Below, piece after piece: positions 1 through 64,000 of a stretch of DNA of 64,000 bases. The DNA comes from Desulfofundulus kuznetsovii DSM 6115 (GTDB lineage Bacteria; Bacillota; Desulfotomaculia; Desulfotomaculales; Desulfovirgulaceae). Within the stretch, counting starts at the first letter, position 1. The number at the start of each line of letters is the position of its first letter. The notes under the pieces were generated by a model that was not told the origin of the DNA, searched no databases, and saw only the letters and a list, made by a program, of their open reading frames with translations. The position numbers and the translations under genes are program-made. The stretch lies in NCBI RefSeq assembly GCF_000214705.1, contig NC_015573.1, positions 2,425,001-2,489,000 of the forward strand. The letters run 5' to 3'.

Positions 1-283
1 CAGGGAAACCGTGTTTCTGCAGCCAGCGCACGGTGAGAAAAAGGGCGTCCCCGGGACGGGAGCTGATGTAGGCGATGCGGTAGCCGAGGTCAGCCAGGGT
101 TTTCAGCGTTTCGGCTGCGCGGGGGAACGGCTCTGCCCGTTGCAAAAGTTTCAGGCCTTCCTGGGTACTAAAAAACCCCGGCGGTAGCGGCGCCGGGTAT
201 TTGTTCAGCGGCACGCCGAACCTGCGCACCAGCTCCAGGTTCGTATTCGCCACGGTGTTGTCCACGTCTACCGCTATCCACAT
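1..283 (-). CDS. HAD-superfamily hydrolase, partial at window edge
   Basis: About 94 N-terminal residues are present; the C-terminus lies beyond the left edge. The protein opens MWIAVDVDNTVANTN, with the DxDxT/V nucleophile motif of HAD phosphatases. The motif YISSRPGD around residue 75 fits HAD motif II. The ATG at 283 has an AAAGGA site eight bases upstream, and the motif so close to the start supports this choice. The preceding gene overlaps it by 116 bp in another frame. HAD enzymes of this kind act on small phosphorylated substrates; the substrate cannot be read here. Confidence 0.75.
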   Translation of the reverse strand, partial: MWIAVDVDNTVANTNLELVRRFGVPLNKYPAPLPPGFFSTQEGLKLLQRAEPFPRAAETLKTLADLGYRIAYISSRPGDALFLTVRWLQKHGFP

Positions 284-521
284 GTGTCTTCATCCTTTCT
301 TCCAGGTGGGCCAGGACCCGCCGGGGGTCCACGCCCGCCAGCTCGAATATACCATGCTCGTAGCCGTCCTCCAGTGCCGCTTTCCGGATGAATTTCCGGG
401 CGTCGGCTTTGATATGCCTGGCGGAATAGTCGCGTGAGCCATACCTCACCGGGTTTACAGCGTCTTTAACGGCCTGGAGAACGACTGCCCGCGCCAATCG
501 GGTGTATGCGGGTTCGAACAT
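168..521 (-). CDS. hypothetical protein, 117 aa
   Basis: I do not recognise this family. The ATG at 521 is chosen because GAGGTGG lies five bases upstream; an earlier TTG at 539 would overlap the stop of the upstream gene. The first 75 residues are charged and protein-like. The last 36 or so run through the start of the HAD gene in another frame and look low in constraint, so the 3' end may be extended by an old frameshift. It sits directly behind the small gene at 536-799, probably in one transcript with it. Confidence 0.5.
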   Translation of the reverse strand: MFEPAYTRLARAVVLQAVKDAVNPVRYGSRDYSARHIKADARKFIRKAALEDGYEHGIFELAGVDPRRVLAHLEERMKTHVDSGRRGQHRGEYEPGAGAQVRRAAEQIPGAATAGVF

Positions 522-535
522 GAAAACCACCTCGC

Positions 536-799
536 TCAAAGGTTCATAAATGCTTCCACATCAAACTCCACGGTCTTTTGGGGAACTTTCCGGGTGCTGG
601 TACATGCTCCACCGGTGAGTTTTTGCGCAATCCCGGCCAGTTGTCGCTCTATCTCCGACAGCCGCTCCTCAAGACGGATGGCCGTGTCGATAAGTTCCCT
701 CGCCCTGGCCGCCCGCTGGCCGGGAGGGTAACGGAACAGCGGGTGGTCAGCCGGCAGCCGCAATTCCAGCCGTTTATACTTTGTCTTATTCCTCGCCAC
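536..799 (-). CDS. small basic protein, candidate ParR-like partner of ParM
   Basis: An 87-residue protein with a basic N-terminus (MARNKTKYKRLELRLP) and a central amphipathic helix with coiled-coil character (residues 30-60). It starts at GTG 799 with AGGAG nine bases upstream. It lies just downstream of the ParM-like gene, separated by two GTACCGGTAC palindromes. ParM actins are normally paired with a small DNA-binding adaptor (ParR) and a centromere-like repeat, so position and size suggest that role. No ribbon-helix-helix motif is certain, so this rests on context. Confidence 0.5.
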   Translation of the reverse strand: MARNKTKYKRLELRLPADHPLFRYPPGQRAARARELIDTAIRLEERLSEIERQLAGIAQKLTGGACTSTRKVPQKTVEFDVEAFMNL

Positions 800-817
800 A
801 ACGAACCACTCCTGTAA

Positions 818-931
818 GAGTACCGGTACCTTCTTTTCCAGGCGTCATGCGGCTTCAGACCCCTTTTTCCCGCTCCGGTTCCGGCACTTAATGGCCGCGA
901 CGATCAGCGCCAGAAAGGAGTACCGGTACCT
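818..931. promoter_or_regulatory. two GTACCGGTAC palindromes, candidate centromere/operator
   Basis: The 10-bp palindrome GTACCGGTAC occurs at 820-829 and 920-929, exactly 100 bp apart. The shared core is wider (GAGTACCGGTACCT). Both lie between the ParM-like gene and its small downstream partner, where a parC-type site or ParR operator would be expected. The role is inferred. Confidence 0.4.
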
Positions 932-936
932 GGAGC

Positions 937-978
937 GAAAAATTGCCCTCAAAGCCGGATTTTACGCGCTTTTGAGGG
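937..978 (-). terminator. terminator after the parM-like gene
   Basis: On the minus strand CCCTCAAA (978-971) pairs with TTTGAGGG (953-946), followed by a T run at 942-938. A second inverted copy of the arm at 998-989 could form a competing hairpin. Confidence 0.6.
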
Positions 979-1945
979 TTCCGGTTACAACCCTCAAAAA
1001 TCCTTCCGCGTTGGCCCACTGCGGGTCCGGCAGGACCTCGGCCACCGGGAACATCTCCGTCAACTCCGGCAGCGCTACCGCCCCACCGCCGGCCAGGTAG
1101 AACTTCTCCACGAAGTCCCCTTTTTGCCCCAGGGCCGCCAGCACGCGGTCGGCTATGGCCCGGGCGGTATTGACGCGGGCCGCCTTCACCGCTGCCGTCA
1201 GGTCCAGCTCTCTGCCCCGGAACGTTACCCTGCCCTTAGCGGCTACGGCTGCTGCTACGTTCATATCCAGCGGAGCCCCTGTAGCAGATCCAAAGGCGGC
1301 AGCCACAGCTTCATACATCTGGAAGACGCCGTACTCAACAGAACCGCCGCCTTCGGGGCCAACCATACCACCGGCCACCTTAGCCAGTACGTAGTCCGTG
1401 GTTTTGTAGCCCACGTCCACGAGGCATATTAGACTGTTCTCCGGCAGGTCTGAGGCCGTCAACAGCGCTCCAGCCCCCTGGGGATATACCACCACCTTCC
1501 CGAAGGAGACCCGGGCGAGGGGACCGTCGTCTACAGACACCTTCGCGTGCAGAGCCTCCAGCTGTTTACGCAGTTCTTCCTTCTGCAGGCGGTAGTAGGC
1601 TACGGGAAGCCCGACCACCAGAGTAGCACCCTCCCGGGCCTCCAGGAGCCGGGCGGCTGCCAGTACGAGGATATCGTGGTTGGGATGTCTGTGTTTCTCC
1701 CGGTCAAGGGTAAATGTCGCCCCCTGTCCTTCCCGCAGGGCCAGCTCACCCACGAAATACTTTTTGGTATCGCCGTTTTTGGTATCGCCGTTCAATTTGC
1801 GGATTTCAACCACGTGGCCGGAGCCGTTACGGGACAGTTCAGACAGCGGTAGTTCGCGGTGCGGGGCTACGACGGAGGGAATGAGCACCCGTTGGTCTAG
1901 AGACACGGCTTTGGTATGGCTGTAGCCAACGTCGATGGCTATCAC
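962..1945 (-). CDS. parM: ParM/StbA-type plasmid segregation actin ATPase
   Basis: A 327-residue actin-fold ATPase. The phosphate-1 motif IDVGYSHTK is at residues 4-12, phosphate-2 VDVGYKTTDY near residue 180, and the adenosine motif AGGGA near residue 285. Length matches ParM/Alp-type segregation proteins, which form filaments that push plasmid copies apart using a small adaptor and a centromere. The start is GTG 1945 with AAGGAG upstream. A 15-bp direct duplication near residues 53-62 gives NGDTKNGDTK. This is the best evidence that the left part of the window is, or was, a low-copy plasmid or plasmid-like integrated element. Confidence 0.8.
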   Translation of the reverse strand: MIAIDVGYSHTKAVSLDQRVLIPSVVAPHRELPLSELSRNGSGHVVEIRKLNGDTKNGDTKKYFVGELALREGQGATFTLDREKHRHPNHDILVLAAARLLEAREGATLVVGLPVAYYRLQKEELRKQLEALHAKVSVDDGPLARVSFGKVVVYPQGAGALLTASDLPENSLICLVDVGYKTTDYVLAKVAGGMVGPEGGGSVEYGVFQMYEAVAAAFGSATGAPLDMNVAAAVAAKGRVTFRGRELDLTAAVKAARVNTARAIADRVLAALGQKGDFVEKFYLAGGGAVALPELTEMFPVAEVLPDPQWANAEGFLRVVTGTLKSA

Positions 1946-1973
1946 AAAACCAGCTCCTTTCGATAAATGGTCA

Positions 1974-1997
1974 TAAAAAAAGCGCGTTAAACGCGCT
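1974..1997 (-). terminator. terminator after the HD-GYP gene region
   Basis: Perfect hairpin AGCGCGTT-A-AACGCGCT (1981-1997), followed on the minus strand by seven T. It separates the HD-GYP gene from the parM-like gene. Confidence 0.75.
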
Positions 1998-2030
1998 ATT
2001 TCTCAAAGCACCCGTTTTACCACACCGATA

Positions 2031-2053
2031 ACACTAGTATAAAACACTAGTAT
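2031..2053. repeat. direct repeat ACACTAGTAT x2
   Basis: ACACTAGTAT at 2031-2040 and 2044-2053 in a 3' untranslated stretch; each contains the palindrome ACTAGT. Possibly a protein-binding doublet; function unknown. Confidence 0.35.
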
Positions 2054-2056
2054 TAT

Positions 2057-2683
2057 CTATTTCCCCACTGCCTTCCCCACCGCCACCTTACTTATGCCCG
2101 CCAGCACCCGGACCACCTCCCCCGAAAACCCCTGTTTTTCCAGCTCCGCCAGGGCTTCAGATTTCGTAAAGCTCCTGTCCCTGTAGGGCCGGTGCTCCAG
2201 GAGCGCCGTATAGACTTCCACCGCTGCGACTATCACCGACAGCGGGTGTATATCCCCGTCCTTCAGCCCGTTCGGGTAGCCGGAGCCGTCCGGCCTCTCG
2301 TGGTGTTCTCTAACGATACGGCACACCGGATCCGGCACGTCAGGCCAGTATTCCCGCAGGTAATATTCCCCCGCTATAGGATGGGCGTTAACCAGCTTCC
2401 GGTCGTCGTCGCTCAAACGGGCTTTACTTACCAGCGCTGAAGGCCAGGTAATCTTGCCGCAGTCATGGAAGAAAGCCGCCTGGGTGAGCCATTCCAGCTC
2501 TTTTTCCTGCAAGCCCAGCGCCCGGCCTACAGCTTCGGCGTATACCGCCGTGGCGATGGCATGATAATACAGCGTCTCGTGCCAGGCCAGCATCTGCATG
2601 GCCAGCCTGTTCGGCCCCTGGTACTTCAACATCTCGGCCAGCCACCCGGGCAGGCCCGGGCGGTGGAGAATGAGTGCGCGCAC
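2057..2683 (-). CDS. HD-GYP domain protein (candidate c-di-GMP phosphodiesterase)
   Basis: A 208-residue single-domain protein. It has the metal-binding HD motif in FFHDCGK (about residue 73) and the HD-GYP signature HHERPDGSGYP (about residues 126-136), followed by the typical helix IVAAVEVYTAL. HD-GYP proteins hydrolyse cyclic di-GMP or related dinucleotides in the cytoplasm. There is no receiver or sensor domain, so its activity would be set by expression or a partner. The start is GTG 2683 with AAAGGTGG upstream. The same region carries two GGDEF fusions, so synthesis and breakdown domains coexist on this element. Confidence 0.8.
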   Translation of the reverse strand: MRALILHRPGLPGWLAEMLKYQGPNRLAMQMLAWHETLYYHAIATAVYAEAVGRALGLQEKELEWLTQAAFFHDCGKITWPSALVSKARLSDDDRKLVNAHPIAGEYYLREYWPDVPDPVCRIVREHHERPDGSGYPNGLKDGDIHPLSVIVAAVEVYTALLEHRPYRDRSFTKSEALAELEKQGFSGEVVRVLAGISKVAVGKAVGK

Positions 2684-2721
2684 TTACGAGACCACCTTTC
2701 TTCAGGTTCTTTAAAGGAGAG

Positions 2722-2760
2722 AGAAAGCCGGGCACCCCCAGAAAAGGGGCACCCGGCTTC
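2722..2760 (-). terminator. terminator after the zinc-ribbon gene
   Basis: GC-rich hairpin with arms at 2727-2738 and 2746-2757 (two mismatches), immediately after the stop at 2762. The minus-strand T run is short (TTTCTCTC). Confidence 0.55.
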
Positions 2761-2761
2761 A

Positions 2762-3079
2762 TCATGCTCTTTTCCTGGCCCTGTTTTTACTGTTCCACGC
2801 GGCCGCGCAAGATGCGCTGCAAAACATCCGGTCCGCCTTCTCGGCGTAAAACCCTACGCCGCAGTTAAGACATCTGAACTGCTTCCAACGCTTTTGTTTT
2901 TCCGGCGGAACGAAACTGCCGTACAGGTATTCCCGGAAAGAATGGATGAAGGCGCCCACGTCCACCGGCCCGTAGTTACTGGCCTGGACGAGGCACCGGA
3001 AGAAAAGCTCAGCCAACTGCCGCTCGCGCTCGGTCAGGACATGCTCCACAGGTACCACCACACATTTACCTTTTTCCAT
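2762..3079 (-). CDS. small zinc-ribbon protein, 105 aa
   Basis: The ATG at 3079 (MEKGKCVVV) is chosen because the upstream part of this frame only shadows the neighbouring repeat protein. The C-terminus has a CLNC-x13-CSASC pattern, a four-cysteine zinc knuckle, and ends in a basic tail (RARKRA). The middle has a conserved-looking helical segment with FIHSFREYLYGS. The family was not recognised; a nucleic-acid-binding role is possible from the zinc knuckle. It overlaps the upstream gene by 14 bp, so the two are probably co-translated, and a terminator follows its stop. Confidence 0.6.
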   Translation of the reverse strand: MEKGKCVVVPVEHVLTERERQLAELFFRCLVQASNYGPVDVGAFIHSFREYLYGSFVPPEKQKRWKQFRCLNCGVGFYAEKADRMFCSASCAAAWNSKNRARKRA

Positions 3080-3335
3080 TCCCGAACAAACCCAGCAAAG
3101 CATCGAACTGCACGCCCGGCCCAGCCATTCTCCCGGCCGTCCTGCGGTCCACTTCTCCGCACAGAACCAACCTGCACAGCGCTCCCAACCGTACCTGGGG
3201 GTCGGGGTCGTCCACCAAAAAGAGCGCCAGGTCCCCCGGACAACCCGGGTGGCGCACCGCGTGCCAGCGCATCTTCGGGTTTTCGGAGAACGCCAGGGAA
3301 GCAAGTTTTTGCAGAACAGCGCCGTCCGATTCCAT
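3066..3335 (-). CDS. small HEAT/leucine-rich-variant repeat protein, 89 aa
   Basis: The segment RWHAVRHPGCPGDLALFLVD followed by DPDPQVRLGALC resembles one to two leucine-rich variant (LRV) or HEAT-like repeats, which are short helical scaffolds. The ATG at 3335 overlaps the stop of the upstream surface protein as ATGA and has GGGAGGG upstream. The longer frame from 3371 is less likely. The partner is unknown; it sits between a secreted protein and a zinc-ribbon protein in one minus-strand run. Confidence 0.55.
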   Translation of the reverse strand: MESDGAVLQKLASLAFSENPKMRWHAVRHPGCPGDLALFLVDDPDPQVRLGALCRLVLCGEVDRRTAGRMAGPGVQFDALLGLFGNGKR

Positions 3336-5581
3336 CAGCTTGTGTCCCTCCCCTGCAGTACTACGAACCAATCTTCATAAATGCTCCCTTGTGTCACAAC
3401 CACTCCTTCAGCGTAAGGTGGCGCGTTTAACTGTGCCGCCCCTGCCGCCCCGCTACCGGTAACCTGCATTTGCACCACCGTCCCGCTCGGGCAGACCGCA
3501 AGCGACGGATCCGTCCAGAACTCCACGGCCCACCTGTTCACGGCGTTGCCCCCCGGGTACATGGGGTTGCTCGTCGTCCCGTCCGGCAGTTTCGCCGGCA
3601 CGTTCACCGTTGCCGTCTTGTTTCCCTGCGGCCCGGTGTAGGGGAACGCCCAGGACACCGAATTCAGCGGCCCCACGGAATCAACCAGAAGCACCACCTT
3701 AGCCCCGGCCTTGACTTTCGGGAGTTGATCTGCCGTCATACCCTGGGTAATGACGATGTGTGTCGCCGGATCCTTCGGATCCGGTGAAACCTGACCTGCC
3801 GGCGGGCTGACTATCTGGGCCACCCTGGGCCGCTCGAAGGCATTCACGCAGAAATCCGCCCAGTTCGACCAGGGCGACGCAACCCCGGCCTGGTCCCAGA
3901 CCATGACGCGATATTTAAACTGATACGCCCCGGAAGCCCACAGCGGCCCGGGCACGTCCGGCGCGGTGCTGGTGGGTACGGTGTACTGGTTGCTATTGCT
4001 CGCCACCTTCCCGCTGTCCAACACCAGGGCCATGTCCGATGCCCGGACTATCTGGACCCGGTATGCGCTCTGGCTGTCTCCCGGGTCGGGATCGGAGAAA
4101 GTCCACGAAAGGGTAGGTGTCGTCGTGGTAAAGCACGTACCGTAACCGGGAAGAACCGGCGGGTTCGGCGGGCTATCCGTATCCAACCTCACGGCCACGC
4201 CCCCGCGCGGATTTGCCGCGATTTTCGGGGTAACGTTGGTGTCGGAAGTGGCCAATTCCGCCTTCCACTTCACCGCCCTGCCGGGACTGACCGCAACCCA
4301 GAGCTGTAAGTTGTCCACCGAAGGCAGGGCATCGTTTGCTGTGCCTATCTGGTTCCACGTGTTCCCGTTGTCCGGGGACACTTCCAGCACCGTGCCCGAA
4401 GCCGTACCCCGAACACGCCACTTTTTGACCCAGTTCGTGCCGTCAGCCGTGACAGACCAGGTCACCGAAGTGTTGTTCGGCAACTCGTGGGCAGCTCTCA
4501 CCCTGACCATCACGGCGTTCGCGCCGGGGTCAAAGGCTTTCGAAACGACCACCGCCGGGGAACGGTAGCCCGCGTTTTGCAAAATATCGGAGACTGTAAC
4601 GGAAAGGGACGAGTTATACACCAGCGAAGAGCCGTTCCACTGGTAATACCTGACCTGGTTGCCGTCAACAATTATCCGGTCATAAGAGCCCGGCCTTATG
4701 GCCACGGCGCGGGGGTTCGTCAGGCCCGAAGTGACTGAGAGAGCCGCGTTGTACCGTAGGACCGTACCGTCGAAGGAGTAGTGCTTCACCTGGGTGCCGT
4801 CTACTATTGCTACATCATATCCGTTCTGCGGGTCGGCTACAGCGAAGGCCACGGGACTGGTCAACCCGGTCACGGCCAGGGCTGGGTTCTCTGCCATGCT
4901 CGATCCGCTGAAGCTGAACCAGCGTACCCTGTTCGGCTCCAGCACCACCGTGTCGTATCCCCCGGAAGCCAATGCCACATCGATAGGGTTGGTCAGGACC
5001 ACCGAAGGCTCCAGCACGGTGTTCCTGGCCATATTCGAGCCGGTAAAGCTGAAGTGCTGGACCTGGGTCCCCACCAGGGCAGCAACTTCGGACTGGCCCG
5101 CCGCACCCACGGCCAGCACACTGGACAGGCCCGCCACGGAGAGGGCGGGGTTGTAGGCCATGCCGGAGCCGGTGAAGGAATAGTGCTTCAGGCCGGTTGA
5201 ATCGGCCACCAGCACGTCCGGGTAGGTACCCCTGGCCGCCAGGGCCAACGGGTTGCTCACCCCGGAGACGTTGAGGATGGTGTTCTCCCGCATCTGGGTG
5301 CCGTCGAATGAATAATGCTTCACCCCGGAGGTGGTGAGCACCACGTAGTCATACTCCCCCGACTCCCAGAATCCCACCAGGTCGGGCACGGGCTTCGGGG
5401 GTAGCTTTATCTCCCGGTTCGCCGTGTCCACCGTGGCTGACGTGGAGGACGTGTCTATGGTACCCGGGGTGTCGGTCGGGCTTATCGTATAGTCCCACGT
5501 GGCTGCCGGGGAAGGGCGAGGAAAGAGGGCCAGGGCCAGCAAGCTAACAATAGCAAAAAACAGGTATTTAAAGTTTTTCAT
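3335..5581 (-). CDS. large secreted repeat protein with Ig/FnIII-like C-terminal part
   Basis: A 748-residue protein with a clear signal peptide (MKNFKYLFFAIVSLLALALF, then SPAATW). Residues 65-330 hold about six repeats of roughly 45 residues built around (V/L)KHYSFDG(T/S)..M and YD..VVDG, which suggests a beta-propeller-like domain. Residues 340-480 look like a jelly-roll or laminin-like domain. Residues 480-600 resemble a fibronectin type III domain (TPTLSWTFSDPDPG). No LPXTG or C-terminal membrane anchor is seen, so it is probably released or held by interaction. With the adjacent pilus genes it could be an adhesin or a filament-associated protein. Confidence 0.6.
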   Translation of the reverse strand: MKNFKYLFFAIVSLLALALFPRPSPAATWDYTISPTDTPGTIDTSSTSATVDTANREIKLPPKPVPDLVGFWESGEYDYVVLTTSGVKHYSFDGTQMRENTILNVSGVSNPLALAARGTYPDVLVADSTGLKHYSFTGSGMAYNPALSVAGLSSVLAVGAAGQSEVAALVGTQVQHFSFTGSNMARNTVLEPSVVLTNPIDVALASGGYDTVVLEPNRVRWFSFSGSSMAENPALAVTGLTSPVAFAVADPQNGYDVAIVDGTQVKHYSFDGTVLRYNAALSVTSGLTNPRAVAIRPGSYDRIIVDGNQVRYYQWNGSSLVYNSSLSVTVSDILQNAGYRSPAVVVSKAFDPGANAVMVRVRAAHELPNNTSVTWSVTADGTNWVKKWRVRGTASGTVLEVSPDNGNTWNQIGTANDALPSVDNLQLWVAVSPGRAVKWKAELATSDTNVTPKIAANPRGGVAVRLDTDSPPNPPVLPGYGTCFTTTTPTLSWTFSDPDPGDSQSAYRVQIVRASDMALVLDSGKVASNSNQYTVPTSTAPDVPGPLWASGAYQFKYRVMVWDQAGVASPWSNWADFCVNAFERPRVAQIVSPPAGQVSPDPKDPATHIVITQGMTADQLPKVKAGAKVVLLVDSVGPLNSVSWAFPYTGPQGNKTATVNVPAKLPDGTTSNPMYPGGNAVNRWAVEFWTDPSLAVCPSGTVVQMQVTGSGAAGAAQLNAPPYAEGVVVTQGSIYEDWFVVLQGRDTS

Positions 5582-5645
5582 GTTGGACGAACTTCCTTTG
5601 TATTCTTAGTAGTAGGCATTTCACAGTTCTAAGCGAATTAAGTAA

Positions 5646-6134
5646 TTATCCTGCTCTGCGAACAAAACCGAAGACTATAGTTGCAACCAAGGAAAATACC
5701 ACACCTCCAAACAAAAAAGTAATTCCGAAAGTAATTAGTAGACCTACCGGACACCTGTAAGGTTCCAAAGGATAACATTTTGCCTTTCTAAGGGATTTGA
5801 ACAACCAGACAAATAGTCCAGCAAGGAAAAATATAGCACCCAATATAAAGTGAATTGCGCTAAAGGAGTGAAGTGCAACGTGAAACTGATCAATTGTCCA
5901 CAGAAAAAAGGTCCCGGCAAAATACAGCAAATTATTTGGAGCTATATTTCTTCCGGGAGGATGAACTGGTTGACTCCTCATATATTCTTTCGGTCTCTCA
6001 TGAACAGGTACGGCAATAGCCCTGGTGAAAGAATCATAGCAATTATTTTCTTTTGCGTTACTATAATTATTTGGGAAGCAATACTCTGCCTGCTGACTGT
6101 ATGCGTTACCATTTTCATAATGTTTACATTCCAC
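5646..6134 (-). CDS. hypothetical membrane protein, 162 aa
   Basis: The ATG at 6134 follows GGGAGGTG at ideal spacing, which strongly supports expression. The first 65 residues are polar and tyrosine/asparagine-rich; then come three or four hydrophobic segments (LLYFAGTFFLWTI, IHFILGAIFFLAGLFVWLF, VGLLITFGITFLFGGVVFSL). The family was not recognised. The gene is visibly AT-rich beside its GC-rich neighbours, as is the divergent gene next to it, so the pair was probably acquired together. The product should sit in the cytoplasmic membrane. Confidence 0.55.
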   Translation of the reverse strand: MECKHYENGNAYSQQAEYCFPNNYSNAKENNCYDSFTRAIAVPVHERPKEYMRSQPVHPPGRNIAPNNLLYFAGTFFLWTIDQFHVALHSFSAIHFILGAIFFLAGLFVWLFKSLRKAKCYPLEPYRCPVGLLITFGITFLFGGVVFSLVATIVFGFVRRAG

Positions 6135-6194
6135 TTATTACACCTCCCAATATCTATAATTAACATATTCACACTACTCTTTCTTGGATTTGCA

Positions 6195-6692
6195 ATGTTT
6201 TTCTTGATCCTTATTTTTGATAGTTACGTTACACCGCGTTTAAGCCAGCGGGTATTAGGCTTACAAGTTCTACGTGTGTATCCCGCTTCCCGATGGGCTG
6301 TGCGATTGAGCACTTTTTTGTTACTAAATGCTTCTGATCGAAACCGTATCAATTTCCCCAAATGCGTATTTTGGGAAATTCACACTAGTTACAATAGCCG
6401 AAGACCAACAAATAAATTAACTTTTATCAAGACCGTTCTTCGCGATATAAAAACTCTACACAGCTATTTTAATGGACAAGTCTGCTTTTTTGGACACACT
6501 CCGATGCCAATTGAAAGGTTCATATCTATTTTAGGGATAAAACAGGAAATTAGCCTACAAGGACCATTCCTTTCCAAAACACCTCCAGACCGTACGCTAA
6601 AGGTTGATTATAAAACTGCTCCATGGCACGTTTATCTAATCTCCATGCAATCTCCCCATAAAAACGAAAAAAGGAAGAAAAAGTCCAAGTAA
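6195..6692 (+). CDS. hypothetical membrane-anchored protein, about 165 aa
   Basis: This is one of few plus-strand genes in the left half. The open frame extends upstream to 5850, but there it only overlaps the opposite-strand gene. The ATG at 6195 (MFFLILIFDSYV) leaves a 60-bp divergent gap and is preferred, although its ribosome site is weak. One N-terminal hydrophobic segment is followed by a soluble, basic domain ending in KNEKRKKKSK. The family is unknown. Base composition is AT-rich like the divergent neighbour. Confidence 0.45.
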   Translation: MFFLILIFDSYVTPRLSQRVLGLQVLRVYPASRWAVRLSTFLLLNASDRNRINFPKCVFWEIHTSYNSRRPTNKLTFIKTVLRDIKTLHSYFNGQVCFFGHTPMPIERFISILGIKQEISLQGPFLSKTPPDRTLKVDYKTAPWHVYLISMQSPHKNEKRKKKSK

Positions 6693-6699
6693 TCAGTCC

Positions 6700-8052
6700 T
6701 TACCGGAGCGCCCATAATTCCACTCTCAGCTTCCCATGGTCACTACGGGCTTTGATCGCCAGGGTTTTCCTCGATGTGTTCTTAAACTTGAAATCCCAGT
6801 ACGGCCAGGCTACTGCCGCATCCTTCCCCAGGCCCGCGTAATTCACCGGCATGCTGTGGTCGTGGCGTTCCACCACCTGTAGGCCCGCTTTTAGCACCGC
6901 CAGGTGGAGGGCCGTAGCCGTCCGGCACACGCCCCCTCCCACGTCGGGCACCGCCTTGGGGCCGTAGACCGTCTCGACGATGGACCTCCCCTCTACGAAA
7001 CCCCTGGATACCGTGCGCGGCCCCACCGTCCGGTTGAAGCTGAACACTTCTCCAGGCTGGATTATCTTGCCGTTTATCAGTGCCGCCGCCAATGCCACAT
7101 TCTTCCCGCCCCCGTCCGGCGGGTTCGAAATCTCGGCAGAACCTAAGAGTTTCGGGACGCGCAGCTTTTTGGCAATCGCCCCGGCCCCTTCGACGTGCCT
7201 CAGCTCAGACCCCTCCATCCAGACCAGGGCGGGCACTCCCTGAACGCTTTCCGGCGGCTTTTCGGCCAGGTAGTAAAGCTCCCCGGCAAGGCCGTTTTCG
7301 GCCAGCTTCCTTTCTGCCTTTTCCTCATCGCCATCCCGAGGGTAGGTGACTACCAGGTACGGGCGCTTTTCCGGAGACAGCATAGCCAAGTCCTTCAGCG
7401 CTTCCGGGCAGTGGGGGCACCATACCGCGAAAAATAAGGCGGGTTTCTCCCGCAGGTCCAGGTACGTCTCTGCTCCGCCCGGCGTGGACACCCGGAGCTG
7501 GTAATGGGCTTTCCCCTCAATTGCTTTTGGTCCCCCTGTCACGAAACTGCCGGATTGACTTTCCGCACCCGCTGCCATGGCTACCGTAGCTGCAGGCGGA
7601 GCAACAGCCGGCTTCGTACCGGGATTGATAACCAGCAGGACCAGGGTTATCACTACCAGTGCTCGGGCGGGGCCAGCGGAAATATAAGCCGTACGACCGG
7701 GCTTTTTGCCCGGCAAAACCCAATAAGAAGTAACCAGTAGCGTGCCCATCACCGCGAACTTCCAGCAGAACGGGCAAACATGCCTGGTCACGGCATAGCC
7801 GTACCCGACCAGCCCCGCGTGGAAGACCGCACCGGCGGCCAGAAAGATTCCAGTCAGCCTGTTCTTTGGCAGGCCCAGACAAAGAACACCTGCCACTGCA
7901 TAGAAAAGCGCCCCCCAGAGCCACCAGGGGCGGCCCAGGAAAGATTCCAGCTGGGCTACCGCAGAACATGCGCCGGAAGCGCAGGAAGGTTCAAGTTGCC
8001 AGGCAATGATAGCAGCCAGCGAAAGCAACAGGTATACATATCCTACAAGCAT
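6700..8052 (-). CDS. VKOR-thioredoxin-VanW three-part fusion protein
   Basis: About 450 residues in three parts. Residues 1-140 hold a VKOR-like membrane domain with several helices, a cysteine pair near the N-terminus (SCASGAC) and the redox motif CPFC. Residues 190-310 hold a thioredoxin-like domain with FAVWCPHCPEAL. The last 140 residues are a VanW domain (PGEVFSFNRTVGPRT, VPDVGGGVCRTATALH, RHDHSMPVNYAG). VKOR reoxidises periplasmic-type thioredoxins for disulfide formation; VanW domains occur in cell-surface proteins of Gram-positives. The ATG at 8052 is preferred over an upstream TTG because GGGGAGGGG lies four bases before it. It probably forms disulfides in exported proteins such as the cysteine-bearing surface proteins encoded upstream. 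Confidence 0.75.
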   Translation of the reverse strand: MLVGYVYLLLSLAAIIAWQLEPSCASGACSAVAQLESFLGRPWWLWGALFYAVAGVLCLGLPKNRLTGIFLAAGAVFHAGLVGYGYAVTRHVCPFCWKFAVMGTLLVTSYWVLPGKKPGRTAYISAGPARALVVITLVLLVINPGTKPAVAPPAATVAMAAGAESQSGSFVTGGPKAIEGKAHYQLRVSTPGGAETYLDLREKPALFFAVWCPHCPEALKDLAMLSPEKRPYLVVTYPRDGDEEKAERKLAENGLAGELYYLAEKPPESVQGVPALVWMEGSELRHVEGAGAIAKKLRVPKLLGSAEISNPPDGGGKNVALAAALINGKIIQPGEVFSFNRTVGPRTVSRGFVEGRSIVETVYGPKAVPDVGGGVCRTATALHLAVLKAGLQVVERHDHSMPVNYAGLGKDAAVAWPYWDFKFKNTSRKTLAIKARSDHGKLRVELWALR

Positions 8053-8067
8053 AAAACCCCTCCCCAA

Positions 8068-8096
8068 CAAAAAACCGCCGGGTTATTCCGGCGGCG
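8068..8096 (-). terminator. terminator after surface protein A
   Basis: Minus-strand hairpin CCGCCGG-AATAA-CCCGGCGG followed by six T, between the surface protein and the VKOR fusion. Confidence 0.85.
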
Positions 8097-8574
8097 TTTA
8101 CCTTGTCTATCGCTATAGTTTGAACATGGTCATTTGCCCGCTGGCCGTTGCTCCCGCGGCGTTCCTCACCTCAACGAAAATAGTGTGCGCCCCGTTCCCG
8201 GTGATACCCGTGGCCGTGGCATAACCGCTGACCGGCGTCCACGCGCTCCAGTTCCCGGTGTCCGCCTTTACCCGGAACTCCGTAGCCCCGGGGGCCTGGA
8301 CGACTACGTTGAAGGTAGAACCGGTGGTGCACGTGGCCCCGTTGTAACCGGATATTTTGAGTATCATTGGCGCCATACTGTTCTGCAAATTCGTTATGGC
8401 GATCAGAGCCTGGTTGGCCTTGTCGCGGGCCTCTTTAGCTAATTGGGCAGCGGACTTACTTTCGACAGAGTCCCATACTCTTGCTGCCGCAGTGTCTGCA
8501 CTGGTTTTTGCATTAGCCGCATTCAAGGCAGCTGTATTTGCTGCATTGTAAGCATTATCAGCACTGTTCTTAGC

Positions 8575-10416
8575 CTCAACTTTGACAGTAAAAGCCGGTT
8601 TTAGGCTCCATCAACTCTTGAAAACCCAGTAAAATCAAGGATGTATATTGGGATTATCAAAAAATGTTGTGCCACGTATACCATTTATTGTCTTTGAATA
8701 TCCAATGTTGCCATGTTATAATGATTATGCTATGTTTGTCAGGACAAAAACCTTCACCAATAAAGATGGCACTAAAAGGACGTACTTACAAATAGTTGAA
8801 GGTGTTCGTGAAAACGGTAAAGTACGCCAGAAAGTTGTTGCTAACCTGGGCCGCATTGAAGATGCCCAGTCGGGTAGCCTCGACCGTTTAATTGAAAGTC
8901 TGGCTAAATTCTCCAAAAAGAGGTGGGTCCAAGCTGAAGCCGCCAGGCTCATGGTCTTAGAGGCAAAAGAATGGGGTACCGAGCTGATCTTCCGGCACCT
9001 GTGGGAAAAGCTGGGACTGGCTGCCATTATCAAAAACCTTCTTGAGAAAACAGAAATAACCAGCCCTCTTGATGAAGCCATATACGCCATGGTCCTAAAC
9101 CGTATCAGTGACCCATTGTCCAAGCGGGCGGTCAACGAATGGATCAACGAGATCTACCGGCCCGCCTTTAAGGAACTGGAGTTACACCATTTTTACCGGG
9201 CACTGGACTTTCTCATCTTACATAAGGAAACCATTGAACTGGAGTTATTTGAGCAAACGAAAAATCTATTTAACCTGGAACTGGATCTGGTTTTCTGGGA
9301 CACCACCTCCACCTACTTCACTGGAAATGGTCCCGAAGGTCTGGCGGAATACGGGTATTCCAAAGACCACCGCTCCGACCGGGTGCAGATTATTGTGGGT
9401 GTGCTTATGACCCGGGAAGGAATACCGGTGGCTCACCAGGTTTTTCCCGGTAATACTGCCGACATCGAGACCTTCAAGAAGGTCATCCATGATACCCGGA
9501 CACGGTTTCTACTCCGGCGGGTAATCTTCGTAGCCGACCGGGGAATGGTTAGCCCAACACTTCTGGATGAACTGGATAAAGAACATAATCGAATATATCG
9601 TCGGCGTAAAAATGCGCCGGATGCAGGCGGTTGCGGAAGTGTTGAAAACGGGCGGCCGTTATAAAGAAGTGGCCGAGAACTTGAAAGTAAAAGAAGTCTG
9701 GCATGATGCCAATCGTTACATTATCTGCTATAACCCAATGGAGGCTGAACACGACCGAAAAGCCCGGGAAGAGATTGTCAAGAAATTGGAAAAACAGCTC
9801 AACGAAAAAGGTCTTAAATCAATGCTATCAAACAGTGGCTACAGCAGGTTTCTGAAAATATCAGGCGCCAATGTTGCCGTGGATCAGAAGGCTCTGGAAG
9901 AAGATGCCCGTTATGACGGGAAGTATGTTCTCAGGACCAACTCCCAACTGGACACCGCAGAGGCAGCCCTGGCATACAAAGAACTCTGGCGGGTGGAAAG
10001 GGCCTTTCGGGAATTAAAATCCACCCTTGATTTAAGGCCAATCTACCACTGGAAAGACCGCCGGGTAAGGGCACATGTCATGGTTTGTTTTCTGGCGCTG
10101 GTGTTGGAATCGGCTTTTTACCGGTATCTCAAGCTGGCCGGCAGCCAGGTTGAATACTTGTATCTCATGAGAGATTTAAAAAATCTAAAAGCCGTCGAGT
10201 TAACCCTGGAAGGTATAAGATACTTGTGCCGAACTGAATTACCAGGAAATGCTTTTCAAGCTTTTAAAGCATTGGGAATAGGAGTACCAAATCATGTAAT
10301 AATCATTAATTAGCAAATCTACCACAATAAGGGAAAATGTTGTGGCACGCCAACTCGTTATGTCCCGGAAGCCTTGATTTTCCGGGGTTTTATTGGGATT
10401 GGGTGTTAAAGTTCAG
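8575..10416 (+). mobile_element. IS1634-family insertion sequence, copy 1
   Basis: This element is 1842 bp. Its ends, defined by comparison with copy 2, are CTCAACTTTGACA and, inverted, CTGAACTTTAACA. It is flanked by a 5-bp target duplication TTAGC at 8570-8574 and 10417-10421, so it arrived by simple transposition into surface protein A. It is one base longer than copy 2; the extra A near 9586 breaks its transposase. Confidence 0.9.
8729..10313 (+). pseudogene. IS1634-family transposase, frameshifted
   Basis: Same protein as the intact copy at 41467-43050 (MFVRTKTFTNKDGTKRTYLQ). An extra A within GAACATAATC at about 9586 shifts the frame after DELDKEH, and the rest (IEYIVGVKMRR onward) continues in another frame to 10313. 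DDE motif regions include FWDTTSTYF, FVADRGMVS and the C-terminal WRVERAFRELKS. Single-residue differences from copy 2 (A/T, N/S, V/L) show the copies have begun to diverge. The other copy could supply transposase in trans. Confidence 0.85.
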
Positions 10417-10421
10417 TTAGC
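10417..10421. repeat. target-site duplication of IS copy 1 (right)
   Basis: TTAGC, identical to 8570-8574 on the other side of the element. Confidence 0.85.
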
Positions 10422-11013
10422 AGCATTCGCCAAATTGCTTGCATTAATAACATTATTATACAAGTTATTAAATTGGGTCTCCGTTTGCGCAAAAATTATG
10501 GCGTAATATTCTAGCTTAAACGTACCCGTTACATCTGCATATCCTGAATTATAATATGGACAATACGCAGCAGGAGTTCCAAATCTTATTCCACGATAAT
10601 TTTGACCAATGAAAAAATCGCCCAAAACAACTTCGGTTCCTACACCGAAGTTCCAAGGTTGAAATTCGATAGTCATCCAATAAGATTCAACACCATTCGT
10701 ATCAATAAGATAAAGGGGTATCCGCACAACAGTAGCGTAGTTCCAAGAACTGGATATACTCCGATCAGTAACAGTAAATCTAAAAACAATTCTACCTGCT
10801 CCCATATTTCCTGGTACATAACAAGGGTTAGGATTTGGTCCGTATAAGTATTGTGCAAAAACGTAGCTTCCTTTTCCACTAAAACTCATTCTTACTGAGG
10901 TTTGTCCGTTTCCTGTAGATGCTTGATAATAATCTGCAAATGCTGCAGATGTATGAGTAAAGATAAAAATAGAAAACAAAATCACCAAGCGAACTATATA
11001 TTTAAGAAAGTCA

Positions 11014-11023
11014 CCCCCCCCCC
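11014..11023 (-). repeat. G10 homopolymer tract near the 5' end of surface protein A
   Basis: Ten G on the minus strand, 12 codons after the well-supported start at 11059. With ten G the frame ends within a few codons (TAG). With eight or eleven G it reads into the signal peptide and head domain. This is the layout of a slipped-strand phase-variation switch, or it may be a sequence error. Confidence 0.55.
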
Positions 11024-11072
11024 GGCCCATTTTTTGTTATTCATCACATTATTAACCATTTTACGTTCCTCC

Positions 11073-11816
11073 TTAAATTTGATTGATTTTCACAATTCTC
11101 CAGCCTTGCTTCGTCCGAAAGAAACCTGCTAGAACCGAAACATCCCTGCTTTCAACATGATAACCAAACCTAACCAACATGCTCTTCCCCCGCTTCCACA
11201 CCGGCACTACTTTCAAATCCACTACTCTGCCAATCACCACCCCCTTTCCGATGACCGCCGCTCCCATCTCCTGGCTCCTCCTGGCCGGGCCGGCCAGATA
11301 CTTCGTCGCCCCCTGCCAGTTCCCGGCGGCCAGGGCGTCAAGGTAACCCTGAAAAACCCGCTTTGCTGCATCCGCTTCCGCCCCGCTTACAAACAGGCTT
11401 ACTCCTGACATATCTGGCTTCGCTTCCCGGAAAGATGCGACCTTCCAACCCTGGCCGGTTTTTGTCATGTCCATGCTGTACCAACCCACGTCAGCCGACC
11501 CGTCCTGCAGGGTCAGTTCCACCGTGGCCAGCACTTTGGCCCAGCCCCGGCCCAGGGCGCCCACGGAGCAGGATACGTCTTCGACTTTTGCCGTGACCTT
11601 GCTGCCTTTCAACCGGGAAACCGCAAAGGCCGCGTCACCGGAGGAATACTTCAAGGGGGTATCGACGTTCCCGGTAGCCAGGGCGCGGACATAGTTTTCG
11701 GCGGCCTTTTTGGGCGGAACGGAAGCGCAAACCCGCCAGATGTTATAACCTAGAACGGAAAAGATTAAAATCGCGGCCAGTATAAATATTGTTTTTTTCG
11801 CCAAAAGAAACGCCAC
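11073..11816 (-). CDS. membrane-anchored protein with two NTF2-like domains (TcpC-like)
   Basis: A 247-residue protein with one N-terminal membrane helix (TIFILAAILIFSVLGYNIW). It has two similar domains of about 100 residues, each opening with a helix of the pattern (A/V).(N/G)YV.ALA.GN.(D/Q)..(L/A)KY and closing with a GW(K/R)V strand. That architecture matches TcpC/Orf13-type conjugation proteins and other NTF2-like secretion scaffolds. It probably sits in the membrane with the domains outside. The VirB4, VirB6-like and lytic transglycosylase genes in this window support a conjugation role, but primary similarity cannot be measured here. Confidence 0.55.
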   Translation of the reverse strand: MAFLLAKKTIFILAAILIFSVLGYNIWRVCASVPPKKAAENYVRALATGNVDTPLKYSSGDAAFAVSRLKGSKVTAKVEDVSCSVGALGRGWAKVLATVELTLQDGSADVGWYSMDMTKTGQGWKVASFREAKPDMSGVSLFVSGAEADAAKRVFQGYLDALAAGNWQGATKYLAGPARRSQEMGAAVIGKGVVIGRVVDLKVVPVWKRGKSMLVRFGYHVESRDVSVLAGFFRTKQGWRIVKINQI

Positions 11817-11821
11817 CCCCT

Positions 11822-11854
11822 CAAAAAACGACGCTCCGGAAATTTCCCGGGGCG
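11822..11854 (-). terminator. terminator after surface protein B
   Basis: Minus-strand hairpin CGCCCCGG with CCGGAGCG (one mismatch) around GAAATTT, followed by TCGTTTTTT, downstream of surface protein B. Confidence 0.65.
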
Positions 11855-11933
11855 AAAGTTATACCCTGAACACCGTTATGCAACCTGGGATCCGTTCCTG
11901 GCCAGGTCCTTGATGGAACCTGGAAAAAATAAG

Positions 11934-12802
11934 CTATATTTTAAATGCCGTCATAGTTGCTTGTGAGGTATTTCCCGCCACGTCCTTCACTTCGACGGTA
12001 ATAGTATGAGCTCCAGAAGATGAAAGCGCGACTGGAATCGCGCTTGCAGGAATGTTGTACCATCCCGTCCAACCGCCGCCATCCACCCGGGCACGGGCCT
12101 GTAACTGGCCGGCCCTGTTGTCGGTCGCCTGGACGACCACGTAGAAGGTCCCGGTAGTGGTACAAGTGGCTCCGTTCAGCCCCTGCACTTTCTGAATTGT
12201 CGGCGGTGTGGTATCCGCACCGCCCTGGGCCGCCTGGTAGGCCCAGTAAGCGGCGGAATGGCCGTTGTAAATTGTATTAGCAGCGGCAGTATCCGCGGAA
12301 GACTTAGCGGCGTTGGCGGCGTTATAAGCGTTCCGGGCGTCAATTGCGGCGCTGTTAGCCCATTATAGGCGTTCTGAGCATTAGTAGCCGCTACATTAGC
12401 TGCAACAGTGGCTGTTTTAGGAGAGTACCCGGAAAACGTTCCTGAAGTAGTTACCGTTGTTGAAAATGTTACATAGACAGGTTCACTCGAATCAATACCT
12501 AAGTCTGCATTATAAGTGTTGCGAGACCCCGAGATAAACCCGCTAACCTGCCAAGTACATCCGTCATCGGGAATCGTAATAGAAGCACTAGAAGATCCTA
12601 CCGATACCGACAGGTTTTGGGCGTAGCCTTGAGTAACATTATATCCTGTTGCTACCCCGCCTCCCCAGTTATAATAAACAGAATACTTCCCCGTAGGCAA
12701 TGATACAGTATAAATGTACGCTTCCGCTCTATCAGCAAATGTAATAAAAATTAGAAGTAATAAGAAAACAAAAAATCCCACTTTCTTTGCTATACGATTC
12801 AT
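11934..12802 (-). pseudogene. modular surface protein B (paralogue of A), frameshifted
   Basis: The ATG at 12802 opens a signal peptide (MNRIAKKVGFFVFLLLLIFI, then DRAEAY). The head domain (to about residue 125) differs from protein A. It is followed by the same alanine/asparagine stalk (NAYNAANAAKSSADTAAA) and the same Ig-like end (LNGATCTTTGTFYVVVQA to MTAFKI). A missing base near 12358-12362 (AATGGGCTAACAGC where AATGCNGCTAACAGC is expected) breaks the frame between NAQNAYN and ANSAAIDARN. The break is either real decay or a sequence error. Shared stalk with different heads suggests modular tip proteins. Confidence 0.6.
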
Positions 12803-12867
12803 CTTTTTCTTAAGCCCCCTTAATTTTGGTTTTTTTACCGTTTTTTCTGGACAGCTGGAACCTCGAA

Positions 12868-13476
12868 TTAAGTCCTCACTACGATCCTGGCCGCCGCCCA
12901 CCTGGTGGTCTCAGCGTCCGAACCCATCACGCCTTTAGCCCTGCCCGTGACCACCGCGACCACGCCCGGCGCCTCCAGCACGGTAACCCTGGCCCCCGCA
13001 CCGCCGGGCAGTACGTCATATTTGCTCACTCCGAAGCTCCTGGGGAACCCCTCTCCTGCCAAGTCCTCCACCGCCAGGCCGGCGCCGTTGAAGACGTACT
13101 TTTTCCCCACAGGGGCGTAGCGGTCGTCGCCGTTATAGACCACCAGGACATAGCCGGGGGTTCCGGCCATCCCGGACCCCGGCAAGGGGGATAGGGTGAC
13201 CGGGTCCAGTCCCAGGTTTTTGGCCAGGACCGACACGAAGACCAGGTTGGCCTTGTCGGGGTCTATCCTGGGCTCCCCCTCGGCCTGGCTTCTCTCCACC
13301 ACGCAGGAAGCAGCCGCCCGGGCCGCCTCGGCCACCGCCTGGCCCAGGTCAACGTCGGACTGGGCGACAAACCGCGTATACTGGGCAGTCCCGGCTATCA
13401 AAAACATAAGCAGGGGTAGGAGTATCACCAAGAAGAGGCTTATAAACCCCCTCCCGTCACGGGTTAACCCTTTCAC
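12868..13476 (-). CDS. TadG/TadE-like pilus assembly protein
   Basis: A 202-residue protein with a short basic start and one N-terminal membrane helix (GFISLFLVILLPLLMFLIAG), then an exported domain with AQSDVDLGQAVAEAARAAA, typical of TadE/TadG-like minor pseudopilins. It is the last gene of the first Tad set and overlaps its upstream neighbour by 20 bp. It is expected to work with the Flp pilus at the cell envelope, either in initiation or anchoring. Confidence 0.6.
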   Translation of the reverse strand: MKGLTRDGRGFISLFLVILLPLLMFLIAGTAQYTRFVAQSDVDLGQAVAEAARAAASCVVERSQAEGEPRIDPDKANLVFVSVLAKNLGLDPVTLSPLPGSGMAGTPGYVLVVYNGDDRYAPVGKKYVFNGAGLAVEDLAGEGFPRSFGVSKYDVLPGGAGARVTVLEAPGVVAVVTGRAKGVMGSDAETTRWAAARIVVRT

Positions 13477-13867
13477 TGAAGGTCTTCCCCCCCACCCTTA
13501 GCCGTACGTTATTCGGCGGCGAACCGTTTATGAGCAGGCCCAATATGAACGGCTTCTGATCGAAACTACAGGTAACCCGCAGGTTTATTTCCGATGCCGA
13601 AAAGTCCAGGTTGTTGCGCAGCACCCTGGGGTCTCCCATGCTCTCGCGCGGCCCTTCGATCGAGATCACCGTCAACCCCACGCCTTTAAAGGCGTTGACC
13701 ATAGCCGCCTCGTCGGCAGTCGTAAGATACCCCTCCAGGCGCGCCCGGTCCAGGTAGTAGTGGAGGATGTTTTGGGCCTTGAGGTGCCGCGTCTGGACAA
13801 GATACATATCTATGCTCCCGAAAATGAGAAAGCACAGCAGGCCGAAAACGATGAGCAGCTCCACCAT
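13457..13867 (-). CDS. TadE-like pseudopilin
   Basis: The membrane segment MVELLIVFGLLCFLIFGSID is preceded by GF, so GFLMVE would place a Glu at +5 of a prepilin-type cleavage site. That implies the true start is upstream of ATG 13867, yet no ATG, GTG or TTG with a ribosome site is in frame nearby; a small indel or an unusual start is possible. The exported part runs to SERVNP. It belongs to the pilin block of Tad set 1 and is probably processed by the TadV-like peptidase encoded upstream. Confidence 0.55.
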   Translation of the reverse strand: MVELLIVFGLLCFLIFGSIDMYLVQTRHLKAQNILHYYLDRARLEGYLTTADEAAMVNAFKGVGLTVISIEGPRESMGDPRVLRNNLDFSASEINLRVTCSFDQKPFILGLLINGSPPNNVRLRVGGKTFSERVNP

Positions 13868-13887
13868 GAGAAAGCCGCGGGCGTCGC

Positions 13888-14070
13888 CTAGAAGCCGGAA
13901 CCCATAATGTCCGTGACAGCGCCCACTGCCTTCTGATACAGGGAGCGCACTTCCGGCATCAGTATCGCCAGGACAGAGGCGGCCACTGTAGCCAGTGCCA
14001 CCGCAACAACAAGAATTTCCGCCAGGCTGTAGCCTTCTTCTCCGGACAAGCACTTTTTGAGCCGGCACAT
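13888..14070 (-). CDS. Flp-type pilin-like protein, 60 aa
   Basis: MCRLKKCLSGEEG is followed by YSLAEILVVAVALATVAAS: a glycine cleavage site with Glu at +5 and a long hydrophobic helix, the hallmark of type IVb/Flp prepilins. It lies after the terminator that follows the first pilin gene, so it may be expressed at a lower level. It is likely a minor pilin or second subunit. Confidence 0.65.
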   Translation of the reverse strand: MCRLKKCLSGEEGYSLAEILVVAVALATVAASVLAILMPEVRSLYQKAVGAVTDIMGSGF

Positions 14071-14092
14071 AACATCACCTCCGATAGAAGGG

Positions 14093-14115
14093 AAAAAGCG
14101 GGGTTTGAACCCCGC
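14093..14115 (-). terminator. terminator after the main pilin gene
   Basis: Perfect hairpin GCGGGGTT-TG-AACCCCGC followed by five T on the minus strand. It may limit read-through into the minor pilin genes. Confidence 0.85.
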
Positions 14116-14130
14116 CGGAGTGCGTTTTGA

Positions 14131-14325
14131 TTAAGGATTTGAAGTCCAGCTGTTAATGATGTCGTTAAGCTTCGTCCCTACGTTTTTAGCTGCGTCGTTC
14201 AGACCGAGCTTCATGGAACCGAGCACTACGGTCGCTATGACTCCCAGCACGCCTACGATCACCAGAAGCTCGGCCATTTCGTAACCGTGCTCATCGCGCC
14301 AAACTTTCTTAAGCAAATCCAGCAC
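14131..14325 (-). CDS. flp: Flp-type major pilin candidate, 64 aa
   Basis: MLDLLKKVWRDEHG is followed by YEMAELLVIVGVLGVIATVV: short basic leader, Gly cleavage site, Glu at +5, then the membrane helix and a short polar tail ending SWTSNP. The size and the strong terminator just downstream fit the major subunit of a Tad pilus. It sits immediately after tadC, as Flp genes often neighbour the tad block. Confidence 0.7.
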   Translation of the reverse strand: MLDLLKKVWRDEHGYEMAELLVIVGVLGVIATVVLGSMKLGLNDAAKNVGTKLNDIINSWTSNP

Positions 14326-14360
14326 AAAAACACTCCTTTCTTGAAGGCTTCACCTGCTTA

Positions 14361-15134
14361 CTAGAAGAAAAATATAGCCTCCCGCAGGACCCCAGCCACG
14401 CGGTAGAGCAGGGGCCCCACGATGAGCCCCACGACAGCCGCCAGAGGAAGGGCGCGGTACAGGGTGAAGTACAGCGGCCTCTTGACAATGTTCACCTCCT
14501 CCGCCAACTGCCGCAGGCGTTCCAGGTTGTAGGCTTCCCTCTGCATAACACCCTCGAGATTCTTAAGCCCCACCCGGTCCACCTGGCCCAGGAGGGACAC
14601 AAGGATCTCCGCCTCCGGCCCCAGGTTCCGCCTGAGCACCTCAAGGGCGCGCTTGGAACCTGCGGGCCAGCAGGCCAGGCAGTCGCTCACGGCCTTGCGG
14701 AGCCGCGGAGTGAGAAGTGCCGACGCACGCATGGCCTGTGGCAGGTTGCAGCCCGCCCGCAGGTAAAGCTCTACCGCCTCGAAAAAGACGGTAAGTTCCC
14801 GTATGGTAGACGCCCTCTCACCCCCTTCTTTGAATTTGCCCAGCATCCTGGTAATTAACAAGCCCACGGCACCGCCGACGGCAACCAGGAACACCAGTAC
14901 CTGCGGCCTGCTACCCCACCCCAAAAGCAGCATACCAACCATACCGGCCAAAACGGCTGCAGTTTCCCTGGTACTCCGGGGGTCACGGGGCCTCCCGGGT
15001 CTGCTGTTCCCCTTTATCTCTTTCAAACGAACCCGCCGGTCAGCAGGGAAAAGAAGCTTTAACGCCATCAGCACCCAGGCGCCGGCCGCAAGACCCAGAC
15101 CAGCGGCAGCCAGGATGACAAGGCCGGTAATCAT
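14361..15134 (-). CDS. tadC: TadC-like inner-membrane platform protein (set 1)
   Basis: A 257-residue GspF/T2SF-domain protein. It has N-terminal membrane helices, a cytoplasmic helical domain (FFEAVELYLRAGCNLPQAMR, typical of F-domain proteins) and C-terminal helices (LPLAAVVGLIVGPLLY). It overlaps the stop of tadB by 4 bp. It pairs with TadB as the membrane base on which the CpaF ATPase drives pilus assembly. Confidence 0.75.
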   Translation of the reverse strand: MITGLVILAAAGLGLAAGAWVLMALKLLFPADRRVRLKEIKGNSRPGRPRDPRSTRETAAVLAGMVGMLLLGWGSRPQVLVFLVAVGGAVGLLITRMLGKFKEGGERASTIRELTVFFEAVELYLRAGCNLPQAMRASALLTPRLRKAVSDCLACWPAGSKRALEVLRRNLGPEAEILVSLLGQVDRVGLKNLEGVMQREAYNLERLRQLAEEVNIVKRPLYFTLYRALPLAAVVGLIVGPLLYRVAGVLREAIFFF

Positions 15135-16015
15135 ATTTCCACTCTCCCCGTAAGGCGGTCCATGACCACCCAGACTATGACCGAGAGGAAACAGAGGGCT
15201 ACCACTATTCTCCCGGCTACGGTGGCTACCAGGAACTCGTAGGTCTCCGGCACCGTGGCCCGTATCGCCAGGTATGCAGGCACCATGGCAGCCAGCATAA
15301 TCCAGGAAAGCAGGCGGTCGGCGTAGAGCTGGCTGCGGTTCTTCCTTACGAGTTCAAGCTGTACCGCCAGCCGTGTGACCAGTTCGCCGAAAAGGGGCGC
15401 CACGGAAGCGTCCCGCCGGGCGGCCATGAGAAGCTGGACAAACATCCTCCCGGCCGCGAAGTCCAGCCGGACCATGAGGTTGGAGAGGACCTCGTCCATG
15501 GATTTCCCCCGGACAACGTCGCGGTAGGCGGTTCGGAAGATTGCGCCAAGGGGGTCCGGCACCCGCGCGGCTACCTCGCCAAGGGCTCTCCCCAACTGCG
15601 GCGTCTGAGCAAACTCAGACGCGAAAATCCTCACTGCCAGGACCATCTGCTCCAGCATCTTCAGCTTCCTGTACTCCAAGCGCTGGAGCACGAGCTGGTC
15701 CGGCAGGAGGACGGCTACCGTGGCCATGAGCAGAGCGGCGATGAAGTTCCTAAACACGAACAGTCCTACATAAAGGGAAGCTGCCACGGCCAGGATCACG
15801 GCCCCGGTGTAGAGGCGGCCACGAAGCTTCACGCCGGCGGCCTCCAGCTTCCTCTCCGTGACCTCGGCCCAGGCGTCCAGGGATTCCCGGGGAACGAGGG
15901 TGGAAAGCTGGCGGGCCGCTTTCCGGTAGTGCACCGCCCGCAGGAAGAAGAGTACCCCCGTCCCGGCCGCCAATCCCGCGCCCAGGCCAAAACCCAACAC
16001 AGCAGGGTGAATCAT
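15131..16015 (-). CDS. tadB: TadB-like inner-membrane platform protein (set 1)
   Basis: About 294 residues from MIHPAVLGFGLGAG, with two N-terminal helices, the F-domain core (RIFASEFAQTPQLGRALGEV, SMDEVLSNLMVR) and C-terminal helices. The ATG at 16015 overlaps the restored stop of cpaF as ATGA. Because cpaF carries a frameshift, the raw frame runs straight from the ATPase into this protein, a 759-residue artefactual or accidental fusion. Confidence 0.75.
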   Translation of the reverse strand: MIHPAVLGFGLGAGLAAGTGVLFFLRAVHYRKAARQLSTLVPRESLDAWAEVTERKLEAAGVKLRGRLYTGAVILAVAASLYVGLFVFRNFIAALLMATVAVLLPDQLVLQRLEYRKLKMLEQMVLAVRIFASEFAQTPQLGRALGEVAARVPDPLGAIFRTAYRDVVRGKSMDEVLSNLMVRLDFAAGRMFVQLLMAARRDASVAPLFGELVTRLAVQLELVRKNRSQLYADRLLSWIMLAAMVPAYLAIRATVPETYEFLVATVAGRIVVALCFLSVIVWVVMDRLTGRVEI

Positions 16016-17401
16016 ACCTCGAACCCCACCCTCCTCCAGTCGTCGTCCGTGACGCCGTAGCGAAAGCATTTGAACCTCAGCTCCGGGCCCGGGGGATTTA
16101 CCAGCTTCCAGGTACCCTTCCCCAGGTAGTCCCTGCCCGCTGGCTCCCAGCGCACGAGATCTGTGCATACCACTTCGCGGCCCTGGATGCCTAGCTCGGT
16201 AATGCTGATTAGTTTCTTGATTCCCCTTGTCGCTGTCGTTCATCATCTGCACCACCACGTCGAAAGCCGCCGCCACCCGCAGCATGGCCGTCTCGAAGGG
16301 GATGTGCAGGCCCTCTTCCTCAAACATCATGGCGATGCCCTCCACAGCTTCCCGCGGCGAGTTGAAGTGAGCCGTAGCCATAGCGCCACGGATGCCGCGG
16401 GTGCAGGCGTGTATGGCTTCCACGGCCTCGCCTTTGCCCCGGAATTCCTCTATAATCACCACGTCTGGAGATTCCCGCAAGGTCGCCTCAAAAATTTCCT
16501 GCATACCCGTACCTATCTCGGGATGGGCCTCGAACTCCACGATGTTCCTGTCCGGGTACTCCTGCCTCAACTTGAGCTCCAGGTCCTTGCCTATGACGAC
16601 GATGCGGAGGCGCTGGGCCAGCTCCCCCACGAGCTTCCGCAACAAAGAAGTTTTACCGCTCCGGGGATTGCCGGAAAAAAGGATGTTGGTCCTGCCCCGG
16701 GCCAGAAGACGCATGACTTCCCACACCCGGCGGTCCAGCGTCCCCAACCTCTCAAGGTTCTCCACGCTCATATCGACGGTGTGGTGCTTTCTCAACACGA
16801 AAGTCCAGGTGTCGCTCATGGGATAGCAGGTGGCCGTGAGGCGGGAGCCGTCCTTGCGGACGCTTTCCACTACCGGGTTCGACCTGTCCAGAGAGGCCCC
16901 CATGTCGTGCAGGATCATGCGCTTTATCACAGCCTCCACCATTTCGGGGCTGCCGAAGCTGACATCTACCCTCTCCTGCCTGCCCAGGCGGTCCACGAAG
17001 ACCTCATCCGGCCCGTTGACCTGGATCTCGTTTACCTCCGGGTCCCGGTAAAGGTCTTCCACCGCGTCCAGGCCCCAGACGCGGGCGTATATAAGCCGGG
17101 CGGCCTCCCCCAGGGTACAACCGGCTACCACCTTCTTCCCCTCTTCCAGGGCCCGTAGTATTAGGCGTTGGGCCTCCAGGTGCATATCCGGCTCCCCGGC
17201 CATGGCCCGGTTCAATATGTCCTGCCTGTAAGCCACCTCGGCCTCCGGCCCTTTTATGAGAGCCTGCTGGACGTACTCTACGGCCTGTTCTAAAGTAAGG
17301 ACTTCTTCTTTAGGGGTTACCTCCTGCTCACTGGTTGGAGCCGGTGGATTTAGCAGGAGCTTGAGGCGCGCTATGGCCCTGTCCGCCAGCGTCATCGCCA
17401 A
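16012..17401 (-). pseudogene. cpaF: CpaF/TadA-type secretion ATPase (set 1), frameshifted near the C-terminus
   Basis: VirB11/CpaF ATPase: Walker A FSGNPRSGKTSLLRKLVG, Asp box VIIEEFRGKGEAVEA, His box ATAHFNS. The frame breaks at a G4 run (16223-16226) after MNDSDKG. Reading one base over restores IKKLISITELGIQGREVVC to GFEV and a stop at 16012 overlapping tadB. With three G instead of four the gene would be whole. The start is TTG 17401 or ATG 17395, both after GGGAGGTG; it overlaps cpaB. It powers pilus assembly if intact. Confidence 0.7.
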
Positions 17402-18080
17402 CCTGGTCACCTCCCGCCTTAAACTTTCTTACCAGGACTATGCAGGTGTTATTGGAGGCCGCGCCGGGAATTATGGCCCTGACTTCCTCCGCCTTCACCG
17501 CCAGCACCGCAATGGCCGGAGCCCTGACCGCAGCGCCCTGGACGGTTGCCGCCACCAGGCCCTGGCCGGAGTCCACCGGCTGGCCGTTCTTGTCCAACAC
17601 GCTCACCATCCTGGCGTCTCTGGCTACGAGAGTTGCACCCGTCCCCGGTGTCCAGGCGCTCTTTTCAGCGGGCTGTATCCAGTAGACATCCACCAGGTCT
17701 CCAGGACGCGCCCCTCCCAGGCGGGAAGAATCGATATTGACCGAGACCAGCTGGACGTCCAGGCTCTCCGGGTCTTTGAGTTCGCTGACCCGCAGGGGAT
17801 GGTCTTTGGGCGCTGCTGTTGTCACAACCTTGCCCACTGCTTCAGCCGGGGCCTTCACGGCTCCCGGCAATTCTGCGGGAAAAGTCCCCCAGCCGAGGTC
17901 CTGCGCTTGCACCTGGGTGTAAGGGGGCAGGTCCCGGGCCGCCACCGGCAGCTTTATCCCTTCCTGGGAGGAAGCTTCCCTTTTCAGGGCATTGAAAGAG
18001 AACGTGGCCACCGCCAGCCCGACCGTTACGGCCAGGAGATAGGGCCACGTCCGTTTTAGAAACGAAAAACGCAAAACCAA
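17328..18080 (-). CDS. cpaB: CpaB/RcpC-like SAF-domain pilus protein (set 1)
   Basis: A 250-residue protein with one N-terminal membrane helix (YLLAVTVGLAVATFSFNAL) and a SAF domain (LPVAARDLPPYTQVQAQDL). A C-terminal domain follows, with the pattern RLGGARPGDLVDVYWIQPA seen in CpaB. The start is TTG 18080, placed eight bases after GAGGTG; the frame upstream lacks a ribosome site. CpaB proteins sit outside the membrane around the pilus base. The 3' end overlaps the cpaF start by about 70 bp. Confidence 0.7.
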   Translation of the reverse strand: MVLRFSFLKRTWPYLLAVTVGLAVATFSFNALKREASSQEGIKLPVAARDLPPYTQVQAQDLGWGTFPAELPGAVKAPAEAVGKVVTTAAPKDHPLRVSELKDPESLDVQLVSVNIDSSRLGGARPGDLVDVYWIQPAEKSAWTPGTGATLVARDARMVSVLDKNGQPVDSGQGLVAATVQGAAVRAPAIAVLAVKAEEVRAIIPGAASNNTCIVLVRKFKAGGDQVGDDAGGQGHSAPQAPAKSTGSNQ

Positions 18081-18196
18081 ATTTTGATCACCTCTTCTTT
18101 TTAAACTGTGCTGCCAGAGATACAATACACACTCCGGCGAGGCTGCGAAAACCTTTCCGTAAAGCCTAACCACTATCATTCCGCCACCCGTCTAAC

Positions 18197-18751
18197 TTAC
18201 CACCCTGCAATAAATACGACCCATGATCCTACCGCCAGGCACGTCCCGAACGGCACGGCTTCCGGCGGGACGGGAGCGCCCGGGTTGTCGGGGAGCTTCC
18301 GCAGCGGTATCGCTCCTTTGACCCCGTAGAAAACGCGCATAAATAGCCCGGTGAGGAACGTTTTCGCCCAGCTTTTAAGCCTTCCAGCCCAAGCCAGTTT
18401 GACCATACCCCACACTACCCCCATCGCAGTCGCGATGAGCAGGACATACTGCACGTTTAAGAACCCGAACCACATCCCCAGCCCGGCCGCGTATTTCACG
18501 TCCCCGCCGCCCGCACCGCCCAGCGCGGCGCAGATGAACAGCAAGGCGAAGGCGAAGGCGGAACCAAGCAAGGCGTCGGGCAACGTATCGCTGTGCAGCG
18601 CGTTGACCAGCCCGGCCAGCAGGATGGGGAAGGTTGCCCTGTCGTAGATCATGTGCGACCTGGCGTCGGTGTAAGCGATGTATACGGACGGCAGGAGACA
18701 GCCGGCGACAAATGCCAGGTTCCCGGCACGGATTAATTCAAGCCCACCCAA
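18197..18751 (-). CDS. tadV: TadV/CpaA-type prepilin peptidase (A24)
   Basis: About 184 residues with six or so membrane helices. The two catalytic aspartates are in TDARSHMIYD and GGGDVKYAA, the A24 aspartyl protease signature (GxGDxK). TTG 18751 is taken as the start because GGGGGAG lies nine bases before it; another TTG at 18760 overlaps the upstream stop. It should cleave the Flp-type prepilins encoded in both Tad sets. Confidence 0.75.
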   Translation of the reverse strand: MGGLELIRAGNLAFVAGCLLPSVYIAYTDARSHMIYDRATFPILLAGLVNALHSDTLPDALLGSAFAFALLFICAALGGAGGGDVKYAAGLGMWFGFLNVQYVLLIATAMGVVWGMVKLAWAGRLKSWAKTFLTGLFMRVFYGVKGAIPLRKLPDNPGAPVPPEAVPFGTCLAVGSWVVFIAGW

Positions 18752-18756
18752 TTTAC

Positions 18757-19618
18757 TCAACTCCCCCGGAACATCCTTGCAAAAAACCCCTGCTTTTCGC
18801 TTTCCAGGTCTTTGCCCCATACTTCCCGGATAATCTCCGTGATCGCCCGGCCCGCCAGGTCCTTTGCGTCGAAAATACCGCCTTTTATCCTCCCCCTGGG
18901 CAAGTGTATCCAATCCGAATTTTCTCCTTCCTTGTGCAGGTTCAACAATGGCTGGTGTACCGTGGACACGTACACTGCCTCTTTCTGGTACTGCGTGCGG
19001 CAATGGTTGATAAGGCGCAGCAGCCTCCTCCCCTCGGACGCGCCCCCGCCGTAGAGGAACACCACGGCGGACGCGCTCTTGAGCGTATCGTCGGTCGCTA
19101 TCAGAGGCGGAAGGTCTACAATTATGGCATCGTAGTCCCTCCTGGCCTCCAGCACCACCCGATCGAGGTCGTACTTTTCGTGTGTTGACGGGTAGGGCAG
19201 GAAGTATAAATTGTCCGAAAGCTGCAGAACTCTGGGAGTTTCCCATTCCGATTGTTCGAAGGGTTCGACTCCCAGAATATCCAGGACGTCGCTGCAGACC
19301 AGGAAACCCAGGATCGCTGCACGGGTGTCGATTAAAAGCACCTTTGCTTTTTCGCTCACCCGCCAGGCCAGGTTCAAGGCCAAAGTCGTCGCTCCCACGC
19401 CGCCTTTCACCCGCGCGAGGTAGACCACCCGCTGGCGATAGCCGAGACGAACGTACTGCACGACCGTAGCGTCTTTCCGTTTTTTCCTCTTTCACTTTGA
19501 CGGCCTCGCCGGCCAGCACCGCCCGGACGAAATCGACCTCTTTGTCCACAGCCCGGGCAATTGCTTCCTCATCCAGGTATTGAGAAAGACGCCTGATTTT
19601 TTCTTCCAGAGCTTCCAA
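18757..19618 (-). pseudogene. cpaE: CpaE/MinD-type pilus localisation ATPase, frameshifted
   Basis: The N-terminal segment MEALEEKIRRLSQYLDEEAI (TTG 19618 after GAGGTG) is separated from the ATPase by a frame break at an A6 run (T6 at 19480-19485 on the plus strand). With five A the frame reads EEKRKDATVVQYVRLGY into the P-loop VKGGVGATTLALNLA, switch VLLIDTRAA and YDAIIVDLPP. It is a ParA/MinD-fold ATPase of the CpaE type, which positions Tad machines. It lies between the GGDEF fusion and the prepilin peptidase. Confidence 0.7.
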
Positions 19619-19624
19619 AACACA

Positions 19625-21436
19625 TCACCTCTTCCTGAACAGGCTGAACAGGCTTTTTTTCTCCTGCTTCTCGTTGCGCGTTGTAAAAGGCAAACCCAGT
19701 TCTCTGGCCACCTCCTCCGCCAGCTTCCGCCACGGCGAAGCGGGATCGTCCAGCCCGGCTATTTCTCCGCGGTAGCCCTTCTTCACGAAATCCTCCCAGT
19801 CCTCCGGAATGGCGGCAACGACCCTGGGCAGATCCTTTTTTGCCTTGATACCAGCGTTGAAGAAGGATTCCACCCTCTTCACGCTGTAGAGCTTCGCGCT
19901 GAACCTGTTGCACACTATCCTGATCCGGGAAGGCTCCACGCCCGTCATGATCAGCTTCGGCGCGTAGTCCTTTGTTTCAGCTTCGGAAAACTTTGACTGG
20001 TCCACCACCGCCAGCACCAGGTCGGCCCGCTGGAAGAGCTCCTTCATCCACGGCTTGGTCCAGAACTCCGGCGGTGTGTCGCCGACGACCAGGCAGTCTT
20101 GCGATAGAAAGTCCACGATTTCCGCCAGCTGGCCCGGCTCGAAATAAGGCAGGGTTTTATTCATCGGGCCGGGCAGAATCATCAGATTATTTTCCACCTT
20201 GACCAGAAGTTCCCGTGCGAAGCGCTCCACGTGTCTTTTACCGGACAATTTTTCGATCCCGGGTTTGTTCTTCACGTCGAAGAACACTGCCACGTTGGGG
20301 CCGCCGAAGTCGAAGTCGCAAAGGCAGGTTGGTATCCCGGCGCGGGCCGTGAGCAGGGAGAGGGAGATGGCCACCGTGGTCTTGCCCACCCCGCCCTTGT
20401 TGGCGGCTACAAGCACGAGCTTCCCGCCCGACCGGCGGGTGTAAACGCTGTCGTAGTATTTTTTGAGCAGCGGGGCCTGCTCAGCTTCCTGCCTCCGGGA
20501 GTACATGGCCCTGTCAGCGGACCTTAACGTTGCCTGCAGGTCTTCCGTCCCGTTGTTGAAGCTTATGCCGTAACTGAACCCCACTTCCAGGTTCCCGTCC
20601 AGGTTCCCGGTACCCGGGACCGCCTTTCTCCACTCCTCCCGCAACCTTTCAACCACCCTTTCGGCGTTCTCCGGAGACGTTTCCGGGAGGATCAGCACGA
20701 ACTCATCGCCGCCCCACCGCACGGCCAGGTCCCGGTCTTTGAGGTTTTCCGCGAGCATTTTCCCGAAAGCCGCCAGCACCCTGTCACCCGCTTCGTGTCC
20801 CAGAATGTCGTTAACTGGTTTAAGATTTTCCAGATTGATTAAGACCACGGAAAAGGGGCATTTCAAATCGGCGTTTTCCAGGTAACGCCGGGTGTAGCAG
20901 CCGGTGAGCGCGTCCCGGTTGCCTTCGTCTGTCTGGTTTAACTGTACCTCCCGGTGAATTTCCCGGGTAGCCTGGGCGGAGCAGGCCGCCGCAATTGATT
21001 CCCGGCCGCCGCAACTAGCTTCCGGAGCTTCTTCTTCCCATTCCAGGCCCTCCTGGATTTCCAGCAGTTCCTGCCTGGCCCGGGTAAGGGCCGCGAATAT
21101 CGTGTACGGCCTGTCCCCGGGCAGTTTCCCTGTAACCACGTTGGTCAACCCGTATTTGGCGGCCTGGCGCACGTAGGCTTTCGCCTGCTCGTTCAACACC
21201 CCCACCAGCAGGACGATGTGGCTGGCCGGGAACTCCACGGGAAGCCTTCGGAGGACTTCAACGGGGTCGCCGGGGAGGAACCGGGATACCACCACCACGT
21301 CCGGCCTGGTTCCGGCCAGGGCGAACAGTTCCCCGGGCGACGCTGCGGTTTCAAACCGCCAGTCCGGGAACTTCTTTTGCAGGTTTGTCGCGATTACTTC
21401 AAGGGCTCCTGGTTCCGCCGCCACTACGCAGTACAT
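19625..21436 (-). CDS. receiver-like/GGDEF/ParA-type ATPase fusion (CpaE-like)
   Basis: A 603-residue protein. Residues 1-120 resemble the receiver-like N-terminus of CpaE. Residues 170-320 form a GGDEF domain (RDALTGCYTRRYLE, WGGDEFVLILPE). Residues 335-600 form a MinD/ParA ATPase (ANKGGVGKTTVAISLSLL, CDFDFGGPNV). The first GGDEF metal motif reads INLENLK instead of a DxD pattern, and the RxxD inhibitory site is K-D-R-D, so catalysis is doubtful; it may bind c-di-GMP or GTP instead. ATG 21436 follows GAGGTG. It lies in the pilus operon directly upstream of cpaE, suggesting nucleotide control of pilus placement or activity. Confidence 0.75.
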   Translation of the reverse strand: MYCVVAAEPGALEVIATNLQKKFPDWRFETAASPGELFALAGTRPDVVVVSRFLPGDPVEVLRRLPVEFPASHIVLLVGVLNEQAKAYVRQAAKYGLTNVVTGKLPGDRPYTIFAALTRARQELLEIQEGLEWEEEAPEASCGGRESIAAACSAQATREIHREVQLNQTDEGNRDALTGCYTRRYLENADLKCPFSVVLINLENLKPVNDILGHEAGDRVLAAFGKMLAENLKDRDLAVRWGGDEFVLILPETSPENAERVVERLREEWRKAVPGTGNLDGNLEVGFSYGISFNNGTEDLQATLRSADRAMYSRRQEAEQAPLLKKYYDSVYTRRSGGKLVLVAANKGGVGKTTVAISLSLLTARAGIPTCLCDFDFGGPNVAVFFDVKNKPGIEKLSGKRHVERFARELLVKVENNLMILPGPMNKTLPYFEPGQLAEIVDFLSQDCLVVGDTPPEFWTKPWMKELFQRADLVLAVVDQSKFSEAETKDYAPKLIMTGVEPSRIRIVCNRFSAKLYSVKRVESFFNAGIKAKKDLPRVVAAIPEDWEDFVKKGYRGEIAGLDDPASPWRKLAEEVARELGLPFTTRNEKQEKKSLFSLFRKR

Positions 21437-21451
21437 AATTCAACACCTCTC

Positions 21452-21482
21452 AAAAAAAAGCGCCCCGCTCAATCAGCGGGGC
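21452..21482 (-). terminator. terminator after the second cpaB
   Basis: Hairpin GCCCCGCT/AGCGGGGC overlapping the last codons of the gene, then eight T on the minus strand. It divides the two Tad sets. Confidence 0.8.
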
Positions 21483-22107
21483 CGCTCTTGACAAGGTATA
21501 TCCTCTTCTGGCTGGCCGCCTGGACCACTGCCGGGACAACATCTCCCGGCACTTCCAGACCTATGCTGGCCGGCGCTTTGGAGCCCGGCGGCGCGACGGC
21601 CTGCGCCGGACCCTTCTTCTCCAGGGAGGAAACCTCGGAACCCGTCTGGTCGTAGGCGTGCAACACCCGCGCGCCTTTGCAGATGAGCGAGGCCCCGCCG
21701 GAATTGTCCCTGGAGAAGGCGTAAACATCCACCACATCGCCGGCCACGGCGAAGGCCGAGCCGGAGAGGTCCACCGGCACGTGGACTTCCACCGTACCAG
21801 GTTTCCTCGCCACCGGTTCAAGGGTGCCCTGGAAGATGTACTGCCCGCCTACCAGAGATACCTTCGGGGCCTTCCCGATAACATCTTTCGGGTCGCGTAT
21901 CAGGTCTTTCCCGACTATTTCAGGTACCCTGACCGTGGTCACCTGGCCGGGTTTTATCTCGCTCCCGGCAGGGATGAAGCCGGTGGTCCTGACCACATCG
22001 ACCGTCTTCTTCAGCTCAGCGTACCGGGCGTTGACGCCACGCACCAGGAGCAAAGTGAACAGGACGGCCAGCACCAGAGACACGATGATGATAACACGTC
22101 TGTTCAA
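21469..22107 (-). CDS. cpaB: CpaB-like SAF-domain protein (set 2)
   Basis: A 212-residue protein: N-terminal helix (VIIIVSLVLAVLFTLLLVRG), SAF-like segment (DVVRTTGFIPAGSEIKPGQV) and the CpaB core (VPVDLSGSAFAVAGDVVDVY). The start is TTG 22107 after AAGGA. It differs clearly from the CpaB of set 1 and ends in a terminator hairpin. It should act at the pilus base of the second Tad system. Confidence 0.65.
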   Translation of the reverse strand: MNRRVIIIVSLVLAVLFTLLLVRGVNARYAELKKTVDVVRTTGFIPAGSEIKPGQVTTVRVPEIVGKDLIRDPKDVIGKAPKVSLVGGQYIFQGTLEPVARKPGTVEVHVPVDLSGSAFAVAGDVVDVYAFSRDNSGGASLICKGARVLHAYDQTGSEVSSLEKKGPAQAVAPPGSKAPASIGLEVPGDVVPAVVQAASQKRIYLVKSGPAD

Positions 22108-22134
22108 ATATTTCCTTACCCCCTTTTCACCTAA

Positions 22135-22668
22135 TCAATCAAGCACCACTGCCCCATAACGGACATGTTTTCCGTCCACCGGGTCGGGCAGAAGGGGCGT
22201 CCCCGGTACGGGAAGCCGCCCCTTTACCCAGAAAGCCTTATTTCGCTTTTCCTTCTCCCTGACCAGTTTCCTTATCGCCGACGGTACCGGGAAGGATGTC
22301 TCCCAAAAAAAGAGCCCTTTTACCGTACCGGCCACGTTGAGCAGGTCCTTCTCCAGTACGGGAATTATTTCTTTCCCCGAACCGGACAAATGCACTTCGT
22401 AGGCGCGTTCCCAGCCGGCGAGTTTCTTTCCGGCCAGGAGGAGCCTGAGCCGGGCCGCGCAGGACCACAGCGGGACCAGCACAGCTGTTTCAAGGCCCAT
22501 CTTCCGGCTTTCCCTTACGGCCCGGGGCCTCACTATGACGAAGTGGTAGAAGAACAGAAGGGCAGATATGAAGGCGGCCAGCCACAGGAGCATGCTCCCG
22601 AAGACGGCCGCCCCGGAAATAAATACCGCGAACAGCCAGAATGCCAGGTCTCTTTCCTTCGTCCCCAT
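22135..22668 (-). CDS. hypothetical membrane protein in Tad set 2, 177 aa
   Basis: ATG 22668 (MGTKERDLAFW) follows AAGGTGG at six bases and is preferred; an ATG at 22683 overlaps the upstream stop as ATGA. Two adjacent hydrophobic segments at residues 8-50 are followed by a basic cytoplasmic domain. The family was not recognised. Its place between the TadE-like gene and cpaB suggests an accessory role in the second pilus. Confidence 0.55.
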   Translation of the reverse strand: MGTKERDLAFWLFAVFISGAAVFGSMLLWLAAFISALLFFYHFVIVRPRAVRESRKMGLETAVLVPLWSCAARLRLLLAGKKLAGWERAYEVHLSGSGKEIIPVLEKDLLNVAGTVKGLFFWETSFPVPSAIRKLVREKEKRNKAFWVKGRLPVPGTPLLPDPVDGKHVRYGAVVLD

Positions 22669-22682
22669 GACGACCACCTTCA

Positions 22683-23096
22683 TCACCAGGAAGGGTAAGT
22701 GTAGGTCACGTCGTAGGCTCCCGGCACGTAGGCGCTCACGGCCCTGCCCGCACCCGTCACCGGTACGTCGAAAGAGGCCCATTTTCCGAGCCGGAAGGGG
22801 AAATTGTAGGTCACCCTCGCTGTAACGGGCGTCCCCCAGGGTACGGGGGAACCGGGCGCGGAAACCTCCACCGAGAGACGGGAGCGGTCAATGTGCCGTT
22901 CGGAAACGAACCGCTGCAGGTCTACGTTGGCCTCCTGGGTGTATCCCCCGTACTTGGCCTGCGAAGCGGCTAAAAAGGCCGCTTCGTTCTGGAGCGCGTA
23001 CCATTCCCCCGTCAGCCCCACCAGCATCGCACACCCCAGCACGAAGACGACCAGCACGAAAACCGCACCGTAGGTGGCCACGACTTCATTCAGCAT
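22683..23096 (-). CDS. TadE-like pseudopilin (set 2)
   Basis: A 137-residue protein with one N-terminal helix (YGAVFVLVVFVLGCAMLVGL) and an exported beta-rich part ending YTYPSW. The pattern of a short leader, one helix and a globular tail fits TadE/TadF minor pseudopilins. It lies directly after the Flp-like gene. Confidence 0.55.
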   Translation of the reverse strand: MLNEVVATYGAVFVLVVFVLGCAMLVGLTGEWYALQNEAAFLAASQAKYGGYTQEANVDLQRFVSERHIDRSRLSVEVSAPGSPVPWGTPVTARVTYNFPFRLGKWASFDVPVTGAGRAVSAYVPGAYDVTYTYPSW

Positions 23097-23108
23097 GGCA
23101 ACCAGCTC

Positions 23109-23306
23109 CTAGAAACCGAACTGGGAGCGTATCCACTGCGTGGCGGCCTGGAAGAAACTCGTGGTGGTGTCGGGCATAATCCGCATCAGCGCCACGACGA
23201 TTAACACGGTGATTACCGTCGACCCCAAAACCCATGTTAGGGACCGGAGTGAGCCGGTCTGGTCCCTCAGTATAGAAACCAACCTCTGTAAGGTTTTCCT
23301 GAGCAA
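23109..23306 (-). CDS. Flp-like small pilin (set 2), 65 aa
   Basis: MLRKTLQRLVSILRDQTG is followed by SLRSLTWVLGSTVITVLIVV. It has a basic leader, a Gly site and a hydrophobic helix, but no Glu at +5, so cleavage by the prepilin peptidase is uncertain. Size and position fit a pilin or a small membrane component of the second Tad set. Confidence 0.55.
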   Translation of the reverse strand: MLRKTLQRLVSILRDQTGSLRSLTWVLGSTVITVLIVVALMRIMPDTTTSFFQAATQWIRSQFGF

Positions 23307-23343
23307 TTCTCAACTCCCCTTTCTTTTTTGTTTCGCCGCAAGG

Positions 23344-23466
23344 CTAGTTCCAGAAAAACCAGCCGCGAACCGCAAGGAACAGCCAGCGCGCCCACAGCAG
23401 AAGCACCAGCACTAAAAAGAGCAGCAGAACGAAAACCGGTGCCGCCGCGATTTGCTTCTTCGCTAT
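23344..23466 (-). CDS. possible 40-aa membrane peptide with a non-AUG start
   Basis: An open frame of about 40 codons reads AKKQIAAAPVFVLLLFLVLV and more hydrophobic residues, ending GWFFWN. There is a basic N-terminus and one strong membrane helix. It overlaps the end of tadC-2. GGGAGGG lies seven bases before an ATA codon at 23466, and no ATG, GTG or TTG is available. It may be real with an unusual start, or coupled to tadC translation. Confidence 0.3.
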   Translation of the reverse strand: MAKKQIAAAPVFVLLLFLVLVLLLWARWLFLAVRGWFFWN

Positions 23467-24269
23467 CTGAACATCCCTCCCATCGTGCCGGTTATATGTT
23501 TCCAGGCGGGGTAGCCGAAAACCAGCCCCGCACCCAGAAGCCCGATAACGCTGACCAGCGTCACCAGGGCGGATTTCGCCGCCGTGGCTCTGGCCGCCGC
23601 AACTTCCTGCGCGTCGCGTATCTGCTCGTTCAGGTCGGTGAAGACGTCCGGTTTCAGCCCCGTATCCCACCCGGCCTTCAGCCGGAAACATACCGCGTCC
23701 ACCAGCGGGTGCCGCGCCCGCTCCTTCAGCTCGTCGAAGGCGTCGAGGCGGCCCGAACGGGCTACGGAGCCCACGGCGGAGTCGAGTTCCAACCGCAGCG
23801 GTTCCGGCAGGAAGGGCAGCGCCAGCTCCAGTGCCCGGCGCGGTGTGACCACCCCGGTCTCCAGGAAGGCGGGCACGAAGGCCGCCAGGACGGGTATGCC
23901 GTCCACCAGCCTGTCCCGCCAGCGGCGGTACTCGTTGGCCACCGCAGCGTCCAGGGCGAAGAGGATCGCCGCCGCCAGGATCAACGCCGCCGCCACGGAC
24001 AGCGCCCCCAGGGACTCCCAGGCCAGCAGGACGACCAGCAGCCCGAGGGGGACGCCGAAAAGGAGCCACCGTTTGACCACTTCCTCCGGAGTCTTGCCGG
24101 TCAGCCGGTACACCAAAGCCCTGTCCTTCCGCAGGAGCCATCCGTGGGCTTTCTCTTTAATGGTTTCAAACACTACCGCAAAGGGCGACGGCATGTACTC
24201 ACCGGGCAGGGCGACGGCCAGAAATAACGCCAGAATGCTGGCGAATAAACCGATAACAGCTACAGCTAT
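23463..24269 (-). CDS. tadC: TadC-like platform protein (set 2)
   Basis: T2SF/GspF-domain protein with helices at VKRWLLFGVPLGLLVVLLAW, a cytoplasmic F-domain (AFVPAFLETGVVTPRRALEL) and a C-terminal helix. The first ATG is at 24194, but in frame upstream lies a convincing extra membrane helix (IAVAVIGLFASILALFLAVA). It begins at an ATA codon (24269) placed seven bases after a G6 ribosome site, so the start is given there with doubt. Confidence 0.65.
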   Translation of the reverse strand: MAVAVIGLFASILALFLAVALPGEYMPSPFAVVFETIKEKAHGWLLRKDRALVYRLTGKTPEEVVKRWLLFGVPLGLLVVLLAWESLGALSVAAALILAAAILFALDAAVANEYRRWRDRLVDGIPVLAAFVPAFLETGVVTPRRALELALPFLPEPLRLELDSAVGSVARSGRLDAFDELKERARHPLVDAVCFRLKAGWDTGLKPDVFTDLNEQIRDAQEVAAARATAAKSALVTLVSVIGLLGAGLVFGYPAWKHITGTMGGMFR

Positions 24270-24270
24270 G

Positions 24271-25068
24271 TCAAATCCCCCCTTCCAAATCCTTGCTCGA
24301 CGTGAACGCCCGCATCATGAAGATAACGCCCACGGTGACGGCATTCGCCAGCCCGAGGGCGGCTTTCCCGGTACCCCCGGAAAAATACCCCCTGAGCGCC
24401 GTGGCGTCGAAAAACAACCCCGCGAGAAGTAAGATAACGACGACATACCCCGCCACCTTCGGCTCGGCCAGCTCCTTCACCCGTTCGGCCAGGAGGCGGT
24501 CCCTCTGCCGCAGCGCCGCGCCCAGCCGTTCGAGGCCGCGCGCCGCCGCACGGGGGCCGCCGGCGCGTTCGCTGGCCTCTACTATCTCCGCGAAAGCGGC
24601 GAATTCCGGCAGACCGTATTTTTCCGCAAGCCCCCTGAAGGCGTCCGGGAACCGGAAGCCGGACACATACCTGCGGTCTGCCAGCATCTGCTGGAACTCC
24701 CTGCTGAAAGGGTCCGGCAGTTCCCCGGCCGTCGTCTCCACCACTTCCGGCGTGGTCCTGTTGGCTGCGTACATGCCCGCCGCCGAAACGATGAAGTTGC
24801 GGGCCGCCTCGCGCCAGACGGACCTCCTTCTGGCTTCAAGGAACCCCCTTATTCCACCCGGCAGGAACCAGCCCGCGACCCCCCAGGGCAACCCGGCCAG
24901 AGGCGTGCCGAACACGAGGGATGCCAGCGCGAAAGAGCCGGCAGTGCATCCCACCGGCAGGGCAAAACGATGGAATATGTTACGCGCGGCGGATACCTCC
25001 GGTAAGGGTCCGCCGGCCAGGGTGTACAGGAGTAAGAAGAGGACTGCAAAGAGCAAGAGCACAAGCAA
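24271..25068 (-). CDS. tadB: TadB-like platform protein (set 2)
   Basis: A 265-residue protein with N-terminal helices, an F-domain (ARNFIVSAAGMYAANRTTPE; AAFAEIVEASERAGGPRAAA) and C-terminal helices (GYVVVILLLAGLFF). The start is TTG 25068 after GGAGGTGG. It lies between the second CpaF ATPase and TadC-2, the usual tadABC order. Confidence 0.7.
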   Translation of the reverse strand: MLVLLLFAVLFLLLYTLAGGPLPEVSAARNIFHRFALPVGCTAGSFALASLVFGTPLAGLPWGVAGWFLPGGIRGFLEARRRSVWREAARNFIVSAAGMYAANRTTPEVVETTAGELPDPFSREFQQMLADRRYVSGFRFPDAFRGLAEKYGLPEFAAFAEIVEASERAGGPRAAARGLERLGAALRQRDRLLAERVKELAEPKVAGYVVVILLLAGLFFDATALRGYFSGGTGKAALGLANAVTVGVIFMMRAFTSSKDLEGGI

Positions 25069-25102
25069 TCAACACCACCTCCAGAAAAACTTCTCTTCTG
25101 CC

Positions 25103-26430
25103 TCAGCACAGGTACCGCTCCTTCACCTCCTCGTACTCCGGCTTCACCTCCGCCCCACGGAAGGCCAGCATGGAGAGGCGTTCCGGCGTCACCGGGTTCT
25201 CGTAAATCCAGCGGCGCACTTTACCTTTCGTGGCGGCGAATTCCCCGGTGTCGAACCGGATGATCGTCCGGTACCCTTTCCCCGGGACCACTTCTACCAC
25301 TTCCATTAAAGTGCGCCGGGCTTCCGCCGTCAGGGTTTCCTTGTCCAGGAAAATCAGGAAGTGGAACATGGAAGAGATCTCTTCGTCCAGGTCCTCCCGG
25401 GGCAGCTCTATCCCTGCTTCCCGGTACATGCCCTTTAAAGCCGTCCGCAGGGAAGCCACGTTCCCGGCGTGACCGGTCGTCCAGAAACCTCCGCTGGTAC
25501 TGGCGGCCATCCGCGAGGCAGCCACTATTTCCTTACCGCGCACTTCTCCCACGATGCTCCTGTCCGGGTTGTTCCGGTTCATGGTCCTGACCAGGGAGCC
25601 CATGTCCACCACCACCCGGTCGCCCACCACCACCTCCACCAGGTTGATGCAGTTCTGGAGGTTGGGAAGGTACAGTTCAAAGCTGGTTTCAGCGATGAAC
25701 GTGCGTTCCAGGGAGTCTATGTGCAGCGCCAGCGCTCGCAGGAACGTGGTCTTGCCGGAGTCCGTCCGCCCGAAGACACCGATATTGGCATGGCCTTTGA
25801 CCAGCAAATCCACCAGCATGCGGGCCGCAAACTCCGGCAACAGCCGTTCTCCACCAGTTTTTCCATCGGCATGGGCGGCCTTACCAGTGGACTTTTGCGT
25901 ATGGTGCCGCCAACTCCCAGGGGGGAAACCTTGAACCCGAACACCGCCAGGCGCGAGCCGTCTTTCAGCCAGGCGTCCACTATGGGCGCGTCCTCCGTAA
26001 GAGGCCGCCCGGAGTCCTCGCATATTTTCTGGAAGTACCGCAGGGCCTCTTCGTTATCCTTGAAGTAGTGGTTGCCCGCGTACCAGGGCCTGCCGTGTTT
26101 CCCGTAGAAAACCCTGGGCACCCCGTCGGGGGAGGGGTTGACCATGACCTCCGTTATTTCCTCCGCACCGGGTCCCAGGAAAAACTCCTGAAGCGCCCCG
26201 TAGCCCGTGGCCTGCCCGGCGATTGCCTTCACTATATCGTCCACTTCGTGCGGGGCCACCAGGTCACTCCGCGTTAGCACCGCCCGGCGGACGGTTTCTT
26301 CGATGAAAGCGTGATCCTTCCGGGACGTGAAGAGGTCTTTGGGGAGGCTCCGGGCGATTTCCTCCACAATGCGCTTCTTCTCCCTTTCCTCCAGTTCGAG
26401 CCAGTCTGTGCTCTCAAATTCCAGCGGCAA
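25103..26430 (-). pseudogene. cpaF: second CpaF/VirB11-type ATPase, frameshifted
   Basis: Two frames join into one ATPase of about 442 residues. The N-terminal half (TTG 26430 after AGGAGGTGG) ends PMEKLV. The C-terminal half continues ERLLPEFAARMLVDLLVKGH, then Walker A FGRTDSGKTTFL, NPDRSIVGEVRG and WTTGHAGN. A single base is missing near 25848-25850; GTGGAGGAACGG would restore the frame. It heads the second tadABC set. Confidence 0.7.
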
Positions 26431-26449
26431 AATAAACCACCTCCTGAAA

Positions 26450-26480
26450 GAAAAAAGCCGGAGAACAACATCTCCGGCCC
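26450..26480 (-). terminator. terminator upstream of Tad set 2
   Basis: Hairpin GCCGGAGA-TGTTGT-TCTCCGGC then six T on the minus strand, just before the start of the second ATPase gene. No minus-strand gene is seen immediately upstream, so it may end a leader RNA. Confidence 0.7.
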
Positions 26481-26693
26481 GGCAGGAAAAGGAAAAATTT
26501 TCTCCATAAAGAATTAATTAGCGACAGAAGTTTTCACCGGCGTTCATACCCCAACAGTCATGCCGAACCCCCTCTGTACTCGAAGAGCACAACCAAAAGC
26601 GTTACGCTGGGATTTTTCCCCTCGCCACTTCCAAGCTTTGTAAGGAGGTGGAATGATCCACCATTTAAACGGTTTCCTTACTGGCATCTACTG
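26481..26693. other. leader region without a recognised gene; nested hairpin
   Basis: No gene of convincing length. At 26640-26681 GTAAGG pairs with CCTTAC and, inside, GGTGGA pairs with TCCACC around ATGA, burying an AAGGAGGTGG ribosome-site-like sequence before a 14-codon frame. The stretch ends against the terminator at 26450-26480, so an attenuated leader is possible. Confidence 0.3.
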
Positions 26694-27053
26694 TTAACCA
26701 CCGAACCTTAGAAAGAAAAAGTTAACAAAGTAAATCGAAGCAAAACCTGCAAGGAACGCAGATATTCGGACAATTTTACTGTGTTTTATACTAATTTCAT
26801 CCTGCAGCATTAAGAGAAACCACAGGGGATACAAGAACGAAACCAGTAGAAGAACGTAACGGTTTAGCTCTCCTTCTGTCATATAAAAAGCCACAGGACT
26901 TCCCGTTAATATCCCCCGTAGAAAAGCCCAGAAAAGCCTTAAAATAGCCTTTTTCTTCTCGGAAAGGAAGGGTGTTTTATGGATTTTGGAGATCCATTCA
27001 TCTTTGAATTTCAGAACGCGCTCCTGGAGCTTGCAACAAAAACAATTAACCAA
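26694..27053 (-). CDS. hypothetical membrane protein, 119 aa
   Basis: The start is TTG 27053 with GGGAGG seven bases upstream. The N-terminal 45 residues are basic with two cysteines (VNCFCCKLQ), followed by three hydrophobic segments (VLLLVSFLYPLWFLLML; AFLAGFASIYFVNFFF). The family is unknown. It overlaps a plus-strand gene by 75 bp at its 5' end, so one of the two starts may be misplaced. It is part of an AT-rich islet of membrane genes. Confidence 0.4.
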   Translation of the reverse strand: MVNCFCCKLQERVLKFKDEWISKIHKTPFLSEKKKAILRLFWAFLRGILTGSPVAFYMTEGELNRYVLLLVSFLYPLWFLLMLQDEISIKHSKIVRISAFLAGFASIYFVNFFFLRFGG

Positions 27054-27230
27054 TACTTTTCCTCCCTTCTTATCCTGGCCGGTATAGTAGGAACGCTCGA
27101 ACTCTTGAAAAGAATAGCAAAAGATTCCTTGCCGCTCGTCATTATAACCCGACTGGCTGAACTCTTCGCTATTCTATTTGTTCTCTATCTTTTGATTTAT
27201 AAATTAGAGCAATTTAAAGCAACTTTTTAA
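26979..27230 (+). CDS. hypothetical small membrane protein, 83 aa
   Basis: The ATG at 26979 follows AAGGAAGGG at good spacing. The protein has an acidic start (MDFGDPFIFEF) and two hydrophobic helices (FSSLLILAGIVGTLELL; LFAILFVLYLLIYKL). The family was not recognised. It is AT-rich and antisense to the start of the neighbouring minus-strand gene. Confidence 0.45.
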   Translation: MDFGDPFIFEFQNALLELATKTINQYFSSLLILAGIVGTLELLKRIAKDSLPLVIITRLAELFAILFVLYLLIYKLEQFKATF

Positions 27231-27249
27231 CTTTGGCCTCCCAAACCAA

Positions 27250-27432
27250 TTACGTTTTCCAAAAAAATTTCAAGTAGAAGTAAGAAGTGAAAGTTGTATT
27301 TACAGCTAACAAAAACAATAATTTTTCCTTGAAATCCCAACTCCCTGCCCCAAAGGTCCCTGATAACTGTACAAATTTATTGAACAAAATAAGCTCTACA
27401 GGAATACTAAAAACCAATACCGAAAGGAACAT
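27250..27432 (-). CDS. possible small membrane protein, 60 aa
   Basis: MFLSVLVFSIPVELILFNKF and a second helix near the C-terminus. The open frame extends upstream to 27612, but that part is antisense to the CPBP gene. No strong ribosome site precedes ATG 27432, so expression is uncertain. Confidence 0.3.
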   Translation of the reverse strand: MFLSVLVFSIPVELILFNKFVQLSGTFGAGSWDFKEKLLFLLAVNTTFTSYFYLKFFWKT

Positions 27433-27472
27433 CCATAAAATTATCTTTCTATAACCCAAGAGGGTGAATTTA

Positions 27473-28093
27473 GTGCTCAAGATTTTTATAATTTCTTCAG
27501 CCACCCTTATTTTCGTTTCTGACCTTATTCTTGTAGCTTTTTCTGCATTGGGGTTAGCACATAATCCCTCATTATTTTTGCTTGACATAAAATCCATCCC
27601 TTCCATTCTCATTGGAGTTTTTGCAGGTCTTTCTATGGCTATCGCTGGGCATTACATACTTGGCAAGATTAGGTTATGGGATGAAAGCGTAGCTTACTTG
27701 GTTGGTAACGCTCTTACATCTGGAGGGTTGCATAAACTCTTTATAGTTTCTCTAACGGCTGGACTTGTCGAGGAAACTTACACAAGAGGTACGTTATTAC
27801 TAATATTTAACGACAAAAACTTCCCGGGCTTTTCGTTTATCCTAGCATTTATTTTGGTGAATAGTATCTGGTCAATTAGTCACCTATTTCACCGTATAAA
27901 CGATTTATACACAAACCCATTACTCACCCTTAAGAAAGCGCTCCCCCATATTATTGTAATATTCATTACGGGTATCCCATTTACTGTTATCGCATTTGCA
28001 TATAACTCACTTTTACCACCAATTTTAGCCCACATGACTCTTGATCTTGCTTACGGAATATTCCATAGAAAGAAACTTCACTCTTCCAGGTAG
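27473..28093 (+). CDS. CPBP-family intramembrane metalloprotease
   Basis: About 206 residues with six or seven helices. The CPBP (type II CAAX protease/Abi) motifs are present: EETYTRG (usual form EExxxR), NSIWSISHLFHR and the final ILAHMTLDLAYG with its His and Asp. GTG 27473 follows GAGGGTGA. In Firmicutes such proteases process peptides or give bacteriocin self-immunity. Here it stands in an AT-rich islet with small membrane proteins, which could be partners or substrates, but no bacteriocin gene was recognised. Confidence 0.75.
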   Translation: MLKIFIISSATLIFVSDLILVAFSALGLAHNPSLFLLDIKSIPSILIGVFAGLSMAIAGHYILGKIRLWDESVAYLVGNALTSGGLHKLFIVSLTAGLVEETYTRGTLLLIFNDKNFPGFSFILAFILVNSIWSISHLFHRINDLYTNPLLTLKKALPHIIVIFITGIPFTVIAFAYNSLLPPILAHMTLDLAYGIFHRKKLHSSR

Positions 28094-28186
28094 CCTTTCT
28101 TTCACCCTGGTGTTACGTTGCACTCTTCACCACCATATAGTGAAAGTACGTGGCCACCATAAATTATAATGATTACCTTGTTATCG

Positions 28187-28702
28187 CTACCTCTCCGCCA
28201 CCGGCTTAACCACCCCCACCACCCTCATCGGTACCGTCACATACTGCGGCCCGATAAAAGGCAGGCTGGCCTTCAACACCGGGACTTCCAGTTCCGCCTG
28301 GTAGCCCGGTCCGGCGGTCGTGGCCTGCCCGCCCGAACCCGGCACCGTCGTGCCCGGAGGAGCGTAGCCGAAACTCACCAGCCTGACTGGGCCGGGCGGG
28401 AAGGAACCGCGGGGCGTAAAGTTGCTGCCGTCAAAGTCCGCATCGACCATCCGGGAAAAGGCGTACACGAACCACTGCCGGGCTTCGGGAGTCCTGGACT
28501 CAGCTCCGGATACGTCCCGTTGAAAATTAGCCGCATCTTTTGCGAATTCCATAGCCGCATCCAGCCACTGATAGATCGTAACCGCGTTCTTCTTGGCTGC
28601 AAATGCCGAAACAGCCACCATCGAGAACAGGGAAAGGACCACCACCAGGTACATGGGTAGAAGCATCAGGTGAACAGAGCCGCGCTGGTCGCGTAAAATC
28701 AC
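28187..28702 (-). CDS. TadE-like pseudopilin
   Basis: A 171-residue protein with a short leader (RDQRG) and one helix (LMLLPMYLVVVLSLFSMVAV), then an exported domain. GTG 28702 is chosen since AGGAGGTG lies six bases before it; an in-frame GTG at 28711 lies inside the ribosome site. It is probably a further minor pilin of the tad region, cut off from Tad set 2 by the AT-rich islet. Confidence 0.55.
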   Translation of the reverse strand: MILRDQRGSVHLMLLPMYLVVVLSLFSMVAVSAFAAKKNAVTIYQWLDAAMEFAKDAANFQRDVSGAESRTPEARQWFVYAFSRMVDADFDGSNFTPRGSFPPGPVRLVSFGYAPPGTTVPGSGGQATTAGPGYQAELEVPVLKASLPFIGPQYVTVPMRVVGVVKPVAER

Positions 28703-28717
28703 AACGAACACCTCCTG

Positions 28718-28752
28718 AAAAAAAGAGGAGCGGCCGGGAATTTAACCCGGCC
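28718..28752 (-). terminator. terminator after the secreted 538-aa protein
   Basis: Perfect GGCCGGG/CCCGGCC hairpin; the T run follows after CTCCTC on the minus strand. Confidence 0.6.
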
Positions 28753-28759
28753 CTTTCCA

Positions 28760-30376
28760 TTAGTACAGTACCGTCCCCGCCCCGGTGACTCTCAGGTTCT
28801 GCGTGGCCGTGCGGGTGTCCTCGGCAGTAACATAAATCGTCTCGCAATCGCCATCCTCGTCGCAAACCACGTAGTGGTACTGATATCTCACCGTGTAGGT
28901 GGCTGTCACGGGGTAGTCCTTGGGTTTCTCCGTGGTCAGCTGCTTGCCGTCGATCATCGAATAGACCGGGAACCCGTCCATGGCCCAATCTTCCACGAAC
29001 TTCACCGTGGCCTTCAGTTCGTCCGTGTCCGGGTCAGCCCTGCCCGGCACCTTCATGTTTACGGTTACGGTGCCCTGCGGCGGCAGCGGCCTGCCGAAAC
29101 TGAAGCTGGGGTGCTGTTTCGGATAGGTCAGTTTCGCTTCAGATATCTCCCACCAATCCAGAGTACCGCGGGGAGGTCTGGGTTTCTTAACCGTCAGCGT
29201 GGCCGTAACGTCGTCGGACCACTTGGCCGTGTTCACCGGCCTGGGCTTCGACGGCTGGTAGTTGCCCCGCAAATCCTTCCCAGGGTAGGAGTAAGCCTGC
29301 AGGACCAGCTCGCCTGATCCAGTGGACGGCGGAGGCAGTTTCTCGACCGTGATCAGGGCCTCGTCGCTGTTGTTGGCCCAGTTTGCGTCCTCGGATACAT
29401 CCACCGGGTTGATCTTGACCACTACTTTGCTGTCCCCGTCCTGGGCCGTTACCGACACTTCGTACTCATACTCCTGGCCCGGGGGAAACTCTACCAGCCC
29501 CTTCGGATCGGGAGCCCCGTTTTTCGGTACAAGAGTTACGGAATACTCGCGTCCGTTCACCACGTGATAGGCGGAAAGCCGCGCCCGGGAAGGTTTGGGA
29601 AAGCCCTGTTTAAGCCCGAAGGTGGCCGTGAATGTCAGCTTCTGCCCCGGGTCGGCCCGAACCTGCTTGGGAGTTATCTTGGCGTAAAAGTCGGGTGGTG
29701 CCTCTTTCGGGACCCCGTACCACTCCACATACACCGGCAGCCACCAGCGCCAGCCCTCCACGGCGTTCGCCAGGTTGGGGTTGGACTCGTCCCCGGGGAA
29801 GCGGTTCTCCTTGCGGTTGATGGCATTGTCCATAGGAGCAAGATTTAGCTGCCACTGCACGCTCACCGTGCCTTTCGACAGGTCCTCGCCGGTTTCCCGG
29901 ACGGAGAAGTTCTCAGGCTTGCGTTTGTAGTGACGATCGCGATACTGTGCCCAGATATAGTATTTTTGAGCTTCGTCCATCCCCGGCTTCCACCAGGGGT
30001 TGGGGTAACCGTAGCCCTGGAGTTCAGCGTAGGCGTCGTACTCCTCCTGCCCGAAGTCGCCCCTGACCTCGATCCGGGTAATCTTGTACCGCTTCAACAG
30101 GTCGGGAGGAAGGGTGTACACCGCCCTCGCTTTCTTGTCCCGCCAGTATGACGGATTTGATGCGTTGGGATCCCCTTGAGGGCCGTCTTTAACCCCGTCA
30201 CCGTCGCTGTCCTGCCATTCCCCGCTGGTGTGCTTCCAGACGTCGAAGTAGGCCAGCCCCACCTGCCGCCAGATCAGCTGCTCCTGCGGCTGGTCCTGCG
30301 CGGAAAACGCAGCGGGTACCAGGGAAACGAGCAGGGCCAGCACGATTAAAAGAGCCGCCACCTTGCGCACGCGCAC
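28760..30376 (-). CDS. secreted protein with Ig/CARDB-like domains, 538 aa
   Basis: The signal peptide is MRVRKVAALLIVLALLVSLV, then AFSAQDQP. Residues 20-200 form a tryptophan- and tyrosine-rich domain containing DSDGDGVKDG, a calcium-binding (thrombospondin type 3-like) motif. Residues 230-350 resemble a CARDB/Ig-like domain (KQVRADPGQKLTFTATFGLK). Residues 370-538 form another beta-rich domain. There is no cell-wall anchor. GTG starts are used and GAGGAG lies just upstream. It is likely an exported structural or binding protein of the pilus region; the role is unknown. Confidence 0.55.
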   Translation of the reverse strand: MRVRKVAALLIVLALLVSLVPAAFSAQDQPQEQLIWRQVGLAYFDVWKHTSGEWQDSDGDGVKDGPQGDPNASNPSYWRDKKARAVYTLPPDLLKRYKITRIEVRGDFGQEEYDAYAELQGYGYPNPWWKPGMDEAQKYYIWAQYRDRHYKRKPENFSVRETGEDLSKGTVSVQWQLNLAPMDNAINRKENRFPGDESNPNLANAVEGWRWWLPVYVEWYGVPKEAPPDFYAKITPKQVRADPGQKLTFTATFGLKQGFPKPSRARLSAYHVVNGREYSVTLVPKNGAPDPKGLVEFPPGQEYEYEVSVTAQDGDSKVVVKINPVDVSEDANWANNSDEALITVEKLPPPSTGSGELVLQAYSYPGKDLRGNYQPSKPRPVNTAKWSDDVTATLTVKKPRPPRGTLDWWEISEAKLTYPKQHPSFSFGRPLPPQGTVTVNMKVPGRADPDTDELKATVKFVEDWAMDGFPVYSMIDGKQLTTEKPKDYPVTATYTVRYQYHYVVCDEDGDCETIYVTAEDTRTATQNLRVTGAGTVLY

Positions 30377-30403
30377 ACACTCCTCTCAAAATTTTTGCTT
30401 ACA

Positions 30404-30430
30404 TAAAAGAAAGCGCCCCTCATGGCGCTC
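30404..30430 (-). terminator. terminator after the copper-amine-oxidase-like gene
   Basis: Hairpin AGCGCC/GGCGCT, then TTTCTTTT on the minus strand. Confidence 0.65.
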
Positions 30431-30441
30431 AGCGTTGTGTT

Positions 30442-31470
30442 CTATTTTTTCCCGGCGTAGAGCGGGTTCTCTATCGCCAGGTAAGTTTGGCCTTCGATGA
30501 TTATGTGCGTGACCTTGGTAATGTCGGCGGTGGGAAGGTTGCTGTATTTGTCCCTCAGATCATCAACCACGCTGTACTGCGCGGTGAAATTTTGCTTACC
30601 GTAAAAAGCCCAGTCGGGGTCACGGTATCTCAGGAGCTTTCCTTCGGCCAAGAGGACGCCGAAAGCAACCCCAGCAGTAGAATACCAATCAATGTAAATT
30701 TTATCTTTGGTAATACGCACATCTTTAACAATGTTTGCCTTAACTCCCCCGCTCATATCATAAGCGTTAGCCTTGATGTCGTCCATGGTCACATAGACAA
30801 TCTTCTGGTTGGGGTCAAGTGCAGAGTAGTTATAAAACCCCTCCATCACCTCGCCCTGGCCCTTGAGATCGACCACGGGCTTATTTATCCCCGGCACCTG
30901 CGGCTCCTCCGGCTTCTGTTCGTTCAAGTATTGCTTAACCGCGCTCAGGTCCGGCTTCTCTTCCCCCCTGGGCCAGCACACCACCAGGCCGAGGGAGGCG
31001 TCCCAGTCCACCTGATACCCCAGGGCCTCGGCCACCCACCGGGCCGGAAGGAAGGTACGCCCGCTCCTGACCAGGGGGGACACGTCCATGTCCCTGGCCT
31101 GGCCGTCGGATTTGATTTGCTTTTTACCGACAGTTAACTCCACCACCGGAAACCCGGGCTGTTTCAGCGTCACCAGCCGGGTCTTTTCGTTCCAGCCGAT
31201 GTTCCTGTCCTCCACCCCCAGGGCGTTGCTCAGGAAACGCACGGGGACGAAGGTACGACCCTGTTCTACAAACGGAGCAACATCCATCTTCACCCCGGGA
31301 GTCTGGCCGTTGACGAAGTATTCCCTGGTGCCGACCACGAAAACCACGGACTTGACCAGCTTCTGGTTTTCGTAGATGTCCACTTTCTCCTGCTGGGCCA
31401 GGGCCGGGAGGGCCAGGACGGCAAGCAGGAAAAGAGCCAGCATGGAAATTAATACTTTGCGCCTGGACAT
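30442..31470 (-). CDS. secreted protein with copper-amine-oxidase N-terminal-like domain
   Basis: About 342 residues from ATG 31470, which follows AAGGAG. The signal peptide is MSRRKVLISMLALFLLAVLA. Residues 45-170 contain two copies of the stalk-domain motif: PFVEQGRTFVPVRFLSNALG and PLVRSGRTFLPARWVAEALG. This Cu_amine_oxidN1 domain is common in clostridial surface proteins and binds the cell wall or serves as a stalk; it is not an oxidase by itself. The C-terminal 140 residues are unrecognised. Confidence 0.75.
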   Translation of the reverse strand: MSRRKVLISMLALFLLAVLALPALAQQEKVDIYENQKLVKSVVFVVGTREYFVNGQTPGVKMDVAPFVEQGRTFVPVRFLSNALGVEDRNIGWNEKTRLVTLKQPGFPVVELTVGKKQIKSDGQARDMDVSPLVRSGRTFLPARWVAEALGYQVDWDASLGLVVCWPRGEEKPDLSAVKQYLNEQKPEEPQVPGINKPVVDLKGQGEVMEGFYNYSALDPNQKIVYVTMDDIKANAYDMSGGVKANIVKDVRITKDKIYIDWYSTAGVAFGVLLAEGKLLRYRDPDWAFYGKQNFTAQYSVVDDLRDKYSNLPTADITKVTHIIIEGQTYLAIENPLYAGKK

Positions 31471-31493
31471 GAAAACCACTCCTTCTTAAGGAT

Positions 31494-31640
31494 TTACACC
31501 GGGCGCATCCCCGGCATGAAAATGACGAAAAGAGCAAGCATGATGACGAACCAGAAAAACCTCTGCATGATACCACTCCCCACCGTTCCACTTCCACTGT
31601 CGTATTTATACTGACGCGCGAACAGGAACCTTTGTTCCAT
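31494..31640 (-). CDS. small membrane protein, 48 aa
   Basis: MEQRFLFARQYKYDSGSG is followed by a hydrophobic helix (FFWFVIMLALFVIFMPG) and a short tail. ATG 31640 has AAGGTGG six bases upstream; an internal ATG at 31568 with GGGGAG upstream would give a 24-residue form. It sits just upstream of the secreted stalk-domain gene, possibly in one transcript. Function unknown. Confidence 0.4.
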   Translation of the reverse strand: MEQRFLFARQYKYDSGSGTVGSGIMQRFFWFVIMLALFVIFMPGMRPV

Positions 31641-31702
31641 GAACCACCACCTTCTGCTGGAATATTATAGCATAAGCAGGGCAAAAGCAGCCCCAAAAAT
31701 AG

Positions 31703-31724
31703 AAAAAGCCCGGCAGAGCCGGGC
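31703..31724 (-). terminator. terminator after the vapBC-like pair
   Basis: GCCCGGC-AGA-GCCGGGC with five T on the minus strand, just after the toxin gene stop. Confidence 0.85.
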
Positions 31725-31734
31725 AGGTTCCTGG

Positions 31735-32181
31735 TTAACCATTTCCTTTCAGAAAAGACACCAGCTCTTGTAGAAAATCCCCGGGTGTACCGATAGCAAA
31801 GTTCACCTTCCCTTTCAAATCGCTGTTCAGGAAATGTTTGTCCAGGCTTAACAGCCAATCCACCTTACCGGATATAGCCGCCGCCAGTATTGGAGCATCC
31901 TTTTCGTTGATCAATGAACTGGCGTACTCCAGATCCTCACTGGCTGCGTCCACTATCTTGAACGGCAATGTCTTAAACAGGACGTAGTAGCTGTCCATGC
32001 AACCTGGCAACTTCTTTTGAATGTTCCTCAGTACCTCGCCCACTACGTCTTCGGATATACAGGGAACAATTATCCCTAACTCGGCCAGGGCCAGCACTTC
32101 ATGTGAACCACCCGTACTTGAGGCAAGGGCAGCTATAATAACGCTGCTATCCAGAAACACCTTAATTTGTCTTATACTCAT
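31735..32181 (-). CDS. vapC: PIN-domain toxin (VapC-like)
   Basis: A 148-residue PIN protein: first acidic motif KVFLDSSVIIAAL, then EDVVGEVLRN, DAPILAAAISGK and WLLSLDKHF, giving the usual four acidic positions of PIN RNases. The upstream gene is an AbrB-type antitoxin that overlaps it by 20 bp, the standard layout of a VapBC toxin-antitoxin pair. PIN toxins cleave tRNA or rRNA when freed from the antitoxin. Confidence 0.8.
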   Translation of the reverse strand: MSIRQIKVFLDSSVIIAALASSTGGSHEVLALAELGIIVPCISEDVVGEVLRNIQKKLPGCMDSYYVLFKTLPFKIVDAASEDLEYASSLINEKDAPILAAAISGKVDWLLSLDKHFLNSDLKGKVNFAIGTPGDFLQELVSFLKGNG

Positions 32182-32452
32182 GGCTACCCTCTCTTAACTC
32201 GGCTAAAAGTTTTTCCAGGTCGATATCGTTTCTGGCCATTTCCTTGCGGACGGAAGCAGCCAGTTCCTTAACCGTTATCTTTTCCGGGGTAGCCACAATA
32301 GCCTTACCGGCCTGAAAAACTTCCAGGATTGTGTTCTCGTTGATTCCCAGGCGTTCTCTCATCTCGGACGGGATGGTAAATTGACCCTTTCCCCAGACAC
32401 GCACCTTTTTAACAACGGGGTAGCTTCGCTTTGTTACTATCCTTTCAGACAT
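32162..32452 (-). CDS. vapB: AbrB/MazE-type antitoxin (VapB-like)
   Basis: ATG 32452 follows AGGTGG at eight bases. The N-terminal half is a SpoVT/AbrB DNA-binding domain (VKKVRVWGKGQFTIPSEMRE, RLGINENTILEV). The acidic C-terminal half (EKLLAELREGSHEY) would wrap the toxin. Such pairs repress their own promoter and stabilise plasmids or islands. Confidence 0.8.
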   Translation of the reverse strand: MSERIVTKRSYPVVKKVRVWGKGQFTIPSEMRERLGINENTILEVFQAGKAIVATPEKITVKELAASVRKEMARNDIDLEKLLAELREGSHEYKTN

Positions 32453-32524
32453 ACGGAATTCCACCTTTCAGAGTTTCTCTTATTATATACTCTATAAGGT
32501 AGAAATTACAACCGTTCCTACAAA

Positions 32525-32547
32525 CAAAAAGCCCGGTTGAACCGGGC
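32525..32547 (-). terminator. terminator upstream of vapB
   Basis: GCCCGGTTGAACCGGGC with five T on the minus strand. The only minus-strand gene that could use it is the small toxin at 32830-32919, so its mRNA may run through both antisense RNAs. Confidence 0.7.
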
Positions 32548-32559
32548 AGTCAACTTCCC

Positions 32560-32588
32560 TTGACATTATGAAGGCTATATGTTACATT
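32560..32588 (+). promoter_or_regulatory. sigma-A promoter of antisense RNA 1
   Basis: TTGACA (32560-32565), 17-bp spacer, TACATT (32583-32588). Confidence 0.6.
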
Positions 32589-32594
32589 AAAAGC

Positions 32595-32685
32595 AGGAAT
32601 ACCATAACAACGGCGGTAGTGCCCCGACCTGCCGAGGTTTTCGGTTAAACCCTCTAAACTGTGCTGGCAGTTTAGAGGGTTTTTA
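32595..32685 (+). ncRNA. candidate antisense RNA 1 of a type I toxin system
   Basis: A short transcription unit with its own promoter and a strong terminator (AACCCTCTAAACT with its complement, then TTTTT, 32647-32685). It shares the motif AAAGNNGGAATNCCATAAC with the next RNA. It contains no convincing frame. It lies opposite the possible long 3' end of the small toxin mRNA. Confidence 0.5.
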
Positions 32686-32697
32686 ATCCCGCCGGAC

Positions 32698-32726
32698 TTG
32701 ACAATGTCGCTTTCTTTAAATTAAAT
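32698..32726 (+). promoter_or_regulatory. sigma-A promoter of antisense RNA 2
   Basis: TTGACA (32698-32703), 17-bp spacer, TTAAAT (32721-32726). Confidence 0.65.
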
Positions 32727-32732
32727 TAAAGG

Positions 32733-32826
32733 TGGGAATCCCATAACCAGAACGGCACGAGCGCCTCATACTACCGGGGCTTTTAGTGAAACCCTTGGAA
32801 ACCGATGCGGCGGTTCCAAGGGTTTT
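32733..32826 (+). ncRNA. candidate antisense RNA 2 of a type I toxin system
   Basis: Homologous in layout to RNA 1 (GGGAATCCCATAAC core) and ended by hairpin AACCCTTGGAAACC/GGTTCCAAGGGTT then TTTTC. Its 3' end abuts the stop codon of the convergent 29-residue hydrophobic peptide, the arrangement of txpA/ratA-type pairs. Confidence 0.55.
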
Positions 32827-32829
32827 CAA

Positions 32830-32919
32830 CTACTTGCGCCGGTCAGTTATGTGGACGACGAGGGTGAGCAGTAGAATAACCGCTATCACGATCTGGATTG
32901 CGTCCGATGTTGTGAGCAT
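32830..32919 (-). CDS. 29-aa hydrophobic peptide, candidate type I toxin
   Basis: MLTTSDAIQIVIAVILLLTL is followed by VVHITDRRK: a short polar start, one membrane helix and a basic end, as in TxpA/BsrG and 'holin-like toxin' peptides of Firmicutes. ATG 32919 has GGGGGTGAG six bases upstream. A promoter-bearing RNA converges on its 3' end. Such peptides depolarise or disturb the membrane unless their mRNA is destroyed by the antisense RNA. Confidence 0.6.
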   Translation of the reverse strand: MLTTSDAIQIVIAVILLLTLVVHITDRRK

Positions 32920-33044
32920 TCCTGCCTCACCCCCCTTCGGAGAAAAATCTCCCCCGGCAGGTGAGGCCCGTCCGGTTATGCTGTTGGTTTGGACAAGGGA
33001 CTCAAGCGGAACAAAAGAACAGCCGTCCGGCTGTTCGGTACTCG

Positions 33045-33178
33045 CAAACCGTTAATTCTTATGACAACCTTTGAGGACAAAAGCAAATTCAGCAATAGTA
33101 TTCGCTTTCACCATACTGCGCGAAGAAGTTTTTTCAAACAGCGGGGAGGCTTCCATCTTGCTCAACTCAATACACCTT
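33045..33178 (-). pseudogene. fragment of an Rpn-like gene
   Basis: On the minus strand it encodes IELSKMEASPLFE, the same segment found in the adjacent Rpn-like gene, without the rest. The adjoining 85 bp match 54345-54430, beside the other decayed Rpn copy. No intact gene. Confidence 0.45.
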
Positions 33179-34057
33179 TCAGTTTGCTGAAGGGAGAACG
33201 TCACTTAGAACAGCTTGAAACTCCTCCAGGCTTTTCACCTTAACTGCACGGCGGAAAAGCATCTTCAGCGTCTCTACATCTTTAATTGTCCGCAGTCTTG
33301 CTGCCAGTTCTTCCGGGTACTGGCCCGTGTTTTCCTCCAATACTTCAAGTATCGCTTCAATACGTGCTCCTCTTGCCCCTTCCTGGATCCCTTGATTGAC
33401 CCACTTCTGCCGAATACCTTCAAACAGCGGAGATGCTTCCATCTTGCTCACCTCAATGTTCCTCAAAATGATTTCGTCCGGAATTTTCCACAGATGAGCG
33501 AACAAAGCCAGGCCGACGTACAGATCAGGCGCCCATTCCGCCGGGGCTTCCCTTATCCGTTTCGCGCAACGGGTCATTAGCTCTTCGTCCGGCATCTGCC
33601 GTCGCATCAGAGGCACCAGGGGTATAATTCCCACCGGCCCGTACCTCAAAACGTCCTCGGCCGGCAGGTCGACCAGGTTGATCACCCGGTAGCTGAAGGC
33701 TACCACGGTCAGGTCCAAACAGTCAAAACCGTACCCGTCTTCCTGCGGCCGGCCGGTCAGGTTGAGCACCACCGGGTAAACGGGCTTCCTGTATTCCCGG
33801 TGTTGCATGGCCGTGTATTCCAGCAGCCGCAGGGGCATTTCCCTGTCCGGCCGGGTCTGGATTTCAATGAGCATTATATATTCATACCCGTCCTCACAAA
33901 CGTTAAGCAGCACGTCCGATTCCCGCTTGACGGCTACGGCCTCTTTTTCCAATCGCTCAACCCTATCCGCAGGTATTCCCCGCACCAACTGGACAAAGTG
34001 AGTCGAGTACCGCTCAACCAGAGCTTTTATAATAAGGTCGTATTCCTGCAATGCCAT
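33179..34057 (-). CDS. Rpn-family PD-(D/E)XK nuclease / transposase-like protein
   Basis: About 292 residues. The N-terminal nuclease-like core has RESDVLLNVCEDGYEYIMLI with EIQTRPDREMPLRLLEYTAM, the D-x(n)-ExQ layout of Rpn/PDDEXK_2 proteins. Then comes HREYRKPVYPVVL and a helical C-terminal region. These are putative recombination-promoting nucleases or transposase relatives. ATG 34057 is preferred over GTG 34060 by spacing from AAAGGG. A shortened paralogue lies at 54459-54788. Confidence 0.65.
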   Translation of the reverse strand: MALQEYDLIIKALVERYSTHFVQLVRGIPADRVERLEKEAVAVKRESDVLLNVCEDGYEYIMLIEIQTRPDREMPLRLLEYTAMQHREYRKPVYPVVLNLTGRPQEDGYGFDCLDLTVVAFSYRVINLVDLPAEDVLRYGPVGIIPLVPLMRRQMPDEELMTRCAKRIREAPAEWAPDLYVGLALFAHLWKIPDEIILRNIEVSKMEASPLFEGIRQKWVNQGIQEGARGARIEAILEVLEENTGQYPEELAARLRTIKDVETLKMLFRRAVKVKSLEEFQAVLSDVLPSAN

Positions 34058-34147
34058 CACCGGCCCTTTAGTTGATTATAACCCGTTTTCAGCAATATTG
34101 CCAGCATTTCTGGATTTTCCCCACTTCCGGGGCTGGTACCATATTGA

Positions 34148-36007
34148 TCACCCAAACACCCCCGCCAGCACCGTCTTCCAAAACTCTTCCACCACCCGGG
34201 CCGCCTCATGCAGCACCGGCGCGTGCGCCCCGAACATTTGCGCGGTCCAGTCCATACCCCAGACTACTGCAGAAACCAGAACCACTACCGCTGTAATGGA
34301 AAAAGCCAGGGAGGCAGCCTGTTTCAGCGTCGCCCAGTCCACCCGGGCGAACCGTGTTGCAGGAGGCGTGTACAATTCCCGCGGGTGGGACTTCTCCCAA
34401 GCTTCCTTCGCTTTCCGGCTCTTCTTTTCCGCATACATGAGCCGGTCAGCTTCTTTGATGGTAGCCTGGAGGTCACGCGCACCCTCGACTATTCCCGCAG
34501 AAAACCCCACTTCCAGGTTTCCCGTGTCCGGGGCGCAGTATCTCCACTCCCTGCGCAGGTTTTCCACTACCTTTTCCGCGTCTGCACGTGCTGTCCCGGG
34601 CAAAACCAGTAAGAACTCATCGCCGCCCCAGCGAACGGCCAGGTCCCGACCCTTCAGGTTTTCCACCAGCATTTTCCCGAAAGCAGCCAGAACCCCGTCA
34701 CCCATTTCGTGACCCAGGATATCATTAACCGGCTTGAAGTTATCCAGATCGATGAAAACCACCGTATAAAAACCCGTGGGGGAGAATCTTTCTAAAAGGT
34801 ACCGCCTGGTGAAACAGCCGGTCAAAGCATCCCGGTAGAAGGCGTCCGGGACATCCTCTTTAGACTCGCTTACAGATGATGGTAGTTCACAACGTCCCTC
34901 ACTGCAAGCATTCTCTTCGCATTCTTCATCGATTTCTTTCCGGTCCAGCTCCTCTTCCCGACGTCCAGTTTGAAACTGCGCTTCTTCAATCTGACCTTCC
35001 GAATCGCAAGATGCGTTACAGGGCTTTACGGTAGCCTCACACGTCCGAGATTTCCCCAAAAAGCGAAGGATGGTGTGTACCAATCCGGTGATGTCTTTTT
35101 TTTCTCTCCGGGACTCCCCGGGGACGCCCTGTACCGCCACTTCCCCCACCGCCGCCTCGTCGGGCACAGGTTTTATACCGGACCCGTACCCGGGCACGAG
35201 AGACTCGGCTAAAGAGTAGAAACCTTCTTTCAGCGGCGTTTTCTTCCTTACCAAGACCACCAATCTATCCCTGGATCGGCTGGCCGCATCCACAGCCGGG
35301 ATATCATCCGGCAAGACGAAGGCCAGATCCAGGTTTACCTGGCGGGCGACGTCCACCGGACGGCGGGGAGCCCGGGTCCGGTACCTGTTCACAATCAGGC
35401 GCACTTTGTCGCTTGACAGGAGCTTCCCGTCACCCACAACCTGGGTGGCGAAACGTACCGCGGCGGATATGGCCATTTCATCAGGCGTAACGGGCAGGAA
35501 AACCACATCCGCCATTTGCAGGGCCGCCCGTACACTGGGACACAAACTCCCGCCCAGATCCACGATCACGTAATCGAAGTGGAAAAGCAAGCAATCAAGC
35601 ACATTTTCTGCAACACTATCCGTGATCAGTTTTTCCTGGTAAACAAATGCCGGAGCGGGCACTACCCACATACCGGCCGGTCCCTGAGCCAGAAAAGCCT
35701 TTACCGTCTCCGGGTCATGTTTTTGTTGCCAGGGAAAGTCGGCCCAGGACACGATGCTGACGGGAGGTTTTGACCCGTTAAAAAGATAGTTCGTAGCACC
35801 GGCTGTTTCCAGATCAAGGTCCGCCAGACAAGTTTTGTACCCTGCTTTCGCCAGCAAGGCGGCGAGATTCATGGCGATGATGGTTTTACCGGCACCACCC
35901 TTCAGGTTGTGCAGAACAAGCAGGCAGCCCTTGGGCGAATTCAAAGGGCAATCGACTTCCCTCTGACATTCTTCAAAAAATTCCCCTTTTCCGGCGATGT
36001 TGATCAC
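34148..36007 (-). CDS. ParA-type ATPase/GGDEF fusion with C-terminal membrane helix
   Basis: About 619 residues. The N-terminal ParA/MinD ATPase has NLKGGAGKTIIAMNLAALLA, CLADLDLETAGA and FDYVIVDLGG. A low-complexity acidic linker follows, then a GGDEF domain (DALTGCFTRRYLLE, FIDLDNFKPVND with both metal aspartates, RWGGDEFLLVLP) and a membrane helix (ITAVVVLVSAVVWGM). The inhibitory RxxD site is K-G-R-D. The domain order is the reverse of the fusion at 19625-21436. The start is uncertain: GTG 36007 lies inside a GGGAGGTG site. It sits next to conjugation genes; c-di-GMP made at the membrane could gate transfer or pili. Confidence 0.75.
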   Translation of the reverse strand: MINIAGKGEFFEECQREVDCPLNSPKGCLLVLHNLKGGAGKTIIAMNLAALLAKAGYKTCLADLDLETAGATNYLFNGSKPPVSIVSWADFPWQQKHDPETVKAFLAQGPAGMWVVPAPAFVYQEKLITDSVAENVLDCLLFHFDYVIVDLGGSLCPSVRAALQMADVVFLPVTPDEMAISAAVRFATQVVGDGKLLSSDKVRLIVNRYRTRAPRRPVDVARQVNLDLAFVLPDDIPAVDAASRSRDRLVVLVRKKTPLKEGFYSLAESLVPGYGSGIKPVPDEAAVGEVAVQGVPGESRREKKDITGLVHTILRFLGKSRTCEATVKPCNASCDSEGQIEEAQFQTGRREEELDRKEIDEECEENACSEGRCELPSSVSESKEDVPDAFYRDALTGCFTRRYLLERFSPTGFYTVVFIDLDNFKPVNDILGHEMGDGVLAAFGKMLVENLKGRDLAVRWGGDEFLLVLPGTARADAEKVVENLRREWRYCAPDTGNLEVGFSAGIVEGARDLQATIKEADRLMYAEKKSRKAKEAWEKSHPRELYTPPATRFARVDWATLKQAASLAFSITAVVVLVSAVVWGMDWTAQMFGAHAPVLHEAARVVEEFWKTVLAGVFG

Positions 36008-36015
36008 CTCCCTGT

Positions 36016-36051
36016 AAAAATGAAAACCGCCCCTGTTGGTGGGAGCAGTTT
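36016..36051 (-). terminator. terminator after the transglycosylase/peptidase gene
   Basis: Ten-pair stem AAACTGCTCC with GGGGCGGTTT (two G-T pairs), then TCATTTTT on the minus strand. Confidence 0.6.
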
Positions 36052-36055
36052 GCAA

Positions 36056-37060
36056 TCAGTAGTTACCCGACGGCACCGCCAGCCATTCCTCCGGGTTGCA
36101 GGGCCGGCTGTTCACGTATACGGAGAAGTGTAAATGCGGACCGTCCGAAAGCCCGGTGGAACCAACGGAACCAACCACTTCACCCGCCTTGACTTCCTGA
36201 CCCGCACGAACCGTTATTTCCGAAAGGTGTGCATACAAGGTCGTACAGCTGCCGTGATTAAGCACCACGCACAGGCCGTATCCTCCTTTCGACCGGTCCC
36301 AGGCAACCCTGCCGTCCTGCACGGCGAAAACCGGTGTCCCGGCAGGGGCCGGAATGTCAATTCCGTCGTGGAACCGGTATTCTTTGAGGACCGGGTGCAG
36401 GCGCATGCCGTAACCGGAAGATATGCTGATATACCTGGAGGGTAACGGCCACATTCCCTGACCCGGGGGAATCATTGCGGAACTGTACTGAAACGCTATC
36501 GCCATTACTTTTCTTACGTACCAGCCAGCATGATTGTACAGGTACAGCGCTTTCTCCGGGTCTTTTTCAAAACCGTTGGAATGTAGCATGTTGGCCGCGC
36601 TGAACACGGCATCCCAGGGGTTGTACGGATCATACACTCCGTCGCCGTTCCCATCCTGCTTATACTTTTCCCATGTGCCGGGCATAAACTGCATGAAACC
36701 CACGGCCCCGGCTTCAGACGGTCCCATGTTCAGGCCGAAAGAAGATTCCACCTTCGCAATGGCTGCGAGTACGGCCCAGGATACTCCGTATTTCTCCTGA
36801 GCCTTCAGGAAAACCGGCAGGTACTGGGCGGGGATGTCCGAGACGGCGAAGGCGGTGGGTGCGCCCGACCGGAAGCCGGACGTAATTCCCACCCCCAAAC
36901 TCCCTATAACCGCCGTAATCAGCATGACGGTGGCCAGGCCCAGGAAAAAGAATAGGGCGGCTGACCCAATCAGAAGGTATTTTATTTTTACCGATAAATT
37001 TTTCCGCTCTTTTGGGGAAGCAACCGTCTTAAACGCAATCACCATGGCTCGAGGGTCCAT
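36056..37060 (-). CDS. VirB1-like lytic transglycosylase/M23 endopeptidase
   Basis: A 334-residue protein: N-terminal membrane helix (LLIGSAALFFFLGLATVMLI), SLT lysozyme-like domain (AAIAKVESSFGLNMGPSEAG, AVGFMQFMPGTW), then an M23 zinc peptidase domain (YRFHDGIDIPA, GPHLHFSVY). Both domains cut peptidoglycan; such two-headed enzymes open the wall for conjugation channels in Gram-positives. ATG 37060 follows GAGGTGG. It is downstream of the proline-rich and VirB6-like genes in one run. Confidence 0.85.
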   Translation of the reverse strand: MDPRAMVIAFKTVASPKERKNLSVKIKYLLIGSAALFFFLGLATVMLITAVIGSLGVGITSGFRSGAPTAFAVSDIPAQYLPVFLKAQEKYGVSWAVLAAIAKVESSFGLNMGPSEAGAVGFMQFMPGTWEKYKQDGNGDGVYDPYNPWDAVFSAANMLHSNGFEKDPEKALYLYNHAGWYVRKVMAIAFQYSSAMIPPGQGMWPLPSRYISISSGYGMRLHPVLKEYRFHDGIDIPAPAGTPVFAVQDGRVAWDRSKGGYGLCVVLNHGSCTTLYAHLSEITVRAGQEVKAGEVVGSVGSTGLSDGPHLHFSVYVNSRPCNPEEWLAVPSGNY

Positions 37061-37071
37061 TGAACCACCTC

Positions 37072-37102
37072 AAAAAAAAAAAGAGCCCACGTCAGGGCTC
37101 TT
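37072..37102 (-). terminator. terminator after the proline-rich protein gene
   Basis: AAGAGCCC/GGGCTCTT hairpin overlapping the stop codon, then a run of eleven T on the minus strand. Confidence 0.8.
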
Positions 37103-38123
37103 CTTGTTTCGGCACCCACTGCTCATTCCGGGGCGTCGAAGGGTTGAGGGGTGGTTTTTCCCGCAAACCGGTTTCCCGGATGTTAACGGCAGGTTCCGGG
37201 ACGCTCGCGAAGTCAACCGGTGTCACAACTGGAGATGGCCGGGAATCAACCGGGTTCACACTCACCCTCCCGGTATTCGGCGACTGCGGGTTTCCGGCGT
37301 TCACACGCCCCGGGGGAACAGGAGTCTTACCGGATCTGGGAACCGGCGGCGAAACAACTCCTGTCCTTGATGGTTCTTTTTCTTGAATACGTCCAACGCC
37401 GGTTGCTTTCACGGTAGTTGCGGGTACTTTTTCTGTAGCGGGATCACCTCCGGCAGGCACAGGTTCTCCTGAATTTCCCGGAGAGTTCATACTGCCCGGA
37501 CTCGCACCTGTGATGACACGCGCCTCCCCTTCCGCAAATTTCTTTACCCCGGATCCGATTGCTTTACCAGCGGTGGCCGCAACAGTTGCCACACCGCCAG
37601 CTGCGGTAACCTCTTTGCCGCCAGCTATTCGACGAGGGATGGCACCGGTGGTATCCAGGTTCAGGCCTTTCTTTTCCCCGGCGGGCGGATTATTATAAGG
37701 CCGGTCCTGCGGCCCCCCTCCCGCCCCGGCCGGGTCGTCCCGGGTGCTTTCACCAAATGCCGCTGCCCCAGGTGACTCCCTGTTTGGAGAGTGTCCCTCC
37801 CGGGACTTTTGTGGGCCGAATCTGTCTTGCAATAAATGTCTCGTAATGCCGACATATTCAAAATCCCGGGTCGAAGAATTATCCCTGTAGTTTTGGGTGG
37901 ACTGCCCCTTGCCGCGAGAAAACCACCAATCGGTAAGTACGTCGGTGATTCCCAGCTTCCGGGCCAGGGCGGCGTTGGCGGCGATGATCTTTTTTACGTC
38001 AATTTTTCCGTAGCTGGTGGCACCTTTCTGAACGGACTCCAGGACCAGGTTCAAAAAGTGCTTTCTGTACCAGGCCGCAGCGCCGAATATGGCCGCGAGC
38101 AGGATCATGGCCAGGCCCAGCAT
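37092..38123 (-). CDS. membrane-anchored proline/glycine-rich conjugation-region protein
   Basis: A 343-residue protein with an N-terminal helix (LGLAMILLAAIFGAAAWY), a short conserved-looking domain to about residue 100, then a long disordered tail rich in Pro, Gly and Ser ending PKQEEP. Its place between the VirB6-like and VirB1-like genes suggests a transfer-channel accessory protein spanning the thick wall. The family was not recognised. Confidence 0.5.
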   Translation of the reverse strand: MLGLAMILLAAIFGAAAWYRKHFLNLVLESVQKGATSYGKIDVKKIIAANAALARKLGITDVLTDWWFSRGKGQSTQNYRDNSSTRDFEYVGITRHLLQDRFGPQKSREGHSPNRESPGAAAFGESTRDDPAGAGGGPQDRPYNNPPAGEKKGLNLDTTGAIPRRIAGGKEVTAAGGVATVAATAGKAIGSGVKKFAEGEARVITGASPGSMNSPGNSGEPVPAGGDPATEKVPATTVKATGVGRIQEKEPSRTGVVSPPVPRSGKTPVPPGRVNAGNPQSPNTGRVSVNPVDSRPSPVVTPVDFASVPEPAVNIRETGLREKPPLNPSTPRNEQWVPKQEEP

Positions 38124-39571
38124 CAGCCCATCACCGCCTTTACAAACCCGGTGCCGACGACGAGCACCAGGGAAAGATACAGCCCGTAAACCATTTTGAC
38201 CATGAAGAACCCCAGCAGGGAGCGGAAGTAGCGGGTGGCCAGAGCCCAGCCCGTTTCCGGTATCATCATGGCGTAAAGGGCCAGGGGAAGAACCAAAAGC
38301 AACGCTGCAAGAAAGGCCTGGCAGACCACGATGCTCAAGGCCACGGTCCCGGCCAGAAAAGCAAATGCAATGACCGGGAGCAGTGTCAAACCGGCAACCA
38401 TGACGTGGTTCCAGACGCTGCCGGGGGAAAGACAGGTCATCGTCCCCGGGTGGCCGCCGTGGTCTATTTCTTCCCCTTTTAAAACAAACATAATCTTGCT
38501 GTTGGGCCTGGCCAGGGCCTCCGCCACCGCATCCCGGCCCTCGCCGGCGGAACCCAGGAAGAGCGTGTCGATGCGCATGCCCGGCTGAATTTTGCTCCTG
38601 CTTGCTTCGGGAAAACTACTTTTGTCCAGGACGTTATATTCATCCTGGGTCAATATCAGTTTGCTTTCGTCCGCAGTCCCGAACATGGCCACGGCCCAGG
38701 GTTTCGCCACCACCAGCTGCCATACCGTCTGCCCGGCGACGACCAGACCCCTGTCCACCGGATCGGATACGTTGATATTCTGTCCCGCAGCGGTGTAGCG
38801 GCCGACGGCACCCAGGAAGATTCCGGCCATCTCGTCTGTGGCTCTGGCTGTAGCAGTCAGAATCTGTTTTGCGTTGGTGACGAAGAAGAACACTCCTCCT
38901 ACGGCCAGAACCGACACCAGCAGCGCGCTGAGCGCGGACATGGCCTGTCCCCGCAGCATCCTGAAAGTTGCATGGATCAGGAGCATGATAATTCCAATGG
39001 AAAGGAGAAGCCGGCTGAGCTCGCCCTGCGGGGCGAATATGGCGGCCACTCCTTCCGAAACCCACCCCACCATGGCCGCCACGATATCGGAGTGGAAGGC
39101 CAGGACCAGGGCGTTTAAAGATACCCGGGTCAGCGTTTTGGTGGCGGAGAAAATGAGGTTGGCCACGGACTCCACCACGTTGGCCACCGCCCGATCCGCC
39201 ATGGCCCCCGGGGTGGGAAACTTGTCGGGCGGTACGTGGTGGAATACGTACCGGCCCATGGGCCAGTTCTCCCAGATGGCGTTCTCCGGTCTCGCAATCT
39301 CGGCGATGGCCAGGCTGGTGGCTCCCGTTCCGGCAACCACCAGGGCGAAGGGTCCGCCGACCCCGGCGGCTGAAGGTGCGGTGGCCAGGGCGGAAAGTCC
39401 GATGATGGTGAACAGCTGGCCTTCCATCTGCTTTTCCGTTTCCACATCGCCCTGGAGGTTCCATTCGGTATAGGGCTGATCGCCTATACCCGCCAGGGCG
39501 GCGCCGGGCAAAGTCAGGAGCAGAATCAGTACCATCAGCCACGTACGAACCCTAAAGGTTTTAAAATACAT
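38123..39571 (-). CDS. VirB6/TrbL-like polytopic conjugation protein
   Basis: About 482 residues from ATG 39571 (after GGGAGG): a signal-like start (VRTWLMVLILLLTLPGAALA), a long soluble segment and six or more membrane helices (LLLSIGIIMLLIHATF; LLPVIAFAFLAGTVALSIVV; LLGFFMVKMVYGLYLSLVLV). Position directly after VirB4 and topology match VirB6/TrbL-type channel proteins. It overlaps VirB4 by 11 bp. Confidence 0.65.
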   Translation of the reverse strand: MYFKTFRVRTWLMVLILLLTLPGAALAGIGDQPYTEWNLQGDVETEKQMEGQLFTIIGLSALATAPSAAGVGGPFALVVAGTGATSLAIAEIARPENAIWENWPMGRYVFHHVPPDKFPTPGAMADRAVANVVESVANLIFSATKTLTRVSLNALVLAFHSDIVAAMVGWVSEGVAAIFAPQGELSRLLLSIGIIMLLIHATFRMLRGQAMSALSALLVSVLAVGGVFFFVTNAKQILTATARATDEMAGIFLGAVGRYTAAGQNINVSDPVDRGLVVAGQTVWQLVVAKPWAVAMFGTADESKLILTQDEYNVLDKSSFPEASRSKIQPGMRIDTLFLGSAGEGRDAVAEALARPNSKIMFVLKGEEIDHGGHPGTMTCLSPGSVWNHVMVAGLTLLPVIAFAFLAGTVALSIVVCQAFLAALLLVLPLALYAMMIPETGWALATRYFRSLLGFFMVKMVYGLYLSLVLVVGTGFVKAVMG

Positions 39572-41363
39572 TTTCAACTCCCTCCCGCCCGGCCCGGGCT
39601 GCGCCGGGTGACGTGTCAAAGACCCGCAGCAGGTAATCAGGCCTGGGATCGATATACACGTGCCCGATACGGCCCCGGGCGTCCCGCATAACGCACCAGC
39701 CGCTTTCCATGGAACGGAACAGCGTGCTCAAACCCGTGCCGCTTTTTTTCTCCTCCTCTTCCGGGTCAGCCCCGAGCAGTTCCAGATTGGCCCTGATTTC
39801 GGATTTGTCCTGGGCACGGAAGCACATGACGTAACCCACGTTGTTTTTGACGGTTTGCAGGTCGCCAATATCCGTGGCATTCTGGGTAATAAGCATCGGA
39901 ATGACGTTATGTGCGCGGGCCCCCATGCGGATCAGTTCGTCCACCACCCGCCGGCCTTCAGAGATTCCCAGGAGCATCCAGGCTTCGTCAAAGGCTTCGC
40001 ACTTAATCACATCCGGCGGCAACGAGAAAGCCACCTCCCGGGCCATTGCGGCCGTCAGGTAGAGCATGGCCAGGCCCTGGCGTTCGCTCTCCGTTATCCT
40101 GCCGGACATGAGGTTCTCCGCCGTACGGGGCAGGGGTAAACCCTGCAGGTTGATTACCGTGACCCGGCCCAGACCGGCGTCCGTTTCAGTGCCGAAAACC
40201 AGGCTGCCCATGCTGCTGTCCCGCAGGGATTCCAGGAGCAGGGCGCACTGCCCCGCCTCCTGGGCCACCTGGCTGTGGGGGCTTTCCCGGGCGAGAATGC
40301 GGAGTTCCTCCAGACACGACTGCAGGGAGCGGTTTTCCGGAGGCATGTTCCCCACCGCCTCCACCGCCCTGCTGACGGCCACCCTGCGGGCGTCGTTATC
40401 GACGCTAAGGTTGAGGACAATGGATAGATAATCCAGGGCAATGCTTTTTGCCCTGCGCGGGTCGCTGGAAAGAGTGAACGGGTTGAGCCGTGCACTGCCT
40501 CCGGGGCAAAGGTCGACCTTCCTGATGGGAAAAAGTTCTTCAAAGACGCAGTATTCGTTTTTCGGGTCAATTATAACCAGGTAGGCACCGCACAAGCGCG
40601 CCAGGTAGAGCAACAACTTCACGGTGAGGCTCTTGCCTCCGCCCAGGCCGCCGCTTATGAAGATGGCGTTGGAGCGGTTCAGGTGCCTGGCGGCATGGCC
40701 CGGTTTCCACCACACCGGGGAGGCTCCGGACCAGCCGATGAAAAAGCCGCAACCGTCTCCCAATTCCAGGGAAACGGTGGGGCCGGCGGCCGCGAGGAAG
40801 CCGGGGTCGCACTCGATCATGGGCGCGGCAGGCTGCGCTCCGGGAATAAAGGAGTAGAGGCACTTTTCCTGGTCGCCTACCGGCCGTACGGCCCGGTAAC
40901 CTGACGAGGAATACCGTTCCATTAGCCGTACTGCGATGGCCCGTGCTTCCTTCAGGTCCCGGGCGGCCACGGCCAGGGTGACCGCCATGGAGGCCAGGGG
41001 CTGGCCTCCACCCAGTTTTCCTTCCAGGAACCTGCCCTGTGTCACTCCATATTCTTCGTCCGTACTCGGTTCTTCCCCGCCTTTGAGGGTCTCCCTGATC
41101 TGGCCCTTGAGGTATTTGCGGCGGCTTTCCGCCTTCTTTTTTGCCTTGTAGGGTCTCAAAACGTGGAAATGCACCACGGCGTCGACTGCAGCCTGTTCCG
41201 TGTCCAGGCTGGCCAACCACTCGGCGCCGGTTTCCGGCAATGCCTTCGGCAGATCCGGGAAGGTGATGAACACCTGGTGGTGGCATTCATCCGCACCGTT
41301 GGTGATTGTAATATAGCCGGGTCTTTCTTCAAGCAGACAGCCATCGGAAAATGCGCTGATTAT
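39561..41363 (-). pseudogene. virB4: VirB4-like conjugation ATPase, 5' end lost at IS copy 2
   Basis: About 601 residues remain. Walker A is ISGGLGGGKSLTVKLLLYLA, Walker B IKCEAFDEAWML, followed by LITQNATDIGDL, typical of VirB4/TraE motor ATPases. The frame enters directly from the end of IS copy 2, which supplies the apparent start (MGLGVKVQ). Family members are usually about 800 residues, so an N-terminal portion is missing. Without it and its own promoter, transfer is probably inactive here unless a partner supplies VirB4. Confidence 0.8.
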
Positions 41364-43204
41364 CTGAACTTTAACACCCAATCCCAATAAAACCCCGGAA
41401 AATCAAGGCTTCCGGGACATAACGAGTTGGCGTGCCACAACATTTTCCCTTATTATGGTAGATTTGCTAATTAATGATTATTACATGATTTGGTACTCCT
41501 ATTCCCAATGCTTTAAAAGCTTGAAAAGCATTTCCTGGTAACTCAGTTCGGCACAAGTATCTTATACCTTCCAGGGTTAACTCGACGGCTTTTAGATTTT
41601 TTAAATCTCTCATGAGATACAAGTATTCAACCTGGCTGCCGGCCAGCTTTAGATACCGGTAAAAAGCCGATTCCAACACCAGCGCCAGAAAACAAACCAT
41701 GACATGTGCCCTTACCCGGCGGTCTTTCCAGTGGTAGATTGGCCTTAAATCAAGGGTGGATTTTAATTCCCGAAAGGCCCTTTCCAACCGCCAGAGTTCT
41801 TTGTATGCCAGGGCTGCCTCTGCGGTGTCCAGTTGGGAGTTGGTCCTGAGAACATATTTCCCGTCATAACGGGCATCTTCTTCCAGAGCCTTCTGATCCA
41901 CGGCAACATTGGCGCCTGATATTTTCAGAAACCTGCTGTAGCCACTGTTTGATAGCATTGATTTAAGACCTTTTTCGCTGAGCTGTTTTTCCAATTTCTT
42001 GACAATCTCTTCCCGGGCTTTTCGGTCGTGTTCAGCCTCCATTGGGTTATAGCAGATAATGTAACGATTGGCATCATGCCAGACTTCTTTTACTTTCAAG
42101 TTCTCGGTCACTTCTTTATAACGGCCGCCCGTTTTCAACACTTCCGCAACCGCCTGCATCCGGCGCATTTTTACGCCGACGATATATTCGATATGTTCTT
42201 TATCCAGCTCATCCAGAAGTGTTGGGCTAACCATTCCCCGGTCGGCTACGAAGATTACCCGCCGGAGTAGAAACCGCGTTCGGGTATCATGGATGACCTT
42301 CTTGAAGGTCTCGATGTCGGCAGTATTACCGGGAAAAACCTGGTGAGCCACCGGTATTCCTTCCCGGGTCATAAGCACTCCTACAATAATCTGCACCCGG
42401 TCGGAGCGGTGGTCTTTGGAATACCCGTATTCCGCCAGACCTTCGGGACCATTTCCAGTGAAGTAGGTGGAGGTGGTGTCCCAGAAAACCAGATCCAGTT
42501 CCAGGTTAAAGAGATTTTTCGTTTGCTCAAATAACTCCAGTTCAATGGTTTCCTTATGTAAGATGAGAAAGTCCAGTGCCCGGTAAAAATGGTGTAACTC
42601 CAGTTCCTTAAAGGCGGGCCGGTAGATCTCGTTGATCCATTCGTTGACCGCCCGCTTGGACAATGGGTCACTGATACGGTTTAGGACCATGGCGTATATG
42701 GCTTCATCAAGAGGGCTGGTTATTTCTGTTTTCTCAAGAAGGTTTTTGATAATGGCAGCCAGTCCCAGCTTTTCCCACAGGTGCCGGAAGATCAGCTCGG
42801 TACCCCATTCTTTTGCCTCTAAGACCATGAGCCTGGCGGCTTCAGCTTGGACCCACCTCTTTTTGGAGAATTTAGCCAGACTTTCAATTAAACGGTCGAG
42901 GCTACCCGACTGGGCATCTTCAATGCGGCCCAGGTTAGCAACAACTTTCTGGCGTACTTTACCGTTTTCACGAACACCTTCAACTATTTGTAAGTACGTC
43001 CTTTTAGTGCCATCTTTATTGGTGAAGGTTTTTGTCCTGACAAACATAGCATAATCATTATAACATGGCAACATTGGATATTCAAAGACAACAAATGGTA
43101 TACGTGGCACAACATTTTTTGATAATCCCAATATACATCCTTGATTTTACTGGGTTTTCAAGAGTTGATGGAGCCTAAAACCGGCTTTTACTGTCAAAGT
43201 TGAG
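41364..43204 (-). mobile_element. IS1634-family insertion sequence, copy 2
   Basis: This element is 1841 bp and nearly identical to copy 1, inverted relative to it. Ends CTGAACTTTAACA and CTCAACTTTGACA are present. The flanking pentamers differ (ATTAT left, ATAAC right), so there is no target duplication. On the left it truncates virB4; on the right it abuts a fragment of an unrelated plus-strand gene. Confidence 0.9.
41467..43050 (-). CDS. IS1634-family transposase, intact
   Basis: About 527 residues from MFVRTKTFTNKDG. DDE-type transposase with WDTTSTYF, VFVADRGMVSPTLLDEL (first strand block FVADRGM) and the C-terminal WRLERAFRELKSTL carrying the Glu. An upstream ATG at 43131 would add 27 residues but is poorly conserved in style. 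This copy is open throughout and may mobilise copy 1 too. Confidence 0.85.
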   Translation of the reverse strand, partial: AMFVRTKTFTNKDGTKRTYLQIVEGVRENGKVRQKVVANLGRIEDAQSGSLDRLIESLAKFSKKRWVQAEAARLMVLEAKEWGTELIFRHLWEKLGLAAIIKNLLEKTEITSPLDEAIYAMVLNRISDPLSKRAVNEWINEIYRPAFKELELHHFYRALDFLILHKETIELELFEQTKNLFNLELDLVFWDTTSTYFTGNGPEGLAEYGYSKDHRSDRVQIIVGVLMTREGIPVAHQVFPGNTADIETFKKVIHDTRTRFLLRRVIFVADRGMVSPTLLDELDKEHIEYIVGVKMRRMQAVAEVLKTGGRYKEVTENLKVKEVWHDANRYIICYNPMEAEHDRKAREEIVKKLEKQLSEKGLKSMLSNSGYSRFLKISGANVAVDQKALEEDARYDGKYVLRTNSQLDTAEAALAYKELWRLERAFRELKSTLDLRPIYHWKDRRVRAHVMVCFLALVLESAFYRYLKLAGSQVEYLYLMRDLKNLKAVELTLEGIRYLCRTELPGNAFQAFKALGIGVPNHVIIIN

Positions 43205-43368
43205 ATAACTTGGTGGCAACAAACCCACCGCAGTCAGCGGCCTTTTCGGAAATATGGTCGGGCAACCGGGGTGGTTTCATTCCTTTGCGTGCCCAACTGG
43301 ATGCCGGCAACATTACAGGTACCGGAGGAATGTATGAACGTATGCTATCTGAATCTACTGTAGCGTAA
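43205..43368 (+). pseudogene. C-terminal fragment of an unknown gene at the IS junction
   Basis: From the IS edge one frame reads LVATNPPQSAAFSEIWSGN, then RGGFIPLRAQLDAGNITGTG and GMYERMLSESTVA before a stop at 43368. The composition is protein-like, but the family was not recognised. It shows that the DNA right of the IS comes from another locus than virB4. Confidence 0.4.
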
Positions 43369-43456
43369 AAAGTAAGCATAGGGCTGATCCCTCCAACCTT
43401 GCAAGGCCCCCGAAATAACCCGCCCGTCAGACACCCCTAATCGGAAAGCAGGATTC

Positions 43457-43552
43457 CAAACAAAAAAGCCCGCATTCCCGCGGGCCGCAAAACCGGGAGG
43501 TACTTCCGCCACCGCTACCCCTCCCGAAAGCAGCGGCTTCCAGCCATAAAAA
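43457..43552. repeat. 97-bp structured repeat, copy 1
   Basis: Closely matches 47369-47466 in the same orientation. It contains GCCCGC/GCGGGC (with a T run on the minus strand) and CGGGAGG/CCTCCCG inverted repeats. Near 43.6 kb there is another hairpin, GGCAGGGG/CCCCTGCC, but no gene. Confidence 0.65.
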
Positions 43553-43965
43553 AGGCTGGGTAAAACACCCGGCAAAGATTATCTTGTGTACGGCATATCT
43601 GATTTATCAAAACACGTACCTACCCGCAGATCGGGCAGCGGCAGGGGATAATCGTTATCATTAACGGGTACCCCTGCCTGCAGGTAGTTCGCATCACACG
43701 GATGAGAACTATCCTGGTGTAATCATTTTATTTGCCATTTAGCTTGATTGTCAAGGGGTAATTTGGGGTATAACTTTACCTTATATTTTTTCCTTACGAG
43801 TTCTTGCTTTCTTTTACTCTTTTAACCTCTTTATTTTGTTGACTCCCTTCATGCACATCAATGCGTAAGTCTTTCTGGCAGTAAGTATACGCGCTTAATC
43901 GAGTTACATCGGTACAAAACGACTCTTTCCGTCCGTTATCGGAAAAGTGACAGCTACTCCCCATA

Positions 43966-45655
43966 TCGAAGTTTGAAACTTTCAAATTAAAACCTCCCGA
44001 AAATCAAGGGCTCCGGGGCAATAATTAAAGACGTACCACTACATTTTCCTTTATCTTACAACAATGAGGGTGTGTAATCATTGGAAATCCGAGCATTTTG
44101 TTTGCAGGTGCCGTTACCGTTGTTTTTGATTTCAGCTACCTTTAGGGGTGGCCGGATTCCCAGTGCTCTGAATGCTTCGTATGCGTTGCCCACCAGTTCC
44201 GTGCGGCACAGGTACTTATCTTCCCCAATACTGAGTTCCACTGCTTTTAACTGTTGCAGGTCCCTGAGCAGGTAAACGTACTCCAGTTCAATTTCTTTTT
44301 CTGCCAGTTTTCTCTGCAAGGCCGATTCCAGGACCAGGGCCAGGAAACAGACCATGATGTGTCCCCGGACACGGCTGTCTTTCCAGTGGTAGACCGGGCG
44401 CAGGTCCAGACTGGATTTCATTTCCCGGAAGGCCCGCTCTACACGCCATAGGTCTTTATAGGCCAGGGCCACTTCTTCAGTAGTACTGAGTTGAGAGTTG
44501 GTACGCAGGACGTACTTGCCGTCATACCGGGCTTCTTCTCTCAAGGCTTCCTGATCTATACCCACCACGGCGTCTTTGTTAAGCAATAGATACCGGCGGT
44601 AACCACGGTTGCCCACCAGCGATTTGATTCCGCCGTTTTTAAGCTGTTCTTCCAGCTTCCGGCACATTTCCTCCCGGGCCTTTTTGTCGTGTTCGGCCTG
44701 GACGGGATTGTGGCAAACGATGTACCGGTCAGCATCGTACCAGACTTCTTTTACTTTCAGGTTTCCTTTGACGGTCCGGTACCTGCCGCCTGTTTTGAGT
44801 ACTTCGCCGGCGTCTTTGACTTTACGCATGCGCATACCCACAATATATTCGATGTGATTTTTGTCCAAATGTTCCAGAATATCCTGGCTGACCATGCCCC
44901 GGTCGCCTACAAAGACGACCCGGGTCAGTTGAAACCGTTCGCGGACGCCGGCAATGATTTGACTGAATGTGTTGACATCAGCTGTATTGCCAACTTGAGC
45001 CATACAGAAATGCGCTAGCAGCCTGTGTAAATATTCCTGTCTAAATATTAACAAAAAGCAGGTAAATCAGCATTAGATGTTGAAATAGCCAATATTACGA
45101 TCAAACCATAGGGGAAAACCTCATGGGCTATAGGTATACCGGCACGGGTCATCACCACGCCGACCATTACCTGGATTCATTACCTGGATTCTGTCCGGTC
45201 GATGATCTTTGGAGTGGCCGTAACGACCCAATTCCTCTGGCCCTCTGCCTTCAAAGTATGTGGATGTGGTGTCCCAGAAAATCATGTCCACTTCCAGGTC
45301 GAGAACAGGTTTCTGGTGCTGTCAAAAAGGTCCAGTTCTATTCTCTCTTTATATTCGGCCAGAAAATCAAGGGCACGGTAAAGATAGTGCAGTTCCGGCT
45401 GGTCAAAGGACGGCCGGTAAACTTCTTTGAGCCATTCATTAACGCCCCGTTTGGAAAGCGGGTCGTTGATCCGGTTCAGCACCATGGCGTAGACGGCCTC
45501 AGCCAGCTGGCTGCAGGTGTATGCCTGGGAGAAATGGCGTTTCAGGATAAAGTCCAGGCCAAGTTGTTCCCACAGATGCCGGAAAATTAAATCCAACCCC
45601 CATTCCTTGGCACTGTGAACCATCAGTTTATCGGCTTCGGCCTGTATCCATTTCT
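43966..45655 (-). pseudogene. decayed IS1634-like element, copy 3
   Basis: Transposase remnants cover 44056-45002 (DRGMVSQDILEHLDKNHIEY, WRVERAFREMKSSL) and 45282-45623 (KEWGLDLIFRHLWEQLGL). The 3' end still matches the copy 1/2 terminal region. About 115 bp of foreign DNA (around 45003-45117) interrupts it between GIPIAHE and GNTADVN, and there are more frame breaks near 45180-45300. It is clearly diverged from copies 1 and 2, so it is an older insertion. Confidence 0.75.
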
Positions 45656-45661
45656 AAAAGG

Positions 45662-45955
45662 TCAGGGCTCCAGTCCGGTTGATGCAGCATCATATTTGGC
45701 ACCCTTGTACTTATCTTGATCCACAAATGTCTCCACCAGAAAAGGGTCGGTGACGTACAGTGCAGGCCAGTCCCATACCAGTAGCTTCAGGGTGCAAGCC
45801 AGCAAGCGGGAGACCAGGTTTTTAACCTGCACCTACGAGAGGATGAGAAAGCGGTTGCTGTTGACCACGTGGGGCAAAAGCCTGTACTTTTGTTCGCACG
45901 TCCAGTCTAAAAACACATCCCGCACACCCACGTAGAACACTGGCCGGTTATAATT
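45662..45955 (-). pseudogene. DUF4338 (DruA-like) fragment with an in-frame stop
   Basis: The frame reads VGVRDVFLDWTCEQKYRLLP, then NSNRFLILS, an amber stop (45833-45835), VQVKNLVSRLLACTLKLLVW, DWPALYVTDPFLVETFVDQ and DKYKGAKYDAA. RFLILxWV, LVSRLL and LVETFVD match what I recall of DUF4338, the family of Druantia DruA and of IS-linked proteins. The stop replaces the expected Trp (TGG to TAG). Only the C-terminal half remains, next to an IS remnant. Confidence 0.55.
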
Positions 45956-46076
45956 CAAAGCCGCAATGAGCTTTTATTTCGTGAAAAACCAGAGGTATTT
46001 GATCTGGGGGCCGATCATCGTCTCGCACGCTGAAGTACTAGTAAGGAAGTATCGATTTAGGATGGTGATTACCTAC

Positions 46077-46862
46077 ATGAGTAAAAATAGCTTTGAATAC
46101 CTGATATTCTTTGATGAAAGCGGAAAAAACAATGATTCTCCGCTTCTCATGGGAGCCCTGATGATTCCTCAGAACGTCTATCAAAAAGATGAATTTCAGC
46201 TGTTTAACAAGCTTTTATGTGATAGAAAGATAAGATTACATTGGTCTAATTATTCAGGTGATCATAATGATCGCTTGACCATATGTCTCACAATTACTAC
46301 TCTTATGAAATACTCACAAACGTTTAGGTTTAATGTCATAAATTATATCCGCCCTAAAAATGGCCTTGTAGACAAGAAAACATTTGATAAAATGATTTAT
46401 TCAAAATTACCTGAAAGGATTATCTATGGATTATTGCGACACGGTGGTAGTAATATGAAAATAACCGCAACAATCTTTATTGAGGATGCAACCGAATATA
46501 AAGATTTACAAAAGTATATAGTTGAGCAACTTAATCTGCAAGCCATCTATAGAGGCGAGCAATTTGAAGTAACTGATTGCTCAAGAAAAAGAAAAAACAC
46601 TGAAATAGGACTTGACTTAACCGATATGATTCTTGGTTTTATCAGAAATATAGTCAGTTATTCAAAAAGCAGCACTTCAAAAAGAAAAGAAGCCCAAAAT
46701 AAATTAATTGTGGAGTTGCTAAAATGCGACTCTTTCTATACGTTTCTGTCAAATATAAGATTTTTTGAATGGAATTTTACCCGTGAGTTAATACAAATTA
46801 ATTTTGAACATTACCTACAAGTATTCTTATCCCATCGAGATGATTGGTTGAAGCACTTGTAA
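46077..46862 (+). CDS. DUF3800 family protein
   Basis: About 261 residues from ATG 46077. It opens SKNSFEYLIFFDESGKN, the FxDESG motif of DUF3800, followed by a helical region and DCSRKRKNTEIGLDLTDMIL, matching the second conserved aspartate block. DUF3800 proteins are predicted RNase H-fold enzymes, often found in mobile or defence regions; their function is not settled. The gene is AT-rich compared with neighbours. The start is chosen for GGTGAT ten bases upstream and because the motif lies near it. Confidence 0.7.
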   Translation: MSKNSFEYLIFFDESGKNNDSPLLMGALMIPQNVYQKDEFQLFNKLLCDRKIRLHWSNYSGDHNDRLTICLTITTLMKYSQTFRFNVINYIRPKNGLVDKKTFDKMIYSKLPERIIYGLLRHGGSNMKITATIFIEDATEYKDLQKYIVEQLNLQAIYRGEQFEVTDCSRKRKNTEIGLDLTDMILGFIRNIVSYSKSSTSKRKEAQNKLIVELLKCDSFYTFLSNIRFFEWNFTRELIQINFEHYLQVFLSHRDDWLKHL

Positions 46863-47368
46863 TAGCCGTGTGTGAACCAACTTTCTGTTCGATAATCTGT
46901 ATTACATTATATATAGGTTGATAAGTCATGAAACTTGATCAGGGAAAAGTTTATACTCACAGAGAAATAGCAAGTAAATATCAATGTCTAATGCCAGCTT
47001 ATACAAATTTTTGAATAGGTCCAAGATTTATTACATTTGATATGTGGTTTGACATATTGGAATCCGATACGAATTATATTGGTATACGATACGAATTTGA
47101 GAACGGTCTTCGTTAAATTAAAGCAAATAAGTTCTCTATAGATCGTTTTGATGTCTGTTCATAACCTCTTATCCCACTCCCGGTTTCCAAGCAAAAAGCT
47201 TCCAATATTTCGCCTCTGTTTACAGTAATTACCTTAAATTTTACCAACATGAATCACTACAGCAGATCCGTAAAATCAGCAAGAATCCTACATTACAATA
47301 TCATTCTGACCCCGGAATAGATCGTCCGCCAGCCGCGCCACCCTCCCCGCACGGGAAATTCGGGACCT
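46863..47368. other. about 500 bp without an intact gene
   Basis: An AT-rich stretch. A frame from ATG 46928 gives MKLDQGKVYTHREIASKYQC and stops after 28 codons; the next frame continues with GPRFITFDMWFDILESDTNY, so a decayed gene is likely. It was not recognised. Confidence 0.35.
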
Positions 47369-47466
47369 CAAACAAAAAAGCCCGCGTCCCCGCGGGCCGC
47401 AAAAAACCGGGAGGTACACCCGCCACCGCCGCCCCTCCCGAAAGCGGCGGCTTCCAGCATAAAAAA
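47369..47466. repeat. 97-bp structured repeat, copy 2
   Basis: Same sequence as 43457-43552 with compensating changes (GCCCGCG/CGCGGGC; GCCGCC/GGCGGC). It begins 16 bp after the recombinase stop. Its last hairpin plus T6 on the minus strand can act as the terminator of the recombinase operon. Confidence 0.65.
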
Positions 47467-47481
47467 TAGGGGCACGTGCCC

Positions 47482-48336
47482 CTACTCCCACGATAGCTTC
47501 TCCACAGCCTTCTCTAAATCCTGTACCCCCGGCCTGGTGTACCTAGCCGTAGTGTTCAAATTAGAATGACCCGCTAAAACTGCCACCCGGTCCAGGCTCT
47601 CCCCCGCGTCCACCAGCATCTTGCAGAAGGTGTGCCGCAACTGGTGAGGCGTGACTTCCACCCCCGCCAGCCGGGCATATTTCTCCAGAACCTTTTCGGC
47701 AGTCCGGGCGGTCATGTGTCCCTTTCGTCCGGGAAAAAACCAGTCGCCGCCGGGGTGGACGGTAAGCCACTCCTGAATTATTCTTCGGACCGTAACGTTC
47801 AACGGCACTTCCCTGCGTTTTCCACCCTTGCCCTCCCGGACCGTCACCCAGCCTGAACGCTCCCGGATTACCACGTCTTCCACATGCAGCGATACCGCCT
47901 CGGAGATCCGCAGGCCGGCGTGCAGTAGAATCGCCAGCAGCGCCCGGTCCCTGGGAATGCCGTACTTCTGTACCGCTCTCATCAGTGCTCCCAATTCCTG
48001 TCTTGTGAGCCACCTGGGAGCTCCACGCTGCTCCGGAATTCTCTTGACACCCTCTGTCGGATCGGAGGAAATCATCCCATTGGACGCAGCCCACGAAAAA
48101 AAGGATGACAGGGCATCCAGGTGAAGGTTTATTGTGGCCGGCTTGCGATTCCTGTTCAGCATGTACCGGCGGTAGTCGGCCACATCCAGCGGTGTGACGG
48201 AGGCCGGGTCGAATGGGGATCCGGTTGTATCCTCCAGCCATCTCATGAAGCTGCGCAAGGCCCCCGTATATGCTGCTATGGTTTTCAAAGAACAATTCCG
48301 GCTCTTCAAGTGTACAATGAACCCATCCAGTCCCAA
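47482..48336 (-). CDS. tyrosine recombinase (XerC/XerD-like integrase)
   Basis: A 284-residue protein with an N-terminal SAM-like core-binding domain (SLKTIAAYTGALRSFMRWLE) and a catalytic domain carrying all key residues: Arg in GLRISEA, HxxR in HQLRHTF, His in GHSN and the Tyr nucleophile in TARYTRP. The TTG at 48336 follows directly after the nuclease stop with GGAG six bases upstream, so it is co-translated with the restriction genes. It may serve the mobility of the defence region; the structured repeat just after it is a candidate site. Confidence 0.85.
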   Translation of the reverse strand: MGLDGFIVHLKSRNCSLKTIAAYTGALRSFMRWLEDTTGSPFDPASVTPLDVADYRRYMLNRNRKPATINLHLDALSSFFSWAASNGMISSDPTEGVKRIPEQRGAPRWLTRQELGALMRAVQKYGIPRDRALLAILLHAGLRISEAVSLHVEDVVIRERSGWVTVREGKGGKRREVPLNVTVRRIIQEWLTVHPGGDWFFPGRKGHMTARTAEKVLEKYARLAGVEVTPHQLRHTFCKMLVDAGESLDRVAVLAGHSNLNTTARYTRPGVQDLEKAVEKLSWE

Positions 48337-48780
48337 CTACAGCTCCCCCTTGTTGGCGCGGGCGAGGAAATCTTCCAGGGATACTACTTCCACCAGGTGG
48401 CCATCAGCAAGAACCTCACGGTGATTGTTGCGCAGCAAAAAGCTGCGCGCCCCCTTGGAAAAACCGGTTCCTCCAAGAACTACATAAGCCCTGCGGTACT
48501 TGTCCGAATTCTGGATGATGGAGATAAGGCTTGCTATTTCATACAAAAGTTTTTGTTCTGCCGTTCCAGGAACCTGTTGCCATTTTGCACTCACTATGAT
48601 TCCGCCGGTATCGTCCTGGACAACAAAATCAGCATAGTAAGTAGCCCCAAAGAGCTGATTCCCCACAGGCACATGGGTTTGAAACCGCCCCGAATAGTGT
48701 ATTTCAAGAACCGGCTTGATGACCCGTTCCCAAAAGGCTCCTGTTTTGGTTCCTTTCCCGCCCGGTGACAATCTCCCCAC
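48337..48780 (-). CDS. PD-(D/E)XK nuclease, likely restriction endonuclease
   Basis: A 147-residue protein with the nuclease core YYADFVVQDDTGGIIVSAKW (D then x(n) SAK plus QQ), the PD-(D/E)XK layout. It lies 6 bp after a Dam-like methylase gene, so the two make a compact type II restriction-modification pair. If the methylase recognises GATC like DpnM/Dam, the nuclease should cut the same site; that is an inference. It is small for a restriction enzyme. Confidence 0.65.
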   Translation of the reverse strand: MGRLSPGGKGTKTGAFWERVIKPVLEIHYSGRFQTHVPVGNQLFGATYYADFVVQDDTGGIIVSAKWQQVPGTAEQKLLYEIASLISIIQNSDKYRRAYVVLGGTGFSKGARSFLLRNNHREVLADGHLVEVVSLEDFLARANKGEL

Positions 48781-48786
48781 TCCCGT

Positions 48787-49632
48787 TCAGCTATAGTTGC
48801 GAATAACCAACTCCGATATCGGTCCACGCTTATCGGCCCGGCAATTAATGGCTCTTTTTGCGTAAACCACCTGTATGTCGTAGTTCTTATAAAGCTCACG
48901 AATGAATGGCGTATCCGAGTTGCTTAACATGACCAGACAGCCTTTTCGATCCAATTCCCGAAACACTTCCGCCAAACGCCGCTGGTCGTCTTCTCCAAAT
49001 GCATCGGGAGTATAGCTGGTGAAATTGGCTGTTTCCGAAAGCGGATGGTAGGGTGGGTCCAGGTACACGAAAGCTCCCCGATCCGCGCAGTCCAGGACCC
49101 GGCTGAAGTCGCCGCAGATTATCTCCGCCCTTTTCAAAGCCTCGCTCACCAGGCGGAGGTTCGGCTCATCCACTATTTTAGGGTTCTTGTAACGTCCGAA
49201 TGGCACGTTGTGCTTACCCTGGCTGTTCACACGCCACAACCCGTTGTAGCCCGTCTTGTTCAGGTAGAGAAATCTCGAGGCCCGCTCCACGGGAGTTAGC
49301 TGACCGGGATCAAGGGCGCGGATGCGGTAGTAGTATTCCGCAGTATTTTCGTGCCTTCTCAGGTCCTGTAGAAGGGCCTCCAGGTTGTCCCGCACAACCA
49401 GGTAGAAATTGATTAACTCATCATTGCTGTCGATCAGCACCGCCCTGGGGGGTAGCAGGTGGAAGAAAATTGCCCCGCCGCCGACAAAAGGCTCAACGTA
49501 GAGGCTGTACTCTCTTTTAGGAAACAATGGTTCGAACTGAAGTATAAGCTGGGATTTCCCCCCTGCCCACTTGACGGGGGGCCTAGGTTTTTCTTCCTTT
49601 GTCTGAGCATGGTATGTCTCGTACAAAACCAT
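48787..49632 (-). CDS. Dam/DpnM-type DNA adenine methyltransferase
   Basis: A 281-residue D12-class methylase: motif X PPVKWAGGKSQLI, motif I YVEPFVGGGAIFFHL, region NKTGYNGLWRVNSQGKHNVP, and motif IV VYLDPPYHPL. These enzymes methylate adenine N6, usually in GATC. ATG 49632 touches the ribosome site; TTG 49626 would have better spacing. It protects host DNA against the adjacent nuclease. Confidence 0.8.
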   Translation of the reverse strand: MVLYETYHAQTKEEKPRPPVKWAGGKSQLILQFEPLFPKREYSLYVEPFVGGGAIFFHLLPPRAVLIDSNDELINFYLVVRDNLEALLQDLRRHENTAEYYYRIRALDPGQLTPVERASRFLYLNKTGYNGLWRVNSQGKHNVPFGRYKNPKIVDEPNLRLVSEALKRAEIICGDFSRVLDCADRGAFVYLDPPYHPLSETANFTSYTPDAFGEDDQRRLAEVFRELDRKGCLVMLSNSDTPFIRELYKNYDIQVVYAKRAINCRADKRGPISELVIRNYS

Positions 49633-49648
49633 CTCCCCCCTGAGTTAA

Positions 49649-49733
49649 CTTATGCGAACAAAAAATTCGCCCTTAACCGGGCGAACTCCTGCACCTTATG
49701 CGAATTTTCCTGGGGTATTTTTTCGCATAAGGG
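49649..49733. repeat. three copies of TTATGCGAA, two forming a palindrome
   Basis: CTTATGCGAA at 49649-49658; CCTTATGCGAA (49694-49704) and its inverse TTCGCATAAGG (49722-49732) form a perfect 11-bp inverted repeat. They lie upstream of the restriction-modification genes and may be an operator. Confidence 0.4.
49660..49686 (-). terminator. terminator of the four-gene methyltransferase operon
   Basis: TTCGCCC-TTAACC-GGGCGAA then six T on the minus strand, about 150 bp after the methyltransferase stop. Confidence 0.7.
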
Positions 49734-49838
49734 CTCTTATACGAGTTACGAGTTAAAATTCGTGAAAAATGAAACCAACTTCGGCAACAGGTTATATGGT
49801 TTCAGATAAATTATTGCAAGACAGTTATCCCCCATCTA

Positions 49839-51116
49839 TTATTCCGCTTGCAAAATAACAACAGTTTCTCGTGACGGAATCCTACCATACCTTCCCATCT
49901 GCTGGGCACTGTTACCTCGCAACCGAATCACCCAAGATGCCAGATGTCGGAAGCCAGCTTGGCGACCAATATCGACTAGAATTTCATCGACCGGACATAG
50001 TACCCCGTAATGACGGACATTACCGACCACCAGAGCTACCTTCGCACCGGGCCTGAGGACTTCATGTGCCGAACGCAGAACCAGGAACATATCCTCGAAA
50101 TAGCCCTTTAGCATCCGCCTAACGCGTCGGTCGGATTTTGCAGGCAATTGGTCGAGACACTGGGCGAGAAGGGAAGGTATCCTGTAACCAGCCAGAGCAG
50201 CCTGTGATTCCGGCTCAGGCGGTTTCGCCTCCACATGAGAGCGTACAGAATTATACCTGAGACGGGTGATATTGTCTTCACTCTGCCCCAAAAGAAGTAG
50301 CTCTATCTGAAAAACCCTACTGTAATCGTGGCGGTTGGGATAAGGAGGCGATGTGATCAACCCATCAAAGATCCTGGGTTTCAATTCGGACAGTTTACGG
50401 GCATCAAGAAGATAGACTTCCCAATCCCTGAAATCCTGCTCGTGCCCTAAGGGAGCAAAGTGTAGATCTCCCATCATACTTGTTGCATGTGCCCAAAGTC
50501 TTGGAGCAATCTGATCTGCTTCTTCAGGTCGTTCCACCCAGCGGAACCATCCACCGTCTGCCATTGCTCTACTGAAATCAGGAATAATCCCTAATAAAGC
50601 CACCATGAAGAAGTCCTTTAAGATCCCACCCAAGCGAAAGATTTCCTCCCTCAGAGCAACCAGCACAGCCATTTCAGAAGGAGTAAACGCCTTCTTTAAT
50701 CGCTCCGAATTCTCCCAGAATGATGATGTAGCATAAAACTGATACTCAAGACACCTACATTTCCGCTCTTCCCAACGATGTTGGAGACAATTCAAAGCAG
50801 CCTCTAATTTTTCACGCTGATAAGGCTGCACCTTAACATTGCTTACAAGCACAGCTAAAGGGGAAAGATCGGCTCCCAAAGCCGGGTATCCACGCTCCTT
50901 CGCTACAAGAAGTGTTGTCCCTGCTCCAACGAAGGGATCCAGAAGTACGGAACCTGGCGGTAGGTTCCAAGAATCCAAAATAGCTTCAACTAACTCTGGC
51001 GAATAGGAGTGCGGGAACCAAAACCAGCGGTGAACCGGACGCTGGCGCAAAAGTTGTGGCGTGGCCGCTGAACCCAGGTCCGGTCGATACACCACTACCG
51101 GTTCCTCTGATTTCAT
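49839..51116 (-). CDS. DNA methyltransferase (N4-cytosine/N6-adenine type)
   Basis: A 425-residue protein. Motif I is LLDPFVGAGTTLLVAKERGY near residue 57; the catalytic motif is LITSPPYPNRHDYSRVFQI near residue 250. SPPY points to N4-cytosine modification. The C-terminal AKVALVVGNVRHYGV strand is typical. There is no paired restriction enzyme beside it; instead it is the last gene of a set with a PIN nuclease, an AAA+ ATPase and a winged-helix protein. A self-marking role in a defence system is likely but inferred. Confidence 0.75.
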   Translation of the reverse strand: MKSEEPVVVYRPDLGSAATPQLLRQRPVHRWFWFPHSYSPELVEAILDSWNLPPGSVLLDPFVGAGTTLLVAKERGYPALGADLSPLAVLVSNVKVQPYQREKLEAALNCLQHRWEERKCRCLEYQFYATSSFWENSERLKKAFTPSEMAVLVALREEIFRLGGILKDFFMVALLGIIPDFSRAMADGGWFRWVERPEEADQIAPRLWAHATSMMGDLHFAPLGHEQDFRDWEVYLLDARKLSELKPRIFDGLITSPPYPNRHDYSRVFQIELLLLGQSEDNITRLRYNSVRSHVEAKPPEPESQAALAGYRIPSLLAQCLDQLPAKSDRRVRRMLKGYFEDMFLVLRSAHEVLRPGAKVALVVGNVRHYGVLCPVDEILVDIGRQAGFRHLASWVIRLRGNSAQQMGRYGRIPSRETVVILQAE

Positions 51117-51182
51117 GTTCTCACCTAACCTCCGGCATTTGTAGAATTAATTGCAGGAAAACAAAGAATTCAGTATTTTTAT

Positions 51183-51989
51183 TTATTCCCATGGACGTGG
51201 AGTTTCTTTAGGAAGACTTGTTCTAACCATCGGCAAAGCTAGGGTTACTCCCGTAGCAACTGGAAACGCTCGTTCCAGTTCTCGCAGAATTACATTTTGT
51301 ACCTGTTTCCAGTCATCGTTGATTGGGTTATGTATATTATTTATAACACGCCTAAAATACCTATCGAAAGTAATTATGTATTCAGCTTGAGACACGATTG
51401 CACAACTGTAGTTCCAACAATCAAAAACATCCATAAAGATGGTACTCTGTAATATTTCGGCAAATGTAGCAATAAGTAGAATATTATCCTCTTCTTCGAC
51501 AAAGTTTATCGGTAACCCTACTTTATAACGAATATTATTAAATAAATCATCCAACTCTCCGTATAATTGCTGGTAGTCATCTCGATCTAAATACATTGAA
51601 ATAAGTTCGCTCAAATCTTTCAAACGTATTCGCATTCGATAGGGAATATCAACAAGTGCCATCCGCGCATGAGCTCGACCGTCTAAAATCCCATGAAGCA
51701 TCTCCAATTTACTTATGCGTGAAGTATTCACCAATAAACCGTCATTGTCCGCGTCATCAACCTCTTTTTCAAGGAAGGCAATTGTTTTGCAACCATTCAT
51801 TAGATAATTAACGATCCCTTGTGGTAAGTGTTGCTTGAGTACATTTTCTACTTCATCGTAAATCATTGGTGTTTCTGCAAAAGGAGGTAATTTATACTCT
51901 TTAGCTTTACGAAGGTAAGAACTCATGTATTGTAGAGCATTTGTATCTAGAAATATCGTAGGTCTGATCAGGGAAGCCGCATCGCTCAT
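51183..51989 (-). CDS. PIN-domain nuclease of the four-gene module
   Basis: A 268-residue protein. PIN signature: IFLDTNALQYM near the N-terminus, DCWNYSCAIVSQAEYIITFD and RYFRRVINN near residue 205, giving the acidic triad; IYDEVENVL supplies another acidic residue. It is much larger than VapC toxins because of a helical insert (residues 60-180). It overlaps the ATPase stop by 4 bp (ATGA), so the two are co-translated and probably work together. Confidence 0.65.
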   Translation of the reverse strand: MSDAASLIRPTIFLDTNALQYMSSYLRKAKEYKLPPFAETPMIYDEVENVLKQHLPQGIVNYLMNGCKTIAFLEKEVDDADNDGLLVNTSRISKLEMLHGILDGRAHARMALVDIPYRMRIRLKDLSELISMYLDRDDYQQLYGELDDLFNNIRYKVGLPINFVEEEDNILLIATFAEILQSTIFMDVFDCWNYSCAIVSQAEYIITFDRYFRRVINNIHNPINDDWKQVQNVILRELERAFPVATGVTLALPMVRTSLPKETPRPWE

Positions 51990-53182
51990 TTGATGCTTCC
52001 CTCCTCCGTAGAGGTAACGGAAGGATAAAGTTCCTCTTGGATTCGATTTATGTAATCAGCCGTAAAAGGTACTTCAATCCCTGAAATGGAGGTGCTGGCT
52101 GCCCGTGCTATAGCCAAGCTACACACCTTGACTAACCTACGAGGCGAAGACTTGATGTCCTCGCGAAGATAATTAATTAACTCTTTTGGAAAAGGGAACA
52201 GGTTATCCGAACCACCTTCTTCAGGTCTGGCACTTTTAAGACGATGCTGAACTAACTCCACTGCCTCATAATCATTCAGGGGAGGAATTTCAAACTCATG
52301 TTTTCCATGGCTAACAAATCGCTCCCATAGTGCTGGTTCCAACTTGGCTGTAATGTCTTTGGCCTGAGGAGTCATTGCTATAACGATCCAGAACTGCTCT
52401 CTCTCAGTAAGGCCAATTAGTCTTTTCATAGTTGACAAGTAGTCATGGGCTTGGCGTTTTGTAAGTCGTTTTTGTAGCGAAATTTCTTCGAATTCATCCA
52501 GGAGAAAACCTATTGCATTAGCGCTTCCTGTAAAACGAAGAGAACGAAGTACAGCAGCAAAATAAGGCGCTTCTTCTCTTTCTGCCACAAGAGAAGTGCG
52601 GTGACCAGCAACAAAATCTTTATATTCAAAATAAGGTTGGTCATACGTTTCAACTATCAAGCGTGCTAGTTTATATCGAACTTCTTCATCTGTCGCAATT
52701 TGTCTTTCAGCAATTTTTTCTGCTAGTAACCGAATTGCCTCATCCTGTCTGCGGTATTTCTTAACGGTACGCAACCACTCCCGAAAAGGGTTACCAAACA
52801 AAGACATCTGAAAACCCGGTAATTGCGGATTCAAAAACTCCCATAAGGATTTAGCAAACTCTTCTCGCCCGATCTGTCGGAGCAAAGAGTTCGCTAAATC
52901 ATAAAACTGTGCTCCAGGGTTATCAAAGTAAAAAGCACGAATGCGTCGCTTAGGAAATTCTACCCTTTCCAACCAACGGAGTAAATAGGTCTTCCCACTG
53001 CCATAACCGCCTAAGATAGCATAAGCTTTTGGCCCACGAGTATATTCCATTGCATCTATGAAGTCCTGTAGTGGTTGACGCCACCGTTCAGGAACCCACA
53101 AGGCACCAGAAACAGGCGCACCACTTCCTGCCGGTTCAAAAGGATTATAAACTAGATTTAAACGCGAGAAAGGGTTCCCCAT
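51986..53182 (-). CDS. AAA+/ORC-like ATPase of the four-gene module
   Basis: A 398-residue protein. Walker A YAILGGYGSGKTYLLRWLE, Walker B IGFLLDEFEEISLQK, sensor-like FWIVIAMTPQ, and a C-terminal lid with SSPRRLVKVCSLAIARA. It resembles ORC/Cdc6-like and BREX-type ATPases that load onto DNA. ATG 53182 follows a perfect AAAGGAGGTG. It overlaps the winged-helix gene upstream by 25 bp. The likely role is ATP-driven DNA scanning or control of the PIN nuclease. Confidence 0.7.
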   Translation of the reverse strand: MGNPFSRLNLVYNPFEPAGSGAPVSGALWVPERWRQPLQDFIDAMEYTRGPKAYAILGGYGSGKTYLLRWLERVEFPKRRIRAFYFDNPGAQFYDLANSLLRQIGREEFAKSLWEFLNPQLPGFQMSLFGNPFREWLRTVKKYRRQDEAIRLLAEKIAERQIATDEEVRYKLARLIVETYDQPYFEYKDFVAGHRTSLVAEREEAPYFAAVLRSLRFTGSANAIGFLLDEFEEISLQKRLTKRQAHDYLSTMKRLIGLTEREQFWIVIAMTPQAKDITAKLEPALWERFVSHGKHEFEIPPLNDYEAVELVQHRLKSARPEEGGSDNLFPFPKELINYLREDIKSSPRRLVKVCSLAIARAASTSISGIEVPFTADYINRIQEELYPSVTSTEEGSIK

Positions 53183-54156
53183 TGAAACACCTCCTTTAGC
53201 TTTCGATGAATTCGGATATGTGAAATATATTGCCCCCCTTCTTGTAAGTAACTACGTAATTGATATGCTTCTGCCCCAGGCGATTCAGCAGTAATAGTAG
53301 CAAATGCTTCTGCAGTAGGAATCAAAACAACGTATTCTTGGTAAGCTTTGCGAATAGCAGATAATGTCCCAAAGATGCGCTTTAGAGGCACACGATATCG
53401 AGGTCCCCACTTAAAAGCTATATCACGAACAGATAAAGTCGTCCATAATGTTTCATCTTTAACTTCCTTTAGAAGGGCCATACTGATCGCTAAATCGGGT
53501 ATAGTGCCTTCGGCCCTAACAGGAAACATTACACCGCCCTTATCCTCGAGAAATATTTCATCCAAAATAATTAGTTCATTTCGTGCCCAGTAACGAATTC
53601 CATAAAGAATAGCTTGAAATTCATCTTCAGTACGCAGCCAATACTCAACCTTGTCGTTATCCAGGTTATAAAGACGTACCTGGCGTCCTTGTGAACTGAG
53701 ATAAGTTTTCCATGCTATCCGTTGGCCAAAGGAGATAAACTCATCAAGATCGTAAGTTTCTCGGTCTGGCATAAAGAAGTTAAAAAAATAGTGCCTACAA
53801 TCTTCATTGGCTATTACTAATTGTGAAAATAACCGACGCTCGTCCGACGAAAGGGTTGACGTCCCGGGAGAGATAATTGCCAAAAGGGCTCGTACAATAG
53901 GATTTTTTTTATTTACCAAATAGCACCCTTTCTGACGGATAAGGACCCCAAGGTGAAGTAAAGTATTACGGTAATGATAAATCGTAGTTCTCGAAGGTAG
54001 CCTATTCTCCTTAGTTTCCAATCTTCGTTCTTGTCGCACCAGGTTTTCAATATCCTTCGCGCGCAAACCTCCTGGATGTTCTGATATAAGACCTATGAGC
54101 TCACGAAGGGCAACAAAAGACACAGCCCGCATCCACAACTTTTTACTAAAAGTCAT
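53158..54156 (-). CDS. winged-helix protein of the four-gene module
   Basis: A 332-residue protein. Residues 15-90 look like a winged-helix DNA-binding domain (LRELIGLISEHPGGLRAKDI, RTTIYHYRNTLLHLGVL). The remaining 240 residues are unrecognised, with a conserved-looking AWKTYLSSQGRQVRLYNLDN. ATG 54156 follows AAGGAG. As first gene of the operon it could be a DNA sensor or specificity subunit rather than a simple repressor. Confidence 0.55.
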   Translation of the reverse strand: MTFSKKLWMRAVSFVALRELIGLISEHPGGLRAKDIENLVRQERRLETKENRLPSRTTIYHYRNTLLHLGVLIRQKGCYLVNKKNPIVRALLAIISPGTSTLSSDERRLFSQLVIANEDCRHYFFNFFMPDRETYDLDEFISFGQRIAWKTYLSSQGRQVRLYNLDNDKVEYWLRTEDEFQAILYGIRYWARNELIILDEIFLEDKGGVMFPVRAEGTIPDLAISMALLKEVKDETLWTTLSVRDIAFKWGPRYRVPLKRIFGTLSAIRKAYQEYVVLIPTAEAFATITAESPGAEAYQLRSYLQEGGQYISHIRIHRKLKEVFQWGTLSRV

Positions 54157-54458
54157 CTCTCATCTCCTTCTTGAAAGTTTACTTTGACGACGCAGGTAAC
54201 AATAAAAACAGTTTTTAAGGTACATGCGAACGAGAACATTGTACCAGAAGTTTTTTATTTTTCGTTACCGCCACCACGGTTCTTTTATCAGGTCAGGATG
54301 GTTGACCCCCTAGAAATAATGAAAGTTTTTTGAGGTTCGTATTCGTAAACCGTTTAATTCTTGCAGCAACCTTTGAGGGCAAAAGTAAAATTGGCGACAT
54401 TTTTCACTCTCACCTCACTGCGGAGAAATTTTTATCAATATGCTTAGTCCTTGATTTC
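54157..54458. other. promoter region of the four-gene module; no gene
   Basis: About 300 bp without a convincing frame. 54345-54430 matches 33045-33130 next to the intact Rpn-like gene, so it is old 3' flank of the Rpn copy. Confidence 0.4.
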
Positions 54459-54788
54459 CTATGGCTGTTTTATTACATCATCAGGATAACCTCCCAGATT
54501 TTCGTTCAGCGCATCAAGCACGGCATCTTGCATCCATTGAATTCCTTTTTGTTCACCTTGAGCAATCCACTTTTCCCGGAGGCCGTCAGATAACGGAAAT
54601 GCTTCCATTCTGCTTACCTCGATGTTCTTAAGAATTATTTCGTCCGAAATTTTTCCCAGATGAGTGAACAGAACCAGATCGAGATCTAATCGCTTAACCG
54701 CAGGCATTCCCCGTACCAATTAGATAAAATGGGTCGAGTACCAGTCAACCAGAGCTTTTATGATAAGGTCGTATTCCTGCAATATCAT
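54459..54788 (-). pseudogene. Rpn-like gene with large internal deletion
   Basis: It begins MILQEYDLIIKALVDWYSTH like the gene at 33179-34057, then has a stop (TAA) and jumps from LVRGMPA to LFTHLGKISDEIILKNIEVS, losing roughly 130 codons. The last part (EAFPLSDGLREKWIAQGEQK) matches in order. The 40 bp upstream of both starts are also alike, so one is a copy of the other. Confidence 0.7.
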
Positions 54789-54885
54789 CACCGGCCCTTT
54801 AGTTGATTATAACCCGTTTTCCGTAAAATTGCCAGCGGTTTCGGGATGGACGTGTTAGCCATCCTTCTTGAAGCAACGCCACTCC

Positions 54886-55284
54886 CTAACCCAGCCCCCC
54901 CAGCTTTGCGTCCCATGCCTGCCCTACGGCTGCACTCTTTATACGGCCGGAGCTGTTCTTCCACTTCGTCCGCTTTCCACCACAATTCGCGATTGCACCC
55001 CCGCCGGCCTCCGCCGCGGCCAGTCTTGAAACGTCCTTAGCATTTATATTCCCGGCTTTCCTGGCTGATCGTTGCCGCCGTGCCATATTCCGTTGTCTCT
55101 TGAATTCCCTTATGTCCCCTTCACTGTATAAAGAATCATATGTAACACCCAGCATCCCGGCCAGCAGCCGCAGTCCTTCCGCCTTCTCATGTCTCCACAC
55201 TATCCGTATGATTTCCCGCCTGGCTCCCGGGGTTGACTGCCGCCGGTATTCCCAGGCATATCTTCTCAATTCGCTTAAAGACAA
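54886..55284 (-). CDS. hypothetical basic protein, 132 aa
   Basis: TTG 55284 is chosen because AAAGGGTGGG lies just upstream; the open frame extends to 55410. The N-terminal 70 residues are a plausible helical domain (ELRRYAWEYRRQSTPGARRE, LLAGMLGVTYDSLYSEGD) and the rest is basic and low in complexity. Not recognised. Confidence 0.4.
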   Translation of the reverse strand: MSLSELRRYAWEYRRQSTPGARREIIRIVWRHEKAEGLRLLAGMLGVTYDSLYSEGDIREFKRQRNMARRQRSARKAGNINAKDVSRLAAAEAGGGAIANCGGKRTKWKNSSGRIKSAAVGQAWDAKLGGLG

Positions 55285-55675
55285 AAGACCCACCCTTTCT
55301 CCCGCTTTTCGCCGCACGCAAAAAGAGATCATGCGTGCGCCCCCGGCGCGCCAACGTGGAGGCAGCGGTAATTCGCGCCGGTACGGTACCTTGCCCGGAG
55401 CTGAGCTCACGCACCGTGGAGCAGACCGCCCTCACACTTTCCCGCCCGGGGTGTGCCAAACGGGAAAGGTGAAAGAAGCCCCCTCGCACGGCTCCCTGGT
55501 TTCAGGGTTACGGGATGCACCGTCGCGCAGAACACTCCCAGTTATCCCCAAGGGGGTCCCCGTTTTCCGGTCCGGTGGCCCGGCGGCAACCGACTGCGCC
55601 GCGGCGCCTGCTCGGCAGGACCGGACCGCCGCTGGGGGGAAGGGCTGTGTCAAGGAACATCGCCACAGAATTCGT
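55285..55675. other. about 390 bp without a recognised gene
   Basis: A GC-rich stretch; only frames that shadow each other. CGCACGC and GCGTGCG form a short inverted repeat near 55313-55340. Confidence 0.4.
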
Positions 55676-56019
55676 GCACCAGCCTGCACGTCTGTGGAGG
55701 GCTTTTACCCGGGCGGGACGCCATCCCCGCCGCGGGCGCGGCTCTTCAGGGCGGCCGCCTTCCCCCAGGTTTAACCCTCGCTGGCGGGCACGACTGTTTC
55801 CCGGACTGTCGTCGTCCGCCCGGCGGTTTCACCCCCCGCCGGCCGGGTCAAGTGGACTGCGTTGCGCTGCACCCCTGGTTTGTGCTGCCGCAACCACTCT
55901 CCCACGCCCCTACGGGCCGCTGCATCAGAAGGCGATGCGGCAGGACTTGCAGAGGGGCTCCCGGATTATCCCCTCTCCCATGCCGTCAAGAGCTTGACGG
56001 CCAGGGACAGGGGATAATG
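55676..56019 (+). repeat. long structured repeat, copy A (344 bp)
   Basis: It shares nearly all its length with copy B (57998-58343). Its last 54 bp (55965-56018) form a nested palindrome: ATTATCCCCT...AGGGGATAAT around GCCGTCAAG-AG-CTTGACGGC. No coding frame is conserved between the copies. It ends just before an XRE gene pair. Confidence 0.75.
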
Positions 56020-56088
56020 TAACGAAACGAAATTTTTACCCAGCGAACAGGAAATTTATACCTGTTCGGTTAAGTAATAAATTATTGG

Positions 56089-56328
56089 TCATTTACAGGC
56101 TGCTGGCGGTAAATCTTCACTGTACAGAAACTCCGAAATTGTCAGGCCGAAAGCTTTTGCAATCTCCACCGCCTCGTCAATATCCGGTAAGAATTTACCG
56201 TTTTCCCAGTCTGAAATTGTCGTCTGTGGTTTACCAATCATCTGCCCGAGCTCTTGCTGTGACAGTTTTCTTTCTTTTCGCAGATAACGGAGCCTCGCCC
56301 CAAAGGTTTTTGCGTCCACTTCTTTCAC
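56089..56328 (-). CDS. XRE-family regulator, pair 1 minus member
   Basis: A 79-residue single-domain HTH_3 protein: LRYLRKERKLSQQELGQMIG, KPQTTISDWENGKFLPDIDE. It is divergent from the regulator at 56457, with the palindrome GTAAACG/CGTTTAC between them. This Cro/CI-like layout suggests mutual control. Confidence 0.7.
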   Translation of the reverse strand: MKEVDAKTFGARLRYLRKERKLSQQELGQMIGKPQTTISDWENGKFLPDIDEAVEIAKAFGLTISEFLYSEDLPPAACK

Positions 56329-56345
56329 CTCCGTCTGCTTATATG

Positions 56346-56365
56346 GTAAACGGTTTATCGTTTAC
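56346..56365. promoter_or_regulatory. palindromic operator of XRE pair 1
   Basis: GTAAACG-GTTTAT-CGTTTAC, with a weaker AACG...CGTT near 56426-56439 before the plus-strand gene. Confidence 0.55.
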
Positions 56366-56456
56366 TGTCAATGGTATTTCGTTAGATGTCCTGCAGAAAA
56401 TATGTTTTACAATATTTCTGGGATAACGGATTTTCGTTAAGAAGGGTATGTTTTAC

Positions 56457-56789
56457 ATGGATATTGCCGACCGTATTGTACAGCTGCGCAAAGAGAAGAA
56501 TTACAGCACCACAAAACTGGCCAAACTTGCCGGAATAGCGCAGTCCACGCTTCGTGAAATCGAGTTGGGCAAGACATCGCCGACCTGGGACACGATCCTC
56601 AAGCTTTGCAGGGCGCTTGGTGTTTCACCCCGTGAATTGCTCGATTTTGAACCGGATGACCGGGGCGATTTGCCCCACGACTTTAAACGTTTCCTGGAAG
56701 TTGCCCGTCTTCTCACCCCCCGCCAGCGTGAGTTAATCCTGGAAGTTATGGAAGAATGGGCGGAATATAACAGGATTAAAGCTAAATAA
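56457..56789 (+). CDS. XRE-family regulator, pair 1 plus member
   Basis: About 110 residues from ATG 56457. HTH: VQLRKEKNYSTTKLAKLAGI, AQSTLREIELGKTSPTWDT. After the HTH comes a helical tail (DFKRFLEVARLLTPRQRELI) found also in the plus members of pairs 2 and 3. It is followed by a membrane protein gene. Confidence 0.7.
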   Translation: MDIADRIVQLRKEKNYSTTKLAKLAGIAQSTLREIELGKTSPTWDTILKLCRALGVSPRELLDFEPDDRGDLPHDFKRFLEVARLLTPRQRELILEVMEEWAEYNRIKAK

Positions 56790-56838
56790 CGGCTTCTGTA
56801 GTTTTACTAAATTACAATCTTTCAAACAGGTGTTCCAT

Positions 56839-57615
56839 ATGACCCCGTCTGAATTAATCATTAACTTTGTGATCGGAATTGTTACCGGGCTGGCTACAGG
56901 CGCTTTCTTTGCCGCTAGAACCAAACCCGGCGACCTATCAATTGATGATTTTGTGTTTAGGAATTATGCCTGGAGACACCATGCCACTCTTACCATAAAT
57001 GTTCGTTATAAACCCGTTAAATCTTCTCCAAGTGATAGCACGGAGACTGAAATTGCAGGGATACTTGTTTTGGTATTTTTGGCTCTGGCAATTTCAACTG
57101 CAATACTTGCCAATTACCAGCAACAAGTCCTATCTTTTGGTTGGCTTTTAATTTCATTTTTCGGGGCATCGGTTGCGTCTTTCATTTTCTTATCCTTCTT
57201 ACGGGATAGGATAGTAAGCTGGTTTGGTTTATGGAGCCTGATTTGTATCCTGGGCATTACTTTCAACTTCTGGATTTTTTCTCTCTCGTTGAGCAACCCT
57301 GTTTATGCAAGCTACCTCCAAGATGTGAGAAACAATGGTGTTTTCGAAGCTATATCCCGGATGAATGATGTCGGATTTCTACCGCTCTATCAGCTTACTG
57401 GCCTTGTCTTTCTTTGCATCGTAGCTGGAATGGCCTTCGTACAGTCATTTTTCGTTTTGCTTTGGCCACTCATTCCCCGTAACAGAATTATCTTATTTCT
57501 CTTCAGGTGGACCGTCATTTTTGTAAACAAGTGGAGCATGTTTTCCCAGGCAGTTCTCCTTTTTATGGCTTATAGTTTCTTGAGTGGAAAAATTCTTCAG
57601 TGGTTCGACCGTTAG
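56839..57615 (+). CDS. hypothetical polytopic membrane protein, 258 aa
   Basis: About six membrane helices (IINFVIGIVTGLATGAFFAA; ILVLVFLALAISTAILANY; WLLISFFGASVASFIFLSFL and three more). The family was not recognised. It follows the XRE gene by 50 bp, so it may be its target. It is AT-rich relative to its surroundings and converges with another membrane gene, overlapping it by 4 bp. Confidence 0.55.
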   Translation: MTPSELIINFVIGIVTGLATGAFFAARTKPGDLSIDDFVFRNYAWRHHATLTINVRYKPVKSSPSDSTETEIAGILVLVFLALAISTAILANYQQQVLSFGWLLISFFGASVASFIFLSFLRDRIVSWFGLWSLICILGITFNFWIFSLSLSNPVYASYLQDVRNNGVFEAISRMNDVGFLPLYQLTGLVFLCIVAGMAFVQSFFVLLWPLIPRNRIILFLFRWTVIFVNKWSMFSQAVLLFMAYSFLSGKILQWFDR

Positions 57616-57971
57616 TCTCCTGGATAAAAAGCCTTTAAAAATTTTCGATTCCATTCGTTCAAGTCACCACAAAACAGGCTTAGCATCGATCTCCTGAGCC
57701 GGGGGATCATAACACCCGCGATAAAGAGGATGGGAGACAGAATGGCTCCCACGTGCATCACGATAAACAAGATCCGGAAACCAAACTCCGGCGCCAGCAA
57801 ATGCCATATCACCAGCACTTTTATCAACGGGCCGAGGAGAAACCAGAGCCCGAACATTACAACTACCGCCCGAAACATTCTCAAGGCGGAAGCCAGTATG
57901 AAACCTGCGATGGCCACCCACCTCTGGCCATCCTTCAGACCCACGCGGGTTGTATTGTCCTCGATTTTCAT
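57612..57971 (-). CDS. hypothetical membrane protein, 119 aa
   Basis: ATG 57971 follows GGGGGAG. There are two or three helices (GFILASALRMFRAVVVMFGL; LFIVMHVGAILSPILFIAGV), with polar N- and C-terminal parts. Not recognised. Its 5' end adjoins repeat copy B. Confidence 0.5.
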   Translation of the reverse strand: MKIEDNTTRVGLKDGQRWVAIAGFILASALRMFRAVVVMFGLWFLLGPLIKVLVIWHLLAPEFGFRILFIVMHVGAILSPILFIAGVMIPRLRRSMLSLFCGDLNEWNRKFLKAFYPGD

Positions 57972-57997
57972 GTACCGCTCCCCCATGCTTTTGCGCT

Positions 57998-58343
57998 GCA
58001 CCAGCCTGCACACCTGCAGAGGGCTGCTTCACCCGGGCGGGACGCCACTTCCGCCGCGGGCGCGGCTCTTCCGGGCGACCGCCTTCCCCCAGGTTTAACC
58101 CTCGCTGGCGGGTACGACTGTTTCCCGGACCGTCGTCGTCCTCCCGGCGGTTTCACCCCCCGCCGGCCGGGTCAAGTGGACTGCGTTGCGCTGCACCCCT
58201 GGTTTGTACTGCCGCAACCACTCTCCCACGCCCCTACGGGCCACTGTATCAGGAGGTGATGCGGCAGGACTTGCAGAGGGGCTTCCGGATTATCCCCTCT
58301 CCCGTGCCGTCAATAGCTTGACGGCCAGGGACAGGGGATAATG
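57998..58343 (+). repeat. long structured repeat, copy B (346 bp)
   Basis: A second full copy. Changes relative to copy A include small indels that would shift any frame, so it is not coding. The terminal nested palindrome is kept (ATTATCCCCT...AGGGGATAAT). Confidence 0.75.
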
Positions 58344-58458
58344 CGTAATTAATGAAAACAGAGACATTTCCCCATGCTTTCAATTTTGTGTCGGCAGGAA
58401 AAATCTGTTTGCCGGGAGAACTAAAAGCAATTGGGGCGCAGGGCGAATATTTAGTTGG

Positions 58459-58671
58459 TTACACGGCTTTGGGTTCTTCGTTTTCATCCAGCAATTCTGA
58501 AACAGAAACACCAAGAGCTAGGGCAAGCTTTTGGATTGTGTCTATCCGGGGCTTTCGTTTACCGGCTTCGATTTCGCTAATAGCAGACTGGGGTACTCCG
58601 GCTTTTCTGGCCAGTTCGGCTTGGCTAATACTACCCCTCAACTCGAGCAAGCGTTTCGACAACTTCATCAT
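58459..58671 (-). CDS. XRE-family regulator, pair 2 minus member
   Basis: 70 residues: LLELRGSISQAELARKAGVP, QSAISEIEAGKRKPRIDTIQ. GGAGG precedes the start at good spacing. It is divergent from 58800, with a nested palindrome between. Confidence 0.75.
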   Translation of the reverse strand: MMKLSKRLLELRGSISQAELARKAGVPQSAISEIEAGKRKPRIDTIQKLALALGVSVSELLDENEEPKAV

Positions 58672-58694
58672 AGTGTAAACCTCCTATTATCATC

Positions 58695-58735
58695 TTATCC
58701 GTAAACGTATAAGATGTCAATACGTTATCGGATAA
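58695..58735. promoter_or_regulatory. nested palindromic operator of XRE pair 2
   Basis: TTATCCG...CGGATAA (58695-58735) encloses AACGTAT...ATACGTT (58704-58726), between the divergent genes. Confidence 0.55.
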
Positions 58736-58799
58736 CCATTCCGGAAAAATTATATGATACAATCTGAATAAGGATAGCTTAATCTTGAGGTGTTACTAC

Positions 58800-59105
58800 T
58801 TGGAAATAGGAGAAAGAATTCGCTTCTTCAGACAACGTCAGGGTTTAAGTATGAATGCCCTTGCAAAGTTATCCGGGGCTTCTCAATCGGCTATCAGCGA
58901 AATAGAAAGTGGCAAGCGCAAACCCACCTTTGACGTTTTGGAGCGTATAGTAAAAGGGCTTGGCCTTACCCTCGCCGAGTTTTTTTCCGAGGAAACCCCA
59001 TCCCTTTCCCCGGATCTGCGGCAGCTCCTTGAGGAGGCGGAAAGCCTCACGCCGGAGCAGCGACAAAAGCTGGTGGAATTTATCCGGAGCATGAAAGGTG
59101 TGTAA
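58800..59105 (+). CDS. XRE-family regulator, pair 2 plus member
   Basis: 101 residues from TTG 58800, seven bases after GAGGTG. HTH: FRQRQGLSMNALAKLSGAS, QSAISEIESGKRKPTFDVLE, then the helical tail SPDLRQLLEEAESLTPEQRQ. Its recognition helix (SQSAISEIESGKRKP) is almost the same as that of its minus partner, so both may read the same operator. Confidence 0.75.
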   Translation: MEIGERIRFFRQRQGLSMNALAKLSGASQSAISEIESGKRKPTFDVLERIVKGLGLTLAEFFSEETPSLSPDLRQLLEEAESLTPEQRQKLVEFIRSMKGV

Positions 59106-59120
59106 CTATGATTTCTTCGT

Positions 59121-59204
59121 TGCGGCAGGACTTGCAGAGGGGTTCCCGGATTATCCCCTCTCCCGCGCCGCCAAGAGCTTGACGGCCAGGGACAGGAGAT
59201 AATG
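59121..59204 (+). repeat. long structured repeat, copy C (3' end only)
   Basis: It matches the last 84 bp of copies A and B, including the nested palindrome. It lies between XRE pairs 2 and 3. Confidence 0.75.
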
Positions 59205-59279
59205 CTTCTTTCGAGAGCTAAGAATTTGTTTTGCTCTCTGGAAGGTTATTCCATGTTTTCGCAGAAATATTGTTTTGAG

Positions 59280-59504
59280 TCACTCTCCCGCTGCCTCTGC
59301 CTGCTGCTCGTCCAGTAATTCGGCTACGGTTACCCCCAGGGCGGCCGCAAGTTTTTGTAGTTCTTCAGCGGTTACCTTACGATTGCCGCTTTCAATTTTG
59401 CTTACCTGGGATTGGTGAAGACCTGTAAGCACTGCCAGTTCCTTTTGCGAAAGCCCTTTTTTGTTTCTCAAATAACGAAGTTGATGCTTCAACAAACCGT
59501 TCAC
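59280..59504 (-). CDS. XRE-family regulator, pair 3 minus member
   Basis: 74 residues: LRYLRNKKGLSQKELAVLTG, LHQSQVSKIESGNRKVTAEE. Divergent from 59612. Confidence 0.75.
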   Translation of the reverse strand: MNGLLKHQLRYLRNKKGLSQKELAVLTGLHQSQVSKIESGNRKVTAEELQKLAAALGVTVAELLDEQQAEAAGE

Positions 59505-59546
59505 CTTCCCTTTGATTTAATTTAGAATAATATTTTTCTACATATT

Positions 59547-59565
59547 GGCTTGCACTATGCAAGCC
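59547..59565. promoter_or_regulatory. palindromic operator of XRE pair 3
   Basis: GGCTTGCA-CTA-TGCAAGCC between the divergent genes. Confidence 0.55.
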
Positions 59566-59611
59566 CGTAAGATAGGATTAAACAGATATTCTTTTTTGGA
59601 ATAGGTGCAAA

Positions 59612-59935
59612 ATGAATGTCGGTGCACGTATCAAACAACTTCGTAAAGCTAAAAAGCTTTCCCAAAGAGAACTTGCCGATCTGACATCCATCTCCCAGCC
59701 TGTTATAAATCGGCTTGAGAATAATACCAGGATTGCTGATGTCGATTCCCTCAAGCGTATTTGTTCCGCCCTGGGCATCACCCTGGCCGAGTTTTTCGCC
59801 GACCAGGCCCCGGAGCTGCCGCCGGACATCCGCCAAATGATAGATGTAGCTCGAAAACTTACGCCTTTGCAACGAGAATTGATCATCTCCGTCATGAAGG
59901 AAATGGCGAAAGATAATCAAACGGAAGGGGAATGA
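59612..59935 (+). CDS. XRE-family regulator, pair 3 plus member
   Basis: 107 residues: KQLRKAKKLSQRELADLTSI, SQPVINRLENNTRIADVDS, then a tail related to pairs 1 and 2 (PPDIRQMIDVARKLTPLQRE). Followed 3 bp later by a coiled-coil prot gene, likely one operon. Confidence 0.75.
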   Translation: MNVGARIKQLRKAKKLSQRELADLTSISQPVINRLENNTRIADVDSLKRICSALGITLAEFFADQAPELPPDIRQMIDVARKLTPLQRELIISVMKEMAKDNQTEGE

Positions 59936-59938
59936 TCC

Positions 59939-60373
59939 GTGTCAGAACAACTGCTGAAAGAAATTCTCGGCGAACTGAAGACCCTGAATCAGCGTGTCGG
60001 CAATATAGAGCAACGCGTCGGCAACATGGAGCAGCGCATCGGCGACCTGGAGCAGGGCCAGCAGGAGCTCGTCAAGCGTGTCGGCGACCTGGAACAGGGG
60101 CAACAGGAACTCGTCAGGCGCATCGGCGACCTGGAGCAGGGCCAGCAGGAGCTCTCCGGGCGCATGGAACGAATGGAAGCCCTTATCGAAAACGAAATTA
60201 CCGACAAGATCCGCGCCCTCTTCGACGGTTACAATCTTAGAGGCGATGAAATTGAGAACTTAAGGAAACATCTCGACGAACGCCTGGATGCTATAGCTCT
60301 GGACATCAACTACCTGGTGAGAAAAACAGCTCAGCAGGAGTTTGTAATCCAGGAATTAAGGCGGGCCAAATAA
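59939..60373 (+). CDS. coiled-coil protein with 14-residue repeats, 144 aa
   Basis: GTG 59939 follows AGGGGA. Residues 15-75 are a long coiled coil: VGNIEQR, VGNMEQR, then three copies of a 14-residue unit (IGDLEQGQQELVKR). The C-terminal half has RALFDGYNLRGDEIENLRKH, also present in the gene at 60948. Not recognised; it may bind its XRE neighbour or form a filament. Confidence 0.6.
   Translation: MSEQLLKEILGELKTLNQRVGNIEQRVGNMEQRIGDLEQGQQELVKRVGDLEQGQQELVRRIGDLEQGQQELSGRMERMEALIENEITDKIRALFDGYNLRGDEIENLRKHLDERLDAIALDINYLVRKTAQQEFVIQELRRAK
60035..60160 (+). repeat. 42-bp tandem repeat x3 within the coiled-coil gene
   Basis: Units at 60035-60076, 60077-60118 and 60119-60160 encode (R)(I/V)GDLEQGQQEL with two residues variable. 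Copy number could change without breaking the frame. Confidence 0.8.
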
Positions 60374-60380
60374 GTCGGTT

Positions 60381-60605
60381 TCATTCTCCACCGGGTTCGG
60401 GTTCGTCCCGGCTTACCGCCAGCAACTCGCCGGCGGGAATACCGAAGAATTTCTCCAGACGGATAATTACTTCAGCAGAAGGGTCATGCCGGCAGTTTTC
60501 GTAGTGACTTATCATTGCTTTGCTGACGCCAAGTAGCTGTGCCAATTTTTCTGCAGATAGCCCCTTACTTTTTCGTGCAGCTATTAAGTGGGTTCGTTTT
60601 GGCAT
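60381..60605 (-). CDS. XRE-family regulator, pair 4 minus member
   Basis: 74 residues: LIAARKSKGLSAEKLAQLLG, VSKAMISHYENCRHDPSAEV, ending GIPAGELLAV as in pairs 5 and 6. Divergent from 60694. Confidence 0.75.
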   Translation of the reverse strand: MPKRTHLIAARKSKGLSAEKLAQLLGVSKAMISHYENCRHDPSAEVIIRLEKFFGIPAGELLAVSRDEPEPGGE

Positions 60606-60623
60606 TTACTGCCACCGCCTTTG

Positions 60624-60677
60624 GGTTAAGCCCTACTTAACCTTGTCATCTTTAATATAGTTAAGTAATACTTAACT
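60624..60677. promoter_or_regulatory. double operator of XRE pair 4
   Basis: GGTTAAG-CCCTA-CTTAACC (60624-60642) and AGTTAAGTA-A-TACTTAACT (60659-60677), centres about 35 bp apart. Confidence 0.6.
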
Positions 60678-60693
60678 GTCAAGAGGGTTTTTA

Positions 60694-60930
60694 ATGTTCA
60701 ACCGACAAACATTTGCCATTCGCTTGAAGCAACTCCGTAAACAAAACAATGTTTCTATGCAAAAGCTGGCTGAAGCGCTCAACTTAAAAAGTAAAGCGGC
60801 CATAAGTCAGTTTGAGAATTGCGTTAATCTCCCGTCACTTGATACTCTTGTCGCTCTCGCCGACTTCTTTGACGTCAGCATCGATTTCTTGCTTGGCCGG
60901 ACTGACAACCCCAAAAGCCACAAGTTGTAG
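60694..60930 (+). CDS. XRE-family regulator, pair 4 plus member
   Basis: 78 residues: LKQLRKQNNVSMQKLAEALN, LKSKAAISQFENCVNLPSLD, ending FFDVSIDFLLGRTDNPKSHK. Closely related to the plus member of pair 6. Followed by a coiled-coil gene. Confidence 0.75.
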   Translation: MFNRQTFAIRLKQLRKQNNVSMQKLAEALNLKSKAAISQFENCVNLPSLDTLVALADFFDVSIDFLLGRTDNPKSHKL

Positions 60931-60947
60931 GCGAAAGGAGAACAGCC

Positions 60948-61262
60948 ATGACCAATGAGGAATTCCAGAGCCTCGTGCTCCAGCAGCTTGAAAAGATTAA
61001 TAAACGTCTCGATTCTCTTGAAGAGGGCCAGCTCCATCTAACAACCCGCCTCGACAACGTGGACAACAAGGTGGACAAGCTAGGGCTTCGCCTCGAAAAC
61101 GAAGTTATCGACAAGGTGCGTGCCCTCTTTGACGGTTTCGCATTGAGGGGCGACCAGATCGAACGGCTGCAAAAACACCTCGATAAGCGTATTGACAGCA
61201 TCGAAACAGACACCCGTTATCTCGTTGCCAGGGTCGCCAGGCTGGAGAAGCTGGCGAAGTAG
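60948..61262 (+). CDS. coiled-coil protein, paralogue of the 144-aa protein
   Basis: 104 residues: EEFQSLVLQQLEKINKRLDS, RLDNVDNKVDKLGLRLENEV, RALFDGFALRGDQIERLQKH. It is a shorter form of the protein at 59939 without the 14-residue repeats. ATG 60948 follows AAAGGAG. It is linked to XRE pair 4 in the same way, so regulator and coiled-coil protein form a repeated cassette. Confidence 0.6.
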   Translation: MTNEEFQSLVLQQLEKINKRLDSLEEGQLHLTTRLDNVDNKVDKLGLRLENEVIDKVRALFDGFALRGDQIERLQKHLDKRIDSIETDTRYLVARVARLEKLAK

Positions 61263-61298
61263 GTGCGTGTTTCCTGCCCGGTCATGTCCACCTCTTAT

Positions 61299-61511
61299 TC
61301 ACTGCGATGCAGGTTGTTCAGGCTCCACAGCCAGCAATTCGCCGGCCGGAATGCCGAAGAATTTCTCCAGGCGCTGGGCCACCTCCCAGGAGGGATTGAT
61401 TTGGTTCAGCTCAATCATGCTGTAAGCTCTCTGCGAAATACCAATCTCCTTTGCAACCTGCTCTTGGGTGTAGCCCAGGGTTTTTCTTGTATTGATCAGG
61501 TACCGACGCAT
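61299..61511 (-). CDS. XRE-family regulator, pair 5 minus member
   Basis: 70 residues from ATG 61511: INTRKTLGYTQEQVAKEIGI, SQRAYSMIELNQINPSWEVA, ending GIPAGELLAVEPEQPASQ. Divergent from 61624. Confidence 0.75.
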   Translation of the reverse strand: MRRYLINTRKTLGYTQEQVAKEIGISQRAYSMIELNQINPSWEVAQRLEKFFGIPAGELLAVEPEQPASQ

Positions 61512-61534
61512 AAAAACTTCATCCCTGATCAACC

Positions 61535-61581
61535 AGAAGCACTACTTCTGACACCTCCATTATATTAGAAGCGATACTTCT
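61535..61581. promoter_or_regulatory. double operator of XRE pair 5
   Basis: AGAAGCACTACTTCT (61535-61549) and AGAAGCGATACTTCT (61567-61581): two nearly identical 15-bp palindromes 32 bp apart. Confidence 0.65.
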
Positions 61582-61623
61582 GATCAAATATTTTTATCAA
61601 ATCCTGCTCGGAGAAAAATTATC

Positions 61624-61842
61624 ATGCTTAAATTAAGTGCCAGGCTCAGGGAACTTAGAACATCTCGCAAAATCAGTCAGACAGCCTTATCTAATGCTAT
61701 TGGTGTATCTCAAAGAGCAATTTCGTATTACGAAGCAGGTAAAGACATTCCTACACTTGATGTCCTCATCCGTCTAGCCGACTTCTTCGACGTATCCCTT
61801 GATTACCTGGTAGGTCGCTCCGACGACCCGCGCAGGCACTGA
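61624..61842 (+). CDS. XRE-family regulator, pair 5 plus member
   Basis: 72 residues: LRELRTSRKISQTALSNAIG, VSQRAISYYEAGKDIPTLDV, ending SLDYLVGRSDDPRRH. The end is identical to that of pair 6 plus, pointing to duplication or conversion. Its 3' end overlaps the next minus gene by 40 bp. Confidence 0.75.
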   Translation: MLKLSARLRELRTSRKISQTALSNAIGVSQRAISYYEAGKDIPTLDVLIRLADFFDVSLDYLVGRSDDPRRH

Positions 61843-62066
61843 TTTCTGTTCCCCTGCGACGCGGGCTGTTCAGGCTCTACAGCCAGCAGTTCGCCGACGG
61901 GAATGCCGAAGAATCTTTCAAGGCGCTGGGCCACCTCCCAGGACGGGTTGCAACGACAGTTTTCTATAGACACTACCAATGACTTGCTTATTCCTAATTG
62001 CTGGGCCAGTTGTCGTAAAGATAAACCTGCATTTTTTCTAGCCTCAATTAAACGAGTCCGTTTCAT
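61803..62066 (-). CDS. XRE-family regulator, pair 6 minus member
   Basis: 87 residues from ATG 62066: IEARKNAGLSLRQLAQQLGI, SKSLVVSIENCRCNPSWEVA, GIPVGELLAVEPEQPASQ, then a tail (QCLRGSSERPTR) that is antisense to the end of the pair 5 plus gene. Confidence 0.7.
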   Translation of the reverse strand: MKRTRLIEARKNAGLSLRQLAQQLGISKSLVVSIENCRCNPSWEVAQRLERFFGIPVGELLAVEPEQPASQGNRNQCLRGSSERPTR

Positions 62067-62093
62067 ATGACGCAATCACCACGTTAGGAAGCA

Positions 62094-62151
62094 GCGGTCA
62101 GTGTCACTAACCGCTACCACTATATATTCTATCGGTTAGTATTACTAACCG
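62094..62151. promoter_or_regulatory. double operator of XRE pair 6
   Basis: GCGGTCAGTG-T-CACTAACCGC (62094-62114, one mismatch) and CGGTTAGTA-T-TACTAACCG (62133-62151), centres 38 bp apart. Confidence 0.65.
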
Positions 62152-62167
62152 TCAAGAGGCATCAACC

Positions 62168-62398
62168 ATGTTCGATAGAAAAATTTTTGCCGCAAGGTTA
62201 AGGTATTTACGTGAGCAACACGGTCTTTCCACACAGAAACTTGCAGGTGCTCTTGGTTTAAAGAGCAAGGGAGCTGTTACGCAGTTTGAAAAGGCTGTAA
62301 TATCCCCTTCCGTGGATACTCTTGTTGCCCTTGCCGACTTCTTCGACGTATCCTTGGACTACCTCGTAGGCCGTTCCGACGACCCGCGCAGGCACTGA
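62168..62398 (+). CDS. XRE-family regulator, pair 6 plus member
   Basis: 76 residues: LRYLREQHGLSTQKLAGALG, LKSKGAVTQFEKAVISPSVD, ending YLVGRSDDPRRH. Related to pair 4 plus in its HTH and to pair 5 plus at its end, a mosaic. Confidence 0.75.
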   Translation: MFDRKIFAARLRYLREQHGLSTQKLAGALGLKSKGAVTQFEKAVISPSVDTLVALADFFDVSLDYLVGRSDDPRRH

Positions 62399-62556
62399 TC
62401 TTCTTGACGCTTCTCCACCGGTATCGAACCGCCGGAGGCGTTCCTGGCATACTGGAGCATCTTCAGGAATGCAGCCATACCCTCTTCGTACCTGCGCTCC
62501 CAGCCGGGAACAGGAACAAACCTAACACTTATCACGTAATTATGCGCTCGTTTCAT
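62359..62556 (-). CDS. hypothetical small protein, 65 aa
   Basis: MKRAHNYVISVRFVPVPGWE and RRYEEGMAAFLKMLQYARNA look protein-like; the last 12 residues are antisense to the XRE gene end. ATG 62556 is preceded by GGGAGGGAGG at short spacing. A GntR-type site lies about 30 bp upstream. Function unknown. Confidence 0.45.
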   Translation of the reverse strand: MKRAHNYVISVRFVPVPGWERRYEEGMAAFLKMLQYARNASGGSIPVEKRQEDQCLRGSSERPTR

Positions 62557-62586
62557 AAACCTCCCTCCCGGCTAGTAGTTACACTT

Positions 62587-62698
62587 TTAATCTAGATCAA
62601 TATTAATATGCGGTCAAGACCCAGACATCATTTTCCCTCTATACTTCCTTGATTTTTTGGGGTAAACTAATACTGAACTTATTCTTAATCTAGACCAA
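62587..62698. promoter_or_regulatory. two TTAATCTAGAYCAA sites, candidate GntR/HutC operators
   Basis: TTAATCTAGATCAA at 62587-62600 and TTAATCTAGACCAA at 62685-62698. The core TCTAGA with flanking half-sites resembles the DasR-type consensus TGGTCTAGACCA. One lies before the 65-aa gene, the other before the creatininase gene. Confidence 0.55.
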
Positions 62699-62725
62699 TT
62701 TCTACATGTCAGGAGGTGAGATGTT

Positions 62726-63427
62726 GTGGACCGCTTTTCTACCTGGGAAGATCTCAGAGGAGTGAGAATGGCTTTTCTGCCCGTGGGGTCCCTGGAACAA
62801 CACGGACCACACCTGCCTCTGGGTACAGACGGGATTATCGCAGAGGCGCTGGCCGGCAGGCTGGTCGACATTTTTGCGCCGGCCTACCTGCTGCCGCTGC
62901 TTCCCTTCTCCTCCTCTTTTGAACATGCCGGTTTTCCGGGGTGTGTTTCCCTTAAAGTGACGACTATTGCTTCGATCATTTCCGATGTGGTGGAATCCCT
63001 CGCGTTTTCCGGTATCAAGAAACTTGTCATCGTCAGCGGTCACATGGGTAACCACCTCCTTCGAAACGTCGTCCAGGAATTGAATTATCCCCGTCCACGG
63101 GTGCTGCTGCTTCCATCCCGCCATCACTGGGAAAGGGCTTACCGGGTGGCCGGAATATCCTCGTCCCCTTCCCGGGACATGCATGCCGGTGAAGGCGAGA
63201 CGTCCATTGTCATGCATTTGTTTCCCGAAGCCGTACGGTACCGGGAAATGAAGGATGTTGACCGGCCGGAACGAGAGCTCCTGGAAACTCTGGGCATGAG
63301 GGCTTATACCGAAACCGGAGTCATCGGGTTCCCTTCAAAAGCTTCTGCCGAAAAGGGAGCTATGTTTCTGAACGCCCTGGCGGAAGAAACAGCAAAAACG
63401 GTAAAGGAGTTTGTTGAAATTGGCTGA
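62726..63427 (+). CDS. creatininase-family amidohydrolase
   Basis: A 233-residue protein with LPVGSLEQHGPHLPLGTD (metal-binding Glu, His and Asp), VSGHMGNHLLRN (usual form GNGGN) and DMHAGEGETS (HAGExETS). These match creatininase/mycofactocin MftE-type hydrolases, which cut cyclic or C-terminal amide bonds using two metals. GTG 62726 follows AGGAGGTGA. No substrate pathway is nearby. It is transcribed with the GntR gene and probably controlled by it. Confidence 0.8.
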   Translation: MDRFSTWEDLRGVRMAFLPVGSLEQHGPHLPLGTDGIIAEALAGRLVDIFAPAYLLPLLPFSSSFEHAGFPGCVSLKVTTIASIISDVVESLAFSGIKKLVIVSGHMGNHLLRNVVQELNYPRPRVLLLPSRHHWERAYRVAGISSSPSRDMHAGEGETSIVMHLFPEAVRYREMKDVDRPERELLETLGMRAYTETGVIGFPSKASAEKGAMFLNALAEETAKTVKEFVEIG

Positions 63428-64000
63428 GCAATTCAGCTGGCAGGAAATAGCTGCAATTCTGCGTGAAAGAATTCTTTCGGGTCAACTGAAACCGGGACAA
63501 CCTTTTCCAACCAACAAGGAATTGATAAACGAATTCGGCGTCTATGTAAGCACCGTCCAGAACGCCGTAAACGCCCTCATCAGGGAAGGATTAGTCGTCA
63601 CCTCCGGCCCCGGCAACAAGCGCCGCATCGTCAGGCCTTTGCTGGAGCGGTCGGTACGCCGGGGAGGCTTCCTGACCGAGTTCGGGCCGCGGGCCAGGCT
63701 GGAGATCCTGGAGCTGAAGATCGTCCGCAGTCCCAGAAAGCTGCCGGCAGCGGTTCTCAAGGAGATGGATCCGCCGGTGCTGAGGTATCTCACCCGCCAG
63801 TGGCGGGATGAAATTCCCGTCGCCCTATCGGATGTGTATATCCCGGGGGTTGTCCCGCTCAAAGAGCTGAAATCACTTATTTCCGACCCCGGCACGGATC
63901 TATACCGGGCGATGGAGTCGCTGGGTATGAGAGCTGACACCTGTGAGGAATCGCTGATTGCCGGTGGGTCTACGCCGGAGGAACAACAGATCCTCAACGG
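63420..64000 (+). CDS. GntR/HutC-family regulator, partial at window edge
   Basis: At least 193 residues from TTG 63420 (after AAAGGAG), overlapping the creatininase stop. N-terminal GntR winged helix: LRERILSGQLKPGQPFPTNK, ELINEFGVYVSTVQNAVNAL, IREGLVVTSGPGNKRRI. Then a UTRA-type domain (LEILELKIVRSPRKL, RYLTRQWRDEIPVALSDVYI). HutC regulators respond to small metabolites. It probably binds the TCTAGA sites upstream of the operon. Confidence 0.8.
   Translation, partial: MAEQFSWQEIAAILRERILSGQLKPGQPFPTNKELINEFGVYVSTVQNAVNALIREGLVVTSGPGNKRRIVRPLLERSVRRGGFLTEFGPRARLEILELKIVRSPRKLPAAVLKEMDPPVLRYLTRQWRDEIPVALSDVYIPGVVPLKELKSLISDPGTDLYRAMESLGMRADTCEESLIAGGSTPEEQQILN

Follow-up and report, generated by a model that had tools for sequence, protein, structure and literature searches.

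The TdtA operon of ICETh1 in Thermus thermophilus HB27 is given, in the cited passages of PMC5365140 and PMC7767461, as Tth111II/TthHB27I - NurA - TdtA - N4/N6 methylase. It is needed for DNA donation in T. thermophilus, the tested role being donation and not defence, with TdtA, NurA and the IIG enzyme as the drivers of ICETh1 donation (PMC5365140). Absence of the operon methylase in Thermus had only minor effects on DNA transfer, according to a passage that in turn cites a thesis (PMC7767461). The cassette analysed here lies in the window, which is the whole stretch of 64,000 nt, and all coordinates are counted within it. The cassette resembled the TdtA operon in its last gene, an N6_N4-family methylase gene (about 410 aa), and in a nearby Xer-family recombinase; loci L019-L021, which have the window's methylase family, showed the exact TdtA gene order. 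It differed in having a first gene, an AAA and a PIN instead of the IIG enzyme, NurA and HerA that make up a TdtA-type operon, these window genes being of other families. The terminal methylase belonged to the N6_N4-family subfamily of TdtA-type operons, as assigned through L002 and L019-L021 and not through the Thermus protein itself. The likeness to Thermus rests on gene order and sizes (1106, 377, 568 and 410 aa in the Thermus operon vs 1122, 378, 584 and 410 aa in L006), not on direct protein comparison.

BREX (BrxC/BrxD, PglX, PglZ) likewise combines an ATPase with a DNA methyltransferase, and the AAA of L005 and L006 passed the Pfam BrxC_BrxD cut-off (28.7 and 27.4 bits; cut-off 22.2). 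However, the match was confined to some 40 residues of the P-loop region, the window AAA scored below the cut-off (15 bits), and the module includes a PIN-like nuclease. The BrxD score was 14.9 bits vs 350 required (NCBIfam), and neither a PglZ nor a BrxC model was among the matches listed for the eight locus proteins (for the methylase, the best 25 of 45 in PADLOC). For DISARM, which has the DrmA helicase and DrmB, no Drm model was among the PADLOC matches listed for the eight proteins. MADS shares methylation plus an ATPase, with weak local PADLOC matches to mad8-AAA (15.9 bits) and mad2-methylase (33.8 bits), but its gene set (MAD1-MAD8) differs, and NCBIfam MAD models gave no match to these proteins up to E 0.1. 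Strict labelling as BREX, DISARM, MADS or VapBC was rejected. DS-3 and DS-5 (DefensePredictor) are described in the cited part of PMC13092281 as one- and two-protein PIN antiphage systems; compared by that description and not by sequence, they share a PIN nuclease effector without a classic antitoxin and differ in that no methylase or AAA is described there. The AAA-PIN set had no description in the literature and profile libraries searched. The original prediction that the cassette does not match BREX, DISARM, Septu or another nameable set stood in that no library system model fitted, but its methylase family is shared with TdtA-like operons.

Gene layout and protein families

Four genes had been predicted at 49839-54156, and four minus-strand ORFs were found with exactly these limits:

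53158..54156, minus strand: first gene, called winged-helix (ORF, 332 aa), probable DNA-binding component
51986..53182, minus strand: AAA+ type ATPase (ORF, 398 aa) with Walker A and B
51183..51989, minus strand: PIN-like protein, putative nuclease (ORF, 268 aa)
49839..51116, minus strand: DNA methyltransferase of N6_N4 type with SPPY (ORF, 425 aa)

The predicted overlaps of 25 nt and 4 nt and the PIN-to-methylase spacing of 66 nt were measured as such. Walker A and B, PIN-type acidic residues and SPPY, predicted to be intact, were present and conserved among homologs. In Pfam and NCBIfam, none of the first three window proteins passed a cut-off; in PADLOC, 15.9 bits was their top score.

The AAA was the best conserved of the four genes (50-52% pairwise identity across three loci). 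One residue varied in each of Walker A (GGYGSGKT) and Walker B (FLLDEFEE) across the three homologs, and the remainder was invariant. Its score with Pfam AAA_22 was 24.7 bits (cut-off 27), a cut-off exceeded by the AAA of L005 (37.2 bits) and L006 (36.3 bits). The first gene showed an HTH-like stretch at its N-terminus by eye, and its homologs in L005 and L006 had 34-40% pairwise identity. The winged-helix label was weaker than claimed: at thresholds up to E 0.1, neither Pfam nor PADLOC nor NCBIfam gave a match, and the single-sequence AlphaFold model was uninformative (pLDDT 39.7).

The PIN label was likewise weaker than claimed, with a Pfam PIN score below the threshold (17.6 bits; cut-off 23.6). 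The L005 protein scored 17.9 bits against the same cut-off, and the L006 protein had no PIN match in Pfam up to E 0.01. Residues D15, N17, E96, D187, D190 and D209 were invariant in three homologs, at 26-34% pairwise identity across the three loci. The alignment-based AF2 model was poor (pLDDT 54.7); the Foldseek matches listed included no PIN fold, and none reached E 0.001. Solved structures were also searched by sequence with each of the first gene, AAA and PIN, both singly and as a three-row profile, and no match was convincing; CpcN, the top solved-structure match of the PIN-like protein (9.7e-05), was taken as a helical-repeat match.

The PIN-like protein could be an RNase toxin restrained by the AAA and DNA-binding proteins in a methylase-linked unit, which is judged unlikely; that such a toxin would act on its own cell, upon loss of the mark or operon (addiction) or upon infection (abortive), is equally doubtful. 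In the cited part of PMC13092281, VapC PIN domains are toxic RNases and two validated antiphage PIN systems depend on their catalytic residues, and AAA and PIN are tightly coupled in the three loci (overlap of 4 nt, overlap of 1 nt, gap of 3 nt). However, there was no small antitoxin gene of VapBC type, the spaces around the window PIN (4-nt overlap with AAA, 66 nt to the methylase) being too short for one, and a plain toxin would not need a methylase, yet one was present in 3/3 loci.

Recurrence and methylase partners

A Planctomycetota MAG carried the four genes in the same order as the window; in a Levilinea (Chloroflexota) MAG, NurA-HerA stood between wHTH-AAA-PIN and the methylase that followed. 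The first gene, AAA and PIN were contiguous with a same-strand methylase downstream in 3/3 AAA loci; the methylase directly followed PIN in 2/3, with NurA and HerA between in 1/3. The genes therefore remain neighbours elsewhere, as far as three loci tell, and these three are the whole basis for what is concluded about the module. Because the order recurs in two other phyla, the arrangement exceeds chance, and the cassette is a conserved unit. As to the prediction overall, a real conserved unit was upheld, but the first-gene and PIN labels had weak support, and the methylase usually has other partners (an IIG enzyme, NurA and HerA), so that the set is not wholly unrelated to described systems.

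The AAA is very rare among sampled genomes: no further copy was found in 112, 397, 399, 293, 240 and 7 other genomes (samples partly overlapping), nor in plasmid, phage or viral-contig scans. Viral scans with PIN and with the first gene, and the plasmid scan with PIN, yielded nothing of use. The scan of genome contigs relied on exact matches to six 8-residue patterns from a single protein and would miss more divergent relatives.

The window methylase scored 35.1 bits with Pfam N6_N4_Mtase (cut-off 26.7) and 182.4 bits with PADLOC MTase_II. The stretches SPPYPNRHDY and RGNSAQQM were invariant among five methylases, and pairwise identity across the three AAA loci was 40-49%. The methylase was encoded in 4 other genomes among the 298 of a phylum sample, ending there an operon IIG enzyme-NurA-HerA-methylase, with one genome copy decayed. 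It shared 41-50% identity with the terminal gene of the IIG-NurA-HerA operons L002 and L019-L021. The same operon was seen in 1/5 viral contigs with the methylase, 2/5 having the methylase at the contig end with the genes upstream out of sight. The plasmid scan with the methylase matched 13 records at 22-28% identity.

Methylases of the wHTH-AAA-PIN loci fell in two fully supported clades, separated by a 100/100 branch. A single clade of all three was rejected (p-AU 1.3e-120), as was a clade of the window and L005 methylases (p-AU 3.1e-07). As these methylases occupy two clades, both partner sets were exchanged beside one methylase family; the IIG-NurA-HerA and first gene-AAA-PIN sets seem to be swapped around one kind of mark. 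No HerA relative was found in the window genome, and the IIG enzyme had only a partial match there (28%), elsewhere than the four genes, so the AAA-PIN set is the only known partner of the methylase in that genome. It is very improbable that wHTH-AAA-PIN and an independently moving methylase are unrelated neighbours. The methylase was often found without wHTH-AAA-PIN, and the gap of 66 nt separates it from PIN in the window, but the same-strand downstream methylases of the 3/3 AAA loci came from two clades, so that the association arose or was retained on more than one occasion.

A phage gene for a Holliday-junction resolvase on viral contig L011 was interrupted by a complete methylase, with a stub of 44 residues from the HerA C-terminus ahead of it. 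The methylase has thus been captured by a phage, its source being a HerA-type operon and not an AAA-PIN one. A phage that acquired the methylase of such an operon and retained nothing else of it suggests that the mark shields DNA. Viral contig L013 carried a methylase fragment beside a phage terminase.

Strain variation and flanks

Three of five same-genus genomes (G064, G062 and G063) were compared with the window. The features concerned were:

49741..54699, no strand: strain-variable stretch, cassette plus gene remnant (about 54401-54682)
49661..49688, minus strand: terminator-like stem plus six T (49655-49695 fold -18.7 kcal/mol, z -4.57)
48787..49632, minus strand: flanking Dam/D12 adenine methyltransferase (231.4 bits), kept in G064 and G062
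48337..48780, minus strand: flanking PDDEXK_11 nuclease (89.9 bits), kept in G064 and G062
47482..48336, minus strand: flanking Xer-type tyrosine recombinase (126 bits), kept in G064, G062 and G063

Homology to G064 and G062 stopped at 49740; weaker stretches matched at 54401-54682 before it resumed at 54700. Both genomes lacked the cassette and had other DNA between the same flanks; the cassette is a strain-variable insertion. The restriction-modification pair and recombinase predicted nearby were recognised by the profile scores listed above. They were rejected as module members, since G064 and G062 keep them without the module. A recombinase 39% identical to the window's Xer adjoined the Levilinea locus.

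The predicted terminator after the methylase folds as a stem with a T-run, but was absent from the consensus scan, which listed no minus-strand site at the methylase 3' side. The stem lay some 150 nt downstream of the methylase stop codon, and because this DNA is shared with two same-genus genomes, the terminator-like element belongs to the flank. Repeats of CTTATGCGAA occurred at 49649, 49695 and 49722, at the border of the shared flank; when one mismatch was tolerated, CTTATGCGAA had five matches in the window vs 3.3 expected. No direct repeats of at least 25 nt in 40000-64000 could be tied to the cassette ends. The window also has T4SS-like genes, including a VirB4-like AAA_10 at 39561-41387.

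There is a small chance that the cassette is a module for DNA transfer or element maintenance, in which AAA-PIN would process or move mobile-element DNA and the methylase would protect the element or donor. The TdtA operon, required for T. thermophilus donation, has the same type of last gene, both sets are interleaved within one Levilinea operon, a tyrosine recombinase adjoins the window and Levilinea loci, and the T4SS-like genes share the window. However, the set has no HerA/FtsK translocase, its AAA is not a HerA, and the window genome yielded no HerA relative; the methylase effect on Thermus transfer was minor in the cited passage, and the recombinase persists in same-genus genomes without the module.

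Proposed function

The cassette has about an even chance of being a mobile functional unit for methylation-guarded defence, in which the AAA+ and DNA-binding proteins would control the PIN nuclease. The cutting set (DNA-binding protein, AAA+, PIN) would replace IIG-NurA-HerA beside the same methylase family. The methylase would mark host DNA, so that host sites are protected, and the first-gene protein with an ATP-driven AAA+ ring would recognise or scan unmarked phage or plasmid DNA. Hydrolysis of ATP would then license cleavage by the PIN protein, whose presumed target is nucleic acid of the invader or, abortively, the cell's own.

Counted for this reading were the gene order recurring in two other phyla, the conserved Walker, PIN-type and SPPY residues, the two methylase clades, the AAA-PIN set as the only known partner in the window genome, the phage-borne methylases, the restriction genes and recombinase next to the cassette, and a slot content that varies within the genus. 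Counted against it were the rarity of the module, the lack of profile support above cut-off for PIN and winged helix, the uninformative structure models, the donation role of the sister operon, and the phage capture from a HerA-type operon. The minor transfer effect of methylase absence, as the Thermus passage reports it, is what would be expected of a protective enzyme.

More tentatively, one methylation mark may serve two exchangeable machines, swapped or stacked by bacteria and mobile elements, with phages stealing the mark. The IIG-NurA-HerA set is known to push DNA from donor cells, and Levilinea has both machines. If so, the transfer machine of TdtA would be a repurposed defence system or, alternatively, both sets would be two arms of one immune and transfer platform that reads the mark. 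If the proposed defence function holds, a PIN-nuclease, AAA-driven restriction set would join the methylation-based defences, and defence would be linked, via exchangeable genes around one methylase, to a DNA-donation machine that has so far been studied only in Thermus.

Gene identities in the cassette

The four open reading frames are on the minus strand, as in the original prediction; the first three overlap by 25 and 4 nt, and 66 nt separate the third from the methylase.

49839-54156, minus strand: first gene ("winged helix"), AAA+ ATPase (AAA), PIN-like nuclease (PIN) and DNA methylase

In searches of Pfam, PADLOC 2.0.0 and NCBIfam, the first gene had no match to E 0.1. AAA scored below cut-off against AAA_22 (24.7 bits; cut-off 27), NACHT (23.8 bits; cut-off 26.7) and BrxC_BrxD (15 bits; cut-off 22.2), as did the PIN-like protein against PIN (17.6 bits; cut-off 23.6). 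The methylase scored 35.1 bits against N6_N4_Mtase (cut-off 26.7) and 182.4 bits against PADLOC MTase_II. Given these scores, the predicted labels of ATPase and methylase are judged sure by motifs and family, and PIN is likely by residues, but "winged helix" failed to find a profile and is a guess from sequence. The SPPY motif of the methylase, with motif I ahead of it, suggests N4-cytosine methylation.

Recurrence and rarity of the set

An AAA pattern scan of 84,980 species genomes gave 89 matches, two of them relatives, in metagenome-assembled genomes of a Planctomycetota (locus L005) and of Levilinea (Chloroflexota; locus L006). All four window proteins were matched in order in both loci (tblastn). 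The order in L005 was first gene-AAA-PIN-methylase (junctions 3, -1 and 11 nt), and in L006 IIG enzyme-first gene-AAA-PIN-NurA-HerA-methylase (junctions -26, -4, 3, 2, -28 and -4 nt). Conservation across the three loci was highest for AAA (50-52%) and lowest for PIN (26-34%). The AAA of L005 and of L006 exceeded the AAA_22 and BrxC_BrxD cut-offs, the latter match being confined to the P-loop region.

AAA had no match in 112 other genomes of the window's class (E 1e-10), 397 of its phylum (1e-6), 399 (phylum) and 240 (order) around L006, or 293 (phylum) and 7 (order) around L005 (1e-15), these samples partly overlapping, nor in plasmids, phages and viral contigs. The set had no recognisable description in the portions available of the literature searched by title and full text, a scope outside which lie most subscription papers and preprints, where it may be in print, nor in the accessible parts of PMC12839542, PMC10853773, PMC13092281 and PMC11291478.

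Genomic slot

The Xer recombinase-nuclease-Dam methyltransferase stretch (47482-49740) was about 90% conserved in the same-genus genomes G064 and G062, and the right flank, from 54700, was 96% conserved in G064 and 93% in G062. Between these flanks both carried sequences other than the cassette. For G064 these were a subtilase gene (199 bits) and, with 16.5 bits against a cut-off of 21, a YhgA-like gene, a remnant of which lies in the window near 54401-54682. A third, G063, retained only the recombinase and right flank, separated by the gene of a 367-aa GMT-wHTH protein. The cassette therefore sits, by sequence comparison, in a variable slot.

Other features of the surroundings were:

15131-25000 and 34148-41387: VirB4-like (AAA_10), M23/SLT, ParA-GGDEF and type II/IV secretion ATPase domains, suggesting that clusters for secretion, pili or conjugation-like functions lie upstream of the slot
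31735-32464: small PIN_3/VapC-like gene, its start overlapped by a small AbrB-like gene (by eye); probably a toxin-antitoxin system with no relation to the module
43457-43552 and 47369-47466: two almost identical direct repeats carrying a terminator-like stem, of which the second follows closely on the Xer gene; G064 and G063 have a related copy
49649-49732: CTTATGCGAA occurs three times, twice in direct and once in inverted orientation, upstream of Dam and at the edge of strain divergence
55675-58343: a direct repeat of 300 nt (94%), with additional copies in the right flank, present in same-genus genomes too

Methylase partners and proposed function

On the mobile element ICETh1 of Thermus thermophilus HB27, Tth111II (1106 aa), NurA (377), TdtA (568; FtsK-HerA family) and an N4-N6 methylase (410) form a single transcript; DNA donation requires TdtA, and its efficiency NurA and the IIG enzyme (PMC5365140, available part). 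Methylase loss in Thermus had minor effects, according to part of a later paper citing a thesis (PMC7767461). The L006 IIG enzyme, NurA, HerA and methylase (1122, 378, 584 and 410 aa) follow the ICETh1 order, a likeness of gene order and protein size.

A five-row methylase profile (E 1e-60) matched 4 of 298 other phylum-sample genomes (L019-L022), all with relatives of the L006 IIG enzyme, NurA and HerA upstream in the same order. The IIG, HerA and methylase matches of L022 were only partial, so this copy is decayed. The methylase was present on five distinct viral contigs: one (L002/L009) had the complete IIG-NurA-HerA-methylase operon and L011 a HerA stub beside the methylase; L010, L012 and L013 had no IIG, NurA or HerA partner in the available DNA, the methylase lying at the contig end on L010 and L013. 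The first gene, AAA and PIN had no matches to E 0.01 in L009-L013 and L019-L022. The window genome had no HerA relative at 1e-5, and only a partial IIG match (28%) away from the locus.

The unrooted tree of 11 methylases separated the window, L006, L021 and L002 from L005, L010-L012, L019, L020 and L022 (support 100/100). Constraining together the three methylases of the first gene-AAA-PIN loci (p-AU 1.3e-120), or those of the window and L005 (p-AU 3.1e-07), was rejected. By this tree at least two partner changes around the methylase are needed, gain and loss being indistinguishable and L006 holding both sets.

The conserved unit, motifs, partner exchange, variable slot and phage capture were observed. 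In the proposed mechanism the methylase would mark self DNA, AAA and the first protein would read unmarked DNA, and PIN would cut. A role in DNA transfer is the main rival because the sister IIG-NurA-HerA operon has that role; an RNase-based abortive or addiction unit ranks next.

Bearing on the proposed marking, a phage Holliday junction resolvase gene on L011 (9691-11610) was split by a full methylase preceded by a HerA C-terminal stub of 44 residues, both flanking parts being phrog_1770 (profile 3-39 and 54-150 of 158), with phage-like neighbours (Sak4-like and primase families). It looks as if a phage acquired a protective methylase from a HerA-type operon, which points to a DNA-protecting mark, albeit one that acts against the HerA-type set. 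The set is real, rare and, within the search scope, undescribed, and is of a methylation-based kind with a predicted function.
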